Assembly: GCF_027579695.1 (NCBI RefSeq)
Contig: NC_083570.1
Span: 5,921,001 to 5,985,000 of the forward strand
DNA from: Neoarius graeffei
Lineage: Eukaryota > Chordata > Actinopteri > Siluriformes > Ariidae
Length of the DNA: 64,000 bases
Reading direction: 5' to 3'
In this document: piece by piece, positions 1-64,000 of the stretch
Numbering within the stretch: the first letter of the stretch is position 1
Layout of the letters: every line of letters begins with the position of its first letter
The notes under the pieces: model-generated
Told to the model about the DNA's origin: nothing
Database searches by the model: none
What the model saw: only the letters and a program-made list of their open reading frames with translations
Position numbers and translations under genes: made by a program

Positions 1-7
1 GCCTTAA

Positions 8-1464
8 AGGCGTCACGCAGTGGTGATAAAAGTCGCATTATTCTGCACCAGAATGCTTTCGAGATTCGAAATAAATTGACCGTCGATTTTTCAAAAGCTT
101 CCCGCGGTTGTAATCGGTCCTTATTTGGTCATGCCCATCACTTGAAATTTCCCGCGTTCGCAGCGCCCCCTCTCGGTTAATGGAACAGCTGCGTGACGTC
201 ATACCAGTAACCACTCGGTGCAGTTGCAATGACGGACACACCAGAAAATAGGAGCGATGCTGAGGAAATTAGCTTTGATTTTACCGATACAGAAGAAGAA
301 AATGGCCCACAAGTAGAGATTTTGACAGCTGAATGTCCTGGTGGTATCAAGCCTTACAGATTTGAACCTGAGCGTTCATCTTCAGATGAAAATGAGGATA
401 GTTCTAATGACGACAGAAACGAAGACGAGAATGAAGAAGACCGGTGACTTGAAGACTTGTTTTGGTTGGTTTCTCTGACTAAATCACTACTTGTGTGTAT
501 TTTTAAAGACCATTTTCACTTGAATTAGAATGCTGTGTGATTAATCTATGATTATGTGTAATACTGATAGCTGTAGGGGGTGAAAGTATAGCTAGAAAGA
601 TTGAATTCTAGCAGGTTGACAGCTTGCGATCTCGCGAAATGCAGTGGGCCTTCTGATGCAGTAGACCCCTTGATATTCCAGTTTTCATCATTTTCCTTTT
701 ATTGCGGTTGATTTTAACTTGATATTCAGTATGTTATAGGCTGGGAGTATTGAGCCTTGTATTGTATTGTTTAGTAAATGTACAATCATCAGTAATAAGT
801 GATAATTATTAGTTAAAGGCAGCTCTGTGGCATAAATCACTGTAAAATTTGGACACAAGTCCAAATTTGGCCTTTTGGTTTCTATCCTATAGATCTATTT
901 TGCTCTCCCATGATGATCTTAGACCTATTAAAAGCGAAATGGGGTGTTGTAAATAATATTGCAAGATCATGGAGGTTTAATTGGAGTTTTGTGAAAATGT
1001 TTTTAAAAAGCTAGTAAAGGTGGCTTGGGAAGCTGGAAAGCAGACATTATAAACAAACAATTTATTTTTAATGCATGTTTTCCAGGTGCAGTTGTGGAAA
1101 CTGTAGAATTATCACAGAATATTAATACATCATTTCATAGTGTTTTGAGTGTTCAAAACTATCCACAAACTGAATAAATCCACAAAATCCACAATGTAAA
1201 CAACTCTGGTAAACGCGCGCTATAGAGAAAACATGGCGACAGGCCAGCATCACCCAAGGGAGGTTACTGGTATGACATCACACATAAGTTGACCTAGTTA
1301 ACGGCTGGCTGCCTAAATTTGGCTGTGCGCGTCAACTTTAAATGCTTGTAGCGGGCGCATCGTGACACTGAGATCGCGGGAAACCGAGGGGCTTGAATAA
1401 CCCACCAAACCCGACATTTTGACACATGATATAGCCTGATTGCTGAAATTACCGCACGACGCCT
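8..1464. mobile_element. TTAA-flanked DNA transposon, non-autonomous
   Basis: The element lies between two TTAA copies (4-7 and 1465-1468). Its ends are imperfect inverted repeats: AGGCGTCACGC on the left and the complement of AGGCGTCGTGC on the right. A second inverted repeat of 20 bases with one mismatch lies inside (193-212 against 1262-1281). The unoccupied site (gagccTTAAacactg) is visible twice in duplicated DNA of this same window, near 37078 and 52370, which proves a clean insertion. TTAA targeting is known for piggyBac and Kolobok; AGG...CCT termini fit Kolobok better than the CCC ends usual for piggyBac. No transposase is present. The only reading frame of note is the acidic one at 229-447. 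Confidence 0.85.
229..447 (+). CDS. Small acidic ORF inside the TTAA element
   Basis: A 72-residue frame starts at an ATG about 220 bases inside the left end of the transposon. It is strongly acidic and low in complexity (runs of Glu, Asp, Asn, Ser) around one conserved-looking core, GIKPYRFEPE. From memory, a PYxFEP motif opens transposon-borne fish proteins annotated as P2X7-like or YqaJ-linked, but this is recall and not tested. It may be the first exon of a lost accessory or transposase gene. No splice donor was pinned down, and it may not be translated today. Confidence 0.35.
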   Translation: MTDTPENRSDAEEISFDFTDTEEENGPQVEILTAECPGGIKPYRFEPERSSSDENEDSSNDDRNEDENEEDR

Positions 1465-1629
1465 TTAAACACTGCGTTCCATGAGGCTGGCAGGGGGAGT
1501 CGGCTCTCTTCTGTGGGATCTTTAACTAGTTTTAGAATGCTAGTTTAAGCTGATATGTGATTGATCTAACGGTAAAACAGCACGAGGGCTCGAGAACTTT
1601 GACAGGTTACAATTTTACTTGGCAACAGA

Positions 1630-1702
1630 ATGTATCTGAATTCTGATTGGCTGTTGTATCTGAATTCTGATTGGTTGTTGTATCTGAATTCTGATTGGTT
1701 GT
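1630..1702 (+). repeat. 24-bp tandem repeat, three copies
   Basis: A 24-base unit containing TGAATTCTGATTGG repeats three times here and only twice in the duplicated partner (about 52536-52586). It lies in the intron just upstream of the B30.2 exon. Each unit carries CTGATTGG, the complement of a CCAAT box, which may be coincidental. Confidence 0.85.
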
Positions 1703-1877
1703 TGTTGTATTATTGCCCTTTTGTTGTGTTCTTGAGCCCAGAGTGGGGGGAGGGGGGAGTGACAGGGTTCTACAGAGAAAAGTTTTCACTGCAACCGAAC
1801 TGCTGTTTTCGTGACCACGCCCCCAGCGCGGATATTCATGTTCACATTGTTCAGTTTGTTTTTCTCTTTTACTTTAG

Positions 1878-2401
1878 ATTTCTGTTATCTGAATCTGGAT
1901 CCCAACACGGCACATCGTCTCCTCATTCTGTCTGAGAAGAACAGAGCGGTGAGAGGCAGTGGGAGAGAGCAGCGTTACTCTGATCATCCAGAGAGATTTG
2001 ATTTCTGGTGGCAGGTGTTGTGTAAGGAGAGAGTGTGTGGACGCTGTTACTGGGAGGTGGAGTGGAGCGGTGATGGTGTTGTGTTCATATCAGTCTCATA
2101 TAAAGACATCAGCAGGAAAGGACGGGGTGATGAGTGTCGTTTTGGAGGCAACAATCAGTCCTGGAGTCTGTGGTGTTCTTCTTCTCTCTCTTTCTGGCAC
2201 AACAGTATTAAGACTGATCTCAGAGTTCCATCACCCTCCAGAATAGGAGTGTATGTGGATCACAGTGCAGGAACTCTGTCCTTCTACAGCGTCTCTGACA
2301 CGATGAAGCTCCTCCACAGAGTCCACACCACATTCACTCAGACTCTATACGCTGGGTTTGGGGTTCCTGGTTCTACAGTGAGATTGTGTGATCCAGAATA
2401 A
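1878..2401 (+). CDS. finTRIM gene A, last exon (PRY-SPRY/B30.2)
   Basis: This is the C-terminal B30.2 exon of a TRIM E3 ubiquitin-ligase gene of the fish finTRIM type. The acceptor TTTAG ends at 1877 and the frame then runs 174 codons to a TAA. Family landmarks are present: [14 protein letters not shown] (PRY start), [25 protein letters not shown] and LYAGF near the end. In this family the B30.2 domain recognises ligands such as viral proteins or host partners. The exon starts with two bases completing a codon, matching the phase of gene B exon 5. RING, B-box and coiled-coil exons must lie beyond the left edge. The stop codon sits inside AATAAAA, a polyadenylation-like hexamer, as in gene B. 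No stop or frameshift is seen. Confidence 0.85.
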
Positions 2402-2960
2402 AAGTGTGTAGTGTTTTCTGTAAAATTCCTGCACGTTGCCACCTTGTTGCTCAGTCGTCTGTTTCACTAGAACACAATCCAGCTGCACAAAAACACTCAT
2501 TTTAATATTTAAATTAAAACAGATGAATATTTAAAATAATTAAAAAGGAAATGTTAAAAATTAACTGTCAGACAAGAAACTCGTCAAATTTAAAAAGAAA
2601 ATGATCTCATGACCTTCGCATTATAAAGTTCTGTTTGTTTCATATTAAGCAGCGTCTCATTAAATAACTAATAAACAGTAATAAAGCCAGAACAGAACAA
2701 CATTTTAAACCTGTTCAGGTCACACTATATAAAAATAAAACATCACTTTTGGAATGAATTTGATTTTTCTGCTTGTGTTCTAAGATGTAAAATCCACATT
2801 CACTTTTTCAAATCTGAAGTTGTTTCTAAACCCTGAGATTTGATTGTAAAACATTGAACAATATTTAAACTCCATTAGAACATCCAGTACATGATCGGTT
2901 CAGGCTGCCGATGTCGTGTTCATCCCATATTCAGCCTGGATGATGATTGGCCCGCAGATA
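2402..2960. other. Downstream flank of finTRIM A
   Basis: AT-rich DNA without a credible reading frame. It is conserved with 53295-53851, so it belongs to the duplicated block and probably holds the 3' end of the transcript. Confidence 0.6.
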
Positions 2961-5180
2961 GAACCTTATAAATCCAGGTTTGTCTGTGAGTTTGGGATTT
3001 TTATTCAAATATTACAATCAAAGCTTTGCAGGATAAAAGATAAGAGCACAGGAGAATAAAGTTTCCCCCAGTGATGGAGTTTCTGTGCTGAACTCATTTT
3101 CCGACAGAAGCAAATTCAACCTTTTCCTGAGAGTTTCAGCAGCTGGATAAATATTGTTCAGTATATTAAACTGAATTTCTTTCACTGTGGGTGAAATTGG
3201 CCGTCTAAGATAACTACAGTGTGTATTTGTTAGCGTACCTCCATCGTCAGTTATTCTTACTTTTATTTTTTTTTTTTTATATCAGGGAATAGCTTCCATT
3301 TTAAAATATTCCTAATTCCTTTGTTATTATATTTTCTTTCACCGATTTTCAATTCAGGCAGTTTGACCGACACCTTTGAATATTCAAGGGTATTTTTTAT
3401 CGTGAATCTTAAGGGAGGTGGAATAGATCTACAAATTTGATTAAATTCTCTATAGACACATTTTAAATGAAACTTTTCTACAAATGAATTAAATTGCATC
3501 AAATGTCCATTTTCATCCATTAGATCAGTAATATCTAAAACTTTATCATTCCATTCTTGTTGAAATAAAGTCTTCCTTTTAATAGTAATGGTTCTATTAT
3601 TCCACAAGGTTAAGTACGCTTGCATTTGTGGACATTAAATAAATAATTTTGGTGAAATTGGGCAGCCTTGTCTGATTCCACATAAAATCTTAAATTGAAT
3701 AATTGATTGGTAATCAGTCATATCCAGAATCAGTCAGACGTGGTTTTGAATATATCTTCCCTTCATGAAGGCTGATTGATATTCGTCTACAAGTTTTACA
3801 AGTCCACGCTTTAGACGATTAGCAGATACTAAGGCAAGTAATTTATAATCATTGCATAGTAAGGTTATAGGTCTCCAATTGTCTAGCAACAAGAAGTCTT
3901 TTTTGGATTTTGGCAGCAAGGTTATTAAGCCTGTCTTCATCGTTGGGAATAAACATCCTTTGTCAGTGCATTCTAAAAATGCTCTATATAATATAGATTT
4001 TTTAAATATCCACCCAAAAGTATTTTAAAAATTCAGATGTTAAGCCATCGATTCCTGGGGATTTACCATTATTTATTTGTTTTAATGCAATTTCAATTTA
4101 TGTTATAGTTCATTCCTCACCAAGTGTATGTTTGTCTTCATCCAGCTTTTTGATGTCATCATTAATGGGATAAAATAAGACGTCACATTCTGATTTATTA
4201 AATTTATGGTCCAATAAAAGAGCCAAATTCCATCCTGTACTCATTTCTGATCTTCTATTATATTATCATTGGTCATAAGCTTACTCATTTTTTTCTTAGG
4301 TTGTCTTTGATTTTCAAGTCTGAAGAAATACGATGAACTTTTTTCACCCTGTTCGATCCATCCAGCTCTTGATCGAGTGGAAACTCCATTTGCCTTTATT
4401 GTGTACATTTCATCTAGTAGAGACTGCAGTGACTAATTCTGAAATGTTTTTGAAGGATAGTTGTGTGTTTTTTACTAATGTATTAATTTTATCAATCAGA
4501 TCCTTTTGTTCTTGTCTCCTTATACATGAAAGTTTTTTACCCATGCCAATTGCTATTTGTTTGACCTTAAACTTAAACCATTCCCATTTACTCCTATCAG
4601 ACATGTCTAACTCTTCAACCTCCAAAATAAGAGACTTCACCTGATCACAAAATTCACCGTTCTGTAATAAGTCGTGATTAAATTTCCAGATATTAGGAAG
4701 GATCTTATGTTGCTTAGACGTGAATAGGATTAGACTAATTGTACAATGGTCTGTGAGCGGAGAGGCTGAAATTTCACAATCTAAAATATCATTATACAGC
4801 TCACAAGAGATAAGCCAGTAATCTAGTCTCGAACACTGACCGTTTCCTGCAGCATTAAACCATGTATATTGAATACAAGTTGGGTTTGACGACCTTCAAA
4901 AATCAATTACATTCATTGTTGTTCATAAATTCAGTATAATGCGGCTGTAAACAGGTTGTGGATTCCTGTGAGGTATTCGATCTCACCATGAATCAGGGGC
5001 GATGTTAAAGTCTCCGCACATTATCACTTTTTCTGAAGTATGTGATGTTTTCCATTCGTTAACAAGTTTACTTCATTCCTCTGTTATGATTTTGGGTACA
5101 AATAAGGTTCATTTGGTTGTGCTTAGAACTGTGATATTGGTGAATTGCTCCTCGAGGGAACAAAAGAGTTAACCTGTTGT
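2961..5180 (-). mobile_element. L1-like (Tx1/L1 type) LINE fragment
   Basis: Minus-strand non-LTR retrotransposon. Reading from high to low coordinates one sees an endonuclease trace around 5045-4990 (MCGDFN then PDSW), an inter-domain helical region at 4640-4410, reverse-transcriptase blocks at 3940-3734 (LLDNWRPITLLCNDYK, then YQSAFMKGRYI) and the L1 C-terminal region at 3625-3263 (LWNNRTITI ... IPPPLRF). Many frames are interrupted and the 5' end is missing, so it is dead. The 3' tail (from about 2962) recurs alone at 29868-30018 and again in the duplicate at 53852. Confidence 0.85.
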
Positions 5181-5560
5181 AATAATAGGATTAAATAGGT
5201 GCAGTTCAATAACCACTAAACGTTAAAGATAATCGTTTACAAACCGGTCTAAAACATAGAAATCAGATTAAAATTCAAAAGGAGAGAGAGCGAGAACTTT
5301 ATAAATTCATCCATCTTAGGTAGATTATCTAACTGAATTATACTTCATTTCAGTGAGACAACTTTGTGTGAGAAGAGTGAGTTGGTACTCTCTATTGCCT
5401 GCAGGAATTTGAGACGGTATGTTTTCATTTCTGTATGTTCTGTTTTATATTCAGTAAAGTGCTGGCATTTCCATTTGCAATCCCTGGTTTCTGGTCTAAC
5501 TCTCACTTGTCTACCCCACTCTAATAGAACCTAGAACTGGTCCAGTAGCTTCTCGAGTAT
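5181..5560. other. No gene seen
   Basis: About 380 bases between the L1 remnant and a tandem repeat. No coding, RNA or transposon end could be supported. Confidence 0.5.
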
Positions 5561-5569
5561 CAGGGAATT

Positions 5570-6430
5570 GATAGCGGTGCTACACAGGCACTTACGGATG
5601 TATGTACAGGGGAGAGTGGGAGAAGCAAACTGGGAACAAAGCCAAATCACAGGATGAGAATTGTAGTGAAAATACAGGCAAGGGTCGGTCGATCGGCAAA
5701 CAGAGCAATGTAGGCAGGACGAGACAACAAGGTAGAGACAACGAGAACAGGGGTGGAAATAACTAGAAAGCAGGCAGAAGGTAAACGGCTCGGTACGACA
5801 GGAGTGAACACTGAACAATACTTTGCAACTCAGGAGAGTGTGAGAGAGGCTTAAATAACTGGGCTGATGACTCAAACGAGAGACATGTGTAATTAATAAG
5901 CAGGTGATAGAGGGCACTGTGGTTCTTGGGAGTTGTAGTTTTGAGAAGCCATGTTTGTAGTCTGTTTTGAGCTGTCGCTCCCAACGCCATTACTGACAGC
6001 AGGCACTTACGAATGCAAGTGCAGGTGAGAACGGGGGTGTTGCAAACTGAAGGCTGAGGCAAATACGAAGAGCAAGAATCATAGTCAGGAACAGGCAGAG
6101 GTCAGTCGAATGACAAACTGAGCAACATAGGGAAAACAGTAAGACAAAGTCGAGACTAAACACAAACACTGGTCAATACAGGAAATCAGGCAGAAATCAA
6201 ACGGCTCGGTAAAGCTGGGCACAGAACACTAAACAATACTTCACACTGGCAGTCTGTGAGAGCTGAGTGTATATAGGCGAGGTGATTACTGATGAATGGG
6301 AGACAGGTGATGTAATTATAAGTCGGGTGATAGAAGGCACTGTGACTCTTGGGGACTGTAGTCCGGATTGGCCATGTTTGGAGGCTGCTCTGAAATCATG
6401 TTTTCAGTGCCGTTACTGACACTCCTCTGC
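5570..6430. repeat. Diverged two-copy tandem repeat, unit about 425 bp
   Basis: Two units (about 5578-6000 and 6001-6430) share the same order of landmarks: ggcacttacg, a purine-rich stretch with ggcaaacagagcaa or its variant, aacggctcggta, aacaatactt, then ggtgatag-ggcactgtg and ccatgttt, ending at gccattactgacag or gccgttactgacac. They are clearly homologous but much diverged. There is no coding signal. It resembles a dispersed fish repeat; I cannot assign a class. Confidence 0.75.
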
Positions 6431-7090
6431 GACCCATTCCCGACAGTCAGTTAATTTGCGTAATCTTTTCATCAAATACTATTTTCATTATTATTTGCTT
6501 TATTTTGAAAGGACATTTGTGTTTTATAGTTGCTTACCCCTAGCTGTCTGTCTCTTTGTAAATATGTTCTCTGCCACGCCCGTTACAGTCAGGTGTTGGT
6601 TGAAATGTTCACAAACTCGTCTGACCAGATTACAATCCTGAATGATGACAAATAGTCTTGAGCATGACACAAAACATGTAATAAATTCTAACAAATTCCT
6701 TTTGAGGAAGACAAATATTGAAATACAAGTTTAAATCCGATCATGAACTGAAGCAGCGAAGTTGACAATCCCAAATCAGAAATTGTTTGGACAGTATGTA
6801 GAAGTTGAAATCAAAACTGAAAACAATGAGTTGTAAATAATCATTGACCTGTATCACACTCAGAACAAAACAAGAGCACACTATTTAATATTTTACTTCA
6901 TGAATTTTGTTTTGTTTTTTATAAACAGGTATTTCGCTTTTGATGCTTCCAACATGTTTCAGAAGAAGTTGGCACAGTAAAGAATTTACCATTTTATAAG
7001 GTTTCCGTTCCTTCTCACAACACTTAAAAGATGTTTCAGGATTGAAGACACCAAGTGATGAAGAATCAACTGATTTCAACTTTCATAAAA
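6431..7090. other. No gene seen
   Basis: AT-rich DNA with scattered short frames and no recognisable motif, splice pair or repeat terminus. Confidence 0.5.
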
Positions 7091-7091
7091 T

Positions 7092-7200
7092 CTCATGAAA
7101 TTAATCCTAATCAGTGCAGCTACATGGGTTATATTTCTGCACTGAAGGGAGATGAAATGGTTAATAGAGGAGTGTTCATGATCTCGTTGTGTTTGTGTTC

Positions 7201-7234
<34 letters not shown>

Positions 7235-7300
7235 GCTCCTTCAAACACAGAACCAGTTCATGTTTCCAGTGTGTCTGGACTCGTTTAAGTGACAATGATG
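7092..7300 (+). pseudogene. finTRIM 5' fragment with RING start, dead
   Basis: From 7092 the sequence matches the leader of gene B (32667 onward), including the CT tract, up to ACACAGAACCAG. It then jumps directly to the RING start: QFMFPVCLDSFK followed by a stop. Gene B reads [13 protein letters not shown] at this place. The missing 135 bases (32812-32946 in gene B) lie between two ACCAG words, so a microhomology deletion removed the start codon. The first zinc-binding Cys is also changed to Phe. This is the relic of a third finTRIM copy lying between genes A and B. Confidence 0.8.
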
Positions 7301-7440
7301 TAGACATTTTCTTAAAACTGTGTGTTTTATTGTATGCTGATACTATAGTACGAGCAGAATCTGCAGAAGAACTGCAATTTGCGCAAAACGCAGTACATAG
7401 GTATTGTCAGGAATGGGCTTTAACTGAAATGTTACAAAAA
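7285..7440 (+). mobile_element. LINE reverse-transcriptase scrap
   Basis: A short plus-strand piece reads CVLLYADTIVRAESAEELQ followed by a helix ending in CQEWAL. This is the catalytic palm of a non-LTR reverse transcriptase; the usual YADD has lost one Asp. It abuts the dead RING fragment, suggesting insertion there. Clade cannot be assigned from so little sequence. Confidence 0.65.
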
Positions 7441-7464
7441 CAAAGATGGTCATTTTTTCATGAG

Positions 7465-8160
7465 GTAAAGTACGTAACTGTCCCTGTACTCCTGTAGAGT
7501 TCGTACAGCATTCTGCAATAATGCAGACACTTTGAGGAGATCAATGGTCTTCTCCTGCAGTAACTTTGAGATGGCATTAGTGCACTCCAAAATCTTTGTC
7601 TGAAGGCTGATTAAAAATATGAACTGAAATTTAGTAATGGCCTGTTTAAGTGCATCTGCCTCATCTCGTTCATTCGTTTTCTCGCCTGCAAGTGAGAGCT
7701 TTAATGACGTCTCCATATCTGTACTTTAACGCAACAAGCGCATCGTAGTGGGAGGACCAGCGGGTTGGGCAGAGGCGTTTCAAGGTTATGTTCCTGCTCT
7801 CTGGGCTCAATAAGTCACCAAGTAATGCCCATCTCTTAACACTGTTGGCAACCACATCATGAAACTGTCTAATCACTGGGATAGTTGTGACAGAATCATT
7901 CAGTACCAAATTCAGACAATGAGCCGCACAGTGCACGTACAAAGCAAGGGGCTCCCGCTCCGCTATTCTCTCTTGAACACCAGAATAAATTCCGCTCATG
8001 TTCGCTGTGCCGTCATAACCCTGTCCACGGCATCTGGAGAGATCTAAGCCATTCCCTTCAATGCAGCTAATAATTTGGCCCTCCAGTTCAGAAGCGGATG
8101 CGTTCACAGTTATCTCGAATCCAAGAAAAGCCTCAACTATCCTGATTTCATAGGGTTTTT
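7465..8160 (-). pseudogene. hAT transposase fragment (ZMYM1-like type)
   Basis: Minus-strand remnant of a hAT transposase of the kind often annotated as zinc finger MYM-type 1-like. Landmarks in order: FLGFEITVNAS, CRGQGYDGTANMSG, HCAAHCLNLVLND, and CPTRWSSHYDAL (RW motif of the hAT core). A frameshift near 7690 separates this from a downstream helical part (7716-7450). The N-terminal zinc fingers and the C-terminal dimerisation region are missing. Catalytic function is lost. Confidence 0.8.
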
Positions 8161-9307
8161 TATTTTATTTTTTTGAACCATGATAAGAATGTGTAGCAAA
8201 AATGAGAGTTATATAGGTCAACTAGTCTGTAATCATGTGAAAACTTGTAGGTTTCAAGGAATTTCCAATGAAATCACGTAAGGCACATTTATCCAGTCCC
8301 CCCAGGATTTCGCGGGCCTTTTTTGTGATTGTTGCAGGCTAAAATGTCTGATGTTGCAGGGGGGTTTTCCAAAAAATTGCGATGAAAGTTGCGGTGTTTT
8401 TTAGGTTTTTGTTGCGATTACATTGTGGGAGGAAGTGAAAGTTGCGAGAAATTGTTGCGATTTTCTCTTTTTGTGATTAAAATTGAGTGATATGTTAAAT
8501 ATTAAGTTATTACTGAAAAACTATTGATTAAAAAAACAAAGACACTGAGAAATGGTCCTGTAAACAACTTTACCAATATAAAAGATGACCAGGACTACAT
8601 AAATGCAGAAAAATAGGCTTTACTTATCCAAATGCACCTGTTGGTTCAAAAGTTAAAGTGCATAGAACCTCACAGCACAACATGAAGTTACCTTAAAATA
8701 TAATATAAATGCCTCAGCTTTCATGCAAGAAAAAAAAAAACTATTAATACTAGTACTGTGTGCAGGCAGCAGGGTTCCCACACCTTAGTTAACATCAAAT
8801 TCAAGGACCACACGCGGCGGCATTTACCTACTGCTACTGCTGGATATGTTATCAGTAAATGACCATAACACTTGTAGCTCCAGCCTAGCATAGGTCATTG
8901 AATCAGATTGCACTACTTGATTTGGACACATGGAGGGACTATATTCAGATGTGGCAGCACATTTCTGTGATTACTAAACCGGAATGAGAATATAGTTCCA
9001 TGTCATATCAGCCTAGAAAATAGCCACGTTTCCTTCTCTCCTCTTTCTATTGGTCTTAGTACACTTTGCAACTACAGAAGAGTTAAGTTTTAATGAGGAA
9101 AAATATCATAATTCTTAGTCACTTTTGAGCAAGATGCTGATAGGCGAGATGCTAATGGTCTAATCTGATTCCATGACTTATGCTAGGCTGGAGTTAAAAC
9201 TTCTACAGTCAGACTCAGAGAACAGGTGGATGAACTGGAGAAAGCTCAACTGTCAATTGTTTAACTTGAGGGGAGGTGGAAAATTAGTATATTTCCCCAA
9301 ATGGTGG
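8161..9307. other. Transposon-end debris, no gene
   Basis: Contains a start-like end CAGTCCCCCCAGGATTT (about 8299) followed by G/T-rich DNA with repeated TTGCGA words, and another hAT-like terminus CAGGGTTCCCACACC (about 8768). No partner ends were found, so neither element is delimited. No reading frame is credible. Confidence 0.45.
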
Positions 9308-9391
9308 CTGTATCCCAGGGGTGCAGATACGTTTTTTGAACTGGGGGGGGACAAAGCTGCCAGCAAACCAACCCCAACCCCACCCCCAACA

Positions 9392-9931
9392 TAGCCTGGG
9401 AAATCCCATGCTGCTTTGCACAATCGTTCCGATCTGAAAAGACAGCATCGAAACTATGGTCTAAAGGCTCGCCTGAGTTAGGGAGCCAATCAGAGAGTGG
9501 GGAGGGGTGGAAAGACGGTGATGCGTACTACTCGACAAACGGTAGTTTATTTGGGACTGTTTACGGATCACATTTAACATGGCGGTGAGCGATACGAACC
9601 AAACTTTCGATCAAGCTTTAGACACTGTTCTGAATAGTTTGGAGCGAAAGTTGGTTTTAAAAAAAGAACAGCGTTTGGCGTTACAGTCTATTTTTGTTTT
9701 GCCTTCTCTTTCTCTTTCCTTCTCTTCTTCACCTCTTCGTCGCTCTAACTACGTCACTGGGTACAACTGCCATGATTGGCCATGGGCTACGTATACGCCA
9801 AATGATAGACATTCGCAATGTCCAATAAATGGCCGTTGACAATTGTAAACCACACCTCCCCTACGAGAAATTCAATAGGCGGATTCCAGACCATATTTCA
9901 CTTGTGATATGGTCTGGTGTTAACCAGACTA
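9392..9931 (+). mobile_element. TAGCCTGG element with terminal hairpin, copy 1
   Basis: Ends TAGCCTGG and CCAGACTA form an 8-bp inverted repeat with one mismatch. They are flanked by a perfect 9-bp TSD CCCCCAACA (9383-9391 and 9932-9940). Just inside the right end is a hairpin with an 11-bp stem (CCAGACCATAT at 9886-9896 paired to 9907-9917) and a 10-base loop, followed by TGTTAA and the terminal CCAGACTA. A RecQ-like reading frame begins 187 bases from the left end. Copy 2 (38573-43607) has the same layout. The 9-bp TSD suggests a Mutator-like or other superfamily; I could not name it. Confidence 0.8.
9579..9695 (+). pseudogene. RecQ-like helicase N-terminus, truncated
   Basis: The frame opens with MAVSDTNQTFDQALDTVL and continues to KKEQRLALQSIF before losing similarity at a pyrimidine tract. 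It aligns residue for residue in pattern with the longer frame at 43398-43151 ([13 protein letters not shown] ... [13 protein letters not shown]), which continues into a helicase motif I. Here motif I is gone, so only the region before the first helicase motif survives. The start codon is chosen because both copies share it. It is carried by the TAGCCTGG transposon and is not a host gene. Confidence 0.6.
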
Positions 9932-10138
9932 CCCCCAACATGTGTTGTGCGAGGAATATACTCTGATGCCCTTAAAACTGCCTTCTGAGCACTGTATCTA
10001 CAGGCTACCATCGAAAGAAGGAGGCTACCAGAAAGGCATCTCTACTCCGTACGATTTTACTTTCACTATGACATTACTTTGAACAGACTATCAAAAAATT
10101 GCAAGGTGATATGCTAAAGTAAGGCACAGTTTACTTAC

Positions 10139-10204
10139 AGTCATTGTTTTTTGAAAAAACGATGCAATCGTTTTCTGTCTTTTCGGTTTGGCACCCTTCA
10201 TCAT
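10139..10204 (-). pseudogene. hAT transposase exon 1 remnant
   Basis: A 66-base minus-strand exon reads [17 protein letters not shown] and ends at a good donor (GACT|GTAAGT). A basic patch followed by a KRQKTIxSFF motif is how ZMYM1/TTF-type hAT transposases begin. The same exon stands in copy 2 at 41156-41220 with the same donor. No downstream exons remain inside either copy. Confidence 0.6.
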
Positions 10205-10409
10205 GCCGTGTTGGGGTCCTGAACTAGGAGCTGTCCCCGATATGCCTGTCAAACTTGTTGTGGGTAACCATAGCAACCAAGCTCGAGCTCGCAACCTGTG
10301 CAGTCTGCGCAGCTCAACCAACCGAATATCAGTCTTTGTTTTGTTTTATGTGAGTTGTTGCAACTATGTATGTACTGCTGTGCACCTCAATAAACCGAAT
10401 GGTAATTAG

Positions 10410-11102
10410 TAGGGCTGCACGATTATGAAAAAAATGATAATCACGATTATCTTGATCAAAATTGTAATCACGATTATTAATCACGATTATTCTTGATGTT
10501 AGGGAAATCACTTAAATTTTATTTCACTATATTCAAACAAACAATATGAACAGCTTTTAGTGCAGAATGAAATTTAAAAGAGAAATTCTGATTTCCAAAT
10601 GACAAATAAATGAAATTTATCCAAGAAATTACCAAAGGATGAAGGAACTGAACACTCAGTTGCAACAATTACATAGCATTATACTGAGGCCTACAAGTTT
10701 TTAGCTAGAAAGAGCAGCCTATCAACATGCTCTGGCTTTAAACATGAGCGAAGGCAGGTCATAGCATTGCCTCCAGTGCTAAATAGTCTGTTGTTCCGAC
10801 ATAGTTAGCTTTTCTCTCTCACCTCAATCTGTTACCTACTCTCACGCTATCACCCCTTGAAGATACCGCTGCACTGAAGCTCTGCGCACTTGGCTTGCTT
10901 GCTTATTTAGGCGGAGTAATGAAACCTTACATGCGTCGGTTCGCCCCCTAATGGTTTGGCGGAGTACTGGTCAAAAAGTGCTTGATCAGATATGCAGCAG
11001 AGCTCGCATTTTAAATGGAAATAAATCACGATTTTCATTTAATTTAATCGTGGAAGCCAAAATCGCGATTTTCGATTAAATTTGATTAATTGGGCAGCCC
11101 TA
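10410..11102. mobile_element. hAT MITE (TAGGGCTGC termini)
   Basis: 693 bp with ends TAGGGCTGC and GCAGCCCTA and a perfect 8-bp TSD GTAATTAG (10402-10409 and 11103-11110). The reverse-oriented copy of the host element (near 41000) has the empty site with one substitution (GTAATCAG), so the insertion is exact and younger than the split of the two hosts. The interior is rich in AATCACGATT and its complement near both ends. It has no coding capacity. Confidence 0.95.
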
Positions 11103-11265
11103 GTAATTAGTCTTTTGATTTTTCCGTGAGGTTTGCCTTATGCAAAGAAAGACAGCATAGACGTTTTTTCCTCCCTATAAGTGGGGGGGACCGAACGAGG
11201 TGAAGTTAAATCTGGGTGGGACGAATCCCCCCGTCCCCCCCTCTATCTGCGCCCGTGCTGTATCC

Positions 11266-12142
11266 CTTTAAGCAGTTGAAATACCAGTTTGAAAAGCATT
11301 GCGTCCAAGCACGTTTATTGTAGCCTACAGTAAAATTACAGCTGACTCTAGTTCAGAATGCAGATATCAGGGCTAACTGAAGTAGGTTTCATTCTTTAAG
11401 ACACATTCAACACCATGCAATATCTGGATAAAGCCTAGTAATGCCATGATGACTGTAGGACACTTAATACAATATTAAATGTAGGATAAACTATCAGTAA
11501 TGACAAGCTAAACTTCTATTATAGATAAGCCATTTTCTTCCAAGCCAAACACTGCAGAGGGCCAAGGGATATAATATAGCAATGCCATCCACTGTTATAA
11601 GAAATTAACCTGCAAGCCAGATAAGTTTTTAAGTTTCGGTTTCAGTTTTTCGCATATATTGATGGGATAGTGGTTAAATACTCACCTCTAGTGGTGACAG
11701 GTGGAGCTGCTTGGCTCTCACAGTTTTGGAGATTGAAGCAGCGGTAAATTGGATGTAAACAGTGCTTAGACGGAATTAATTATTCATGCTTCAGTGAACG
11801 TTCTAAACCAACACAGATTGATAGAGATTACATCTGCCTCCTTGTCAATGTTATCAGTGTATTTTGTGTTGCTGTTTGTGTTGATTTGAGTGCATTTTTG
11901 TCTAAGTTTTGGAAAGACACGTGAGAATAGCTAAAATTCCATCTCTCCCCACACTAGCATTACCTCAACCTATGCTGCCCTGCGGAGTCACAACCTTTTG
12001 CTGTTTGTGCCAGGTACATATCATACAATTTCCTGTGACATTCCTTTTGTATTTTATTTTATTCATAAATATGGCACAGTTTTGGAGACTGAGCTAGCGC
12101 ATTACCGATATATTTCAACCTATGCTACCCTGCGAAGTTGCA
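11266..12142. other. No gene; short dispersed direct repeats
   Basis: Holds two related blocks about 140 bases apart (11955-11998 and 12097-12142), each with CAACCTATGCTRCCCTGCG, and two copies of ACAGTTTTGGAGA. No reading frame or transposon terminus pair is supported. Confidence 0.5.
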
Positions 12143-12360
12143 ACTAGAGCCCTGCACTCCTGCGGGACCCGACGCAAACAAGTGCGGTGTGGGACAAATT
12201 TTGAAAGCTCATTGCGGGCACGGGCGGGAGGGGGAGTGCACAATGCGGGAGCGGGTGGGGGAGGTGATAAGCCGCAGTCCCGCTAACTAAAAATGTGTTT
12301 AAAATAAAATTTATAAATTATTAATTTATGTCTATCATATATAATTTGCCACAGACTCGG
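12143..12360. mobile_element. hAT-like MITE end (partial)
   Basis: Begins CTAGAGCCCTGCACTCC, then a GC-rich run with repeated GCGGG/CGGGCG words. TAGAGCCCTGCA is a common fish hAT-type terminus. The opposite terminus was not found, so the right limit is approximate. Confidence 0.45.
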
Positions 12361-12377
12361 AAGTGGGAGTGTGAGTG

Positions 12378-12437
12378 TGCAAAGCGAGAGCTGTCAATCA
12401 AAGCGAGAGCTGTCAATCAAAGCGAGAGCTGTCAATC
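12378..12437 (+). repeat. 19-20 bp tandem repeat, three copies
   Basis: The unit AAAGCGAGAGCTGTCAATC occurs three times head to tail. There is no evident function. Confidence 0.9.
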
Positions 12438-12439
12438 AT

Positions 12440-13430
12440 GAGCGCATGCAGCGCTCAACTTGGAATGCGTCAGCAGAATGTCAGAGTCTAAACAATAAAC
12501 TTACAATAAACCTAACAATGCCACCTATAAATACACAACATGTAGATCTACATAACGTTATCTGTGCCATCTCACAGCAGTTTGCTTAGCTATTTTTAAT
12601 CAGGGCAAATAGCCTTATAGCCAAAAATAGTATATGATGCTTTAATTTATGGAGATGCCTTTTGTTTACACGTGATTTCCAAATGAGGGGTATTGCAATT
12701 TTATATTAGTCTAAATTAACATCTACACCAAGTTGCAAGCATCAGGGGAAGATTATGGACGCACCAAATTTGGCTTAGTGGTAATTTAATGGTGAAATGC
12801 CGTTTGCACTGTCAGCCAACTTCGGGTTGTTTCTCTGAATTCCGACAATAAACGAGACCATCTGAACATATCTGCAAACATCGTGGTTTGAACTGTGTTG
12901 GTTCAAATCAACTTGGTTCAGACCAAGTTGGTACTACAGCTTTGGGAAACAGTTGTTTTTTGGATGTTAGTTCGTTCAAACTTGCATCGTACCATATTGG
13001 TTTAATGCTAACTTGGTTGGTTGTTTGGGAAACACACCCCTGAACGTGAGCTGTAGATATTTATGCTCAAATCCACTCAAAGTAGGGGGCGGGGCACCAT
13101 CACGCTGTGTCTTTAAATTATATTAATTTCTTATAGGCCTACTTGTATTTCCTAGAATGTAAATGTGAGGAGTGACATATAAGCTATAGAATTAAGAGGG
13201 AATAATTATAATGAAATTATGAAAGAAATTAAACATAACATTTGAAACGCTGATACGTTTAGGCTTCTCTGAATGCCGAGAAGGCCCTGATGGTTCCCTT
13301 CTGTCTTACACCACAGCAATTTATTGACGATTACATCAATAAATGTCTTACAGAACAATTCGCCATATTTTCTATCAATTTCTATTTACATTTTTGAACT
13401 TGTGGGGAAACAAGTGAGTTACCGTCAGGG
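12440..13430. other. No gene seen
   Basis: AT-rich DNA. A stretch around 12880-13040 with repeated GTTGGT/AACTTGGTT words looks like MITE interior, but no paired ends were found. Confidence 0.4.
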
Positions 13431-13431
13431 G

Positions 13432-13600
13432 CGGTCCTGGGGGCGGTCCGACCGGGCAGCCGCCCGGGGCGGCATCGCGGGGGGGGACGGTCCCAAAAAA
13501 AAGGTCCCCAAAAAAAACCCCCCGAAAAAAAAAAAAACAAGACGGGCGGGGGGGGGCGCCAGCAGGGGGTTTCACCCGGGGAGTACCGTTCTCACTCACA
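13432..13600. mobile_element. GC-rich MITE end with homopolymer runs
   Basis: Starts CAGGGGCGGTCCTGG and continues through GC-rich palindromic DNA (GGGCAGCCGCCCGGGG) into A8-A13, C and G runs. The start resembles hAT-type termini of fish MITEs. The far end is unclear. Confidence 0.45.
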
Positions 13601-13871
13601 TTCCTGCCTTTGCGGTTAATGAACGTCAAAAAACATCATCGTAAACTCTTCTGTCCTGAAGATGAGTGAAAGTTAAATAAACGTCTCCTTACCTTCAAGA
13701 ACCGTTCAATGATTTTCAATTCGGTTTACGTGGAGCGTCTCGTTATTTAACAGAATGTTAATGTACCAAAACGAGCGTGTTAACGTAAATCTGCATGACT
13801 GTCAGAGCTGCTGTTATAAAATGAATCATGATGGCGAGCATTAATCAGAACGCGAGGTGAGATGCACTCAC

Positions 13872-14030
13872 AGTCCTCGATGCGCTCTCCTCCTTTCCTG
13901 CTGTCCTTGTTGAAGAGGCGAATCCCGGTGACGATCATGGTGAGCTCATTCAGCTGCTGTTCTTTATCACGCCTGAGCAGAGACATGAAGGCGGCCAGCT
14001 CTGATGGAGGGAACACACTCTGCAGTGCGG
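13872..14030 (-). CDS. cfap206: CFAP206-like exon, isolated
   Basis: One 159-base exon on the minus strand with a canonical acceptor (TTCTAG|CC) and donor (GACT|GTGAGT). It encodes a conserved segment, ALQSVFPPSELAAF then LNELTMIVTGIRLFNKD and KGGERIED, which I recognise from cilia- and flagella-associated protein 206, a radial-spoke/axoneme protein. The frame is open with no stop. The phase is two bases before the first full codon and one base after the last. No neighbouring exon of this gene is seen in the window on either side, although about 14 kb to the left and 50 kb to the right are available. It is either one exon of a gene with transposon-swollen introns or a stray duplicated exon; I cannot tell which. 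Confidence 0.7.
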
Positions 14031-14260
14031 CTAGAACACACACACAGACGTACCGTAAGAAGAGGAAGGTCTTGTGCTACGGTGAAATGGTGGTCCGAGA
14101 AACCAATTTGGCTGCCATGATGCAAAAAAGATAGTTAAACCGTCTCTGACTATTTTCACAGTTTAGAGGCCAATGCATGGTCAAGACACCTTCAGAAAGT
14201 TGATCTTTGCGATGGGATTAGATCCTTTAATGCTACTAAAGAAGGATTTTTTCATACAAG

Positions 14261-14815
14261 TTGGAAAATTATCCATCTGTTGAGTTCCCTGTTAACATGA
14301 TGAGCAAAGTATGGTGCTCCTCCACCTACAGCACTTACTCCAAGCTGAGACTCTACCACAGCTGTGTCCTCACAACTCTCCTATATGGTTCAGAATGCTG
14401 GAGGCTGATGGAGAACGATTTAACAAAGCTTTCCACATTTCATACCAAGAGCCTCTGCCGAATTCTATGCATCTTCTGGCCCAAAACCATTTCAAACAAG
14501 GACCTGCTTGAAAGGTGTGGAGCCGAATCCTTGGCTACCATCCTAATGAGGAGATGCTGGAGGTGGATTGGCCATGTCATCCACCAAGAAGCCTCCATTG
14601 TCAAGACTGCCTTACAATGGACACCAGAGGGAAAGCGAAGGAGGGGTCGTCCAAAGATCACATGGCGGCGGACGGTGGAGAAAGAAATGCAGCAGATGGG
14701 AAAGACCTGGAGCAGCATTTCAGTCATGGCGAAAGACCGTCAGAAGTGGAGGGATCATGTTACTGCCCTACATGCTACCCGGCGTAATGGGCATGAGTGA
14801 GTGATGAGTTGAGTT
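14261..14815 (+). mobile_element. RTE-like LINE, C-terminal fragment
   Basis: An open frame encodes the last part of a non-LTR retrotransposon polyprotein: LTTLLYGSECWRLMEND, the MRRCWRWIGHVIH block, then TPEGKRRRGRPKITWRRTVE and a tryptophan-rich tail ending before a TGAGTGAG-type 3' sequence. The YGSE-W and GHV...GKRRRGRP pattern is typical of RTE/BovB-like and related LINE C-termini. The catalytic palm and endonuclease are missing, so it is a truncated copy. Confidence 0.75.
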
Positions 14816-14927
14816 CCCTGACATCTCAAAGTACCTGGTGCTACAGACATCATTCAAGACAGACAAATAAATGAAAACCTGGAAGATCATGGAGACATAC
14901 AACTTTTGATATGTGGCTGGGTTAAAG

Positions 14928-15522
14928 ATCTGGGTTCAGTTGTTCAAAAGATAGTTATTTCCGTTAAAATTTGAACTTCCCGTTAGTTAAAAAAAATCAT
15001 TTCTTGAAGCTAATTGAACCAGACCATTAGCAAACCAATTGGTTTAGCCCTAACCAACATCACACCATGTCAAAATCAATCCCACAATGCCACGCCCACC
15101 AAGTCTCCTGACTTGAGAAAAAACTGCAGCTTGCATAAAATCTAAGGGCAATGAGCACCTCAATGGACAATGCACGGCTTCTTCACATTGGGCGTTCCAA
15201 ATCTTTTTGAAACAAATCAAATATATAATGGAGAGATTCTCGGGACCGATGTCGAAGTTCTGCCTCATTGTATCAAAGTAGCTCGTTTGGTCCTCATCTG
15301 AATTGTTTTGGACGGCGTGCATTAACAATCGGGAACATGCGTGTTTGCCTTTTGAGCTGTACGTAACCGCTTGGGTAGAAGATAATGGAGGCTGGGAGGT
15401 GCGTTAACTTTAACGGAGTTTTGAACAACAGTTTAACAGCAGGTTATATTTAACATCATGTTAAATAGTGATTGAACCATTGGTTAAAAGATAGCCATGT
15501 TTTGAACAACCGGACCCAGGGG
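14928..15522. mobile_element. MITE with CTGGGTYCRGTTGTTC ends
   Basis: The left end CTGGGTTCAGTTGTTC and the right end GAACAACCGGACCCAG are inverted repeats with two mismatches. The repeat extends inward through AAAAGATAGTTAT and its counterpart. The TSD is not obvious. A 92-codon minus frame inside has no family match that I recognise. Confidence 0.7.
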
Positions 15523-15912
15523 ATCAGGACACTACAAGATAAATCCTGTATCATTTTTTCCTGGGTAAGGAGGCAGTTTCAGGCTTTTTGTACGCATCAT
15601 TGCAATGATCGCTAGGATGCTACATGGTTTAGTATTGGGCGAAAGCAAACCACAGCCACTCGATTCACAATCTTCCCTGCTCTTCTCTTCCAGATAAATC
15701 AATCAATCAAAGATCGACACCTCTACCACCTGCCCCACCACTGCCCCAATGATGTTTTTTGATTCTATAATGCTATATATAGAGCAAAGCAAGGTTTAAT
15801 ATGACTGCATACACATAATTTCCATGTGTTATCCAACCCACTTGTAGTTTTACATTGTACATCTTGGAGAGATCAGTACCAAACCATTGTTGCTTCATGT
15901 TTGTAATTTCAG
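15523..15912. other. No gene seen
   Basis: Short spacer leading into the first recognisable SAMD3-like exon. Its end is the intron before that exon. Confidence 0.5.
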
Positions 15913-17640
15913 GCGGGCCAACCGTGGACAGAGATCCTTACAAAGAAGATAACTGGTTAAGTGATGAACGCCAGTGTCAGGAAGCAATAGCTCTGATGAA
16001 GCACACAGCAGATGAATCAGTGGTAAAGGAGAAGATGAAGTTAACCCTGGTCTATCGTCAGAAGATTTTGCATGACCATGACAAGTCATCTGACATTCTA
16101 ACCATTTTCCCACGATTCATGGACATACCTGGTCTGGTGAGTCTTACAGTAGACATACACATTTGAAATCTAGTGCTGTATTTTTGCAGTAATCTATAAC
16201 TTGTTTCTATTCTGTCTTTTTGGTAGAGTGAGCAGGATTTTACACTTCTTTTTGGTGATGCAACCTCTGCAAAGCTGTTGGAGAAATGGTCCACCAACAT
16301 AAAACCAAAGGTCATTGCACAGAGCCGTGGCCTGACACAGACGAGGGAGCTCCAAGAGCTCATCCAGAATGCTGTCGCTACTGAAGTTGAAGAAGGTAAT
16401 TATAATGGCTGTACCAAAAAATAATTCACATAAGTCATTACTGTAATTGTAGACAAATGAGGAATCAATGTGTTGGTGGTGAGAGTTTTTTTTTTTCTGA
16501 AACTGCTATTCCATAACTGTAATTGTAGGCAACACAGGTTACTGGGGTTTTGGACTAGTTCATTTTGTTTTCTATTTCTCCAGGTGACCTGGCGACTTGT
16601 CCAGGGTGTACCCCGCCTTTCGCCCGTAGTCAGCTGGGATAGGCTCCAGCTTGCCTGCGACCCTGTAGAACAGGATAAAGCAGCTAGAGATGATGAGATG
16701 AGATTTCTCCAGGCTGGGACAGTGACATGTCCTCCATTCTGTTGCTGGTCCACCTTCTACCACCTTCGAGTCAAGGGTGCAAAAGACCAGGGAAGATTTC
16801 GGCTCGACAAGCCTGTGATTGCCTAGCGAAATTCATCAAGGTGAAGCTATAGCACAGACTAAACACTTCTTAAGTGTATGATACTTAAGTTCTTCAAATT
16901 GCTCATTCTTGTCCTGTCTACTTATTATGCAATTGTGTAAAACCAGTGGAATAGTGGATATAAGAGCTATTACAACCAATATTTCCACATTTCCAAAGCA
17001 GTAGATGCATTACCTATTCAGTTCCAAAACAAACCATTAAGAAATTTGATCAAGTCCTGGTGAAAGAATTCAGTTGAACTACTATGGAATCCAAATTGCT
17101 TATTCTGGGCTGAATTGCCTGTGCCACAAGTTTGGGTTGGGTTCATGTAATGTAGGTGCACAGTAATTATCAAAAACAGTGATTGTGCGATCAAATTTTG
17201 GTTAATTAATCTACAGTGAGTTAAATCTGACATTTTCTTCAGTTTATACTGTAAACACAGAGATTGAAGAGAATGTTCACACTGCTATTTTTTGAACAGG
17301 GTACTCTGAGATTTGCTTCATGTAAAAAAAAAAGGATTTGATTTGTAATGTGTAATGCTTCCACTGGAGATGTTTGTAATAGCTTTTATTTCTAATTCAT
17401 TCAGCTTATTTAAAGTTTGTTATGTGGAAATCCTCACTCCTAATTCAGGTTGCCTGCTGACATTAGGTCACATTTGTGTTTTTTTCTTTCACAGATTGGT
17501 ATCAGCATACAGGGGCATTTGGAGGGCATCACAAAGAGTGTTATAAACTCATCAACGAACACGTGTGGAAGGGATTTGTTATGGAGCAGTAAGGTGGTAC
17601 AGATGGGTGACAAATTAAACCAAAATGAAGTGTCTTAGTC
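15913..17640 (+). pseudogene. SAMD3-like gene copy, 5' truncated
   Basis: Four exons with canonical sites and matching phases: 15913-16136, 16227-16395, 16713-16840 and one starting at 17495. They encode a segment of a multi-copy fish protein family often annotated as sterile alpha motif domain-containing 3-like: FPRFMDIPGL, then SEQDFTLLFGDATSAKLLEKW, then WDSDMSSILLLVHLLPP and KISARQACDCLAKFIK, then IGISIQGHLEGI. The first three exons have no stop. The N-terminal half is absent, and the last exon loses the family sequence soon after its start and ends at a TAG. A 5'-truncated SINE sits at the third acceptor. Its biochemical role is unknown. A related but distinct copy lies on the minus strand at 58466-56528. 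Confidence 0.7.
16584..16702 (+). mobile_element. 5'-truncated tRNA-derived SINE
   Basis: The last 119 bases of the same SINE as at 29120-29492 and 49473-49847, ending in a GATGAGATGAG tail. The TSD ATTTCTCCAG is perfect (16574-16583 and 16703-16712). The duplicated target is the polypyrimidine-AG acceptor of the third exon of the SAMD3-like gene, so two identical 3' splice sites now flank the SINE. Confidence 0.9.
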
Positions 17641-17805
17641 GTGACGCCACCACGAGTCTCCAGAATATCTTCAGTGCTCCTTGCCAAGTCTGTGGAAGTG
17701 TATTGGAGGGATGAACTTTCCTCCACGTTATTCCCTAATTTATATGCAACCTTTATTTAATCAGGTCATTTAACTGAGATCAAGATTTATTTTGTAAGAG
17801 AGACC
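17641..17805. other. Spacer, no feature
   Basis: Contains a short stretch reading like another decayed exon end, without a supportable call. Confidence 0.3.
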
Positions 17806-18260
17806 CGAGTACAGCAGAGAGACCTCAGGGAGGGGAATCTGAAAAACTAAAGCCTTTTGGAGGATTTGTGCCTGTACTTTGTCGTCGTCCCCACCACCAC
17901 CACCACACACACACACTTTTCAAATCAAAACTCCCCCCAGCCAATTAACTTCAAATTCCGTATTTAATTAGCTGTGTGTATATACAGAGCGATTCTGCAT
18001 CTATTTAGAATAAGAGAGAGCCAAGTACAGCAGAGAGACCTCAGTGAGGGGAATCTGAAAAACTAAAGCCTTTTGGAGGATTTGTGCCTGTACTTTGTCG
18101 TCGTCCCCACCACCACCACCACACACACACACTCACATACACTTTTCAAATCAAAACTCTACCCCAATGTTCAAATCAAAACTCCCCCCAGCCAATTAAC
18201 TTCAAATTCCGTATTTAATTAGCTGTGTGTATATACAGAGCGATTCTGCATCTATTTAGA
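17806..18260. repeat. Direct tandem duplication, period about 216 bp
   Basis: Two near-identical units share GAGGGGAATCTGAAAAAC, a (CCA)n(CA)n tract, CCAGCCAATTAACTTC and GCGATTCTGCATC. Unit 2 carries about 38 extra bases made by a local repeat of TTCAAATCAAAACT. Near-identity implies a recent event. It lies about 300 bases upstream of the BTG-family gene. Confidence 0.9.
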
Positions 18261-18553
18261 ATGCAGACACTGTTGAGCCTCTGTGCTGTTGGAGTGAAGG
18301 TTAATCAAAAGAAAGTTGATTCCTTTTACGTTTGTATTGGGTGTGTTGTTCTGACTACAATCAGAAAAGAGTGTTGAAGTCCTCCTGAGTTAGTTTTGAC
18401 AAGTTTGGAGAAGGTGAGTTGTGTTTAATAGTCGTTTTCTTTTTGTATTATGAACAAAGGAAAAGTGCCGACCTACTGCTCAGGCCACAGGACTAAAAGC
18501 GAACTTAAAGATGCTTCATTTTAACATATAAAAGCCGTACCTTGGGAAGTAAA
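18261..18553 (+). promoter_or_regulatory. Upstream region of the BTG-family gene
   Basis: The interval between the tandem duplication and the first ATG. It probably holds the promoter and 5' UTR, but no TATA box or other element stands out with confidence. Confidence 0.3.
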
Positions 18554-19324
18554 ATGTATCGTATGATATTTTGCAGTTTACGAAAATATTTCAACATGAA
18601 AGTCGAGGTGACCACAGCGGTGAACTTCATCACCGGATTACTGAGAGGAAGAGGACCTCTGTCCGAAAAACACCTCCAACACTTCAGCCATTCTCTGGAA
18701 GAGGCGTTAGGAGGTGAGATTAAACACCACATTACACACCTGTGACTTCTGACAAAAGGATCCACATCATATTTAGTCTTTATTCGATCTACTTATTTTT
18801 CATTTTCACTGAAATGGACAAATACCTTTACAATTATACCGACTCCTTGCTGTGGTCTGAGGAAAAGGGAAAGCTTATTAGTGTGGCATTCAGTTAAAGT
18901 CAGTGATGTATAAAGACCTAGATTTAATGGCGGACAGATGTTTATCTCGGGAGCATTAACACTGCCCAGAAATGCTGCCTTTCTCGAGAGCCTCATCCCA
19001 AGTGAATGATACTCACGATATTCTAATGACAAATCTATTCTTAAAACAATCTGCGAGTTGAACAGAGTTTTTAAAAGTCTGTTTTCTTTGATTCCAGAGC
19101 ATTATGAGCACCACTGGTTCCCTGACGCACCGTTCAGAGGTTCGGGATATCGATGCCTCAGAATCAATCGCAGGATGGAGCCGCTAGTAGGGAAGGCTGC
19201 TTACACCAGTGGTCTCAGCATGGAGCAGGTTCGCGCCCTCTTACCGTGTGAGCTGACAGTGTGGGTCGACCCCTACGAAGTGTCCTACCGGATCGGGGAG
19301 AACGGGTCCATAGGTGTGCTGTAG
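18554..19324 (+). CDS. BTG/TOB-family antiproliferative protein, two exons
   Basis: Exon 1 (18554 or 18596 to 18713) ends at a donor G|GTGAGA; exon 2 runs 19098-19324 after ATTCCAG. Spliced, the joint codon is GAG and the protein reads ...[19 protein letters not shown], the hallmark of BTG1/BTG2-type proteins. Box A covers [18 protein letters not shown] and box B covers [23 protein letters not shown] proteins recruit the CCR4-NOT deadenylase through CAF1 to shorten mRNA poly(A) tails and restrain proliferation. Starting at 18596 ([11 protein letters not shown], aligned with the conserved N-terminus) gives 114 residues; the upstream ATG at 18554 adds 14. The protein ends right after box B (GSIGVL), shorter than BTG1/2, so it may be a fish-specific BTG5-like member. 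No disruption is seen. This is the cleanest host gene in the left half. Confidence 0.9.
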
Positions 19325-19460
19325 GAGTCCACACCACTGCCGCTGGAGACTCATCTCAACTCTGTGATGACCGTCTCCAGCTAATCTCTCAGCACATCTG
19401 GCCCACATCTGTTTGACATTTTAAACGATGATTTTAATGACTGGTCTCGCTGCACGTATA

Positions 19461-19500
19461 TATCCAATTTATTGGATTATATAATCCAATAAATTGGATA
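19461..19500. repeat. Perfect 40-bp palindrome in the BTG 3' UTR
   Basis: A perfect self-complementary 40-base sequence with arms TATCCAATTTATTGGATTAT and its complement and no spacer. It lies 137 bases after the stop codon. In RNA it could form a hairpin; in DNA, a cruciform. Confidence 0.95.
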
Positions 19501-19553
19501 TGTTTTGGTTCAGTTCCTTATTTTAACGCCTGTAAATTAATTTTTATTTCATT

Positions 19554-19616
19554 TGTAAATATTTTGATTTATTATTTTATTACTTGTAAATATTTAGATA
19601 ATTTTATTTGTAAATA
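19554..19616 (+). promoter_or_regulatory. Three Pumilio-type motifs (TGTAAATA)
   Basis: TGTAAATA occurs at 19554-19561, 19585-19592 and 19609-19616, within the predicted 3' UTR. UGUANAUA is the established Pumilio-binding consensus. The surrounding DNA is very AT-rich, so chance is not excluded. A polyadenylation hexamer AATAAA follows at 19685-19690. Confidence 0.5.
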
Positions 19617-19710
19617 TTAAGATTTTTATTATTCTTAAATATTTAGATATTATTTTTAGTAAATATTTTTATTAAAGATGATCAAATAAATATATTTTGA
19701 TTAAATATGA

Positions 19711-20190
19711 TGCTTCAGTTTTTTTTCATTGTGTTTGTTTTTACATTTGCATGATGCGTAATACAGTTTATAAATACAGTAAGTGCACATTTTCGGTGTA
19801 ACTGTAGCCCATTTGTTGTTGTATAATTTCTGACCCCTCTCTACCACATCCATCAGTGGAAAGGGTCCATCAGAGGGCCACACTGATCCACTCCTACCAG
19901 TGACAGATCCACTGCCTTATCAGTGTTGCTGCTATGAGAATGGTCACCCAGCCAAACAATAGGAGATGACCGACTTTCAGCTTCTGATGTGTTAAACGAC
20001 TCTGTGAACGTCGTGGTACCTTTAGTTTGAACTCCCCCAATTTTCAAGTGATCAAAAATATTGGAATAGGTATTTCTTTTCCCCTCGGTGTGGCCTGTTC
20101 TGTTGATTCTTTAAGCAATAAATAGCTCTGAGTGTCTACTCTTGGTTCGAGCCCTTGGTTTTGCCTGTGAAGACTGACTTTGTTGTTAAA
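19711..20190. other. Uncharacterised repeat-like DNA
   Basis: Includes a stretch with AGAGGGCCACACTGATCC that resembles dispersed fish repeat sequence. No ends were delimited and no gene is seen. Confidence 0.35.
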
Positions 20191-20199
20191 AAGGAAAAA

Positions 20200-20475
20200 C
20201 CTACATGAAGACCAGAGAGCTGTCTCTGGGAAAACAAGCCAGTTTAAAGCTGAGGGAAAAAAAAAAAAACATGATCAGAGCCATTGCACAAGCATTGGGC
20301 AAAACCAATACACAAATTTGGAATGTCGTGAAAAAGAAAGAAACCAGTGGTGTATCACAACTAGGCAATGAACATGTTGGCTGAGGAACATAACTGCAGA
20401 TGATGATAGAAACAGTGTGAGAGCTGTGAAGGAAAATCCAAAAACAAAAGTCAGTGACATCACCAACAAATAGGG
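20200..20475 (+). pseudogene. Tc1-like transposase N-terminal remnant
   Basis: Plus-strand fragments in shifting frames read MKTRELSLGK, then a KKPVVY-like block and DDRN...VKENPKTKVSDITN, matching the paired helix-turn-helix region of Tc1-like transposases. Several stops and frameshifts are present, and the DDE catalytic domain is missing. The inverted repeats were not located. Confidence 0.6.
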
Positions 20476-21334
20476 CAGGTGTGTGTGTGTGTGATATATA
20501 AGGTGACCGTAATCCTAAAACAAATGTGCTATTCATGACAGATATTTGCTTAGTGTTGTAAAAGTAGAATGTTGTAGCACATTATAACATCGTAGTTCAT
20601 TATATTCAGAGAACACATTAAACTACATACAACTTACACACTTAAAGCACTGTAAAGTCACGTAGAGACTCCACCTTCTCATTAATATTCATTAACCAGC
20701 TTTTCAGGTGTTTATTAATATTTATTAGTTTGGAGTGTGTGTTACTAAATCTGAAAGCTAAGCGTTTAATTTCGCACCTTTCTAACACTCACTGTACCAC
20801 AAACACACAATCAGGCAACTAATCAACGTCTCTTTTCATGGCACTGTACCGGACCGCTATCACCAGCGGCGGAACCGAAATTCTGCCTCTCTGGCGTCGG
20901 ATCCCCTCTCTGGCGGTGGGTTCCACACGTGAAAGAGAGAAGCCGATGCATTGGCGCTACTGAAGGACAAAGAACAGAGAACGAGCTATTGATACCGGGC
21001 TTTAGCCAAATGTAACACAGGTTCCAATTTCCCTTATGAAACCAGGATGAATAAATATAAACTAGCATTATATTATAATTAATTAAAACTATACCATAGT
21101 ACATTATTATAAATATAACACATTGTGAACTATATACATAATTCAATTTAATTCATTGTAATTACTGGTATTGAAATTGTATCCTGTCTTATTAAGAACC
21201 AGGAGAAAGAAAGGCAAACGAGATGCAGTTTTTTTCTTTCAATTGAATGAAGCAGCTAAAAACAGGAGATGCAAGAAAGTTCTTCGGCAAGAGGCAGATG
21301 ACATGGGAATCAATACTATACCTTGCAGCAAAAC
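20476..21334. other. No gene seen
   Basis: About 860 bases between the Tc1 remnant and the Gypsy fossil. A more GC-rich stretch (20820-21000) has no supported frame. The rest is AT-rich. Confidence 0.4.
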
Positions 21335-22157
21335 TGTCAACCTGAGTACGATTCCACCTTGGTTTTTCTGCTCTCCTGTGTGTTGTTCATTTCTTAAAGA
21401 TGAAACCTTGTTAAGTGAACAATGAGCTTGTGCTCAAACTTTATTTCAATAGCGAACATCCTCATGTAACCTGTCTCAACTTATTCTTGCTCGTCCCCTG
21501 CTCTAACCTTATCGCTGTCCCTCCTAACTACGTAGGTCCCCCTGCTGGTTACATTCCATACTACATATCAACACATCCCCCCCCCTTCTTTGAAGATGTG
21601 AACCAAATATTGCTTTAACATAATGATGCTATCATTTTAAATCTTTTAATTTGACTCTCAGATCTCCTCAAAACAGGTGATTCAGACTGAACATCACTTG
21701 TGTCCACCTGCATATGTCCATCTGTTTTCAGGCTTGATACCGCGTCTGCATTCATTCCGTCCGGATCATTTTCTGCCTCTGTGAAAGTCTCTTTTGTTTT
21801 CAGAAGGCTTCGACGGTTCCTTCTGATCACGTGCCCTTCTTCAGTCCTCACTTCATAAGATCTCAGTCCAACCTCCTGAAGAACAGTAGCTTTTCGGTTC
21901 CACGCATCCTGGTCTTGGATTCTTACCACATCATCTTTAGCAAGTGGTCTGAGAGCTTTAGTTGATTTGTCATAACGCAGTTTCTGTTTCCATTTTATGT
22001 TCTCCAGTTTTGTCTGTATCCCTGTATTCTGTTTGATGTCTGTATAGCAAGGTAGGGTTGTGCGTAACTTACGATTCATTAACAGTTCTGCTGGGGATAA
22101 ACCACATTCAAGCAGGGCAGTTCTGTAGCTTAGCAGAGCTAAATAAGGATCTCCCTA

Positions 22158-23341
22158 GGCTGACACTTGCATGACTTTTGGCCACGATTTTGTCATGGCA
22201 AGTCGTGCCATTTTGGGGCACGAACTGGGAGGCTCCCGCACTGTTCACGACTAGTTCACGCATAGTTCACGACGAGTTCACGAATGCGTGCCCGTCCACA
22301 TTCACGAACTGGCACGACGAGTTCACGCATAGTTTGCGCATAGTTTACGCACTTCCCGCATTGGCACGACGAGTTTGCACAATTCGGACGGTGTCGTGCC
22401 GACTTGGGCACGCCTGTGTCATGCACAACCTCATCCTCATCAGATACCCACACGCAATTTCAGAAGTGGACCGCGAAGATCCGGACACACATGATCTGAT
22501 CCCTGGTGGATGGAGGACTGACCGACACCTGCAGGGGCTGCTGCCTCTAACCGGCCATCATACCCAGAAGGATGCAAAGGATCAGCGAGACTACCTGTCA
22601 CATTACTACATGTCCCCTGCTGGTGCTGTCCCTTGGCAAGAAAGAATGGTAGTAGCTTCATGAGCTGCATCCACAGTTGTTCCATTTTTGAAATAAAAGA
22701 AACGAAACTCCCCCCCCCAAAAAAAAAGTCATGAAGGAATAGAAAATAAAAGACATTAAAGAAAAAAGCAAGAAAAAAAAATGCGAATAGCGAGAAGTGT
22801 CCGGGAAGCCCTATATATACCCCCGCACTGACGCGAGCGCCACTGTCGCGCAGTAGTCGTGAACTGCTCGTGAACTCGTCGTGAACTGCTCGTGCCATGC
22901 GCAAACTGTTCGTGAAGTGTGTAAACTAGTCATGAACTGCTCGTGCCATCAATGCGTGACCGTGTCAGTGGGAAGGCACGGCCACGCTGCGACGCGCACC
23001 AATTCGTGAACTACTCGTGAACTCGACGTGAGCTGTTCGTGAACTATTCGTGGCAGTTCGTGACAGTCGTGGCATGGCGCGCACTTCCACGCACTGGCAC
23101 GCATCCTCCCGCATCGTCCCAACGAGTTCACGACGAGATCACGAACAGTTTGCGCATAGTTCACGACCCGGTCGCGAAATTTTGTCATGACCAAAATTTT
23201 GAACATTTCAAAATTCTCGTCCCGACATGGCACGCAGTCACGACGGGTTTACGCATACTTCACGCCAGTTTACGACTAGTTTGCGCACTGGCACGACTCG
23301 AGTCGTGCCAATGCGTGCCACGGAATCGTGCAAGTGTCAGC
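22158..23341 (+). mobile_element. Harbinger-derived element inside the Gypsy integrase
   Basis: Ends GGCTGACACTTGCA and TGCAAGTGTCAGC are inverted repeats next to TA on both sides. Both flanks outside them are Gypsy integrase sequence, so the element inserted there. Subterminal DNA on both sides is built from dozens of variants of TTCACGA, CGTGAACT and GGCACGA in both orientations. The middle carries a Harbinger-type transposase C-terminal fragment (22404-22660). Confidence 0.75.
22404..22660 (+). pseudogene. Harbinger (PIF) transposase C-terminal fragment
   Basis: The frame reads VMHNLILIRYP, then a spacer with DREDPDTHDLIPGGW, then KDAKDQRDYLSHYYMSPAGA and VPWQERM. The VxHN helix followed by QRDYLxxYY is the conserved end of the DDE_Tnp_4 transposase used by PIF/Harbinger elements. 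The N-terminal catalytic part is missing, so it cannot act alone. Confidence 0.65.
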
Positions 23342-25904
23342 GTACCCTCTGACTTGCTGTCTGTGGTCTTTTTCAGAAGCTGTTTGATGATGTGCACTCC
23401 CTTTTCAGCTTTGCCATTTGCCTGCGCATGCTGAGGACTGGATGTGACCTGATGGAAACCATACTGATTTGCAAACTGTTGCCACTCTTTGCAGTTGTAA
23501 CAAGGACCATTGTCACTAACTACAGTCTTTGGTATCCCGTTCCAGGCAAATATGGACTTGACATGAGTAATGACACTGCTGGCAGTTGCACTTGAGAGCA
23601 GAGCAATTTCAGGGAAGTTTGAATAGTAATCAATCACTAGCAAATAGTCCTTTCCATTATAATGAAACAAATCCATTCCAACTTTCTCCCATGGTGTAGT
23701 GGGAGGATCTGGAATCATCATAGGCTCCCTAACCATTCTCCCAAAATCACTGTTTGTAACTCCTAATCTTTGACTAATTCTTCATCTATTTGTTTTGCTT
23801 TGACATCAGACACCGGCAGAAACTCAACTATCATGTTGACGTGATTTTCAATCTCTTTTTCAGTGGAGCTCACTTGACTCATCTCTGATGCTCGTGATAG
23901 CGCATCTGCTAACACTAAGTGCTTGCCTGGTGTGTATATTAACTCAAAGTCATACCTTTGTAGTTTCATGATGAGTCGCTGAATCCTTGGCGACATCTCA
24001 TTGAGATTCTTCTTGATGATTGACACAAGAGGACGATGATCTGTTTCGACTGTGAATGTGGGAAGCCCATATATGTAGCAGTGAAATATTTCTAGTCCAT
24101 AAGCTAGTCCAAGGCATTCCTTCTCTATATGAGCGTATTTAGTTTCAGTCTTAGTCATTGATCTCGAAGCATAAGCAACTGGCTTCCAGCTAGCTCCTTC
24201 TGCCTGCAGCAAGGCAGCTCCAAGCCCGTCCTTCGAAGCATCTGTTGAAATCTTCAGTCTCTTAGTGGGATCATAATACACAAGCACATGTGCATTGGTC
24301 AATGTGGTCTTTAGAGCATTCCATTCTCGCTCATTTCTCGCTGTCCACTTGAACTCTTTCGAATCATGGAGTAGTTCCCTCAGTGCTGATGTTCTCACAG
24401 ATACCGTAGGTTGGGTATGAACTTGCCAATAAAATTTATCATTCCCATCACTCTGAGCACCCCTTTCTTGTCTGTGGGGCGTGGCATGCTTAGGATGGCT
24501 TTTATTTTTCTTTCATCTGGCTCTATCCCTCAGCATACAACTTGTCTCCAAGGAATGTTATTTCTTATACACCAAACTGACATTTTGCACAGTTTAGCTC
24601 AAGTCCATTCTCACATACCCTTTGAAGCACTTTTGTCAGTCTTTCGTTATGCTCCTGTAGGGTGGAGCCCCAGATTACCACATCATTCACATAGTAACGG
24701 ACCCCTTCTTAGCCCTCTAGCATGTTATCCATCGCACGATGATAAATTTCCGATGCTGAGATTATGCAAATGGCATTCTGAGAAATCGGTACCTACCAAA
24801 AGGTGTATTGAATGTGCAGTATTTCGGGCTCTCATTGTCCAGCTTGATTTGCCAGAATCCCTGTGCCGCATCTAGCTTGGAGAAGTATTTGGCGCCTGCC
24901 ATCTCACTTGCAATTTCCTCATGTTTTGGTATCTGGTGGTGCTCACGTTTTATGTTTTTGTTCAAATCACCTGGGTCCATGCATATTCTCAGTTCATTGT
25001 TTTTGTTCTTTTTGTCCACACACACCATTGAGTTTACCCACTCTGTTGGTTCTTCCACTTTAGTAATGAGTTTTAACTGACACATCCTGTCCAGTTCCTT
25101 TTTAAGGCGCTCCCTGAGTGGAGCTGGAACTCTCCTAGGTGCATGGATCACTGGTTTTGCATCCTCTTTCAATTCAATTTTGTATGTGTATGGAAGGCAT
25201 CCCAGTCCTTTGAAAACATCATGAAAACGCTGCACAATGGAGTCAACTGTGCCTGTGTGCAGAGGTGGGTAGTAACGCGCTACATTTACTCCATTGCATT
25301 TACTTGAGTAACTTTTTGGATGAATTGTACTTGTAAGAGTAGCTTTAATGCAGCATACTTTTTACTTTTACTTGAGTATATTTGTGAAGAAGAAGCGGTA
25401 CTTTTACTCCGTTACATTGGGCTATATTCTGCTCATTACTCGCTACTTTATTTTTATTGATCCGTGCGATGCGTGGTCTGTTTGTTTATGCTTTGTCGAG
25501 ACTTCCAGCAGAGGCTCTGTCACATGACCGCATCTCACCGATCACATGTAGCAGCCAGAGCCATAGTGGGAGGAGCTACCCCGTTTCGCCAATCAAACAG
25601 AGCCAAGCCGCCGTGCGCGTCTTGCACACAAAACTCCCGCGGCAAGAGCAGTCCAGGGCCCTGTACTATGAAGCGGGTTTTCTGGCTTACCAGGGTAACT
25701 TTGAGAGTAACTTGATCACGTGCAGCGTAACTTCCCGATTAACCCATACTACGAAAGTTGGCTATGTTCAAACCGAGGTATGCTGCCATGGCAACTTACG
25801 CTGCATCTCAAACCTGCTCGTCTCAGGTTATGTTCTTGATTAACCACACCCTTTTTAAACACCACCTCTCCACCGACATTTCCTCTAGAGACAATGCCAG
25901 CGTA

Positions 25905-26118
25905 CACTCTTAAAATGAATGTGTTGGAAATCAACACATCTTTTGTGCAAGTTTAATTTCATTAAGAGTTGTATTCAGAAATGTTTTACACCAAAATTGC
26001 ACAAATAACAAATAATGTGTTAAAATGAACAAAAGTTCTGTTGTCCCAATCTGGACATAGAGATGTGTTAAAAAACAACGCAAGTTGTGTTATTTTCAAC
26101 ACATGTGTTTTAAGAGTG
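25905..26118. mobile_element. TA-flanked MITE (Tc1/mariner type)
   Basis: Ends CACTCTTAAAA and TTTTAAGAGTG with TA on both sides (25903-25904, 26119-26120). The other Harbinger copy has the exact empty site (gcgTAcctgg near 50390). It is rich in AACACA and TGTGTT and is non-coding. Confidence 0.95.
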
Positions 26119-27353
26119 TACCTGGATGACCCGTGCGATATCGGAGCGCAGATTAGAGATGGGATTTATGGCTCTTTGATGGGATCCGCATCTTTGTGAT
26201 CCGTTCTTTGAAAAGAGCCGTTCAAAAGACTGGCTCATTTGGCTCTTTTTAAATATTTATTCAGTTTTAAGAAGACAGCGTCTAAAGAAGCCAGATCCCT
26301 CTGCTTAGACAGTGACATCAATATTTCTGGACATACCTTTTATATAAAGCAACCTAGACTTACATTATTGTAACCCCTAAACGCTCATAAATTACCATTA
26401 AAAAACAATGAGGGCTTCAATGAATGTCCATGCAGAACGGCTTTTCTGTAAAAAAAAAAAAAGAACCCACTCAAGAACATAGTTACCAAGAACGCAAGAA
26501 TATTTTATAAAAAACACTTGTTTTACAAAAATATTTAAGTCTGAGATACAAAATAGATACAACTACAATAAATATAACAGAAGAACTAGTTATCACACAA
26601 GAACATTTTAATAGAAAAAAACAAACTTTCTATATTAAAAATATTGAAATTGTAACAAAAATAGATACAACTATAAACAGCCAGATAAATAGATAAAGTT
26701 ATAACAAGAACACAAGATTATTTTAATAGGAAAAAACAAACTATTAATGCAAAAAATATTATTATTAGAAAAATAGATACAACTAGACAAACAGATAAAT
26801 AAATAAAATACACAAAAATAGAACAAACAAAATGACGATAGAATAAATTAAATGAACGTCCGTGCAAAGTAGTTTTCCCACAATATTATCATTAATATCA
26901 CACAACATTATAAACTATATGCAAAACAATTTGAACTATTAGGCAAACAGATAAAACTTGAATAAATAAAAGGCAAATGAATGCTTGCTTACACACACAC
27001 ACACCATTATGAATGATGTTTTTATATTTCATTTTCACCTGTTGCCAGGTGCGTTTGGCACTGCTGTTGCCTCTGAAATGTTCACAGGACATACACCAAC
27101 TTAGTCAAAGGGACTGAACAGTCAGTCATCCTAATTCATGTGACTCTGTGCACAGATCAGCTTAAGTAGGCTACTCCATGAATTTACCATACCAAATTTT
27201 ATTCAGGATTTTTCGGACATTAAACAAGCTATATATGACTGGGGCCACGTCGAAGGACCATTTTCTGTGACTTGTGATTGATCATGAAGCTTTCTCTCAT
27301 CCTATACTTCTGTTCTGGAACATGTAGAAGGGAGAATGTACTTAAGCATTTAC

Positions 27354-27500
27354 CCGATCGGCAATTCGTTGCCAACATGCTTGCCGCTCCTTTTTGGCAG
27401 CCGCTGTGTTAGATTTTGCTCTTAATGTTGTTTTGAGCTCCTCGTAGCTTTGCATTCTGACAGCGCATTCTTCCTCTGTGAAGTACGGCGACCGTGCCAT
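27354..27500 (-). pseudogene. Myb/SANT-like exon of Harbinger copy 1
   Basis: A 49-codon open exon begins [20 protein letters not shown] and ends ACWQRIADR before a GTAAAT donor. The TxEE...L...Y and W-containing helices fit the Myb/SANT-like DNA-binding domain that Harbinger elements encode beside their transposase. Downstream exons are missing. The same exon survives in copy 2 at 51776-51630 with few substitutions. Confidence 0.7.
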
Positions 27501-27746
27501 TGTGAACAGTGGGGATTTGCGCTGGTAACCTCCCCTTTAACGTGAACGTGCATTAACCCTGATTAGGTTAAACCAGGTTCAACAAATCAACTTCATAACT
27601 GGCGTCGTAGTACCGTTTAACCCCAAACAAGATAACCAGGTTTTGTCAACCCCGGTTTAGCGGGGGAACCCTGGGTTACTTCTGGGTAGGTTAACCTCCG
27701 TTCGTAGTACAGGGCCCAGGTGGAAAAGAGCACGCGCAGAAGAAAA

Positions 27747-27960
27747 ATGGCAGAGACAGCGGCCAGCGTTTCTCATCAAGCTGAAGAGGCACACCCCTGG
27801 CCACACATACAAACCATGTTCACTCTCCAAACAACAAAAAATGATAGTTATGTTATGCGGTGTCACATGTGTCTCCCCAAACCAGTGGACGTTTCAGCTT
27901 ATAAAAACTCAACGTCGAATTTGAGGAAACACATTGCAGTCAGTAGGCTGTGTGCTTTTG
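27747..27960 (+). pseudogene. BED zinc-finger exon of the hAT transposase
   Basis: The frame from ATG 27747 contains HPWPHIQTMFTLQTTKND, then YVMRCHMCLPKPVDVSAYKN and STSNLRKHI: the aromatic start, CxxC and the H-containing helix of a BED finger at the N-terminus of a hAT transposase. The catalytic and dimerisation domains are not found. It lies immediately after the right end of the inserted Harbinger element. Confidence 0.7.
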
Positions 27961-28065
27961 GCTGTCTTCGTAGGCAGACGTTAGCCCTGTTGTAACATCA
28001 TAAATAACTGTAAAATACATTGTTTTGTGGAAATGTATTGACGCACTGTGGCCTCAGACGGCAAG

Positions 28066-28069
<4 letters not shown>

Positions 28070-28120
<51 letters not shown>
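28070..28120 (+). repeat. (CA)n microsatellite
   Basis: An uninterrupted CA run of about 50 bases. Confidence 0.95.
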
Positions 28121-28121
<1 letters not shown>

Positions 28122-29119
28122 AGAGAACCAAGAAATAAAACTACAAAAAATCTTTCTAACAATCACTTTTTATTGATGTGAAACCAAAAAATGCTCATGA
28201 AAATAAGGTTGCTCGCCTAATGTCAGCTCCTCAATAGCGTTACAGTTGTACACGGCTCTGGTCAAAAACTGGGAATGGAAGACTGGTGAAAACTTACTAA
28301 ATAACAAAACGCATAACATATCGTTTGTGAAATCTCCATTTTTCAAGCTGCTGTATTTGTTGTGGATTAGAGGGATTTGTGAAGACTTTAGGTGTTTGTT
28401 TTTTTTCTGTGAGATTTGTTTTATTATTTGTCTACAAGTGCTTGTTCACAAAAGGAAGGGCATTAGCTTGTTAGCTTGACCGCTTGCTAGCAATCCCCAC
28501 CACCACCCAGCCAAGCTGGGCACTGGCAGCTAGTTAGCAACCTTTCTGCTGGTTACTTCCACTTGCTAACTCCTCTGCGAGATGGAGCCAGTAAACAACT
28601 TTTTGGGAGATGAAAGGATTAACATCGTTGATCGCATCTTACAGGATTATTTCCAGTCTTTTTCGTACGAAGAGATATTACGTGTGATGTTCAGCTGCTG
28701 TTAAAGCTCAACAGTCACTTCATGGAGTGAACACGCACGCGCACACACAGTGTTATGGTTTATGTGCAGACTGCCTTGAGCTTCTTGTTGTTATTGTTAA
28801 TACACAGAACTACACACACACAGTTTATATGTGTGAAATATATATGAAATCTCTGCCTCTTATGACATCCTGATCAATAAACAAAGTTGCTCAGCAGTTA
28901 CTCAGTACTTGAGTAGTTTTTTTCACTTAGTACTTTTTACTCTTACTCAAGTAATTAATTGGACGACTACTTTTTACTTGAGTACAATTTTTGGCTACTC
29001 TACCCACCTCTGCTCACCAGCCTCCTTCTTTCTCTCTCTTGAAGTTAACAAGACAAAAAACAGATTTTGTCATGTCTCATGAAGACGTCACACTGCATGA
29101 ATAAGCACTGAATTTAACA

Positions 29120-29492
29120 TCTCATCTCATCTCATCATCTCTAGCCGCTTTATCCTTCTACAGGGTCGCAGGCAAGCTGGAGCCTATCCCAGCTGACTAC
29201 GGGCGAAAGGCGGGGTACACCCTGGACAAGTCGCCAGGTCATCACAGGGCTGACACATAGACACAGACAACCATTCACACTCACACCTACGCTCAATTTA
29301 GAGTCACCAGTTAACCTAACCTGCATGTCTTTGGACTGTGGGGGAAACCGGAGCACCCGGAGGAAACCCACGCGGACACGGGGAGAACATGCAAACTCCA
29401 CACAGAAAGGCCCTCGTCGGCCACGGGGCTCGAACCCGGACCTTCTTGCTGTGAGGCGACAGCGCTAACCACTACACCACCGTGCCGCCCGT
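29120..29492 (-). mobile_element. Full-length tRNA-derived SINE
   Basis: On the minus strand it opens GGGCGGCACGGTGGTG with A-box-like (GTGTAGTGGTTAGC) and B-box-like (GGTTCGAGCCC) promoter words and ends in a GATGAGATGAG tail. The TSD GAATTTAACA is perfect (29110-29119 and 29493-29502). It matches the copy at 49473-49847 closely, so the family was active fairly recently. Confidence 0.9.
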
Positions 29493-29502
29493 GAATTTAA
29501 CA

Positions 29503-29767
29503 ATGATTCCAAAATGTACTACATAATGTGGACTGAACATCTATTTACAGTCAGAATCGACTTGTTCAGCTCCAAAATGGCTCAGCATATTTGTTTGTTT
29601 TTTGCTCCTTTTTAGCCGAATTACATACAGCTGAAATTGTTTCATTAAATGATTCAGAAAAGGCACAATCAAGCTTCAGTTATCAAGGTGGTGCAAACAT
29701 GCAGGAAGTCCAGCTAACATCGATGCATGAATGTTCTGGTGCTGATGCATTATGAAGACTTGGAGAG

Positions 29768-29810
<43 letters not shown>

Positions 29811-29867
29811 TGTATTGAATTGTATTAAATCCATGTGTTTCATTGAATAAAATTTACTTTTTTTATA
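29503..29867. repeat. Spacer with (AG)n microsatellite
   Basis: An AG run of about 38 bases at 29771-29808. The rest has no supported feature. Confidence 0.7.
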
Positions 29868-30018
29868 GAACCTTATAAATCCAGGTTTATCTGTGAGTTT
29901 GGGATTTTTATTCAAATATTACAGTCAAAGCTTTGCAGAATAAAAGATAAGAGCACAGGAGAATAAAGTTTCCCCCAGTGATGGAGTTTCTGTGCTGAAC
30001 TCATTTTCAGACAGAAGC
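29868..30018 (-). mobile_element. L1-like LINE 3' tail only
   Basis: About 150 bases almost identical to the 3' ends at 2962 and 53852, on the minus strand. This is an extreme 5' truncation. Confidence 0.85.
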
Positions 30019-30055
30019 TTTTAATACTGAGGTCAGGATGTCCGCAAACTGCTGG

Positions 30056-31680
30056 ACAGTGTCTTGCAAAAGTATTCATCCCCCTTGGTGTTTGTCCTGT
30101 TTTGTTGCATTACAAGCTGGAATTAAAATGGATGTTTGGAGGGTTAGCACCATTTGATTTACACAACATGCTGACTACTTTAAAGGTGAAAATTGTTATT
30201 TTTTTGTAACACATACAATAATTAAGATGAAAAAAAACCCCAGAAATCTGGAGTGTGCATATGTATTCACCCCTTTCATATGAAACCCCTAAATAAGAGC
30301 TGCTCCAACCAATTCACTTCATAAGTCACATAATTAGTTGATTAAAATCCACCTGTGTGCAATCAAAGTGTCACATGATGTCTGTATAAATCAACCTGTT
30401 CTGGAAGGACCCTGACTCTGCAACACTACGAAGCAAGCAACATGAAAACCAAGGAGCCTCCAAATAGGTCAGAGACAAAGTTATGGAGAAGTATAGATCA
30501 GGGTTGGGTTATAAAAAATATCCCAAACTTTGAATATCCCACAGAGCGCCATTAAATCCATTATAGCAAAATGGAAAGAATATGGCACCACTACAAACCT
30601 GACAAGAGAAGGCCCCGCCCACCAAAACTCACAGACCAGGCAAGGAGGGCATTAATCAGAGATGCAACAAAGACACCAACGATAACACTGAAGGAGCTGC
30701 AAAGATCCACAGTGGAGATGGGAGTATCTGTCCATAGGACCACTTTAAGCTGTACACTCCACAGAGTGGGCGGGGCTTCATGGAAGAGTGGCCAGGAAAG
30801 AAAAGCCATTACTTACAGAAAAAATAAAAATAAAAAACATTTGGAGTTTGCCCAACAGCATGTGGCAGACTCCCCAAACACATGGAAGAACATTCTCTGG
30901 TCAGATGAGACCAAAATTGATCTTTTTGGCCATCATGGGAAACGCCATGTGTGGCGCAAACCCATCACCCTGAGAACACCATTCCTATAGTGAAGCATGG
31001 TGGTGGCAGCATCATACTGTGGGGAATCTTTTTCGTCTGCAGGGACAGGAAAGCTGGTCAGGACTGAAGGAAAGATGGATAGCATTAAATACAGGGCAAT
31101 TCTGGAGGAAAACCTGTTTGAGTCAGTCAAAGGTTTGAGACTGAGACAAAAGTTCACATTCCAGCAGGACAATGATCCTAAACATATTGCTAAAGCTACA
31201 CTGGAGTGGTTTAAAGGGAAACATTTAAATATCTTGGAATGGCCTAATCAAAGCCCAGACCTCAATCCAACTGAGAATCTGTGGCATAACTTGAAGATTG
31301 CTGTACACCAACACAACCCATCTAACTTGAAGGGGTTAGAGCAGTTTTGCCTTGATGAATGGGCAAAAATCCCAGGAGCTAGATGTGCTAAGCTAATAGA
31401 GACATACCCCAAGAGACTTGCAGCTATAATTGCAGCAAAAGGTGTCTCTACAAAGTATTGACTTTGGGGGTGAATTCTTATGCACACTCCAGATTTCTGT
31501 CTTTTTTATCTTAATTATTGTTTGTGTCACAATAAAACAACAATTTTCACCTTTTAAGTGGTCAGCATGTTTTGTAAATCAAATGGTGCTAACCCTCCAA
31601 AACATCCATTTTAATTCCAGCTTGTAATGTGACAAAACAGGACAAACACCAAGGGGGATGAATACTTTTGCAAGACACTT
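30056..31680 (+). mobile_element. Tc1-like transposon, full length, dead
   Basis: Inverted repeats of about 80 bases open with AGTGTCTTGCAAAAGTATTC and contain TTGTCCTGTTTTGT. The transposase (30443-31461) has its domains in order but several frame breaks. The inverted repeats remain well matched. Confidence 0.9.
30443..31461 (+). pseudogene. Tc1-like DD34E transposase, frameshifted
   Basis: N-terminal traces begin MKTKEPPNRSETK. A central frame (30571-30990) carries ALIRDATKTPTITLKELQRS (second helix-turn-helix) and [17 protein letters not shown] with the first catalytic Asp. A second frame (about 31050-31461) carries FQQDNDPKHIAKATLEWF (second Asp), LEWPNQSPDLNPTENLWHNL (Glu) and a normal C-terminus. 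Frame changes near 30975-31060 and in the N-terminal part prevent a full protein. Confidence 0.85.
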
Positions 31681-32667
31681 TATTATGGTGCAAGGAATTG
31701 ATCCAGAAGGTGGCAGCAATGCAACAATAAGGACACTGACTGCCGTTCAACACAAGAAAGAAGAAGTTGTTACTGTGAACCCTTCCAGTGTATTCGTAAA
31801 TCTCCTCAGTTGTGAGCCGTGTTTATTCTGGATAGATCTCCTGTTGATGATCTCACCTCGTCTTTTCCCTTTGATTTTAATGATATTTCTAGTGGATGGG
31901 GTTTGAACCCTGCACTGACTGGGATTAGGTAAAGTCTTGTGTTAACACTACGAGCAGATTTCTTTCTTCTGCCTTTCAGGAGATTCATTTCAGTCTGTTA
32001 ACAATGTTAAAATGACCCATAGGTAAAATGACCCATGTCAGTGTGGGTTTCCTCCTGGTTCTCCAGTGTTTTCCTACTTCTCAAAGACACATCTAATGAC
32101 CGATTGAGGCGACTCAGGATCTCTGATCTCAAACATATTCATCTACCAACTTCATTTCCATCTCAACAACCTGTACATGAGAGAGAATTCTTCATCGACC
32201 CAGAATAATGTTCCTGATAAAACATGATGTAAGGAATAAAACAGGATGAGGCATGCTGCTCTAGGAAACTAATCTGCGATGAGGTGGTGGGATGTGACCC
32301 AACACAAAGTGGATTAGTTTCCATTAACAACAGGTCATGAAGAGTTCAGGCTCTTGTGAAGGCTGGAGCGCTCATACTGAGTGAAATGGAGATTATGTTG
32401 AAAAAAAGATCCACTTTTGTGATTTCTATTCGCAATAAACAATGCAAAATCAATAAAATACGGTTTCCTTCCTGACAGCTGCGTCCTCCTCACTTTTAAA
32501 ATGGCTCCAACATTCTTTAGGGATGAAGATCAGTTTAAAGATGTCATGAGGAAAAAGCTGTTCAAGTGAAACAATTGTAATTTATCAACAAGGCTGAAAG
32601 TTGTGCTTGAGGTGTCAGTAGGTGGAAAAGTCCTGAAAATTAAGATCCATTCTGTGAGTATTTCATG
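31681..32667. other. Intergenic, no gene seen
   Basis: A LINE-tail-like stretch (GAAGAAG repeats near 31760) and otherwise unique-looking AT-rich DNA upstream of finTRIM B. Confidence 0.4.
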
Positions 32668-32906
32668 AAATTAATCCTAATCAGTGCAGCTACATGGGTT
32701 ATATTGCTGCACTGAAGGGAGATGAAATGGTTAATAGAGGAGTGTTCATGATCTCTCTGTGTTTGTGCTCCTCCTCTCTCTCTCTCTCTCTCTCTCTCTT
32801 TCACACACAGAACCAGGAAGTAACTTGTCATTTCAGAGAAAACAAAACTGATCTCTCTCTCTCTGTCTCTCTCTCTCTATCTCTCTCTCGTTGTGAGTTC
32901 AGGAAA
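32668..32906 (+). promoter_or_regulatory. Leader/5' flank of finTRIM B
   Basis: Conserved with the dead copy at 7092-7255, including CTACATGGGTTATATT, a CT tract and TTCACACACAG. Conservation across copies suggests promoter or 5' UTR with a possible intron end (ACACACAG). Two (TC)n tracts lie at 32772-32800 and 32850-32889. Confidence 0.45.
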
Positions 32907-34989
32907 ATGGCTGAGGCCAGTATTTCAGTAGATCAGCTTTCTGTGGACCAGTTCATGTGTCCAGTGTGTCTGGATCTCCTGAAGGATCCGGTGACTATCC
33001 CCTGTGGTCACAGTTTCTGTAAGGTGTGTATTAATGGCTGCTGGGATCAGGAGGATCAGAAGGGCGTCTACAGCTGTCCTCAGTGCAGAGACACTTTCAC
33101 AACAAGGCCTGTTCTACGCAGAAACAACATGCTGGATGAAGTGGTGGAGAAACTGAAGAAGACTGAAGTCCAAGCTGCTTCTCCTGCTCACTGTTACGCT
33201 GGACCTGGAGATGTGGAGTGTGATTTCTGCACCGGGAGAAAACACAAAGCCGTTAAGTCCTGTCTGATATGTTTGGCTTCTTATTGTGAAACTCATCTGA
33301 AACCTCATCTTGAAGTTCCTGTTTTGAAAAAACACACATTAATTGAAGCCTCAGCAAAACTCCAAGAGAAGATCTGCTCTGAACATAACAAGCTGATTGA
33401 GATCTACTGCCGTACTGATCAAACCTGCATCTGTTATTTGTGTACGATGGATCATCACAAAGGTCACGACACCATCACAGCCTCAGCAGAAAGAGCTGAG
33501 AAACAGGTGAGAACTAGAAATCTTTCCAGAATTAAATCATCTTAATTATAGTTTCCCATCTAGAAACAGGTGCTTTAGTCAGTGATATGATTTGAACTTT
33601 AATTTCAATGTGTGTCTCAATCAGAAGGATTCTGTAAAAGCTGATTAAAATTGTCTGTGTTCTGGTGAACAGAGTGTTAAATTTATCTTCAGTGATGATC
33701 GTAATCTGGTTTGGGGAGGGTTTCCTGATAACGTTGCCCTTTAGATCTAAAGAGAGAGTTGAGAGACTCTCTTAAGGAACGAACGTTGTTTCTGTACGTG
33801 CTTTTCCCGAACTCACTCATAAGAAGGAGTCTAAAGAGCAACAGGACGAAGAGCGTCTTTGTAGTTCGCGTCCCTGAAGGCAATCATATTCGACATAACT
33901 AACAGTGTCCAAGTGAACTAGCTATGTGTAAACATTAGACGTGGACAAGGCGATGGCAACTTGGCGGGCAAATCCACAGAAAGTCATTTGACTAATCAGA
34001 CTGTGTAGCGATTGCAACGTTATCGCGAGCTCTAAAGCACAGACAACTTCACTGCAAGCTTTCTCTTGGAATAAAACGTTTATATCCCTCAATATGCTTC
34101 CGCAGGTCGGATGGTGAGTTTTTGTAGGCTGTGATGTGCTCCGTTTCAGGCAAACAAAGCAAACATTTAAAATGAAATGACTCTTTATTCCTTTCAGAAA
34201 ACTGAACCATGGGTTCTAGCTATAGAACCGTGGGTGTGTGCATTCCCCAGAAGAACCGCCTCCTTCCATTCTGCCATCAACTGATCGTGTTAAATAATGC
34301 TGCGGAGAAATCATTGATCTTGATTTTATCCAGTCTATGGACGTGACGTGACCCTAGTGATTACTGATAGACTGTCTCAGTGTCACCTGCGGAAAAAACC
34401 AATCACATTTTAGAAAAGAAAAGAAAAAAACATCCACTTTCAAAGCTGCTTCATAGTAACGAGTAACGAGGACCTTGATAGAAATGTAGTGGAGTAAAAA
34501 GTACGATATTTGTCTTTCAAATGGAGTGAAGTTAAAGTCATAAGTTTCCACAAAAAATACTCAAGTAAAGTACAGATACTCAAAAAGTACTTAAGTAGAG
34601 AACTCAAGTAAATGTACTTCATTACTGTCCACCTCTGATAATTAACTCGATGTATTTGCAATGTAGAAGAAAACTAATTGAACACCACCAGCAGATTCAA
34701 CCCCAGTTTCCCCCGCTGACTGTGAGAGTCCCTCAGAGCCGCATGCGCATTCTGTGGATTCGGCAGCGAGCGAGTCGCTCTTTGTTTTGAACGAGTGCTC
34801 CGGGTCTCTCGTAAATTCCGAGCAAACTAAAGGACGACTTGTGCTACGATGTTGTTCGGGAAAACCACGTTAGCTTGATGATGGATCTTAAGAGGTCATT
34901 TAAAACTCTCTTGGCCTTAAGAGGCTTTCGGGAAACCCAGCCCAGACCAGTCAGTGAACATTTCTCTCTCTCTCTCTCTCTCTCTCACA

Positions 34990-35042
<53 letters not shown>

Positions 35043-36177
35043 ACCTTCAGAGCGAAACATGAATGTACTTTGAACTGACATTAATATGGAACCAGTTCGC
35101 TCGTACTGTATAAAAAGCTGAATGTATTTTATTTGTCCTCAGAGTGAGTTAAAGGAGGAGCAGATGAAATCCCAGCAGAGAATCCAGGAGAAGCAGAAGA
35201 AGGTGCAGGAGCTGAAACAGGCTGTGAACACTATAAAGGTGAGCAGTGAGCAGAGACAGAGCTGCTCCTAGAAACACACACAACATGGACAATGAGTCAT
35301 TTACAGTCCCAGTAAGAGAGGGAATGATAGATGAGCTTTACATCTTGTGTGTGTGTGTGTGTGTGTCCTAACAGCTCAGTGCACAGACAGCAGTGGAGGA
35401 CAGTGAGAGGATCTTTACTGAGCTGATCAGCTCCATGGAGAAAAAGCGCTGGGAGGTGACGGAGCTGATCAGAGATCAGGAGAAGGCTGAACTGAGTCGA
35501 GCTGAACGACTCCTGGAGCAACTGGAGCAGGAGATTGCTGATCTTCAGAGGAGAGTCACTGAGCTGGAGCAGCTTTCACACACACACGATCACATCCATT
35601 TCCTCCAGGTAACACTCACTGTCTGATCTACAGAGCCAGCTGTTCCTCACACACTCTCTAAAACACCTCTCATTAAGGGAACAATAAATGTCCCTGTCTG
35701 ACATCACAAGTGGGTTTTACATTTCATTTGCTTTCTGTAGGTTTTAGCTTCTGGATGTCGCTCTCCTCCATTGGAAAGACCATCATTTCACACATCCAGC
35801 GTCACTGTCCATCAACATCTCTCATTTGATGGAGTGAGGAATTCTCTCTCAGATCTGAAAAAGAGACTCGAGGAATTCTGTGAGGAGGAATTCAACAAAA
35901 TCCCTCCACATGGTAAGAGGAGCTGTTCCTGCTGGAGAAACACAGTGATGTGTTATTTCTTAGCGATGCTCCTGCTTTCTTTTCTGCAGACACTTTATTC
36001 ACCCGACACTTTGAACTAAAACACTGATTTAAAATGAATAAACTGACTGGATCACTTTAAACTCTTTCCATCTTTTACACAAACTCATCTTTCCATTTTT
36101 CTCTCCACAGCTGCAGCAGTTCAGATCATTTCAGGACCAGAACCACAGAGCAGAGAAGAGTTTCTGAAATGTACATC

Positions 36178-36237
<60 letters not shown>

Positions 36238-39200
36238 CTAGGCCTGTCACGATCGATATCAAATTTTGTTGGATGATATATTGTCTCAGAAATTGTGATA
36301 AACGATATTATTATTGACGTCTTTTCAAGACAATGTTATGCCACGAGTAAAATAATAATGATCATGCAAATACACCCTTTCATAGAACAGTAAACTTTTT
36401 AATTAAGTCAACTTATTCAATTCAACAGTGGAACGTAAAAAAATAAATATAAATAAATAAGCTCAAGAAATAATACAATCAATCAAAACCACTCAACAAA
36501 ACAATAAATAAAATACAATTCATGGCTCTTAAAAATTGCACTGAAGTGAATATTAACTTGGCACAGGGGAATAAACAGACATTCTTTTCTTCACAGGCAA
36601 CATTCTGCCAATCCAGTTTCTCAAAGATTAGTACCCAGATCAACAAAAAGTGCAAAGTAACAACGTATTGCCAGCTGTCATTTGGATAAAAGTCACAACA
36701 ATTAGAACGAGATAACATGTAGGCAAGGGCGTAGGTTTGGTATTAACATTGGTGGGGACAAAAACCCAATGCCAACCCCCAGTGGTGCCAACTTCAGGTC
36801 AACATTAGAGGGTCACAATATTTTGCTCCGTTGTGTTCCACCAAAAGAGTCTCCATCATCTCTCCAAAGGCCAGACTTTTTACATTTGAAGTTCAGAACT
36901 GTAGTAATTCATGAATAATAATAATAATATGAAATCCATTTGATTAACTGCAAATCTTGCATGTGATGATTAATTCATTCTACCAATTTGCAAATGTGTT
37001 TTCCAAGCAAATAGCGCACTGACTGTCGGGAGGGTGTATGTTCCTTTCCCTCATAAATGGAAATAAAACCCATCCAGAGCCTTAAACACTGCGTTCCATG
37101 AGGCTGGCAGGGGGAGTCGCTCTCTTCTGTGGGATCTTTAACTAGTTTTAGAATGCTAGTTTAAGCTGATATGTGATTGATCTAATGGTAAAACAGCACG
37201 AGGGCTCGCGAACTTTGACAGTTTACAATTTTACTTCAGGGTTGCCAGATACTGCTGACGTTTTCCAGCCCAAAATGCACTTAAAACAGCCCAAAATGTA
37301 AAATGTACTTGATGCCTATCTTGGAAAGTAAAAATATGCAGCTAGAGTCCAGTATAGACCCTTTTCACAAATATAAGCAAATTTCTCATTAGCAGTTATC
37401 AGTGTTGGAAATGAGAATGTAAAAATATTAAGAAATAAACAGGCAGTTACACATACATAACTCACATACATAAGGCCAAATATAACATCTCTGTAACATC
37501 TCTCCTAGACAAGCATAAGCCTTATCATATACTGTATTTCTGTGTAATTTAGGGGGGAGCTAATGTAAAAATCTTCAAAGCAGTTTGATATCAAAGTCCA
37601 GTATGTAGTATTTTGTGGTATTTAGTCCATATAGGGGACCTGAAAGAAATGGAATATAATATTCATACGCTGTTTTTCTTAGCATATAACTGCATGAAAA
37701 TAAGCATCATCACCTTGCCTTGACGAGCGTCTCTGGAATGAGAATGAGAAGTATCAGTGAATTTATAGAGTATGTATATAAGTACATGGAACTTAACATA
37801 AATGTTGATTCATTCCAACTTGGATGTATTGCTAGGTATTCATGAAGTGAATAAATATCCATTAATCAAGCAGTTACATTTTGGCTGGTAAAACAAGGTG
37901 TGAAATAGGTCCTCTAAAGCTCATAAGGGTGGGATAGGCAGGGGACATACACACAAAAGCTTCCAGTGTTGTTTTAATGTCCAGTAAAATGTACATTTAA
38001 TTAATTTATATTTAATAATCCAGGTAATCCATTAGTGGTCAGATAGTCCACTAGTGGACCGACTGACAGGGTTGCCAGATACTGCTGACGTTTTCCAGCC
38101 CAAAAAATGTTCAAAACCCGCCAACATGCACTTAAAACCGCCCAAAATGTAAAATGTACTTGATGCCTATCTTGTAAAGTAAAAATATGCAGCTAAAGTC
38201 CAGTATACTATTTGTAAATTGAACAAATAGCACCATGAGCCCGTCAGTGCTGGAGGTGAAGAATCTGCTGTCTGGTACTCGGCTCCATGTGGTTCAATCA
38301 GATTATAACTCTGCAATCATCTGCTGTGTTCTGAATCCTACATGCACCAGTAGGTGGCGCACATGCAGAATATTATGTAGGCTATGTTAGGCTACGATGC
38401 ATATCTAACATCTGCATTGCTGAGGTTATTTATTTTTTATTTATTTATCTTTTTTGTTTTATTAATTTTATAGGCCTAGTTATTCTGCTTAATTTATTTT
38501 TGTCTACATCCATGTATTTTCTTCATCTGTTATCCTGATTTTTTGTGGATTTGTTAGATTGTACCTGTTTTATAGCCTGGCAAGCCAGACTAAATGTGAA
38601 TATTTAGTCTGGCCTCGATCCGTAGACATTTCCAATGGGGGTGGAAGGAACAAACCGCTGTCTTTCAAACTGTCTCTGTGCGTATAGATAGTTTTCACTG
38701 ACGTCACGGCATTCCGGGGAACGCCTCCCAGCCGCCATCTTGGGGGGCAAACAAAACAGACCATCGCCACTACTGGCTACGTTATCTCGGATGAATTTAT
38801 GAAGTTATATAGTCAGTTTTCTAAAATAAAGATCAATGTCGGCAAAATCAAGCAAACAGAAGTATATAGATACACATTTCACGACAACGGTATGCAGCCA
38901 AACTGGCCTTGATTGGGGGAATTGACCCCTACGAAGTGGACAAAGATGCATTTTCAAGTGACTATGCAGGGCTGCCAAAGCCTGAAACTGCCAAAGCCTG
39001 CTCCAAAGCCTGAAACTGACTTCATCAAACTTTAAAGGACCCATGGCATGGTGGTTTGTTGATGCTTTAAACGGGCTCGTGGAGGCTTCCGGATGTTATA
39101 TCCGCAGCCTTTCTCGAAATGAACCCTCGGCAGGTAGATATAGCCTCCTGGGAGAAAGCCCCATTTCAGCCCTTTCCCAGTGCATCGTTTTGCTAATGAG

Positions 39201-42200
39201 AAGCATGGAGGCGGGCCATGGGGGGAGGGGGCGGGGCTTGACCAAGCTGCGGGCATCTGGCTAACTGCAGGAAGCGGTTAGCTTCACAGCTAATGTAGCC
39301 ATTGCTAGGCTAACGCACCGATTTTAAAACATGGCAAAACGACTTAACAGTTATACACTTACTTGTTCGGTGTTTGTGGCTGATGCGGCAGGGATGCAGC
39401 GCAATTTCCGTATTTCGCTCACATAGGTGGTGTAAAGTTATCCTACCTCTTCGATTTGTCCTACCAAGCCTACTGTGCACGCGCAAAGCCTCCTGCGCAT
39501 GCGCAAAGCCTACTGTGCACGCGCGAAGCCTACGCGCGAAGCCTCCTGCGCATGCACAGAACACATGTCATTACAATTAGCAAGTTCTCATACAGACCGT
39601 TTTATTATACAAAACAAGTCATTACAAATTATTTGACTCGGCCAAAGACTCGACCAATACGCACAAAACATAAAAATCGGCACATGCGTGAAATACTCAC
39701 CGATTTTCTATCAGCCCAGCTGATCAGTAGGACAAAACTACTGTTGAATTTTCCTACCCTCCTGGATTTCGCGCATGCGCAGTAGGCTTGGTAGGATGGG
39801 CAATCCATACAGTGGGTGGGAATCCAGAGGGGGGGCATGGGGATCATCTCCCTTGCTGATGTAGTAAAGGGAAGAGCCTATCAACGCACCATTTTGACGT
39901 GCCATTCTCAAATGTTGGGCATAGTTTGGTTTACACATTATGAAATTTCTAGCCACTGGGGTGACTTAAGAAGGTCAGAGGAACTCATTTTAACGTTAAA
40001 AAACCTCAGAAAGTGAAAATTTCATGCCATGGGACCTTTAAAGGCTGTCTGATATATACAACTTTATATATTCACAGCGCGCCTTTTGGCGGATGCCGCC
40101 TGAATCGCGCAGAACAACAAAAAAAAAAAACAGTTTAAATCGGGAAGCTGTGCACATTTGCGCAGTCCTGCACACCGCTCAGGCTGCATAAATTCTTCTT
40201 CTTCTTCTGATTAATGGCGTGTCACAATATTTAATTGTATATCGCCACCTACTGTATAGGAGTGTGTGAGTTGGTCAGGTCAAGTCTTCGACATGATAGG
40301 GGAGAAAAAAAAATTTATATATAAGGGAATTAGGAAAGTGTAAGGAACTAAATTCTTCCCATTAGTCTAGTGTCTATCAGATACGTCATAAGGGCTTTAA
40401 TACTCTTTCCCTGCATTCCCTCCTCTTTCAGAATGTTATGAATGTCTCCTTCTTTACCTTCTTGTTCTAACCATTTTTCCCTATGATCGTTATATTTCTT
40501 ACAGCAGAAAAGAATGTGTTCTACGTCTTCCATAACTTGACATTCAGCACAAAGTCCATTAGTTTTCCCCAGGCTGCACAAATGTGCGCAGCTTCCCGAT
40601 TTAAACTGTTTTTTTCTCATCCTTATACTTCCTGTTTCATGGACTGTAATGGATTTGCTTATTTAGTAATTTTAATACAGAATTTACTTTGAAATTATAA
40701 TCAGACACTCCAACGCCCCCCTAAAAAAAAAGATCGGATCTGCGCGATTCAGGCGGCATCCGCCAAAAGGCACGCTGTTCGCATCCCAAACACAAATCAA
40801 ATCATACAGAATAGACCTAAAATGTTTTTAAAAAATGACCCTTGCCACGGGCGCAGATAGAGGGGGGGACGGGGGGGATTCGTCCCACCCAGATTTAAAT
40901 TCACCTCGTTCGGTCCCCCCCATTTATAGGGAGGAAAAAACGTCTATGCTGTCTTTCTTTGCATAAGGCAAACCTCACGGAAAAATCAAAAGACTGATTA
41001 CCATTCGGTTTATTGAGGTGCACAGCAGTACAGACATAGTTGCAACTGCGCAGACTGCACAGGTTGCGAGCTCGAGCTTGGTTGCTATGGTTACCCACAA
41101 CAAGTTTGACAGGCATATCGGGGACAGCTCCTCCTAGTTCAGGACCCCAACACGGCATGATGAAGGGTGCCAAAAGGCAGAAAACGATTGCGTCGTTTTT
41201 TTCAAAAAAAAAAAACGACTGTAAGTAAACTGTGCCTTACTTTATCATATCACCTTGCAATTTTTTGATAGTCTGTTCAAAGTAATGTCGTAGTGAAAGT
41301 AAAATCGTACGGAGTAGAGATGCCTTTCTGGTAGCCTCCTCCTTTCGGTGGTAGCCTGTAGATACAGTGCTCAGAAGGCAGTTTTAATGTTTAATCTGGC
41401 GTTCCCTGCCATAATTTCAGCGAGCATATTGTTTCATAAGGAAACTTTGCGAAGAGTTGTTGACTGACTGCCGCTCACGCAACACACAGGCATAGTTAGA
41501 AATCAGGATGCACTGGTTTACACTTTACACACACACGCGTAGCCCAGCCTCTCGCTATGGTTAACAGTTGGAACTTAGCGGTTTTAAAACTAGTTTTGCA
41601 GTTTTGCAATTTCTGTGCATGATGATAATGTGCAAACTTTGGATTTCCATAGGCTATGTTAAAATGTTATGTCACACTTTTATTTACCACCATAAGTTGT
41701 AAAATGAATAGAAAATATAGTCAAGACATTTTTCTGGCCATTTTGAGCATTTAATCGACCCCACAAATGTGATGCTCCAGAAACTCAATCTGCTCAAAGG
41801 AAGGTCAGTTTTATAGCTTCTCTAAAGAGCTCAACTGTTTTCAGCTGTGCTAACATGATTGTACAAGGGTTTTCTAATCATCCATTAGCCTTCTGAGGCA
41901 ATGAGCAAACACATTGTACCATTAGAACACTGGAGTGATAGTTGCTGGAAATGGGCCTCTATACACCTATGGAGATATTGCACCAGAAACCAGACATTTG
42001 CAGCTAGAATAGTCATTTACCACATTAGCAATGTATAGAGTGGATTTCTGATTAGTTTAAAGTGATCTTCATTGAAAAGAACAGTGCTTTTCTTTCAAAA
42101 ATAAGGACATTTCAAAGTGACCCAAAACTTTTGAACGGTAGTGTGTGTGTATATATATATATACACACACACACACGCACACATACATATATACACAAAA

Positions 42201-45200
42201 TGGAATCATTTGCTGACAGCTCAGTCCCCCCCAGTTCAAAAATCCTATCTGCGCCCCTGACCCTTGCGTGAGTGAAGTGACAAGTTTCAAATAGAAACGT
42301 GACAAACGAGCGATATTAAGTGTACATTACAATGTAAACGTACACTCAGCGGTTCCAGTTAGGCATTCTCCAGAGATTGTTCACATGATGTTTTGGTTTC
42401 CAAAAACAAACTTAAACACAATTGATTGTTTATTTAAACAACTTACCACTTATAAAATGATCGGAGCAGACTTTGCTGTGTTTGGAAGGCTGATAATCCT
42501 TGCAGTTGATTCTCGCAAGACATAGATTTCTCCTTTGTATGCTGAGTTTGTTTGCTGCCTTAGTGCTCCCGTACAGTGGGAATTCCATAAAAGCTCCGCT
42601 TGACTTCATCATCTGACCTATTACGACAGCCGTTACAACAGGTGTGCACCATTGCTAGCTTTAAATAGTAGTAATGTAACTATAAATATAAATAATATAT
42701 AAATGAATGTAACTCGTGCGCTACAATGTGTGCTCAGTGACCCATATGATAAGCTGGCCCTCCAAGTTGGCCACCACCAGGGAATCCCCGACTCTGTGAC
42801 GTCATGTGAAAACTATCTATAGGCCAACGCTCTGACCAATCAGTGCAACAGTGACTGTGATGTAGTCAGAGCGACAGAAAACAGTGGGGGAGGCCTTGAA
42901 ATAAATAATTTTTCAAAATGCGTATTAATTAATAAACAGGTTCTAGATATTAAGAAGTTTGGAGATAAGGACCACAAGTTTGGAGTCTGTACCACATACT
43001 TAACATACACTTATTTTTATTCAAGTGTTTTTCAAGGGTTTGCTTAAACTGTTTTTGAGAGTTTTTATTTTTATTTAGTGGTGTTTGGTGAAATAATTTC
43101 CCTTAAATTTAAAATAACGGGAAAATAAGAAACAATCAAAAAGTAATGTTTCAAAGCTGTTTATTAATTCTTTTTACTGCACAAACTAGCCCCATCCTTT
43201 TGGCTACGAGCGGAGCCAGCTGGTAGATCAGACTTTTGCCATAGCCGGTCGGCAAAACAGCGAAAACGTCCTTCTTGAAAAGGAATGAGCGGAGAGCCTC
43301 TTCCTGCTCATGTTTCAACGAAAACTCCAAGTCTAATTCTTCTAAAACTGATTCCAAAGCGGAGTCAAACGTGCGCTGTTCACTAGCCGTAGCCATCTTT
43401 CCTGTTGTGCTTTCTCCAGCGTTGCGCAGCTTTGTCGTCACTCCTGCAAAAGCCCACCCAAAGAATCCAAACAAAAACCTTGCGTTGTGATTGGCGGGCA
43501 CGATTTGATGCCCGGGGTGTTTTTGTTTATATGGTGCGAGGCTAGACCCACTCGCTAGGCAAAAATATTTTTGGCCGCTAGGCGGGTGGGTCTAGTTTAC
43601 TAGGCTACCTGTTCTATTTCATTTCTCCTGACTGCCAGAGGCGGTGCTTTAAGCACCCGGATGTCCATCATCATGCGCATGCAGTTCGAGTATGTATACC
43701 AACAAAGTCGCTTGCGACAGGGGTGACGTATGTCACTGCACCGGTACTTAAGGTGCGTTCACCCCGGAAGTGTTCTCTTGCATCTTCTCGTGCAGAGCAG
43801 ATTTCGAGTTATATTATTTTTCTAAAGAGCAATCGCTGGAGTCTTGCAAACCCTTAAACGGGTTGGAGCTGCATTTTTTTCGCCCTCTTAAAGACTGCGA
43901 TTTGCCATTTGGTTAAGGTAAGAAACCATTTATGAGTAAGTTTGCTCTGACTTCGGCAGCTAGCAACTTCTAATTATAAATTTCAGTTTTACCATGATCA
44001 TAAGGGTGTTTTCTCGCCTTGTAGCGATCTAATAAGTATCGTTTTATTGCAAATATGCCACTTATTTGGTGCTTGTGTGCGCTTCTGACTCGCACTGTAG
44101 CTTGTTTACTTCAGCTGATTGCTGAGTGAGTTCGCTCTGACTTCGGCAGCTAGTAACTTCTATTTATAAGTTTCAGTTTCACTGCGATCATAGGGGTGTT
44201 TTCTCGCCTTGTAGCGATCTAATAAGTATCGTTTTTCTGAAAGTATGACACTTATTTGGTGCTTGTGTACGCTCCTGATTCGCACTGTAGCTTGTTTACT
44301 TCAGCTGATAGCTGAGTGAGTTCGCTCTGACTTTGGCAGATAGCAACTTCTAATTATAAGTTTCAGTTTCACTGCGATCATAGGGGTGTTTTCTCGCCTT
44401 GTAGTGATCTAATAAGTATCGTTTTATTGCAAATATGACACTTAATTGGTGTTTGTGTGCGCTTCTGACTCGCACTGTAGCTTGTTTACTTCAGCTGATT
44501 GCTGATTACCGAAACGTGGCTGGGTGAGTGTGTTCGCTCCTGACTCCACCGCGGATATTTCATTTTGTTTGCTTGGCTCTGTATTGGTACTTCGACACTG
44601 CTTGTGCCATCACCTATTCCATATTTAGGTAAGTAGAATAAACAGCGGTCATGTTTATGTGCTGATTGTCTCAAAGCTTTAAGGTAAGTAAATTATTTTC
44701 AACTAAACCGGTTATGAGTGAGTTCGCTCGGACTTCGGCAGCCAGCAACTTCTAATTATAAATTTCAGTTTCATCGCGAGCATATGGATATTTTCTCGCC
44801 TTGTAGCGATCTAATAAGTATCCTTTGGTTGCAAGTGTGATACTTATTTGGTATTTTTGGGCGCTTTTGATTCGCGCTGTAGCCTGTTTATTCAGCTTTG
44901 ATTGCTGATTACCTGAACGTGGTTGGGTGAGTATGTTCGCTCCTGACTCCGCCGCGGATATTTTGTTTTGTTTGCTTGATGCACTGCTAGGCTTGCTCAG
45001 CTGGAAAGCAGTTTGGGCTCTCGACTGCCCCCAGCACCGAGCGACTATGCTCGGCCTCCTAAGTCTAGGAAGCGCCCTAAGCAGCCGTCACAGGAGGCTC
45101 CCTGTAGGCCCAAGTACCAGAAGGTGGACCCCTTGGCGCAACAAGTGGGCACCTTGGCTTCTTTTGTATTGTATTGATTTATTTCGCAATAAAACCATAC

Positions 45201-48200
45201 ATAACATGTAAACATATAATATAAATATTGCGGAGGATAACACAAAGTAAAAATACTTATTTCCATTGTGGTCCTTCAGAGCTTGCTGAGCTTAAGGCTT
45301 TGCTCTATAACCTACAACCACCTGAAGCATGGCCTGCTGATGCTCTCGCCTCAGCTGCTTCATTTACTCCTCCTGAGCCACAGCCTCCGGTGCTGTCCCC
45401 AGCCGCGGAGCTTCAAGAGAAGGACGTGCTTTCCACTATGGTCAAGCCCGCAATAAAAATGACGCTAGCCCGCCTGGGGTTGGACATGGCGCCATCTGAA
45501 GTACAGATGCAGAGTGCCTTTTTTAGACTCCCCCTCTGCTGTTTTCACTGTTCCTTCAGCCCCCTTTATTGAGGAGCTGTAGAGATACAAGATGCGTCCA
45601 GTCAGGGTCTGGTCAGCATGCTAACAGTCGAACGGCCCTTGCGGCTCTGATCCTTTTGCCGGACGAGGCGTTGAGACCCGACGCTCGCTGTCCACGGCCA
45701 CAGTGTCGTTTGACCGATGACTTCATCGGGAAGAGCTATGATGCTGCAGCACGGGCTGCACGCATAGACAATTCATTATCCCACCTGATCCTGGCCCAGT
45801 CTCAGGCTCTTCAGTCTTCTGGAGCAGACCCATCACTGCAAAGCCTAAGCGAGGCCTCGCTGCAGGCATTTGCTTTCATGTCCAGGGAGCTGGGCAGACT
45901 AATGTCGTCTTTAACTCTCGCCAGGCATCAGGTACGGTTGGCTCAGTCACCACTCTTACTGTAGATCCCTGCAGGAGGGCCCTCCGCACTCTCCCAGTGA
46001 TTCCGGGACAGCTCTTTGGTGCTGCCGCAGGCACGTCGGGGTACAATTCCCACCCCCAGGGGCCGTAGGGGGCATGGAGGCAGACGTTGACTACTCCACT
46101 CCAGCGGTCGGACACTTCACCAGTCAACAACTCACCTACTGGGAAGTTGTAACATCGGACCCCTGGGTTATATCCACCCTCTCTCAGGGTTACAGCATAC
46201 AATTCAGATGCCGACCGCCGAGAATTCAAGGGGTCAAAATGACTATAGTAAAAGACCAGGCCAAAGCTCTGGCACTACGCCAGGAGGTCTTGACCCTCCA
46301 GAAAAAGGGTGCCATCGAGCCATTAGATCCACCTTTACAAAACAGTGGGTTTTATTCCACCATCCCCCCCCCCAAATAAAAGGGGGGGGGTGGGCTTCAC
46401 CCCCTACTGGATCTGAGACATTTGAACGACCACCTCAAGGTCTTCAAATTCCGTATGCTGCGCACATCCGACGTCTTAAACAGCATCAGACGGGACGATT
46501 GGTTCACAACCATCGATCTGAAGGATGCATACTTCCCAGAATCTTTATGAGATTCGTCGCGGCAGCACTGTCCCTACTTCAGAGCAGGGGAATCCATATC
46601 CTCCCCTACCTGGATGACTGGTTGATATATATATTTTTTTCAGTCAAGGGTAGACGCGCTCAGCGACCCAGCCGTGCTGGTTTCTCACATCACCAAACTT
46701 GGGCTCAGGGTGAACCATGCCAAGAGTTCCCTCACACCCAGCCAGAAGACTGTTTTTCTTGGCCTTCAGCTGGATTCTCAGCTGTTGAGGGCAACCCTGT
46801 CTCAGTGACGGGTGAGCGATATTGCCCAGCGGTTACATCGCTTCAGGAAGGGACAAACCCTGACCTTCAGGTCCTTCCAGACACTACTAGTTATACTCAC
46901 CGTGGCCTCGTCGGTAGTTCCGTTGGGCCTCCTCACACTCGGGCCTCTACAAATCTGGATGAACAGCCTTGGTTTACATCCACAACATCACAGGCACAGG
47001 TCAGTCAGAATCACGGCCAGTTGCTCCTCATGTCTATGCCCATGAAGAGAGTGCTCTTTTCTAATGTGGGGGGTCCCCATTGGGTCCATACCCTCTCGCA
47101 GAGAAGTAGTCGCCACCGATGCATCACTGATCGGCTGGGGCGCAGTGTGGCAGTACAGGACTGCCCGGGGTGTATGGGCCCCACAACAGCGAGGACAACA
47201 CATCAAGGTGTTAGAGCTGCGGGCCGTCTTCCTCGCCCTGAAACTTTTCCTTCTGGTTTTAGTGGGTCGGCATGTCCTTATAAAGACCGACAATACATCT
47301 GTGGTCTATCATATAAACCACCAGGGCGGCACCAGGTCACTACCTTCCCTGAAAGCTCACTCGGCACCTGTTGACAGGGGCTTACCCTTGGCTGGTGAAC
47401 CTGAGGGCAATGCATTTACCAGGAGTGAGGAACACTGCTGCGGTTCTTCTGTCACGACAGAACCCCGACCCGGGGGAGTGGAAGCTGCACCTGGAAGTGG
47501 TGCAGAATATTTGGCTGTGATACGGCAGGGCAGAGGTGGACCTTTTCGCCTCCCAGGCCACGACACATTGTCCCCTGTGGTTTACACTGAAAGAAACGTC
47601 AAGCCCCTTGGGCCAAGACGCACTGGCACACGAGCGGCCACAGCAGCTCCTGTATGCTTCCCACCACTCCCGCTAATTCTGCCCACTCTCGAGAGGATCC
47701 TCAAGGAGGGCCACAGGGTGCTGTTGATGGCCCCTATTGGCCAGGGAGAATCTGGTTCCCTACCCTGCATGGGTTGCTGTGCAAGGAGCCTTGGTGTCTC
47801 CCTGCACGAATGGACCTCCTCTCACAGATGGGGGTCAAATTTGGCATCCGAACCCAGCACGGTTACGGCTGTGGGTGTGAAGGGCCCGACCCACTGCTAG
47901 CAGAATGTGAGTCGACCGTTGTGCGGACCATCCAGTGTTCCCGTGCACCAATGTGCTCTATGCCAATAGGTGGAAACTCTTTGTGAGTTGGTGCCAAGCA
48001 CGCCATCAGGAACCGGCATGTTGCCCGATACCGGTGATTCTCAGCTTTTTACAGTCTTGTCTGGATGAGGGCCTTGCACCCTCCACCTTCAAGGTGTATG
48101 TAGTGGCTATATCCGCAGTGCACAACAGGGTAGTCAGGCTGACTGTGGGATCCCACACACTGGTGAGCAGCTTTCTTAAAGGTGCTCAGCGCATAAGACC

Positions 48201-51200
48201 CCCTCAATGCAGTCCAAGACCAGCTTGGGACTTGCCTCTGGTTTTAAGTGCACTGTGTAAACCTCAATTTGAACCCCTACAGGGGACGAAGCTCAAATGG
48301 CTATCTTTAAAGACAGCATTCCTTTTAGCTATGGCTTCGGCTAAGAGAGTGGGTGAACTACACGCCCTGTCTGTCGGCCAGGAGTGCTTACAATGGAGCC
48401 CCGATGGCACGGGTGTAACATTGTGGCCTAATCCTTCGTTTATGCCCAAGAACTTCTCCTCTTCGTACACCAATCAGCCCCTCAGCCTGGACGCCTTCAG
48501 ACCACTGCCTGAGGAGAATAAGCAGGGCCAAGGTCACGTCCTTCTTTGCCCAGTTCGAGCACTGAGGGCATACATTGAAGCGACTGCTGCATTTCGGCAG
48601 TCGGATGTACTGTTTGTGGGTCACACTGGACATGGGCGCAGCCATGCGTTGTCCAAACAGAGACTGTCGAACTGGACCGTGGAGGCCATTAGCAGCAACC
48701 TCCCGGTCCCTCCCCACATCCGAGGCCACTCCACTCGGAGCATGGCTGCATCAGGGGCGGCTCTACGTGGAGTTCCACTCTGATATCTGCGCTGCTGCCT
48801 CATGGGTCTCAACTTGCACGTTTGCAAGGTTTTATAGGGTTAAGGTGGCCATGCACAATCCACTGGCCACAGCCACCTTTTTTCAGCCATTCATAGGGTA
48901 AATAGGTCTTCCTCGTGACCCTGTTGGTATTAGTCATCTGGGTGCTTAAAGCACCGCCTCTGGCGGTCAGGAGAAATGAAATAGAATGATGGTTACATAT
49001 GTAACCGCGGTTCTATGAATTTCGGATGACTGCCAGAGCTTGGCCGTCACTCGGAAGGCTGACGAGAAGACTGCCAAGAGAATGCTTCCGGGGTGAACGC
49101 ACCTTAAGTACCGGTGCAGTGACATACGTCACCCCTGTCGCAAGCGACTTTGTTGGTATACATACTCGAACTGCATGCGCATGATGATGGACATCCAGGT
49201 GCTTAAAGCACCACCTCTGGCGGTCATCCAAAATTCATAGAACCGCGGTTACATACGTAACCATTGTTTTATATACTTCAGTTAAAAAAAAAAGTTAGGC
49301 TCCGATGCATGGCTGAATGTAACATGAGAAGAGAAAATGGAGAATGTATTGCGTCATTCTTATTTACCAGTTTATGAGTTCAGTTTCTGCACTACATTAC
49401 ACACATTCATATTAGTCTTACAGTTACATCGATTTTTTTTTTGGTTAAATAATACTTAATGAGATTAATGTTGGGCGGCACGGTGGTGTAGTGGTTAGCG
49501 CTGTCGCCTCACAGCAAGAAGGTCCGGGTTCAAGCCCCGTGGCCAGCGAGGGCCTTTCTGTGTGGAGTTTGCATGTTCTCCCCGTGTCTGCGTGGGTTTC
49601 CTCCGGGTGCTCCGGTTTCCCCCACAGTCCAAAGACATGCAGGTTAGGTTAACTGGTGACTCTAAATTGACCGTAGGTGTGAATGTGAGTGTGAATGGTT
49701 GTCTGTGTCTATGTGTCAGCCCTGTGATGACCTGGCGACTTGTCCAGGGTGTACCCCGCCTTTCGCCCGTAGTCAGCTGGGATAGGCTCCAGCTTGCCTG
49801 CGACCCTGTAGAACAGGTTAAAGCGGCTAGAGATAATGAGATGAGATGAGATTAATGTTTATTGTTAATGATTAATTTAGGCCAATGCTTGATTTTGGTT
49901 GTTTAAAATACCTAAGGGGTGCAGGGTAAACTAGGTCTTTGTGTCGTGTGATGCCCGCGATCTCTGATTGGGTCACAGAAGTGATTAATATGGATTGGAT
50001 TGGATGTAGACTAGTGGACATAGATAGAAGTGTCTCTGGCTGCATGCTCACACAGAACATTCGTGCGAAATGTTTATAAACATCTGATAAAAACCCGCCG
50101 AAATAACGTCAAACCCGCCCAATCTGGTCCCTGTACTACGAAGAGGGTTTTCTGGCTTACCAGGGTAACTTCGAGAGTAACTTGATCACGTGCAGCGTAA
50201 CTTCCCGATTAACCCATACTACGAAAGTTGGCTATGTTCAAACCGAGGTATGCTGCCATGGCAATTTACGCTGCATCTCAAACCTGCTCGTCTCAGGTTA
50301 TGTTCTTGGTTAACCCGAGGTTTCCGATGAACCACACCCTTTTTAAACACCACCTCTCCACTGACATTTCCTCTAGAGACAATGCCAGCGTACCTGGATG
50401 ACCCGTGCGATATCGGAGCGCAGATTAGAGATGGGATTTATGGCTCTTTGAGGGGATCCGCATCTTTGTGATCCGTTCTTTGAAAAGAGCCGTTCAAAAG
50501 ACTGGCTCATTTGGCTCTTTTTAAATATTTATTCAGTTTTAAGAAGACAGCATCTAAAGAAGCCAGATCCCTCTGCTTAGACAGTGACATCAATATTTCT
50601 GGACATACCTTTTATATAAAGCAACCTAGACTTACATTATTGTAACCCCTAAACGCTCATAAATAACCATTAAAAAACAATGAGGGCTTCAATGAATGTC
50701 CATGCAGAACGGCTTTTCTGTAAAAAAAAAAAAAAGAACCCACTCAAGAACATAGTTATCAAGAACGCAAGAATATTTTATAAAAAACACTTGTTTTACA
50801 AAAATATTTAAGTCTGAGATACAAAATAGATACAACTACAATAAATATTACAAGAACTAGTTATCACACAAGAACATTTTAATAGAAAAAAAACAAACTT
50901 TCTATATTAAAAATATTGAAATTGTAACAAAAATAGATACAACTAAACAGTCAGATAAATAGATAAAGTTATAACAAGAACACAAGATTATTTTAATAGG
51001 AAAAAACAAACTATTAATGCAAAAAATATTATTATTAGAAAAATAGATACAACTAGACAAACAGATAAATAAATAAAATACACAAAAATAGAACAAACAA
51101 AATGACGATAGAATAAATTAAATGAACGCTCGTGCAAAGTAGTTTTCCCACAATATTTTCATTAATATCACACAACAACATTATAAACTATATGCAAAAC

Positions 51201-53294
51201 AATTTGAACTATTAGGCAAACAGATAAAACTTGAATAAATAAAAGGCAAATGAATGCTTGCTTGCACGCGCGCACACACCATGATGAATGATGTTTTTAT
51301 ATTTCATTTTCACCTGTTGCCAGGTGCGTTTGGCACTGCTGTTGCCTCTGAAATGTTCACAGGACATACACCAACTTGGTCAAAGGGACTGAACAGTCAG
51401 TCATCCTAATTCATGTGACTCTGTGCACATATCAGCTTAAGTAGGCTACTCCATGAATTTACCATACCAAATTTTGTTTCAGGATTTTTCGGACATTAAA
51501 CAAGCTATATATGACTGGGGCCACATCGAAGGACCATTTTCTATGACTTGTGATTGATCATGAAGCTTTCTCTCATCCTATACTTCTGTTCTGGAACATG
51601 TAGAAGGGAGAATGTACTTACGCATTTACCCGATCGGCAATTCGTTGCCAACATGCTTGCCGCTCCTTATTGGCAGCCGCTGTGTTAGATTTTGCTCTTA
51701 ATGTTGTTTTGAACTCCTCGTAGCTTTGCATTATGACGGCGCATTCTTCCTCCGTGAAGTACGGCGACCGTGCCATTGTGAACAGTGGTGATTTGCGCTG
51801 ATAACCTCCCCTTTAACGTGAACGTGCATTAACCCTGATTAGGTTAACACAGGTTCAACAAATCAACTTCATAACTGGCGTCATAGTACCGTTTAACCCC
51901 AAACAAGATAACCAGGTTTTGTCAACCCCGGTTTAGCGGGGGAACCCTGGGTTACTTCTGGGTAGGTTAACCTCCGTTCGTAGTACGGGGCCAACATGTA
52001 GGCAAGGGTGTAGGTTTGGTATTAACATTGGTGGGGACAAAAACCCAATGCCAACCCCCAGTGGTGCCAACTTCAGGTCAACATTAGAGGGTCACAATAT
52101 TTTGCTCCGTTGTGTTCCACCAAAAGAGTCTCCATCATCTCTCCAAAGGCCAGACTTTTAACATTTGAAGTTCAGAACTGTAGTAATTAATGAATAATAA
52201 TAATAATAATAATAATAATATGAAATCCATTTGATTAACTGCAAATCTTGCATGTGATGATTAATTCATTCTACCAATTTGCAAATGTGTTTTCCAAGCG
52301 AATACCGCACTGACTGTCGGGAGGGTGTATGTTCCTTTCCCTCATAAATGGAAATAAAACCCATCCGGAGCCTTAAACACTGCGTTCCATGAGGCTGGCA
52401 GGGGGAGTCGCTCTCTTCTGTGGGATCTTTAACTAGTTTTAGAATGCTAGTTTAAGCTGATATGTGATAGATCTAACGGTAAAACAGCACGAGGGCTCGA
52501 GAACTTTGACAGGTTACAATTTTACTTGGCAACAGAATGTATCTGAATTCTGATTGGTTGTTGTATCTGAATTCTGATTGGTTGTTGTTATATTATTGCC
52601 CTTTTGTTGTGTTCTTGAGCCCAGAGTGGGGGGGAGGGGGGAGTGACAGGGTTCTACAGAGAAAAGTTTTCACTGCAACCGAACTGCTGTTTTCGTGACC
52701 ACGCCCCCAGCGCGGATATTCATGTTCACATTGTTCAGTTTGTTTTTCTCTTTTATTTTAGATTTCTGTTATCTGACTCTGGATCCCAACACGGCACATC
52801 GTCACCTCATTCTGTCTGAGAAGAACAGAGCGGTGAGAGTCAGTGGGAGGAAGCAGCGTTACTCTGATCATCCAGAGAGATTTGATTACTGGAATCAGGT
52901 GTTGTGTAAGGAGAGTGTGTGTGGACGCTGTTACTGGGAGGTGGAGTGGAGCGATGATGGTGGTGTGGACATATCAGTCTCATATAAAGACATCAGCAGG
53001 AAAGGACAGGGTAAAGAGTGTGAGTTTGGATCCAACAATCAGTCCTGGACTCTGCGGTGTTTTTCTTCTTCTCTCTCTTTCTGTCACAACAACATTAAGA
53101 CTGATCTCAGAGTTCCATCACCCTCCAGAATAGGAGTGTATGTGGATCACAGTGCAGGAACTCTGTCCTTCTACAGCGTCTCTGACACGATGAAGCTCCT
53201 CCACAGAGTCCACACCACATTCACTCAGACTCTATACGCTGGGTTTGGGCCCTGCTGGTTTCTTGGTTCTGTGAGATTGTGTGATCCAGAATAA
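32907..53294 (+). CDS. finTRIM gene B: RING-B-box-coiled-coil-B30.2
   Basis: Six exons with canonical sites and continuous phase: 32907-33506, 35143-35238, 35375-35608, 35741-35912, 36111-36170 and 52762-53294 (1695 nt, 564 residues). RING at residues 18-60 ([17 protein letters not shown]), B-box region 105-190 (CDFC...[16 protein letters not shown]...CYLC), coiled coil about 200-330 ([20 protein letters not shown]), then PRY-SPRY from about 388 ([26 protein letters not shown]). The 96- and 234-nt exons are typical TRIM sizes. This is a fish finTRIM, a likely E3 ubiquitin ligase in antiviral defence by family knowledge. Intron 5 is 16.6 kb and consists of nested transposons. Joining to the distant B30.2 exon is inferred from phase (T|AT, giving KYFCYL) and order, not from a transcript. 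No stop is seen in any exon. Confidence 0.85.
33711..34950. mobile_element. MITE-like unit in finTRIM B intron 1
   Basis: The left end GGTTTGGGGAGGGTTTCC and the right end GGGTTTCGGGAAACCC-like complement (about 34925-34950) are inverted, and both continue into CTCTTAAG-containing DNA. Inside lies a hAT-type terminus (CATTACTGTCCACCTCTG at about 34621-34638) reading inward to the left through TACTTAAGTA words. Confidence 0.5.
34968..35033 (+). repeat. (TC)n(AC)n microsatellite
   Basis: A compound TC then AC run in intron 1. A related GT run lies at 35348-35366 just before exon 3. Confidence 0.95.
36180..36234 (+). repeat. (CA)n microsatellite
   Basis: Begins ten bases after the exon 5 donor of finTRIM B. 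Confidence 0.95.
36240..36713. mobile_element. hAT-like MITE end (GGCCTGTCACGAT)
   Basis: Starts GGCCTGTCACGATCGATA and continues with AAATTTTGTTGGATGATA and ACGATATTATTATTG, a common fish MITE opening. The partner terminus is not seen, so the right limit is approximate. Confidence 0.4.
36714..37238. repeat. Intron segment duplicated at 51993-52523
   Basis: About 525 bases repeat in direct orientation at both sides of the transposon stack in intron 5 of finTRIM B, from AACATGTAGGCAAGG to ACAATTTTACTT. The third relative is 1469-1620 (right portion only). The second copy continues into the B30.2 exon; the first is cut by the hAT-like end at 37239. Confidence 0.9.
38888..38990 (+). pseudogene. 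Coding scrap with GGIDPYE motif
   Basis: In one open frame the strand reads [20 protein letters not shown] followed by [12 protein letters not shown]. From memory, a [12 protein letters not shown] motif occurs near the N-terminus of transposon-linked fish proteins with SWIM or YqaJ domains; this is recall only. It is interrupted soon after by the TTAA element insertion. Confidence 0.4.
39036..40037. mobile_element. TTAA-flanked MITE (AGGNCCCATGGCATG)
   Basis: TTAA at 39032-39035 and 40038-40041. Ends AGGACCCATGGCATG and CATGCCATGGGACCT. The interior contains a roughly 20-bp tandem array around GCGCAAAGCCTACTGTGCAC (39455-39560) and an inverted partner of its flank at 39765-39797. It is non-coding. 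The AGG...CCT ends and TTAA target match those of the element at 8-1464, though the interiors differ. Confidence 0.9.
40074..40776. mobile_element. MITE with 39-bp inverted repeats
   Basis: Ends CAGCGCGCCTTTTGGCGG and CCGCCAAAAGGCACGCTG, matching over about 39 bases with one mismatch, then a second inverted block (TTTAAATCGGGAAGCTG at about 40134 with its complement near 40600). A LINE 3' fragment is inserted in the middle. Confidence 0.85.
40189..40569 (-). mobile_element. LINE 3' fragment (I/Nimb-like)
   Basis: Flanked by a 9-bp direct repeat CAGGCTGCA (40180-40188 and 40570-40578). The minus frame carries [18 protein letters not shown], a CCHC knuckle at the end of I-group LINE polyproteins, and the 3' end finishes in GAAGAAGAAG repeats after TAGGTGGCGATAT. 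It is 5' truncated. Confidence 0.7.
41156..41220 (+). pseudogene. hAT transposase exon 1, copy 2
   Basis: Reads [15 protein letters not shown] then an A-rich run before GACT|GTAAGT. It corresponds to 10204-10139 but lacks two codons. No later exon remains. Confidence 0.6.
41700..42141 (-). mobile_element. Tc1-like terminal fragment
   Basis: The right end GTGACCCAAAACTTTTGAACGG is the complement of a common Tc1-like terminus (CTACCGTTCAAAAGTTT). DNA inward is non-coding, and the opposite end is not seen. It is followed by a (GT)n(AT)n(AC)n microsatellite at 42141-42195. Confidence 0.65.
42435..42652 (-). pseudogene. THAP zinc-finger exon, frameshifted
   Basis: Minus strand. It opens [15 protein letters not shown] then KRSFYGIP, and after a frame change continues [20 protein letters not shown] followed by CSDHF, ending at a GTAAGT donor. 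These supply the C2CH residues of a THAP DNA-binding domain (C-x-x-x-C ... C-x-x-H). The frame change near 42570 breaks it. It lies just inside the right end of the THAP-bearing transposon. Confidence 0.7.
43151..43398 (-). pseudogene. RecQ-like helicase N-terminus with motif I
   Basis: From ATG 43398 (minus) the frame reads [37 protein letters not shown] and [20 protein letters not shown]. The PTGxGKSxxYQLP pattern is motif I of RecQ-type superfamily-2 helicases, and the preceding EQ...AL is the motif 0 region. Similarity ends after KRMGL, so only about 70 residues remain and no helicase activity is possible. The counterpart at 9579 shares the same start. It lies in the TAGCCTGG element, so it is a transposon-borne helicase relic rather than host RecQ. 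Confidence 0.75.
43612..49266 (+). mobile_element. DIRS-type tyrosine-recombinase retroelement fossil
   Basis: A plus-strand DIRS element with typical layout: left terminal repeat (about 43612-43790), leader with a roughly 190-bp tandem repeat (43935-44950), gag-like region (about 45050-45960), reverse transcriptase/RNase H (about 46200-47900), tyrosine recombinase (about 47935-48783), internal complementary region (about 48930-49060) and an inverted right terminal repeat (about 49068-49266). It is nearly full length but broken, with perhaps five or more disruptions in the gag and RT parts; the recombinase part looks best preserved. The terminal repeats remain highly alike, so insertion is comparatively young. 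It integrated inside the TSD of the TAGCCTGG element without making its own duplication, as DIRS elements do. Confidence 0.9.
49473..49847 (+). mobile_element. Full-length tRNA-derived SINE
   Basis: Same family as 29120-29492. The head GGGCGGCACGGTGGTG has an A-box-like word, then a B-box-like GGTTCAAGCCC, and the tail is ATGAGATGAG. The TSD GAGATTAATGTT is perfect (49461-49472 and 49848-49859). Confidence 0.9.
50126..51992 (-). mobile_element. Harbinger-type element, copy 2
   Basis: Ends GGTCCCTGTACTACGAAG and CGTAGTACGGGGCC. Same family and orientation as 25656-27717 but without the TA-flanked MITE. The SANT-like exon lies at 51776-51630 ([20 protein letters not shown]). It ends directly against the duplicated intron segment at 51993. 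Confidence 0.85.
51630..51776 (-). pseudogene. Myb/SANT-like exon of Harbinger copy 2
   Basis: An open 49-codon exon starting [20 protein letters not shown] and ending before a GTAAATG donor. It differs from copy 1 at a handful of codons. It is an accessory DNA-binding protein relic. Confidence 0.7.
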
Positions 53295-55615
53295 AAGTGT
53301 GTCGTGTTTTCTGTAAAATTCCTGCACGTTGCCACGTTGTTGCTCAGTCGTCTGTTTCACTAGAACACAATCCAGCTGCACAAAACACTCATTTTAATAT
53401 TTAAATTAAAACAGATGAATAATTTAAAAATAATTCAAAAGGAAATGTTAAAAATTGACTGTCAGACAAGAAACTCGTCAAATTTAAAAAGAAAATGATC
53501 TCATGACCTTCGCATTATAAAGTTGTGTTTGTTTCATATTAAGCAGCGTCTCATTAAATAACTAATAAACAGTAATAAAGCCAGAACAGAACAGCATTTT
53601 AAACCTGTTCAGTTCACACTATATAAAAATAAAACTTCACTTTTGGAATGAATTTGATTTTTCTGCTTGTGTTCTAAGATGTAAAATCCACATTCACTTT
53701 TTCAAATCTGAAGTTGTTTCTAAACCCTGAGATTTGATTGTAAAACACTGAACAATATTTAAACTCCATTAGAACATCCAGTACATGATCGGTTCAGGCT
53801 GCCGATGTCGTGTTCATCCCATATTCAGCCTGGATGATGATTGGCCCGCAGATAGAACCTTATAAATCCAGGTTTATCTGTGAGTTTGGGATTTTTATTC
53901 AAATATTACAATCAAAGCTTTGCAGAATAAAAGATAAGAGCACAGGAGAATAAAGTTTCCCCCAGTGATGGAGTTTCTGTGCTGAACTCATTTTCAGACA
54001 GAAGCAAATTCAACCTTTTCCTGAGAGTTTCAGCAGCTGGATAAATATTGTTCAGTATTTTAAACTGAATTTCTTTCACTGTGGGTGAAATTGGCCGTCT
54101 AAGATAACTACAGTGTGTATTTGTTAGTGTTCCTCCATCGTCAGTTATTCTTACTTTTGTTAATTTTTTTTTTTTTAAATCAGGGAATAGCTTCCATTTT
54201 AAAACATTTCTACTTCCTTTGTTATTAGATTTTCTTTCACCAATTTCCACTTCACCGATTTTCAATTCAGGCAGTTTGATCGACACCTTTGAATATTCAA
54301 GGGTATTTTTTATCGTGAATCTTAAGGGAGGTGGAATAGCTCTACAAATTTGATTAAATTCTCTATAGACAAATTTTAAATGAAACTTTTCTACAAAAGA
54401 ATTAAATTGCATTAAATGTCCATTTTCATCCATTAGATCAGTAATATCTAAAAGTTTATCATTCCATTCTTGTTGAAATAAAGTCTTCCTATTAATAGTA
54501 ATGGTTCTATTATTCCACAAGGTTAAGTACGCTAGCATTTGTGGACATATAATAAATAATTTTGGTGAAATTGGACAGCCTTGTCTGATTCCACATAAAA
54601 TCTTGAATTGAATAATTGATTGGTAATCAATGATATCCAGAATCAGTCAGACGTGGTTTTGAATATATCTTCCCTTCATGAAGGCTGATTGATATTTGTC
54701 TACATGTTTTACAAGTACACGCTTTAGACGATTAGCAGATACTAAGGCAAGTAATTTATAATCATTGCATAGTAAGGTTATAGGTCTCCAATTGTCTAGC
54801 AGCAAGAAGTCTTTTTTGGGTTTTGGTAGCAAGGTTATTAAGCCTGTCTTCAGCGTCGGGGATAAACATCCTTTGTGAATGCATTCTAAAAATGCTCTAT
54901 ATAATATATATATTTTTTAATATCCACCCAAAAGTATTTTAAAAATTCAGATGTTAAGCCATCGATTCCTGGTGATTTACCATTTTTCATTTGTTTTAAT
55001 GCAATTTCAATTTCTGTTATAGTTCATTCCTCATCAAGTGTATGTTTGTCTTCATCCAGTTTTTTGATGTCATCATTGATGGGATAAAATAAGACGTCAC
55101 ATTCTGATTTATTAAATTTAAGTTACAATAAAAGAGCCAAATTCCATCCCGTACTCATTTCTGATCTTCTATTATATTATCATTGCTCATAAGCTTACTC
55201 ATTTTTTTCTGAGTTTGTCTTTGTTTTTCAAGTCTGAAGAAATACGATGAACTTTTTTCACCCTGTTCGATCCATCCAGCTCTTGATCGAGTGGAAGCTC
55301 CATTTGCCTTTATTGTGTACATTTCGTCTAGTTGAGACTGCAGTGACTGTAATTCTGAAATGTTTTCTAAGGCTAGTTGTGTGTTATTTACTAATGTATT
55401 AATTTTATCAATCAGATCCTTTTGTTCTTGTTTCCTTATACGTGAAAGTTTTTTACCCATGCCGATTGCTATTTGTTTGAGCTTAAACTTAAACCATTCC
55501 CATTTACTCCTATCAGACATGTCTAACTCTTCAACCTCCAAAATAAGAGACTTCACCTGATCACAAAATTCACCGTTCTGTAATAAGTCGTGATTAAATT
55601 TCCAGATATGAGGAA
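52379..55615. repeat. Segmental duplicate, copy 2 (partner 1469-4700)
   Basis: Same order and orientation as copy 1: intron segment with two 24-bp units, B30.2 exon, downstream DNA and L1-like fragment. The junction at 55615 is followed by unrelated AT-rich repeats. Confidence 0.9.
53852..55615 (-). mobile_element. L1-like LINE fragment (duplicate)
   Basis: The same fragment as 2961-4700 with longer surviving frames: C-terminal region at 54538-53912 (LWNNRTITINRK, IPPPLRFTIKNTL, YLRRPISPTVKEIQFKIL), RT traces near 54832-54647 and an upstream helical region at 55649-55155 ending RRAGWIEQGEKSSSYFFRLE-like. It is 5' truncated at the duplication break and dead. Confidence 0.85.
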
Positions 55616-56527
55616 CACTGTAAAAAAGACAACCTAATTTTACTAACAATCTAACATTTCTCTGTAATTTTAAAGTAAATCTTATTAGTTTTAGATTTGA
55701 GTACTTTTACTTTCAAACTTTGTAATTAAATGTGGCTTATATAAAAGGTTTATGTCCATACTAACAATATAATGTTTTTCTCTGTGATTATAAAGGTAAA
55801 GATTAGTTTTATTTCCGTATATTTTTACATTCAAACTCTAAATATGTAGCTCAGTATATAAAAGGTTTACACGCATGTCCATACTGATGTTTTTCTATGT
55901 AATGTTAAGGTAAATCTTATTCACAATCTTGTTCACTAGTACTTCTATGGTATGTATAAAAGTGCTGGTGTAGACTTGTATACTTTAATATTCAAACTGT
56001 AATTCTGGATATAATGCCAATGAATCTGACAAAAATAAAATGAGGAAAGGCAAAGTCAGGAAAAAGGATTGCAATAGTCCAGGCAGGAAGTAGCAACAAC
56101 GATTAGCTTCTTGCTGTTGAATGTTTTATTCAAACATTCATCAATGCATTTACACTTAATGATAAGGGCATCATGAACCCCCAGAGTGCTCTTTTGAATG
56201 AAGGGCCTCCAAATTGAAGCTTCAATTTGTGTGCGCCAAATAGGCCTAACACATGAACAAGTCTGATGCACCTTATATCCAACAATAACATGCCAGCCGC
56301 AGAGTGAGACACTGAGAACAGAAATCTTCAATCTATTGCAAGTAAAAAAATAAAAATCAAGAAAAATATATAGAAAAAGGCTGTGCTTACAAAAAGTTTG
56401 TCTCAAATGAATTAACACTTCAATAACATTCATCAACTTATTTCAATGCACTGTTCTACTTGGAAACCTTTGGTCCTGGCATTCACATGGACACGTGTTT
56501 GTTTGGTGAGGTAGTGATCTCACCCTT
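55616..56527. repeat. AT-rich imperfect tandem repeats, no gene
   Basis: Around 55640-56000 a unit of roughly 120-130 bases with CAAACT, TATAAAAGG and GTAAATCTTA repeats three times imperfectly. It starts CACTGTAAAAAAGAC, a MITE-like opening. 56045-56527 shows nothing recognisable. Confidence 0.5.
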
Positions 56528-58466
56528 TTACTCTGTCCATTCAAAATTGGCAATTTTGGAAATGAGGCTCAGCACCCTTGGGTTGACAGCATACTGACGT
56601 CCCTTTGCTTTTCGCCCGACTTTGGTCCCTTGATCTGGGTTGATTCTGAAGATGCATCTGTTGGAAGAACATTTAACACAAACCATTCAGAGAAAACTAA
56701 TGTTGGCATTAAAGCCAGTGAAACAGCATCTTTAGATACAAAGTTAATACGTTTTCACAAAGCTACACTATGCAATTTCCAATCATTAGAGGGGGTTGAG
56801 AGTAGAAATGCACTGAGACTCCTAACTTGAGCAGTATGTATACGTACCGCATGTCTCAGAGCCTGTGAATATTCTCATTCAGTCAGGTCATACTGTAGTT
56901 ATCACGAGGAAATTTAATTGAACGCAACTGGACTTGGTTATATGTCTTTGAAGACGTTTCACCTAGGACTAGTCCTAGTCTAGTCCAGCCTAGTCAGACG
57001 AGCATGAACTGACGAAGAGGTGAAATGTCTTCAAAGACATAACCAAGTCCAGTTGTGTTCAATTAAATTTCCTTGAGATACACATGTCAGAGTTATGAGC
57101 TGGGGAGGAGTTGCCAGGTTTGAATGCTGTGTGTTTACAAACAGCAACTGGCAAATTCTACATTATCTACCTGTAAAGCAGCGTGTGCATGCATTCTGAA
57201 AGTGTACCTCTGCAAGAACTCCAGAGTAGCAGCAAGTTCCACTGGGTAGTCAATATTGTGCAGGTAATATGAGCAGAACATCTGGAATGCTTTGGTGAAG
57301 CTGTTCATTGACTATGACCTGGTCCACAGCAACCATGAACATCTTGGCAGTGAGTGGGCTATTACCTGAAAACAGTGAGAGAGTATTATTACCATAGCCA
57401 GTAAATAGTTTGCTACATGTATATGGATCCCTAATGGTGAAGTAAGCCAGGAGCTGTGTTCCACACACTGCAAAACAAACTGTGCCAAGTGTTAAAAAAG
57501 TAAAATGATTTCTCCAGCTCTAAACATGTTTTGCAGTGTACGGTACACTCCTCCATACATGTAAACAAAGATATTAAAATAAGTCATAACATTATTTTTT
57601 GGCACACCTACCACAGACCACAACGCAGGGTATCCATGGTAGCTTGGTGGTGTCCACATCAGTCGTAATGGCGGGGTCATCGACATTTACTAACATCTTG
57701 TCTTCCTGCTCTTTAAAATGGACAAGAAGCATCAGTACAGCTGCACAAGTTTCATCACCTCCTGCCAGGGCTTGGTTCAGAATAGTGCCTGCTCTGCTGG
57801 ACGGCTCAGTTTGAACAAACTGAAAATATCGCAGGATTCTTCTGAACTTGGTGGCTGTGGACTCTTCAAAGCTGTCATCAATCTGAACACCTGTTAGTTC
57901 TCTGAAATGAAGCCTCATTCCAATTTCCTGGCAGAGGAAAGGCCATTCCTTAAGGATCTCTTCTGTCTCCTTCAGTCCTGACAGTATGTCTCTCCTCTGT
58001 GAGGGAAACGTCTCAACCATCAGTCTTTCTAATTTTCTTTGCCTTTGAACATCTTCATTAGTTCTTCTTGTTTTTGCTTATCTTTTATTTCACCAGCAGG
58101 AAGCTCTGGGTCAGGATTAATGCAGCCATATGCATCTCTGCATGCTTTTTTTGCATTGTCAGGAGTGTCACTTTCAGAAAGCCTTTTCTGGGCAGGAGCT
58201 TGGAGTTGTCTATAGTTATCAATCCGAGATATGAACTGTTTCACAAGTGAGTCATGCCCAGTGCTGACAACCTGGCCCTCAATCTCATCTCAGAAGGATT
58301 TTGGGGAGTGAATTACCATTTTCCTTGCAGTTTCAGTGATGTGCCTCTTTCCAGGTTTCTTGCATACAGTCAGTATTTCAGCAGCGACAATCCTAATAAT
58401 CTCCCTTCTCTCTGCTGCAGTCGGTCTCTTCTCAGTATCCAACACCCTTCTTGTATTTAAGGGCAT
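56528..58466 (-). pseudogene. SAMD3-like gene copy, broken
   Basis: A minus-strand gene of the same broad fish family as 15913-17640. The first exon from ATG 58466 reads PTAAERREIIRIVAAEI, KPGKRHITETARKMVIHSPK, then a TGA where the family has Arg, DEIEGQVV, KKACRDAYGCINPDPELPAG, then a stop and frame change near 58030, KEWPFLCQEIGMRLHFRELT and VDTTKLPWIPCVVVC, ending at donor 57612. Exon 57467-57208 has a further frame change before YPVELAATLEFLQR. The last exon, 56657-56528, reads CIFRINPDQGTKVGRKAKG to IANFEWTE and stop. Exon phases still match. It is a recently decayed gene or retained duplicate. Function unknown. Confidence 0.7.
56906..57075. mobile_element. Foldback MITE in SAMD3-like intron
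   Basis: Arms of about 57 bases (from GAGGAAATTTAATTGAAC through TCTTTGAAGACGTTTCACCT, and the complement) flank a spacer of about 55 bases with CTAGTCCTAGTCTAG. It lies between the last two exons. Confidence 0.85.
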
Positions 58467-58532
58467 CTTATTCCAGGGTATTTCAAAGCTGTAATGCCAG
58501 CTACGATCTTCTCCAGCTAAAAGTGAGGAGCC

Positions 58533-58625
58533 AGTGGCATAGCCAGGATTTTTTACAAGGGGTGGCCATACTGTGACTAAATGGGGGGTGGGGGGGGGTT
58601 CAGGGGTCCTCCCCTGGGAAATTTT
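58533..58625. mobile_element. MITE end (CAGTGGCATAGCC)
   Basis: Starts CAGTGGCATAGCCAGGA and runs through a G-rich stretch. A similar opposite-facing terminus at 63058-63204 does not share a TSD with it, so the two are listed separately. Confidence 0.4.
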
Positions 58626-59027
58626 GAATTAGCTAGATTTGATTTCCTGTATTCTGATGTATCTGGTGCCTACGGTAACTCATGAACAAAACCCATGTGA
58701 GCCAAGAGGTCAGAAATTAATGTATTAATTTATTTATGTAACATAAAGCATCTGCAAAACAAAGAAACCATCCAACTTGTTTACTCTAGTTAAGCATCGG
58801 GATTTTAACGATCACTACTAAAATGCAAAAGTAAAAGCTAAAAGATCACCTGTCCCAGGCACCTGGGAAGTAGTAAGGATATTAGTCAGGCTTGAATAAA
58901 GAGTGCTTTGCTCAGGAAAAGGAAAACACTTGTATATTTAACTCATACATACAACATACGTAAACACAACATGTTGTGATATTGTCCATTGTAAGTGCTG
59001 TACAAACTAAATGTTTTGAGTTACAAA

Positions 59028-59028
<1 letters not shown>
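58626..59028. other. No gene seen
   Basis: Unique-looking DNA before the minisatellite field. No motif is supported. Confidence 0.4.
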
Positions 59029-59079
<51 letters not shown>

Positions 59080-59220
59080 GAGTGAGAGAAAGTGTTACAC
59101 TGATGTAACACATGACAGATGAGGTGTAGTGCATAAGTGGTGTGTGTGAGAGAGAGAGAGAGAGAGAGAGGGGGAAAGTATGTGCACTGCATGTAGATAT
59201 AGATGAGCTGTAGTATACGA

Positions 59221-59257
<37 letters not shown>

Positions 59258-59377
59258 GTTACATGTAAATGCAAAAATGAAGAAGTGCATAAGTTGTGTG
59301 TGAGAGAGAGAGTGTGTGTTCAGAGTGCATGAGTGTTGTGTGTGTTATATGTGAATATAGAAATGTAGTGCATAAGT

Positions 59378-59436
<59 letters not shown>

Positions 59437-59596
59437 GAGGGTGTGTGTTGAGAGTGCATGAGTTGTATCTTATAGTGAGTGAGAGAAAGACATAGTGTGT
59501 GTTAAGAGAGTGAAGTACGTGTTCATATATGAGAGAGAGAGAGAGTTAAGACAGTGCATGAGTGTTACATTTAAATATAAAAATTTAGTGCATGAG

Positions 59597-59649
<53 letters not shown>

Positions 59650-59786
59650 GAGAGTGTATGAGTGTTACATGTAAATATAGAAATGTAGTGCACAAATTGT
59701 GTGTGAGAGTGAGATAGTGTGTTAAGAGAATGCATAAGTGTTGTGTATGAGTGAGTGTGTTGCATGTAAATATAGAAATGTTATGT

Positions 59787-59819
<33 letters not shown>

Positions 59820-59922
59820 TGAGACAGTGTGTTAAGAGAGTGCATAAGCGTTGTGTATGAGTGGTGTGTGAGAAAGAGGGGTAGGGGGAGAGTGTGTGTG
59901 TGTGAGAGAGAGGGGTAGGGGG

Positions 59923-59994
<72 letters not shown>

Positions 59995-60011
59995 TGAGAT
60001 AGACAGTGTGT
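59029..60011. repeat. GT/GA-rich minisatellite field
   Basis: Long (GT)n and (GA)n runs separated by recurring blocks: RTGCATRAGTGTTGTGT, TACATGTAAATATAGAAATG and GTGTGTTAAGAGAGTGCAT. This is a higher-order array with unit lengths of roughly 90-190 bases. It resumes at 62439-62540 after the inserted transposon. Confidence 0.85.
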
Positions 60012-60013
60012 TA

Positions 60014-62436
60014 CAGTTTTTCTCGATTGCTAGCACACATTTTCTGAAAACATGTCTCACATTCTCAGAACTCTTCACACAAATCCAAAAACTCTCACAC
60101 AATTGGCAAAACCCCTCACTTATCCTGCAAAATGACACTTTTCACTCAAAATAATACACTTCCTTCTCAAAATGCTATTTTGTTATCAAATGACATACAC
60201 AGACTGTCACATGAATAAACATTCATAACAACCAGTTGAACACATTGTGCATATGGTAAAACACATTTCTCCATTGATGAGAATGGCGTAGGCCTTCTTT
60301 TTCAGTGTGGCACATCAAATAGTACGTATGTACTCTAAGCTGTGTTGTACAATAATTATGTTTGCTTATTTTTTATTCACAGAATACACAAACACAGTCA
60401 CAAGTACACTTTATTTTTCCCACAAGAAATGTACATACTGTGCAACTGAAACAACACAAATCCTCATCAGAGCTGTATACAAAACAAAACACTGTAGTAT
60501 GTTGATTCAACAACAACAACAACAAAACAAAAGCTAGTCTACTTCGTCCTGTCGTCTATTATGATCTGGCCACAGGACCTCATCAACATCGCATGCAATA
60601 TTTTCTCTGGCCAGGCAGCGTGGGAAATATCACCTGGCATGGCGCATCCATCCATTGTATGCATCAATGGCAATGTCCCCACATGCCTCCTCCATAGCTT
60701 GGAGGAGAGGAGCACGTGCCTGTGGATGGCGTTCATACACCTTCCACCTCCAAGAGGAGAAAAATTCCTCTATGGGATTGAGGAAGGGTGAATATGGAGG
60801 CAGGTAGACTACTAGAAAACGAGGGTGGTCAGTGAACCAATTATGGACCAGAGCAGCCCTGTGAAAACTTACATTGTCCCAAATGACTACATACCTGGGC
60901 TGCTCTGGTCCATCTACCTGATCAGGTGGAATTAGTCTGTTGTGCAAAGTGTCTAAAAATGTAATTAGATGTGCTGTATTGTAGGGCCCCAGGGTAGCAT
61001 GGTGATGGATGATGCCATTGCTAGTGATGGCTGCACACATGGTTACATTCCCACCACGCTGCCCTGGGACGTCAAGAATGGCACGCTGGCCGATGATGTT
61101 TCTTCCTCTCCTGCAATGTTTTGCAAGGTTGAAACCTGCCTCATCAATAAAAATGAAGCGGTGTTCCTGTGCAGCCACCTCTAGCTCAAGAAATCTCTGA
61201 AACATACATGACAATATACTGTAAGAAATGTGTTACATCATGAAACATGATCCTTATGATGGCAATACAATGCAGTAATGAAATACTGTAAAGTAAGCAG
61301 ACCATATTTTGCATTATTGAGAGTATGCATAAATTGTGGAATTGTACATCACTTACTTGCACATAGTCATGTCTCAAGTCCTTAACTCTCTCTGTGTTGC
61401 GAGAGAATGGCACCTTATAGACCTGTTTCATTGTCATCAGGTTTTTGCGCAACACCCTGTCCACTGTTGATAGGCTCACTGTTTGAACATTGTGAAACAC
61501 ATCATTGTTGGCAATGATGTGCCTTTTTAACTGCTTTAGAGTTATGGCATTATTTTGTCGAACCATATTGATAATTTCTGTCTCCTGTTCAGGAGAAAGG
61601 AGACGCTCCCGACCACCTCTCACTGGTAGTCTTTCAGTTCTGCAATATAAATAGAAAAATAGTGTACACATTGTGTCTGGGAATACACTAGTAGATATGT
61701 TTACCAAATATTTCAAACATTCCTCTCAGAATTTTTACAGTCCTACATACAGTAACAGTCCATATGTAATGATGTACTGCAGTACTGACATTACTGGATC
61801 TGAGATTTCTTACCTATTGTCATTTCGAAACGTCCGAACAATGGCTGCAACAGTGAACCTACTCAAATTAGGTTGAACACGTAGCCCAGCCTCTCTCATT
61901 GTTAGGCTATGGTTGACTACGTGGTCAACCACAGTGGCTCTGATCTCATCAGAAATTACAGTCCTTTGTCGTCTTCGTCCTCTTCCATGTCCTCCTCGTC
62001 CTCCTCGCCCTCCTCTCATTCTTACTCCTCTACCTCTGGCTCTAACTCCAATGTTTCCATCCATGTTCACAAAGCAGAAAAACTCACCTGTTGCCCTTTC
62101 TTATATAGTTCTGATTGCTAATTGTAAAGAGGCATGAAAGGAGTTTTCCCAGGTGACGAGGAAGTGCACATCGTATGTCAGTTGAGGTTAGAATTTTGAA
62201 TGACAGAGTGTTACATGTGAAAACAGTGGTTTTCCTTGATGAAAATTGTGCCAAATGCAGAGAATTGTGTGTAGAGTTTAGAAAAAGGTGTGTTTCAGAA
62301 TTATAATTGGAGTGTAAAGCAAGAATTGTGCTTGTAGTTCAGCTGAATTGGTTCAGGGTATTGGTGCATGAGTGACATGTTGTCAAAATTTTGTCACAAG
62401 TACCAGAAATTGTGTGTTAACAATCGAGAAAAACTG
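60014..62436 (-). mobile_element. Tc1/mariner (IS630-like) transposon, apparently intact
   Basis: Inverted repeats of about 33 bases open CAGTTTTTCTCGATTG and are flanked by TA on both sides (60012-60013, 62437-62438). The minisatellite continues on both sides, so the insertion point is clear. It encodes an uninterrupted three-exon transposase on the minus strand (62070-60534). High end-to-end integrity points to recent arrival. Confidence 0.9.
60534..62070 (-). CDS. IS630/Tc1-type transposase, three exons, intact
   Basis: Exons 62070-61814, 61639-61357 and 61196-60534 have GT-AG sites and phases that close exactly (1203 nt, 400 residues). The N-terminus is Arg/Gly-rich (RGVRMRGGRGGRGGHGRG), followed by helix-turn-helix parts (IRATVVDHVVNHSLTMREAG; SPEQETEIINMV). 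The catalytic domain has FIDEAGFNL (first Asp), VVIWDNVSFH (second Asp) and PPYSPFLNPIEEFF (Glu), with 35 residues between the second Asp and the Glu. The enzyme would cut and paste at TA. I chose ATG 62070 as the first in frame; a second Met lies two codons on. No stop or frameshift is seen. Fish databases often name such proteins IS630-like. Confidence 0.85.
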
Positions 62437-62438
62437 TA

Positions 62439-62540
62439 AGAGAGTGCATAAGTGTTGTGTATGAGTGGTGTGTGAGAGAGAGATTTAGGGGGAGAGTGTG
62501 TGTTGAGAGAATGCATGAGTGTTGTGTATGTATGAGTGTG
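62439..62540. repeat. Minisatellite, right part
   Basis: Continuation of the 59029-60011 array (AGAGAGTGCATAAGTGTTG, ATGAGTGGTGTGTGAGAG) beyond the transposon. Confidence 0.85.
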
Positions 62541-63057
62541 ACAATTATTAATCAATGTGTACTCCCACCAGTAACACACACCATCTCACACACATTAATA
62601 TAAACATCACACAACATCTCTATATTTTCTCCATATCTATCTCGTATCTATCTCTGTGTGCACACAGCACAAATCCCACTGTAGCCGGATATCTATAAAG
62701 ACGCATATTTATCTATACGGTTGCATGTAAACGAAGGTTTCAGTCACTGAAAACGGATACTTTCAAAAACCCCGGGCAGAGTGGAGATTTCTAGAAACTC
62801 TGAATTGTCTGAGGACAGAATTGTAACTGTATGTCTACAAAGTGAGAAAACTTGAAGAGAGTATAAGAGATGAATAATTTACATCCCAAATTAATCGCAC
62901 GTTCACGTAGTTTGTAGGTTGTTGTGTTGTCGGACTAGAGCATGACTATCTGATACCACCACCATCACGACAACCTGCTCATCCACCTGCTGCTTGAACG
63001 CGCAAAATGTTTATGTGCTACGGTAATATGCATCCCCGCAGAAACCAAATAGGCGGA
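62541..63057. other. No gene seen
   Basis: No coding or repeat feature could be supported. Confidence 0.4.
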
Positions 63058-63204
63058 ACAAAAATCCAGCGGGCGGAACTAACATTTTGTGGGACATATC
63101 GGTTTTGTAAATTTTATTGTCTGGCCCTGGGCTGGCCAGGGTGGGGCCAAGGCGTGCCCTGGGGTGGCCACGTCCCCCCGGCCACCCCTTAGCTCCGCCC
63201 CTGA
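63058..63204 (-). mobile_element. hAT-like MITE end (CAGGGGCGGAGC)
   Basis: On the minus strand it starts CAGGGGCGGAGCTAAGG, with GGCCACCCC/GGGGTGGCC pairs. The other end was not located. Confidence 0.45.
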
Positions 63205-63694
63205 CTGCTGATTTCAACACGTATTTCAACGCTGGATTAGCATTTTTAACTAACGGGACTTGCTACTAAGTTTGAATGCATTTCCCAGCGGATGGATGAG
63301 TAAAAACTGTGTGACTGGACTGCTGCAGCAGCAGGAGGCAGAGACACAAAGCTGCAGTCCAGGATATCTCTCTGCACTCCACTGCACTTTTCAGCCAAGG
63401 GCAGTTTATCACCACTGAGTCTCATATGTTTGCAATTAAATACAGGTTAATTGATGCTCGCTGTAATGGAATGTCTAGTGACATTAGATCATAAGTTTGT
63501 CAACATAAATGTAACCATTAACTAGCCGATTTAAATCTCATGAGATTTAATTTAATTTAATTACAACTGCAGTAGGCTAGCTGTATTTGCGTTACTGGTT
63601 CAATCACTCGTTACTGACAAAAGTAGTGGAATTACAGTAACGCATTACTTTCAACACTGCTATTACTTTATCTTAAAATTACACCCTGAGCCTG
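63205..63694. other. Repeat-like debris, no gene
   Basis: Around 63590-63660 the strand reads AGTAACGCATTACTTTCAAC, a common fish repeat end. Nothing else is supported. Confidence 0.35.
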
Positions 63695-63765
63695 TCATTG
63701 ACAAAAACAGACATGTTTAGTGGACGTGCTTGGATCAGGCACAGTTGACCTAAATAAATATTGCA

Positions 63766-63990
63766 TTAAATTTGAGCTTGTGTAGCGACTTCCCACTGGA
63801 ATGGCGATGCTTGAGGCCTCCGCTTCAGCCGCAGGGCTAGCATTAGTTTGGCCGTTTGCGGCTGTCCTTTCACCTGCTCCAGGTAAACCGTGGCGAGTCG
63901 GTGCTTCCTCCTCCGCCGCTTCAGCTTGGAGATGATGATGCGCGAGTTTCCGCTTAACGGGACAGTAGGAGTTCTCCACCCTGCACTCAC
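63766..63990 (-). CDS. Possible first exon, unidentified
   Basis: A GC-richer, CpG-containing stretch at the right edge. Two overlapping minus frames are open; one reads GNSRIIISKLKRRRRKHRLA then TVYLEQ before a GTGAAAG donor-like site, the other is Ala/Glu-rich. Composition differs from the transposon-rich neighbourhood. I do not recognise either product, and neither may be real. Confidence 0.25.
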   Translation of the reverse strand: MSAGWRTPTVPLSGNSRIIISKLKRRRRKHRLATVYLEQVKGQPQTAKLMLALRLKRRPQASPFQWEVATQAQI

Positions 63991-64000
63991 TCGGACAGCC

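Follow-up and report, generated by a model that had tools for sequence, protein, structure and literature searches.

The question raised by this locus is to which class of transposable element two short insertions belong, which lie within a stretch of 64,000 nucleotides of the genome of the fish Neoarius graeffei (NC_083570.1, positions 5,921,001 to 5,985,000; referred to as the window). The first-pass annotation described both as members of one transposon family, here called copy 1 and copy 2, with TAGCCTRG-type termini, perfect 9-bp target site duplications (TSDs), a hairpin inside one end and, inside the other end, a reading frame that reaches a RecQ motif in copy 2, and it knew of no standard superfamily combining these traits. 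The class of element is already described, and the families found here are new and abundant members of it. Copies 1 and 2 are very probably internally deleted, non-autonomous members of two related AcademH-type families, whose longer relatives carry a RecQ-like helicase gene and a convergent DUF6589 gene, and for which mobilisation in trans is predicted.

Copy 1 represents family C (Table 1). Its termini are TAGCCTGG and CCAGACTA, and the element at 9392-9931 is exactly as it had been described, with CCCCCAACA on either side matching at nine of nine positions. The flanks of copy 1 were joined with one TSD and compared with the host genome (G000; 2.34 Gb in 38 contigs). The search returned 1,430 first-look candidates, and in 40 of the 40 matches scored the junction was spanned at 93–99% identity with a single CCCCCAACA. 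As the joined-flank matches carry one TSD, the site of copy 1 is empty elsewhere and 9 bp were duplicated on insertion; the empty sites themselves look like parts of a repeat family. The reading frame of copy 1 begins at nt 188 from the helicase end (position 9579) and, taken alone, gave no significant domain match in Pfam and TIGR00614-type profile searches. At another locus, L047, the terminus of copy 1 is followed by a RecQ-like exon, which is 57% identical to the helicase of the long element L034 presented below, and the short frame of copy 1 is therefore the beginning of a gene of this kind in family C. A search of the genome with the peptide of copy 1 yielded at least 150 matches, and the 46-nt right end of the element has 1,412 exact matches there, compared to 0 for a reversed-pattern control. 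Apart from the copy in the window, five copy-1-type loci have TSDs that match at nine of nine (three loci) or eight of nine positions (two loci). Furthermore, in at least two loci where more of the family C exon 1 is retained (C1:83338289 and C2:47448023), the exon is soon followed by the hairpin end, and these loci look like deleted family C copies themselves.

Copy 2 belongs to family A. The claim of perfect TSDs in both copies holds for copy 1, whereas in copy 2 the two sites agree at eight of nine positions (CCTGTTTTA/CCTGTTCTA). Moreover, the 5-kb element that had been proposed at 38573-43607 is ruled out by a nested insertion of 4131 bp (38687-42817). Inverted GATAGTTTTCAC repeats are present at 38687 and 42817 with TATA on both sides, and seven of seven aligned relatives are uninterrupted at the insertion point and contain a single TATA. 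Because of this arrangement of repeats and TATA and because of the uninterrupted relatives, copy 2 is to be regarded as an element of 900 bp split by the insertion, which itself contains several other inverted-repeat elements. The frame of copy 2 begins at nt 212 from the helicase end (43396), which together with nt 188 in copy 1 confirms the placement of both frames about 190–210 bases inside this end. It also reaches the RecQ motif, as had been noticed, and is matched by the RecQ family model TIGR00614 (E=1.2e-9) and by Pfam DEAD (E=5.7e-6). Past about 70 helicase codons L034 diverges from the frame of copy 2, and what follows in copy 2 is probably an internal-deletion junction, judged from the sequence comparison.

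Table 1. Coordinates of the two copies, of their parts and of two longer relatives. Positions are those of the window, except for the two long elements in the last rows.
Feature	Position	Strand	Remark
Copy 1, 540-bp non-autonomous element, family C	9392..9931	+	helicase end left, transposase/hairpin end right; ends and perfect 9-bp TSD
Left TSD of copy 1, CCCCCAACA	9383..9391	.	flank comparison and joined-flank search
Right TSD of copy 1, CCCCCAACA	9932..9940	.	flank comparison
Start of helicase exon 1 in copy 1, about 38 codons	9579..9692	+	ends before ATPase motif; similar N-terminus in L047
Subterminal hairpin of copy 1 (transposase end), 11-bp stem	9886..9917	.	arms CCAGACCATAT/ATATGGTCTGG; stem search and single-strand DNA folding z -3.40
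Copy 2, transposase/hairpin end, first 114 bp of 900-bp element, family A	38573..38686	-	38683-38686 is one TATA copy of the nested insertion's target
Copy 2, rest up to helicase end	42822..43607	-	joined directly to 38573-38686 in seven aligned relatives
TSD of copy 2, CCTGTTTTA	38564..38572	.	flank comparison
TSD of copy 2, CCTGTTCTA, 8 of 9	43608..43616	.	flank comparison
Subterminal hairpin of copy 2, transposase end, 12-bp stem	38584..38613	.	arms GCCAGACTAAAT/ATTTAGTCTGGC around these positions; single-strand DNA folding z -3.77
Second hairpin of copy 2, helicase end, longer, imperfect	43542..43595	.	single-strand DNA folding z -4.17
81-codon open frame of copy 2	43151..43396	-	first about 70 codons are RecQ-like helicase exon 1 including the 12-residue RecQ motif
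Nested insertion, outside the copy 2 element, 4131 bp	38687..42817	.	TIR GATAGTTTTCAC, TSD TATA
L034, copy-2-type element (family A), about 9.6 kb	G000:C1:66384200-66394100, element 185-9787		TSD GGGAAGAGA both sides, 9/9
L035, family B element, 5.4 kb	336-5698		TSD ACATAACCC, 9/9

A genome search with the 70-aa peptide of copy 2 resulted in at least 150 matches, which were ranked by identity and from which 32 copy-2-type loci were fetched (L001-L028 and L030-L033, with L004 being the window's own copy and L009-L028 picked partly for long open frames). L012 and L016 are without one end, and 29 loci were usable for TSDs. The two sites match at nine of nine positions in 21 of these, at eight in seven and at six in one. 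The sampled copies are 91–97% identical to copy 2 over full-length alignments. This identity and the mostly perfect TSDs suggest fairly recent activity, for loci that were chosen by similarity. The low coding variation among 22 aligned copies of family A (3 of 25 were left out because their length was unusual) is not indicative of selection, as the loci came from identity-ranked peptide matches. Exact matches to the 40-nt hairpin end of copy 2 number 2,333 in the host genome, against 0 for the reversed-pattern control. At one of the loci, L005, 33 nt of the hairpin end and a stretch of host sequence lie just outside the full element (positions 972-1030), and three near-copies of the 9-bp site are found there (CTAGAAGAC, CCAGAAGAG and CCAGAAGAC); the extra piece might have been left by a local re-insertion or by gap repair. 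Next to the matches in the host genome, 10 phage and 24 plasmid records match the peptide of copy 2, all with less than 60% identity. Among the 10 plasmid records listed, all but one bear a RecQ or DEAD helicase annotation; that one, like the phage records, has none. One 26-residue match is located in an archaeal MAG, and viral contigs contained neither a relative of the peptide nor an exact element end.

Longer relatives reveal which genes lie between such ends. Searched exon by exon, with introns ignored, the TIGR00614 profile gave 44 matches in the host genome, none above the family cut-off. The profile of DUF6589, an unnamed Pfam family, gave 12 matches, each exceeding the cut-off, and 14 prokaryote control genomes yielded none. 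The six best of the 12 DUF6589 matches are less than 4 kb away from a RecQ match and convergent to it, and the other six have no TIGR00614 match nearby. In L034, which has TAGGCTAG as its octamer on the helicase side and thereby differs from TAGYCTRG at one base, the helicase is encoded by an uninterrupted gene of 588 aa, with exons at 397-872, 1219-1298 and 1837-3047 that were joined manually at GT/AG sites. Its first large exon matches DEAD and its last exon Helicase_C, and both match TIGR00614. On the opposite strand a multi-exon gene runs from the hairpin end, containing one DUF6589 exon above the cut-off (E=5.7e-15) and another one below (E=8.8e-5); its frames are interrupted, with one TGA and two overlapping frames at the start. 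L035 is a single, partly decayed copy of family B, in which helicase exon 1 matches DEAD (E=9.8e-14), the helicase contains a stop, the last DUF6589 exon is matched by the profile (E=2.1e-21) and the front, i.e., most of the DUF6589 gene, is missing. Two further family B loci, L037 and L038, are 95% identical to each other in the last DUF6589 exon; no element ends were located within the stretches fetched for them. Families A and B have a common coding layout and are 53% identical in the last exon of the putative transposase gene. The first-pass annotation had proposed that the parent element carries a RecQ-type helicase, and this is borne out by the uninterrupted 588-aa gene and the related frames in three families. 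It had also advised a search for longer copies with a helicase frame and a transposase, and L034 and L035 are such copies, each having a RecQ-like helicase and the convergent DUF6589 gene, which encodes a putative transposase.

The gene content and the TSD can be compared with elements described before. According to PMC10045372, AcademH elements have TSDs of 9 or 10 bp and AcademX elements TSDs of 3 or 4 bp, related to the helicase or nuclease they encode. DEAD and Helicase_C are the helicase domains tied to AcademH and KolobokH in PMC10799480, and AcademH is reported from animals according to the title of Kojima (2020, Mob DNA 11:15). The combination of a helicase with a 9- or 10-bp TSD, for which no standard superfamily had been seen, thus corresponds to the AcademH description in PMC10045372. 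A helicase gene with DEAD and Helicase_C is present here as well, and the 9-bp TSD, matching at eight or nine positions, is found in 28 of 29 family A loci and in five of five family C loci, and at nine of nine in L034 and L035. AcademH is the best filing by the comparison of helicase and TSD. For teleosts, PMC4746887 gives 987 Academ copies in zebrafish, 791 in medaka and 334 in stickleback, with none in tetraodon; the 2,333 and 1,412 exact ends counted here exceed this range of 334–987, the numbers being measured differently.

An AcademX-like arrangement was also encountered. L039 and L040, fetched as two of the six loci where DUF6589 has no RecQ match nearby, both contain a frame downstream of the DUF6589 frame (with IDGMALV in L040 and EEADT, DTDVL and GCDTTS in L039), which we take to be XPG-like and which would be the AcademX partner. 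These frames gave no Pfam or NCBIfam match and no credible PDB match, the PDB matches looking like chance (the L040 frame was compared with NCBIfam and PDB only). L039 and L040 are possibly AcademX elements of the same genome. An alignment of the two DUF6589 groups with hhalign was modest (E=2.6e-4, probability 42), and the aligned segment ends just past D-L-x-L-E-H. The elements with copies 1 and 2 fall outside of AcademX, since they combine a helicase with a 9-bp TSD, in contrast to the nuclease and the 3–4-bp TSD of the AcademX description (PMC10045372). No mention of DUF6589 was found in the literature searched. By analogy, via the helicase and the TSD and via the XPG-like partner that we presume in the two other loci, DUF6589 most likely is the Academ transposase. 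Several observations count against the AcademH reading: the interrupted DUF6589 frames and the deviating octamer TAGGCTAG of L034, the loss of most of the DUF6589 gene and the stop in the helicase in L035, family C, with which no DUF6589 gene was seen, the modest alignment of the DUF6589 groups and the XPG-like frames without a domain match.

Other assignments have to be weighed against AcademH. Helitrons also encode a helicase. They are not known to create a TSD and have a Rep/HUH protein with a Pif1-type helicase. The clear 9-bp TSDs and the empty site found here differ from this, and a Helitron is rejected. The 9-bp TSDs had been taken as a hint at Mutator, for which the length of the TSD alone speaks. 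However, the second gene is DUF6589, and among 19 frames scanned with Pfam from L034, L035, L037, L039 and L040 (8 + 2 + 9 frames, covering part of the exons) neither MULE nor any other named transposase domain apart from DUF6589 was found; a Mutator-like element is disfavoured and very improbable. The same scan argues against an independent acquisition of a RecQ helicase by some non-Academ superfamily, as in KolobokH of fungi, with the likeness to AcademH being convergence. It is in line with this possibility that RecQ helicases are not confined to one superfamily, KolobokH, according to PMC9587614, having a RecQ helicase beside a DDE transposase and being found only from fungi, and that the identity of DUF6589 as the Academ transposase is putative. 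KolobokH resembles the elements presented here by its RecQ helicase beside a transposase gene, but its transposase is of a different superfamily and Kolobok TSDs are TTAA-specific and 4 bp long (PMC9587614). The TSDs here have 9 bp and are not TTAA-specific, by which Kolobok is rejected, and helicase and 9-bp TSD occur together in the AcademH description (PMC10045372), making an independent acquisition unlikely. Finally, the RecQ frame was considered as a secondary capture that is confined to some members and absent from most. The short copies, which keep the helicase start only, and the sample, which consists of some loci, would fit such a capture. However, in families A, B and C, whose ends are alike in kind, a related gene starts 188–244 nt from the end, and the helicase pieces are 53–59% identical across the three. 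A late capture is rejected by this presence in three families and has hardly any probability left.

The hairpins raise a question of their own. Perfect 11-bp stems with a loop of at most 12 nt give 18 overlapping matches at six places in the whole window, two of which are the element hairpins, and as only six places have them such stems are rare in the window. Both hairpins described earlier are real. That the hairpin marks a single end is not upheld, as copy 2 has a second hairpin at 43542-43595 and thereby one at both ends, copy 1 has one strong hairpin, and in L035 hairpins are weak or absent. At the helicase end of copy 1 the longest perfect stem has 6 bp, compared to a shuffle mean of 5.6, and its first 79 nt have a folding z of -2.93, with 2 of 200 shuffles being as good. 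The end stems of L035, 7 and 5 bp in this one, partly decayed copy, are within the shuffle range. A scan of the window with Rfam at gathering thresholds was negative. At the transposase end, the terminal octamer recurs in the hairpin arms in inverted order (TAGCCTGG, followed by CCAGACTA and then TAGTCTGG). Internal TAGYCTRG octamers with at most one mismatch were counted in the first 75 nt of each end against 1000 shuffles. The transposase end of copy 2 has two, both exact (as many at up to one mismatch in 9 of 1000 shuffles), that of copy 1 has two (18 of 1000), the helicase end of copy 2 has two, which lie away from the outer hairpin arms (10 of 1000), and that of copy 1 has none. In the simplest reading of these sequences, the hairpin would represent paired inverted binding sites for the putative transposase, retained because both half-sites are recognised. 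This is simpler than a processed hairpin because the hairpin is weak or absent in L035; an extrusion of the hairpin from the DNA is possible and is not needed.

Alternatively, the hairpin might be a working DNA structure, with the extruded end being cut or copied via a helicase-driven single-strand route instead of ordinary cut-and-paste. The elements do encode a helicase, the transposase-end hairpin shows two deviations in 28 columns of the 22 aligned copies, and between copies 1 and 2 two of the 11 stem pairs are changed on both sides with none being broken. However, 9-bp TSDs suit double-strand insertion, the helicase-end hairpin is more variable (an average of 0.045 deviations per copy over its first 60 columns in the 22 aligned copies), L035 has end stems within the shuffle range, and the transposase-end arms are inverted terminal octamers, which as binding sites explain the arms without extrusion. 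A working hairpin is therefore improbable, and paired binding sites are the reading followed here.

The ends, the 9-bp TSDs, the empty site, the gene content and the copy numbers of the ends, all directly observed, can be brought together in the following model. In the longer relatives, two convergent genes lie between TAGYCTRG-like ends, a three-exon RecQ-like helicase gene and, opposite, a multi-exon DUF6589 gene. The DUF6589 protein, a presumed DDE transposase, would bind the terminal octamer and the inverted subterminal repeats that form the hairpin, excise the element and join it across a 9-bp stagger, giving rise to the TSD. The helicase might open or remodel the DNA at the ends or act in gap repair, and deleted copies, which retain both ends, would be mobilised in trans. 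In a speculative and rather improbable extension of this model, the inverted subterminal repeats would be working parts of a helicase-assisted route, in which the palindromic end is opened and the transposase acts on the hairpin or single strand, thereby setting the 9-bp stagger by which AcademH differs from AcademX; efficient mobilisation in trans along this route would then have produced the short copies in their thousands.

DUF6589 is hereby tied to helicase-bearing transposons with 9-bp TSDs and, if it is the Academ transposase, as appears most likely, proteins labelled only DUF6589 would become easier to annotate. Moreover, the numbers of ends suggest that an AcademH-type group can seed short copies by the thousand in the genome of a vertebrate, and such short copies could stay unclassified or pass for fragments of RecQ genes.

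The window contains further features. Related frames at 1763-2401 and 52647-53294, about 51 kb apart, are 87.5% identical over 216 aligned positions. The former matches PRY-SPRY and a RING/B-box frame is located at 32658-33545, suggesting TRIM-type genes. A DDE_3 transposase frame at 60633-61232 on the minus strand is presumably of the Tc1/mariner type, and a reverse-transcriptase RNase H frame is present at 23766-24512, also on the minus strand. The segment 58001-60000 has a strong GC skew of 0.41, and several TG/GT dinucleotide arrays lie between 59029 and 59986.
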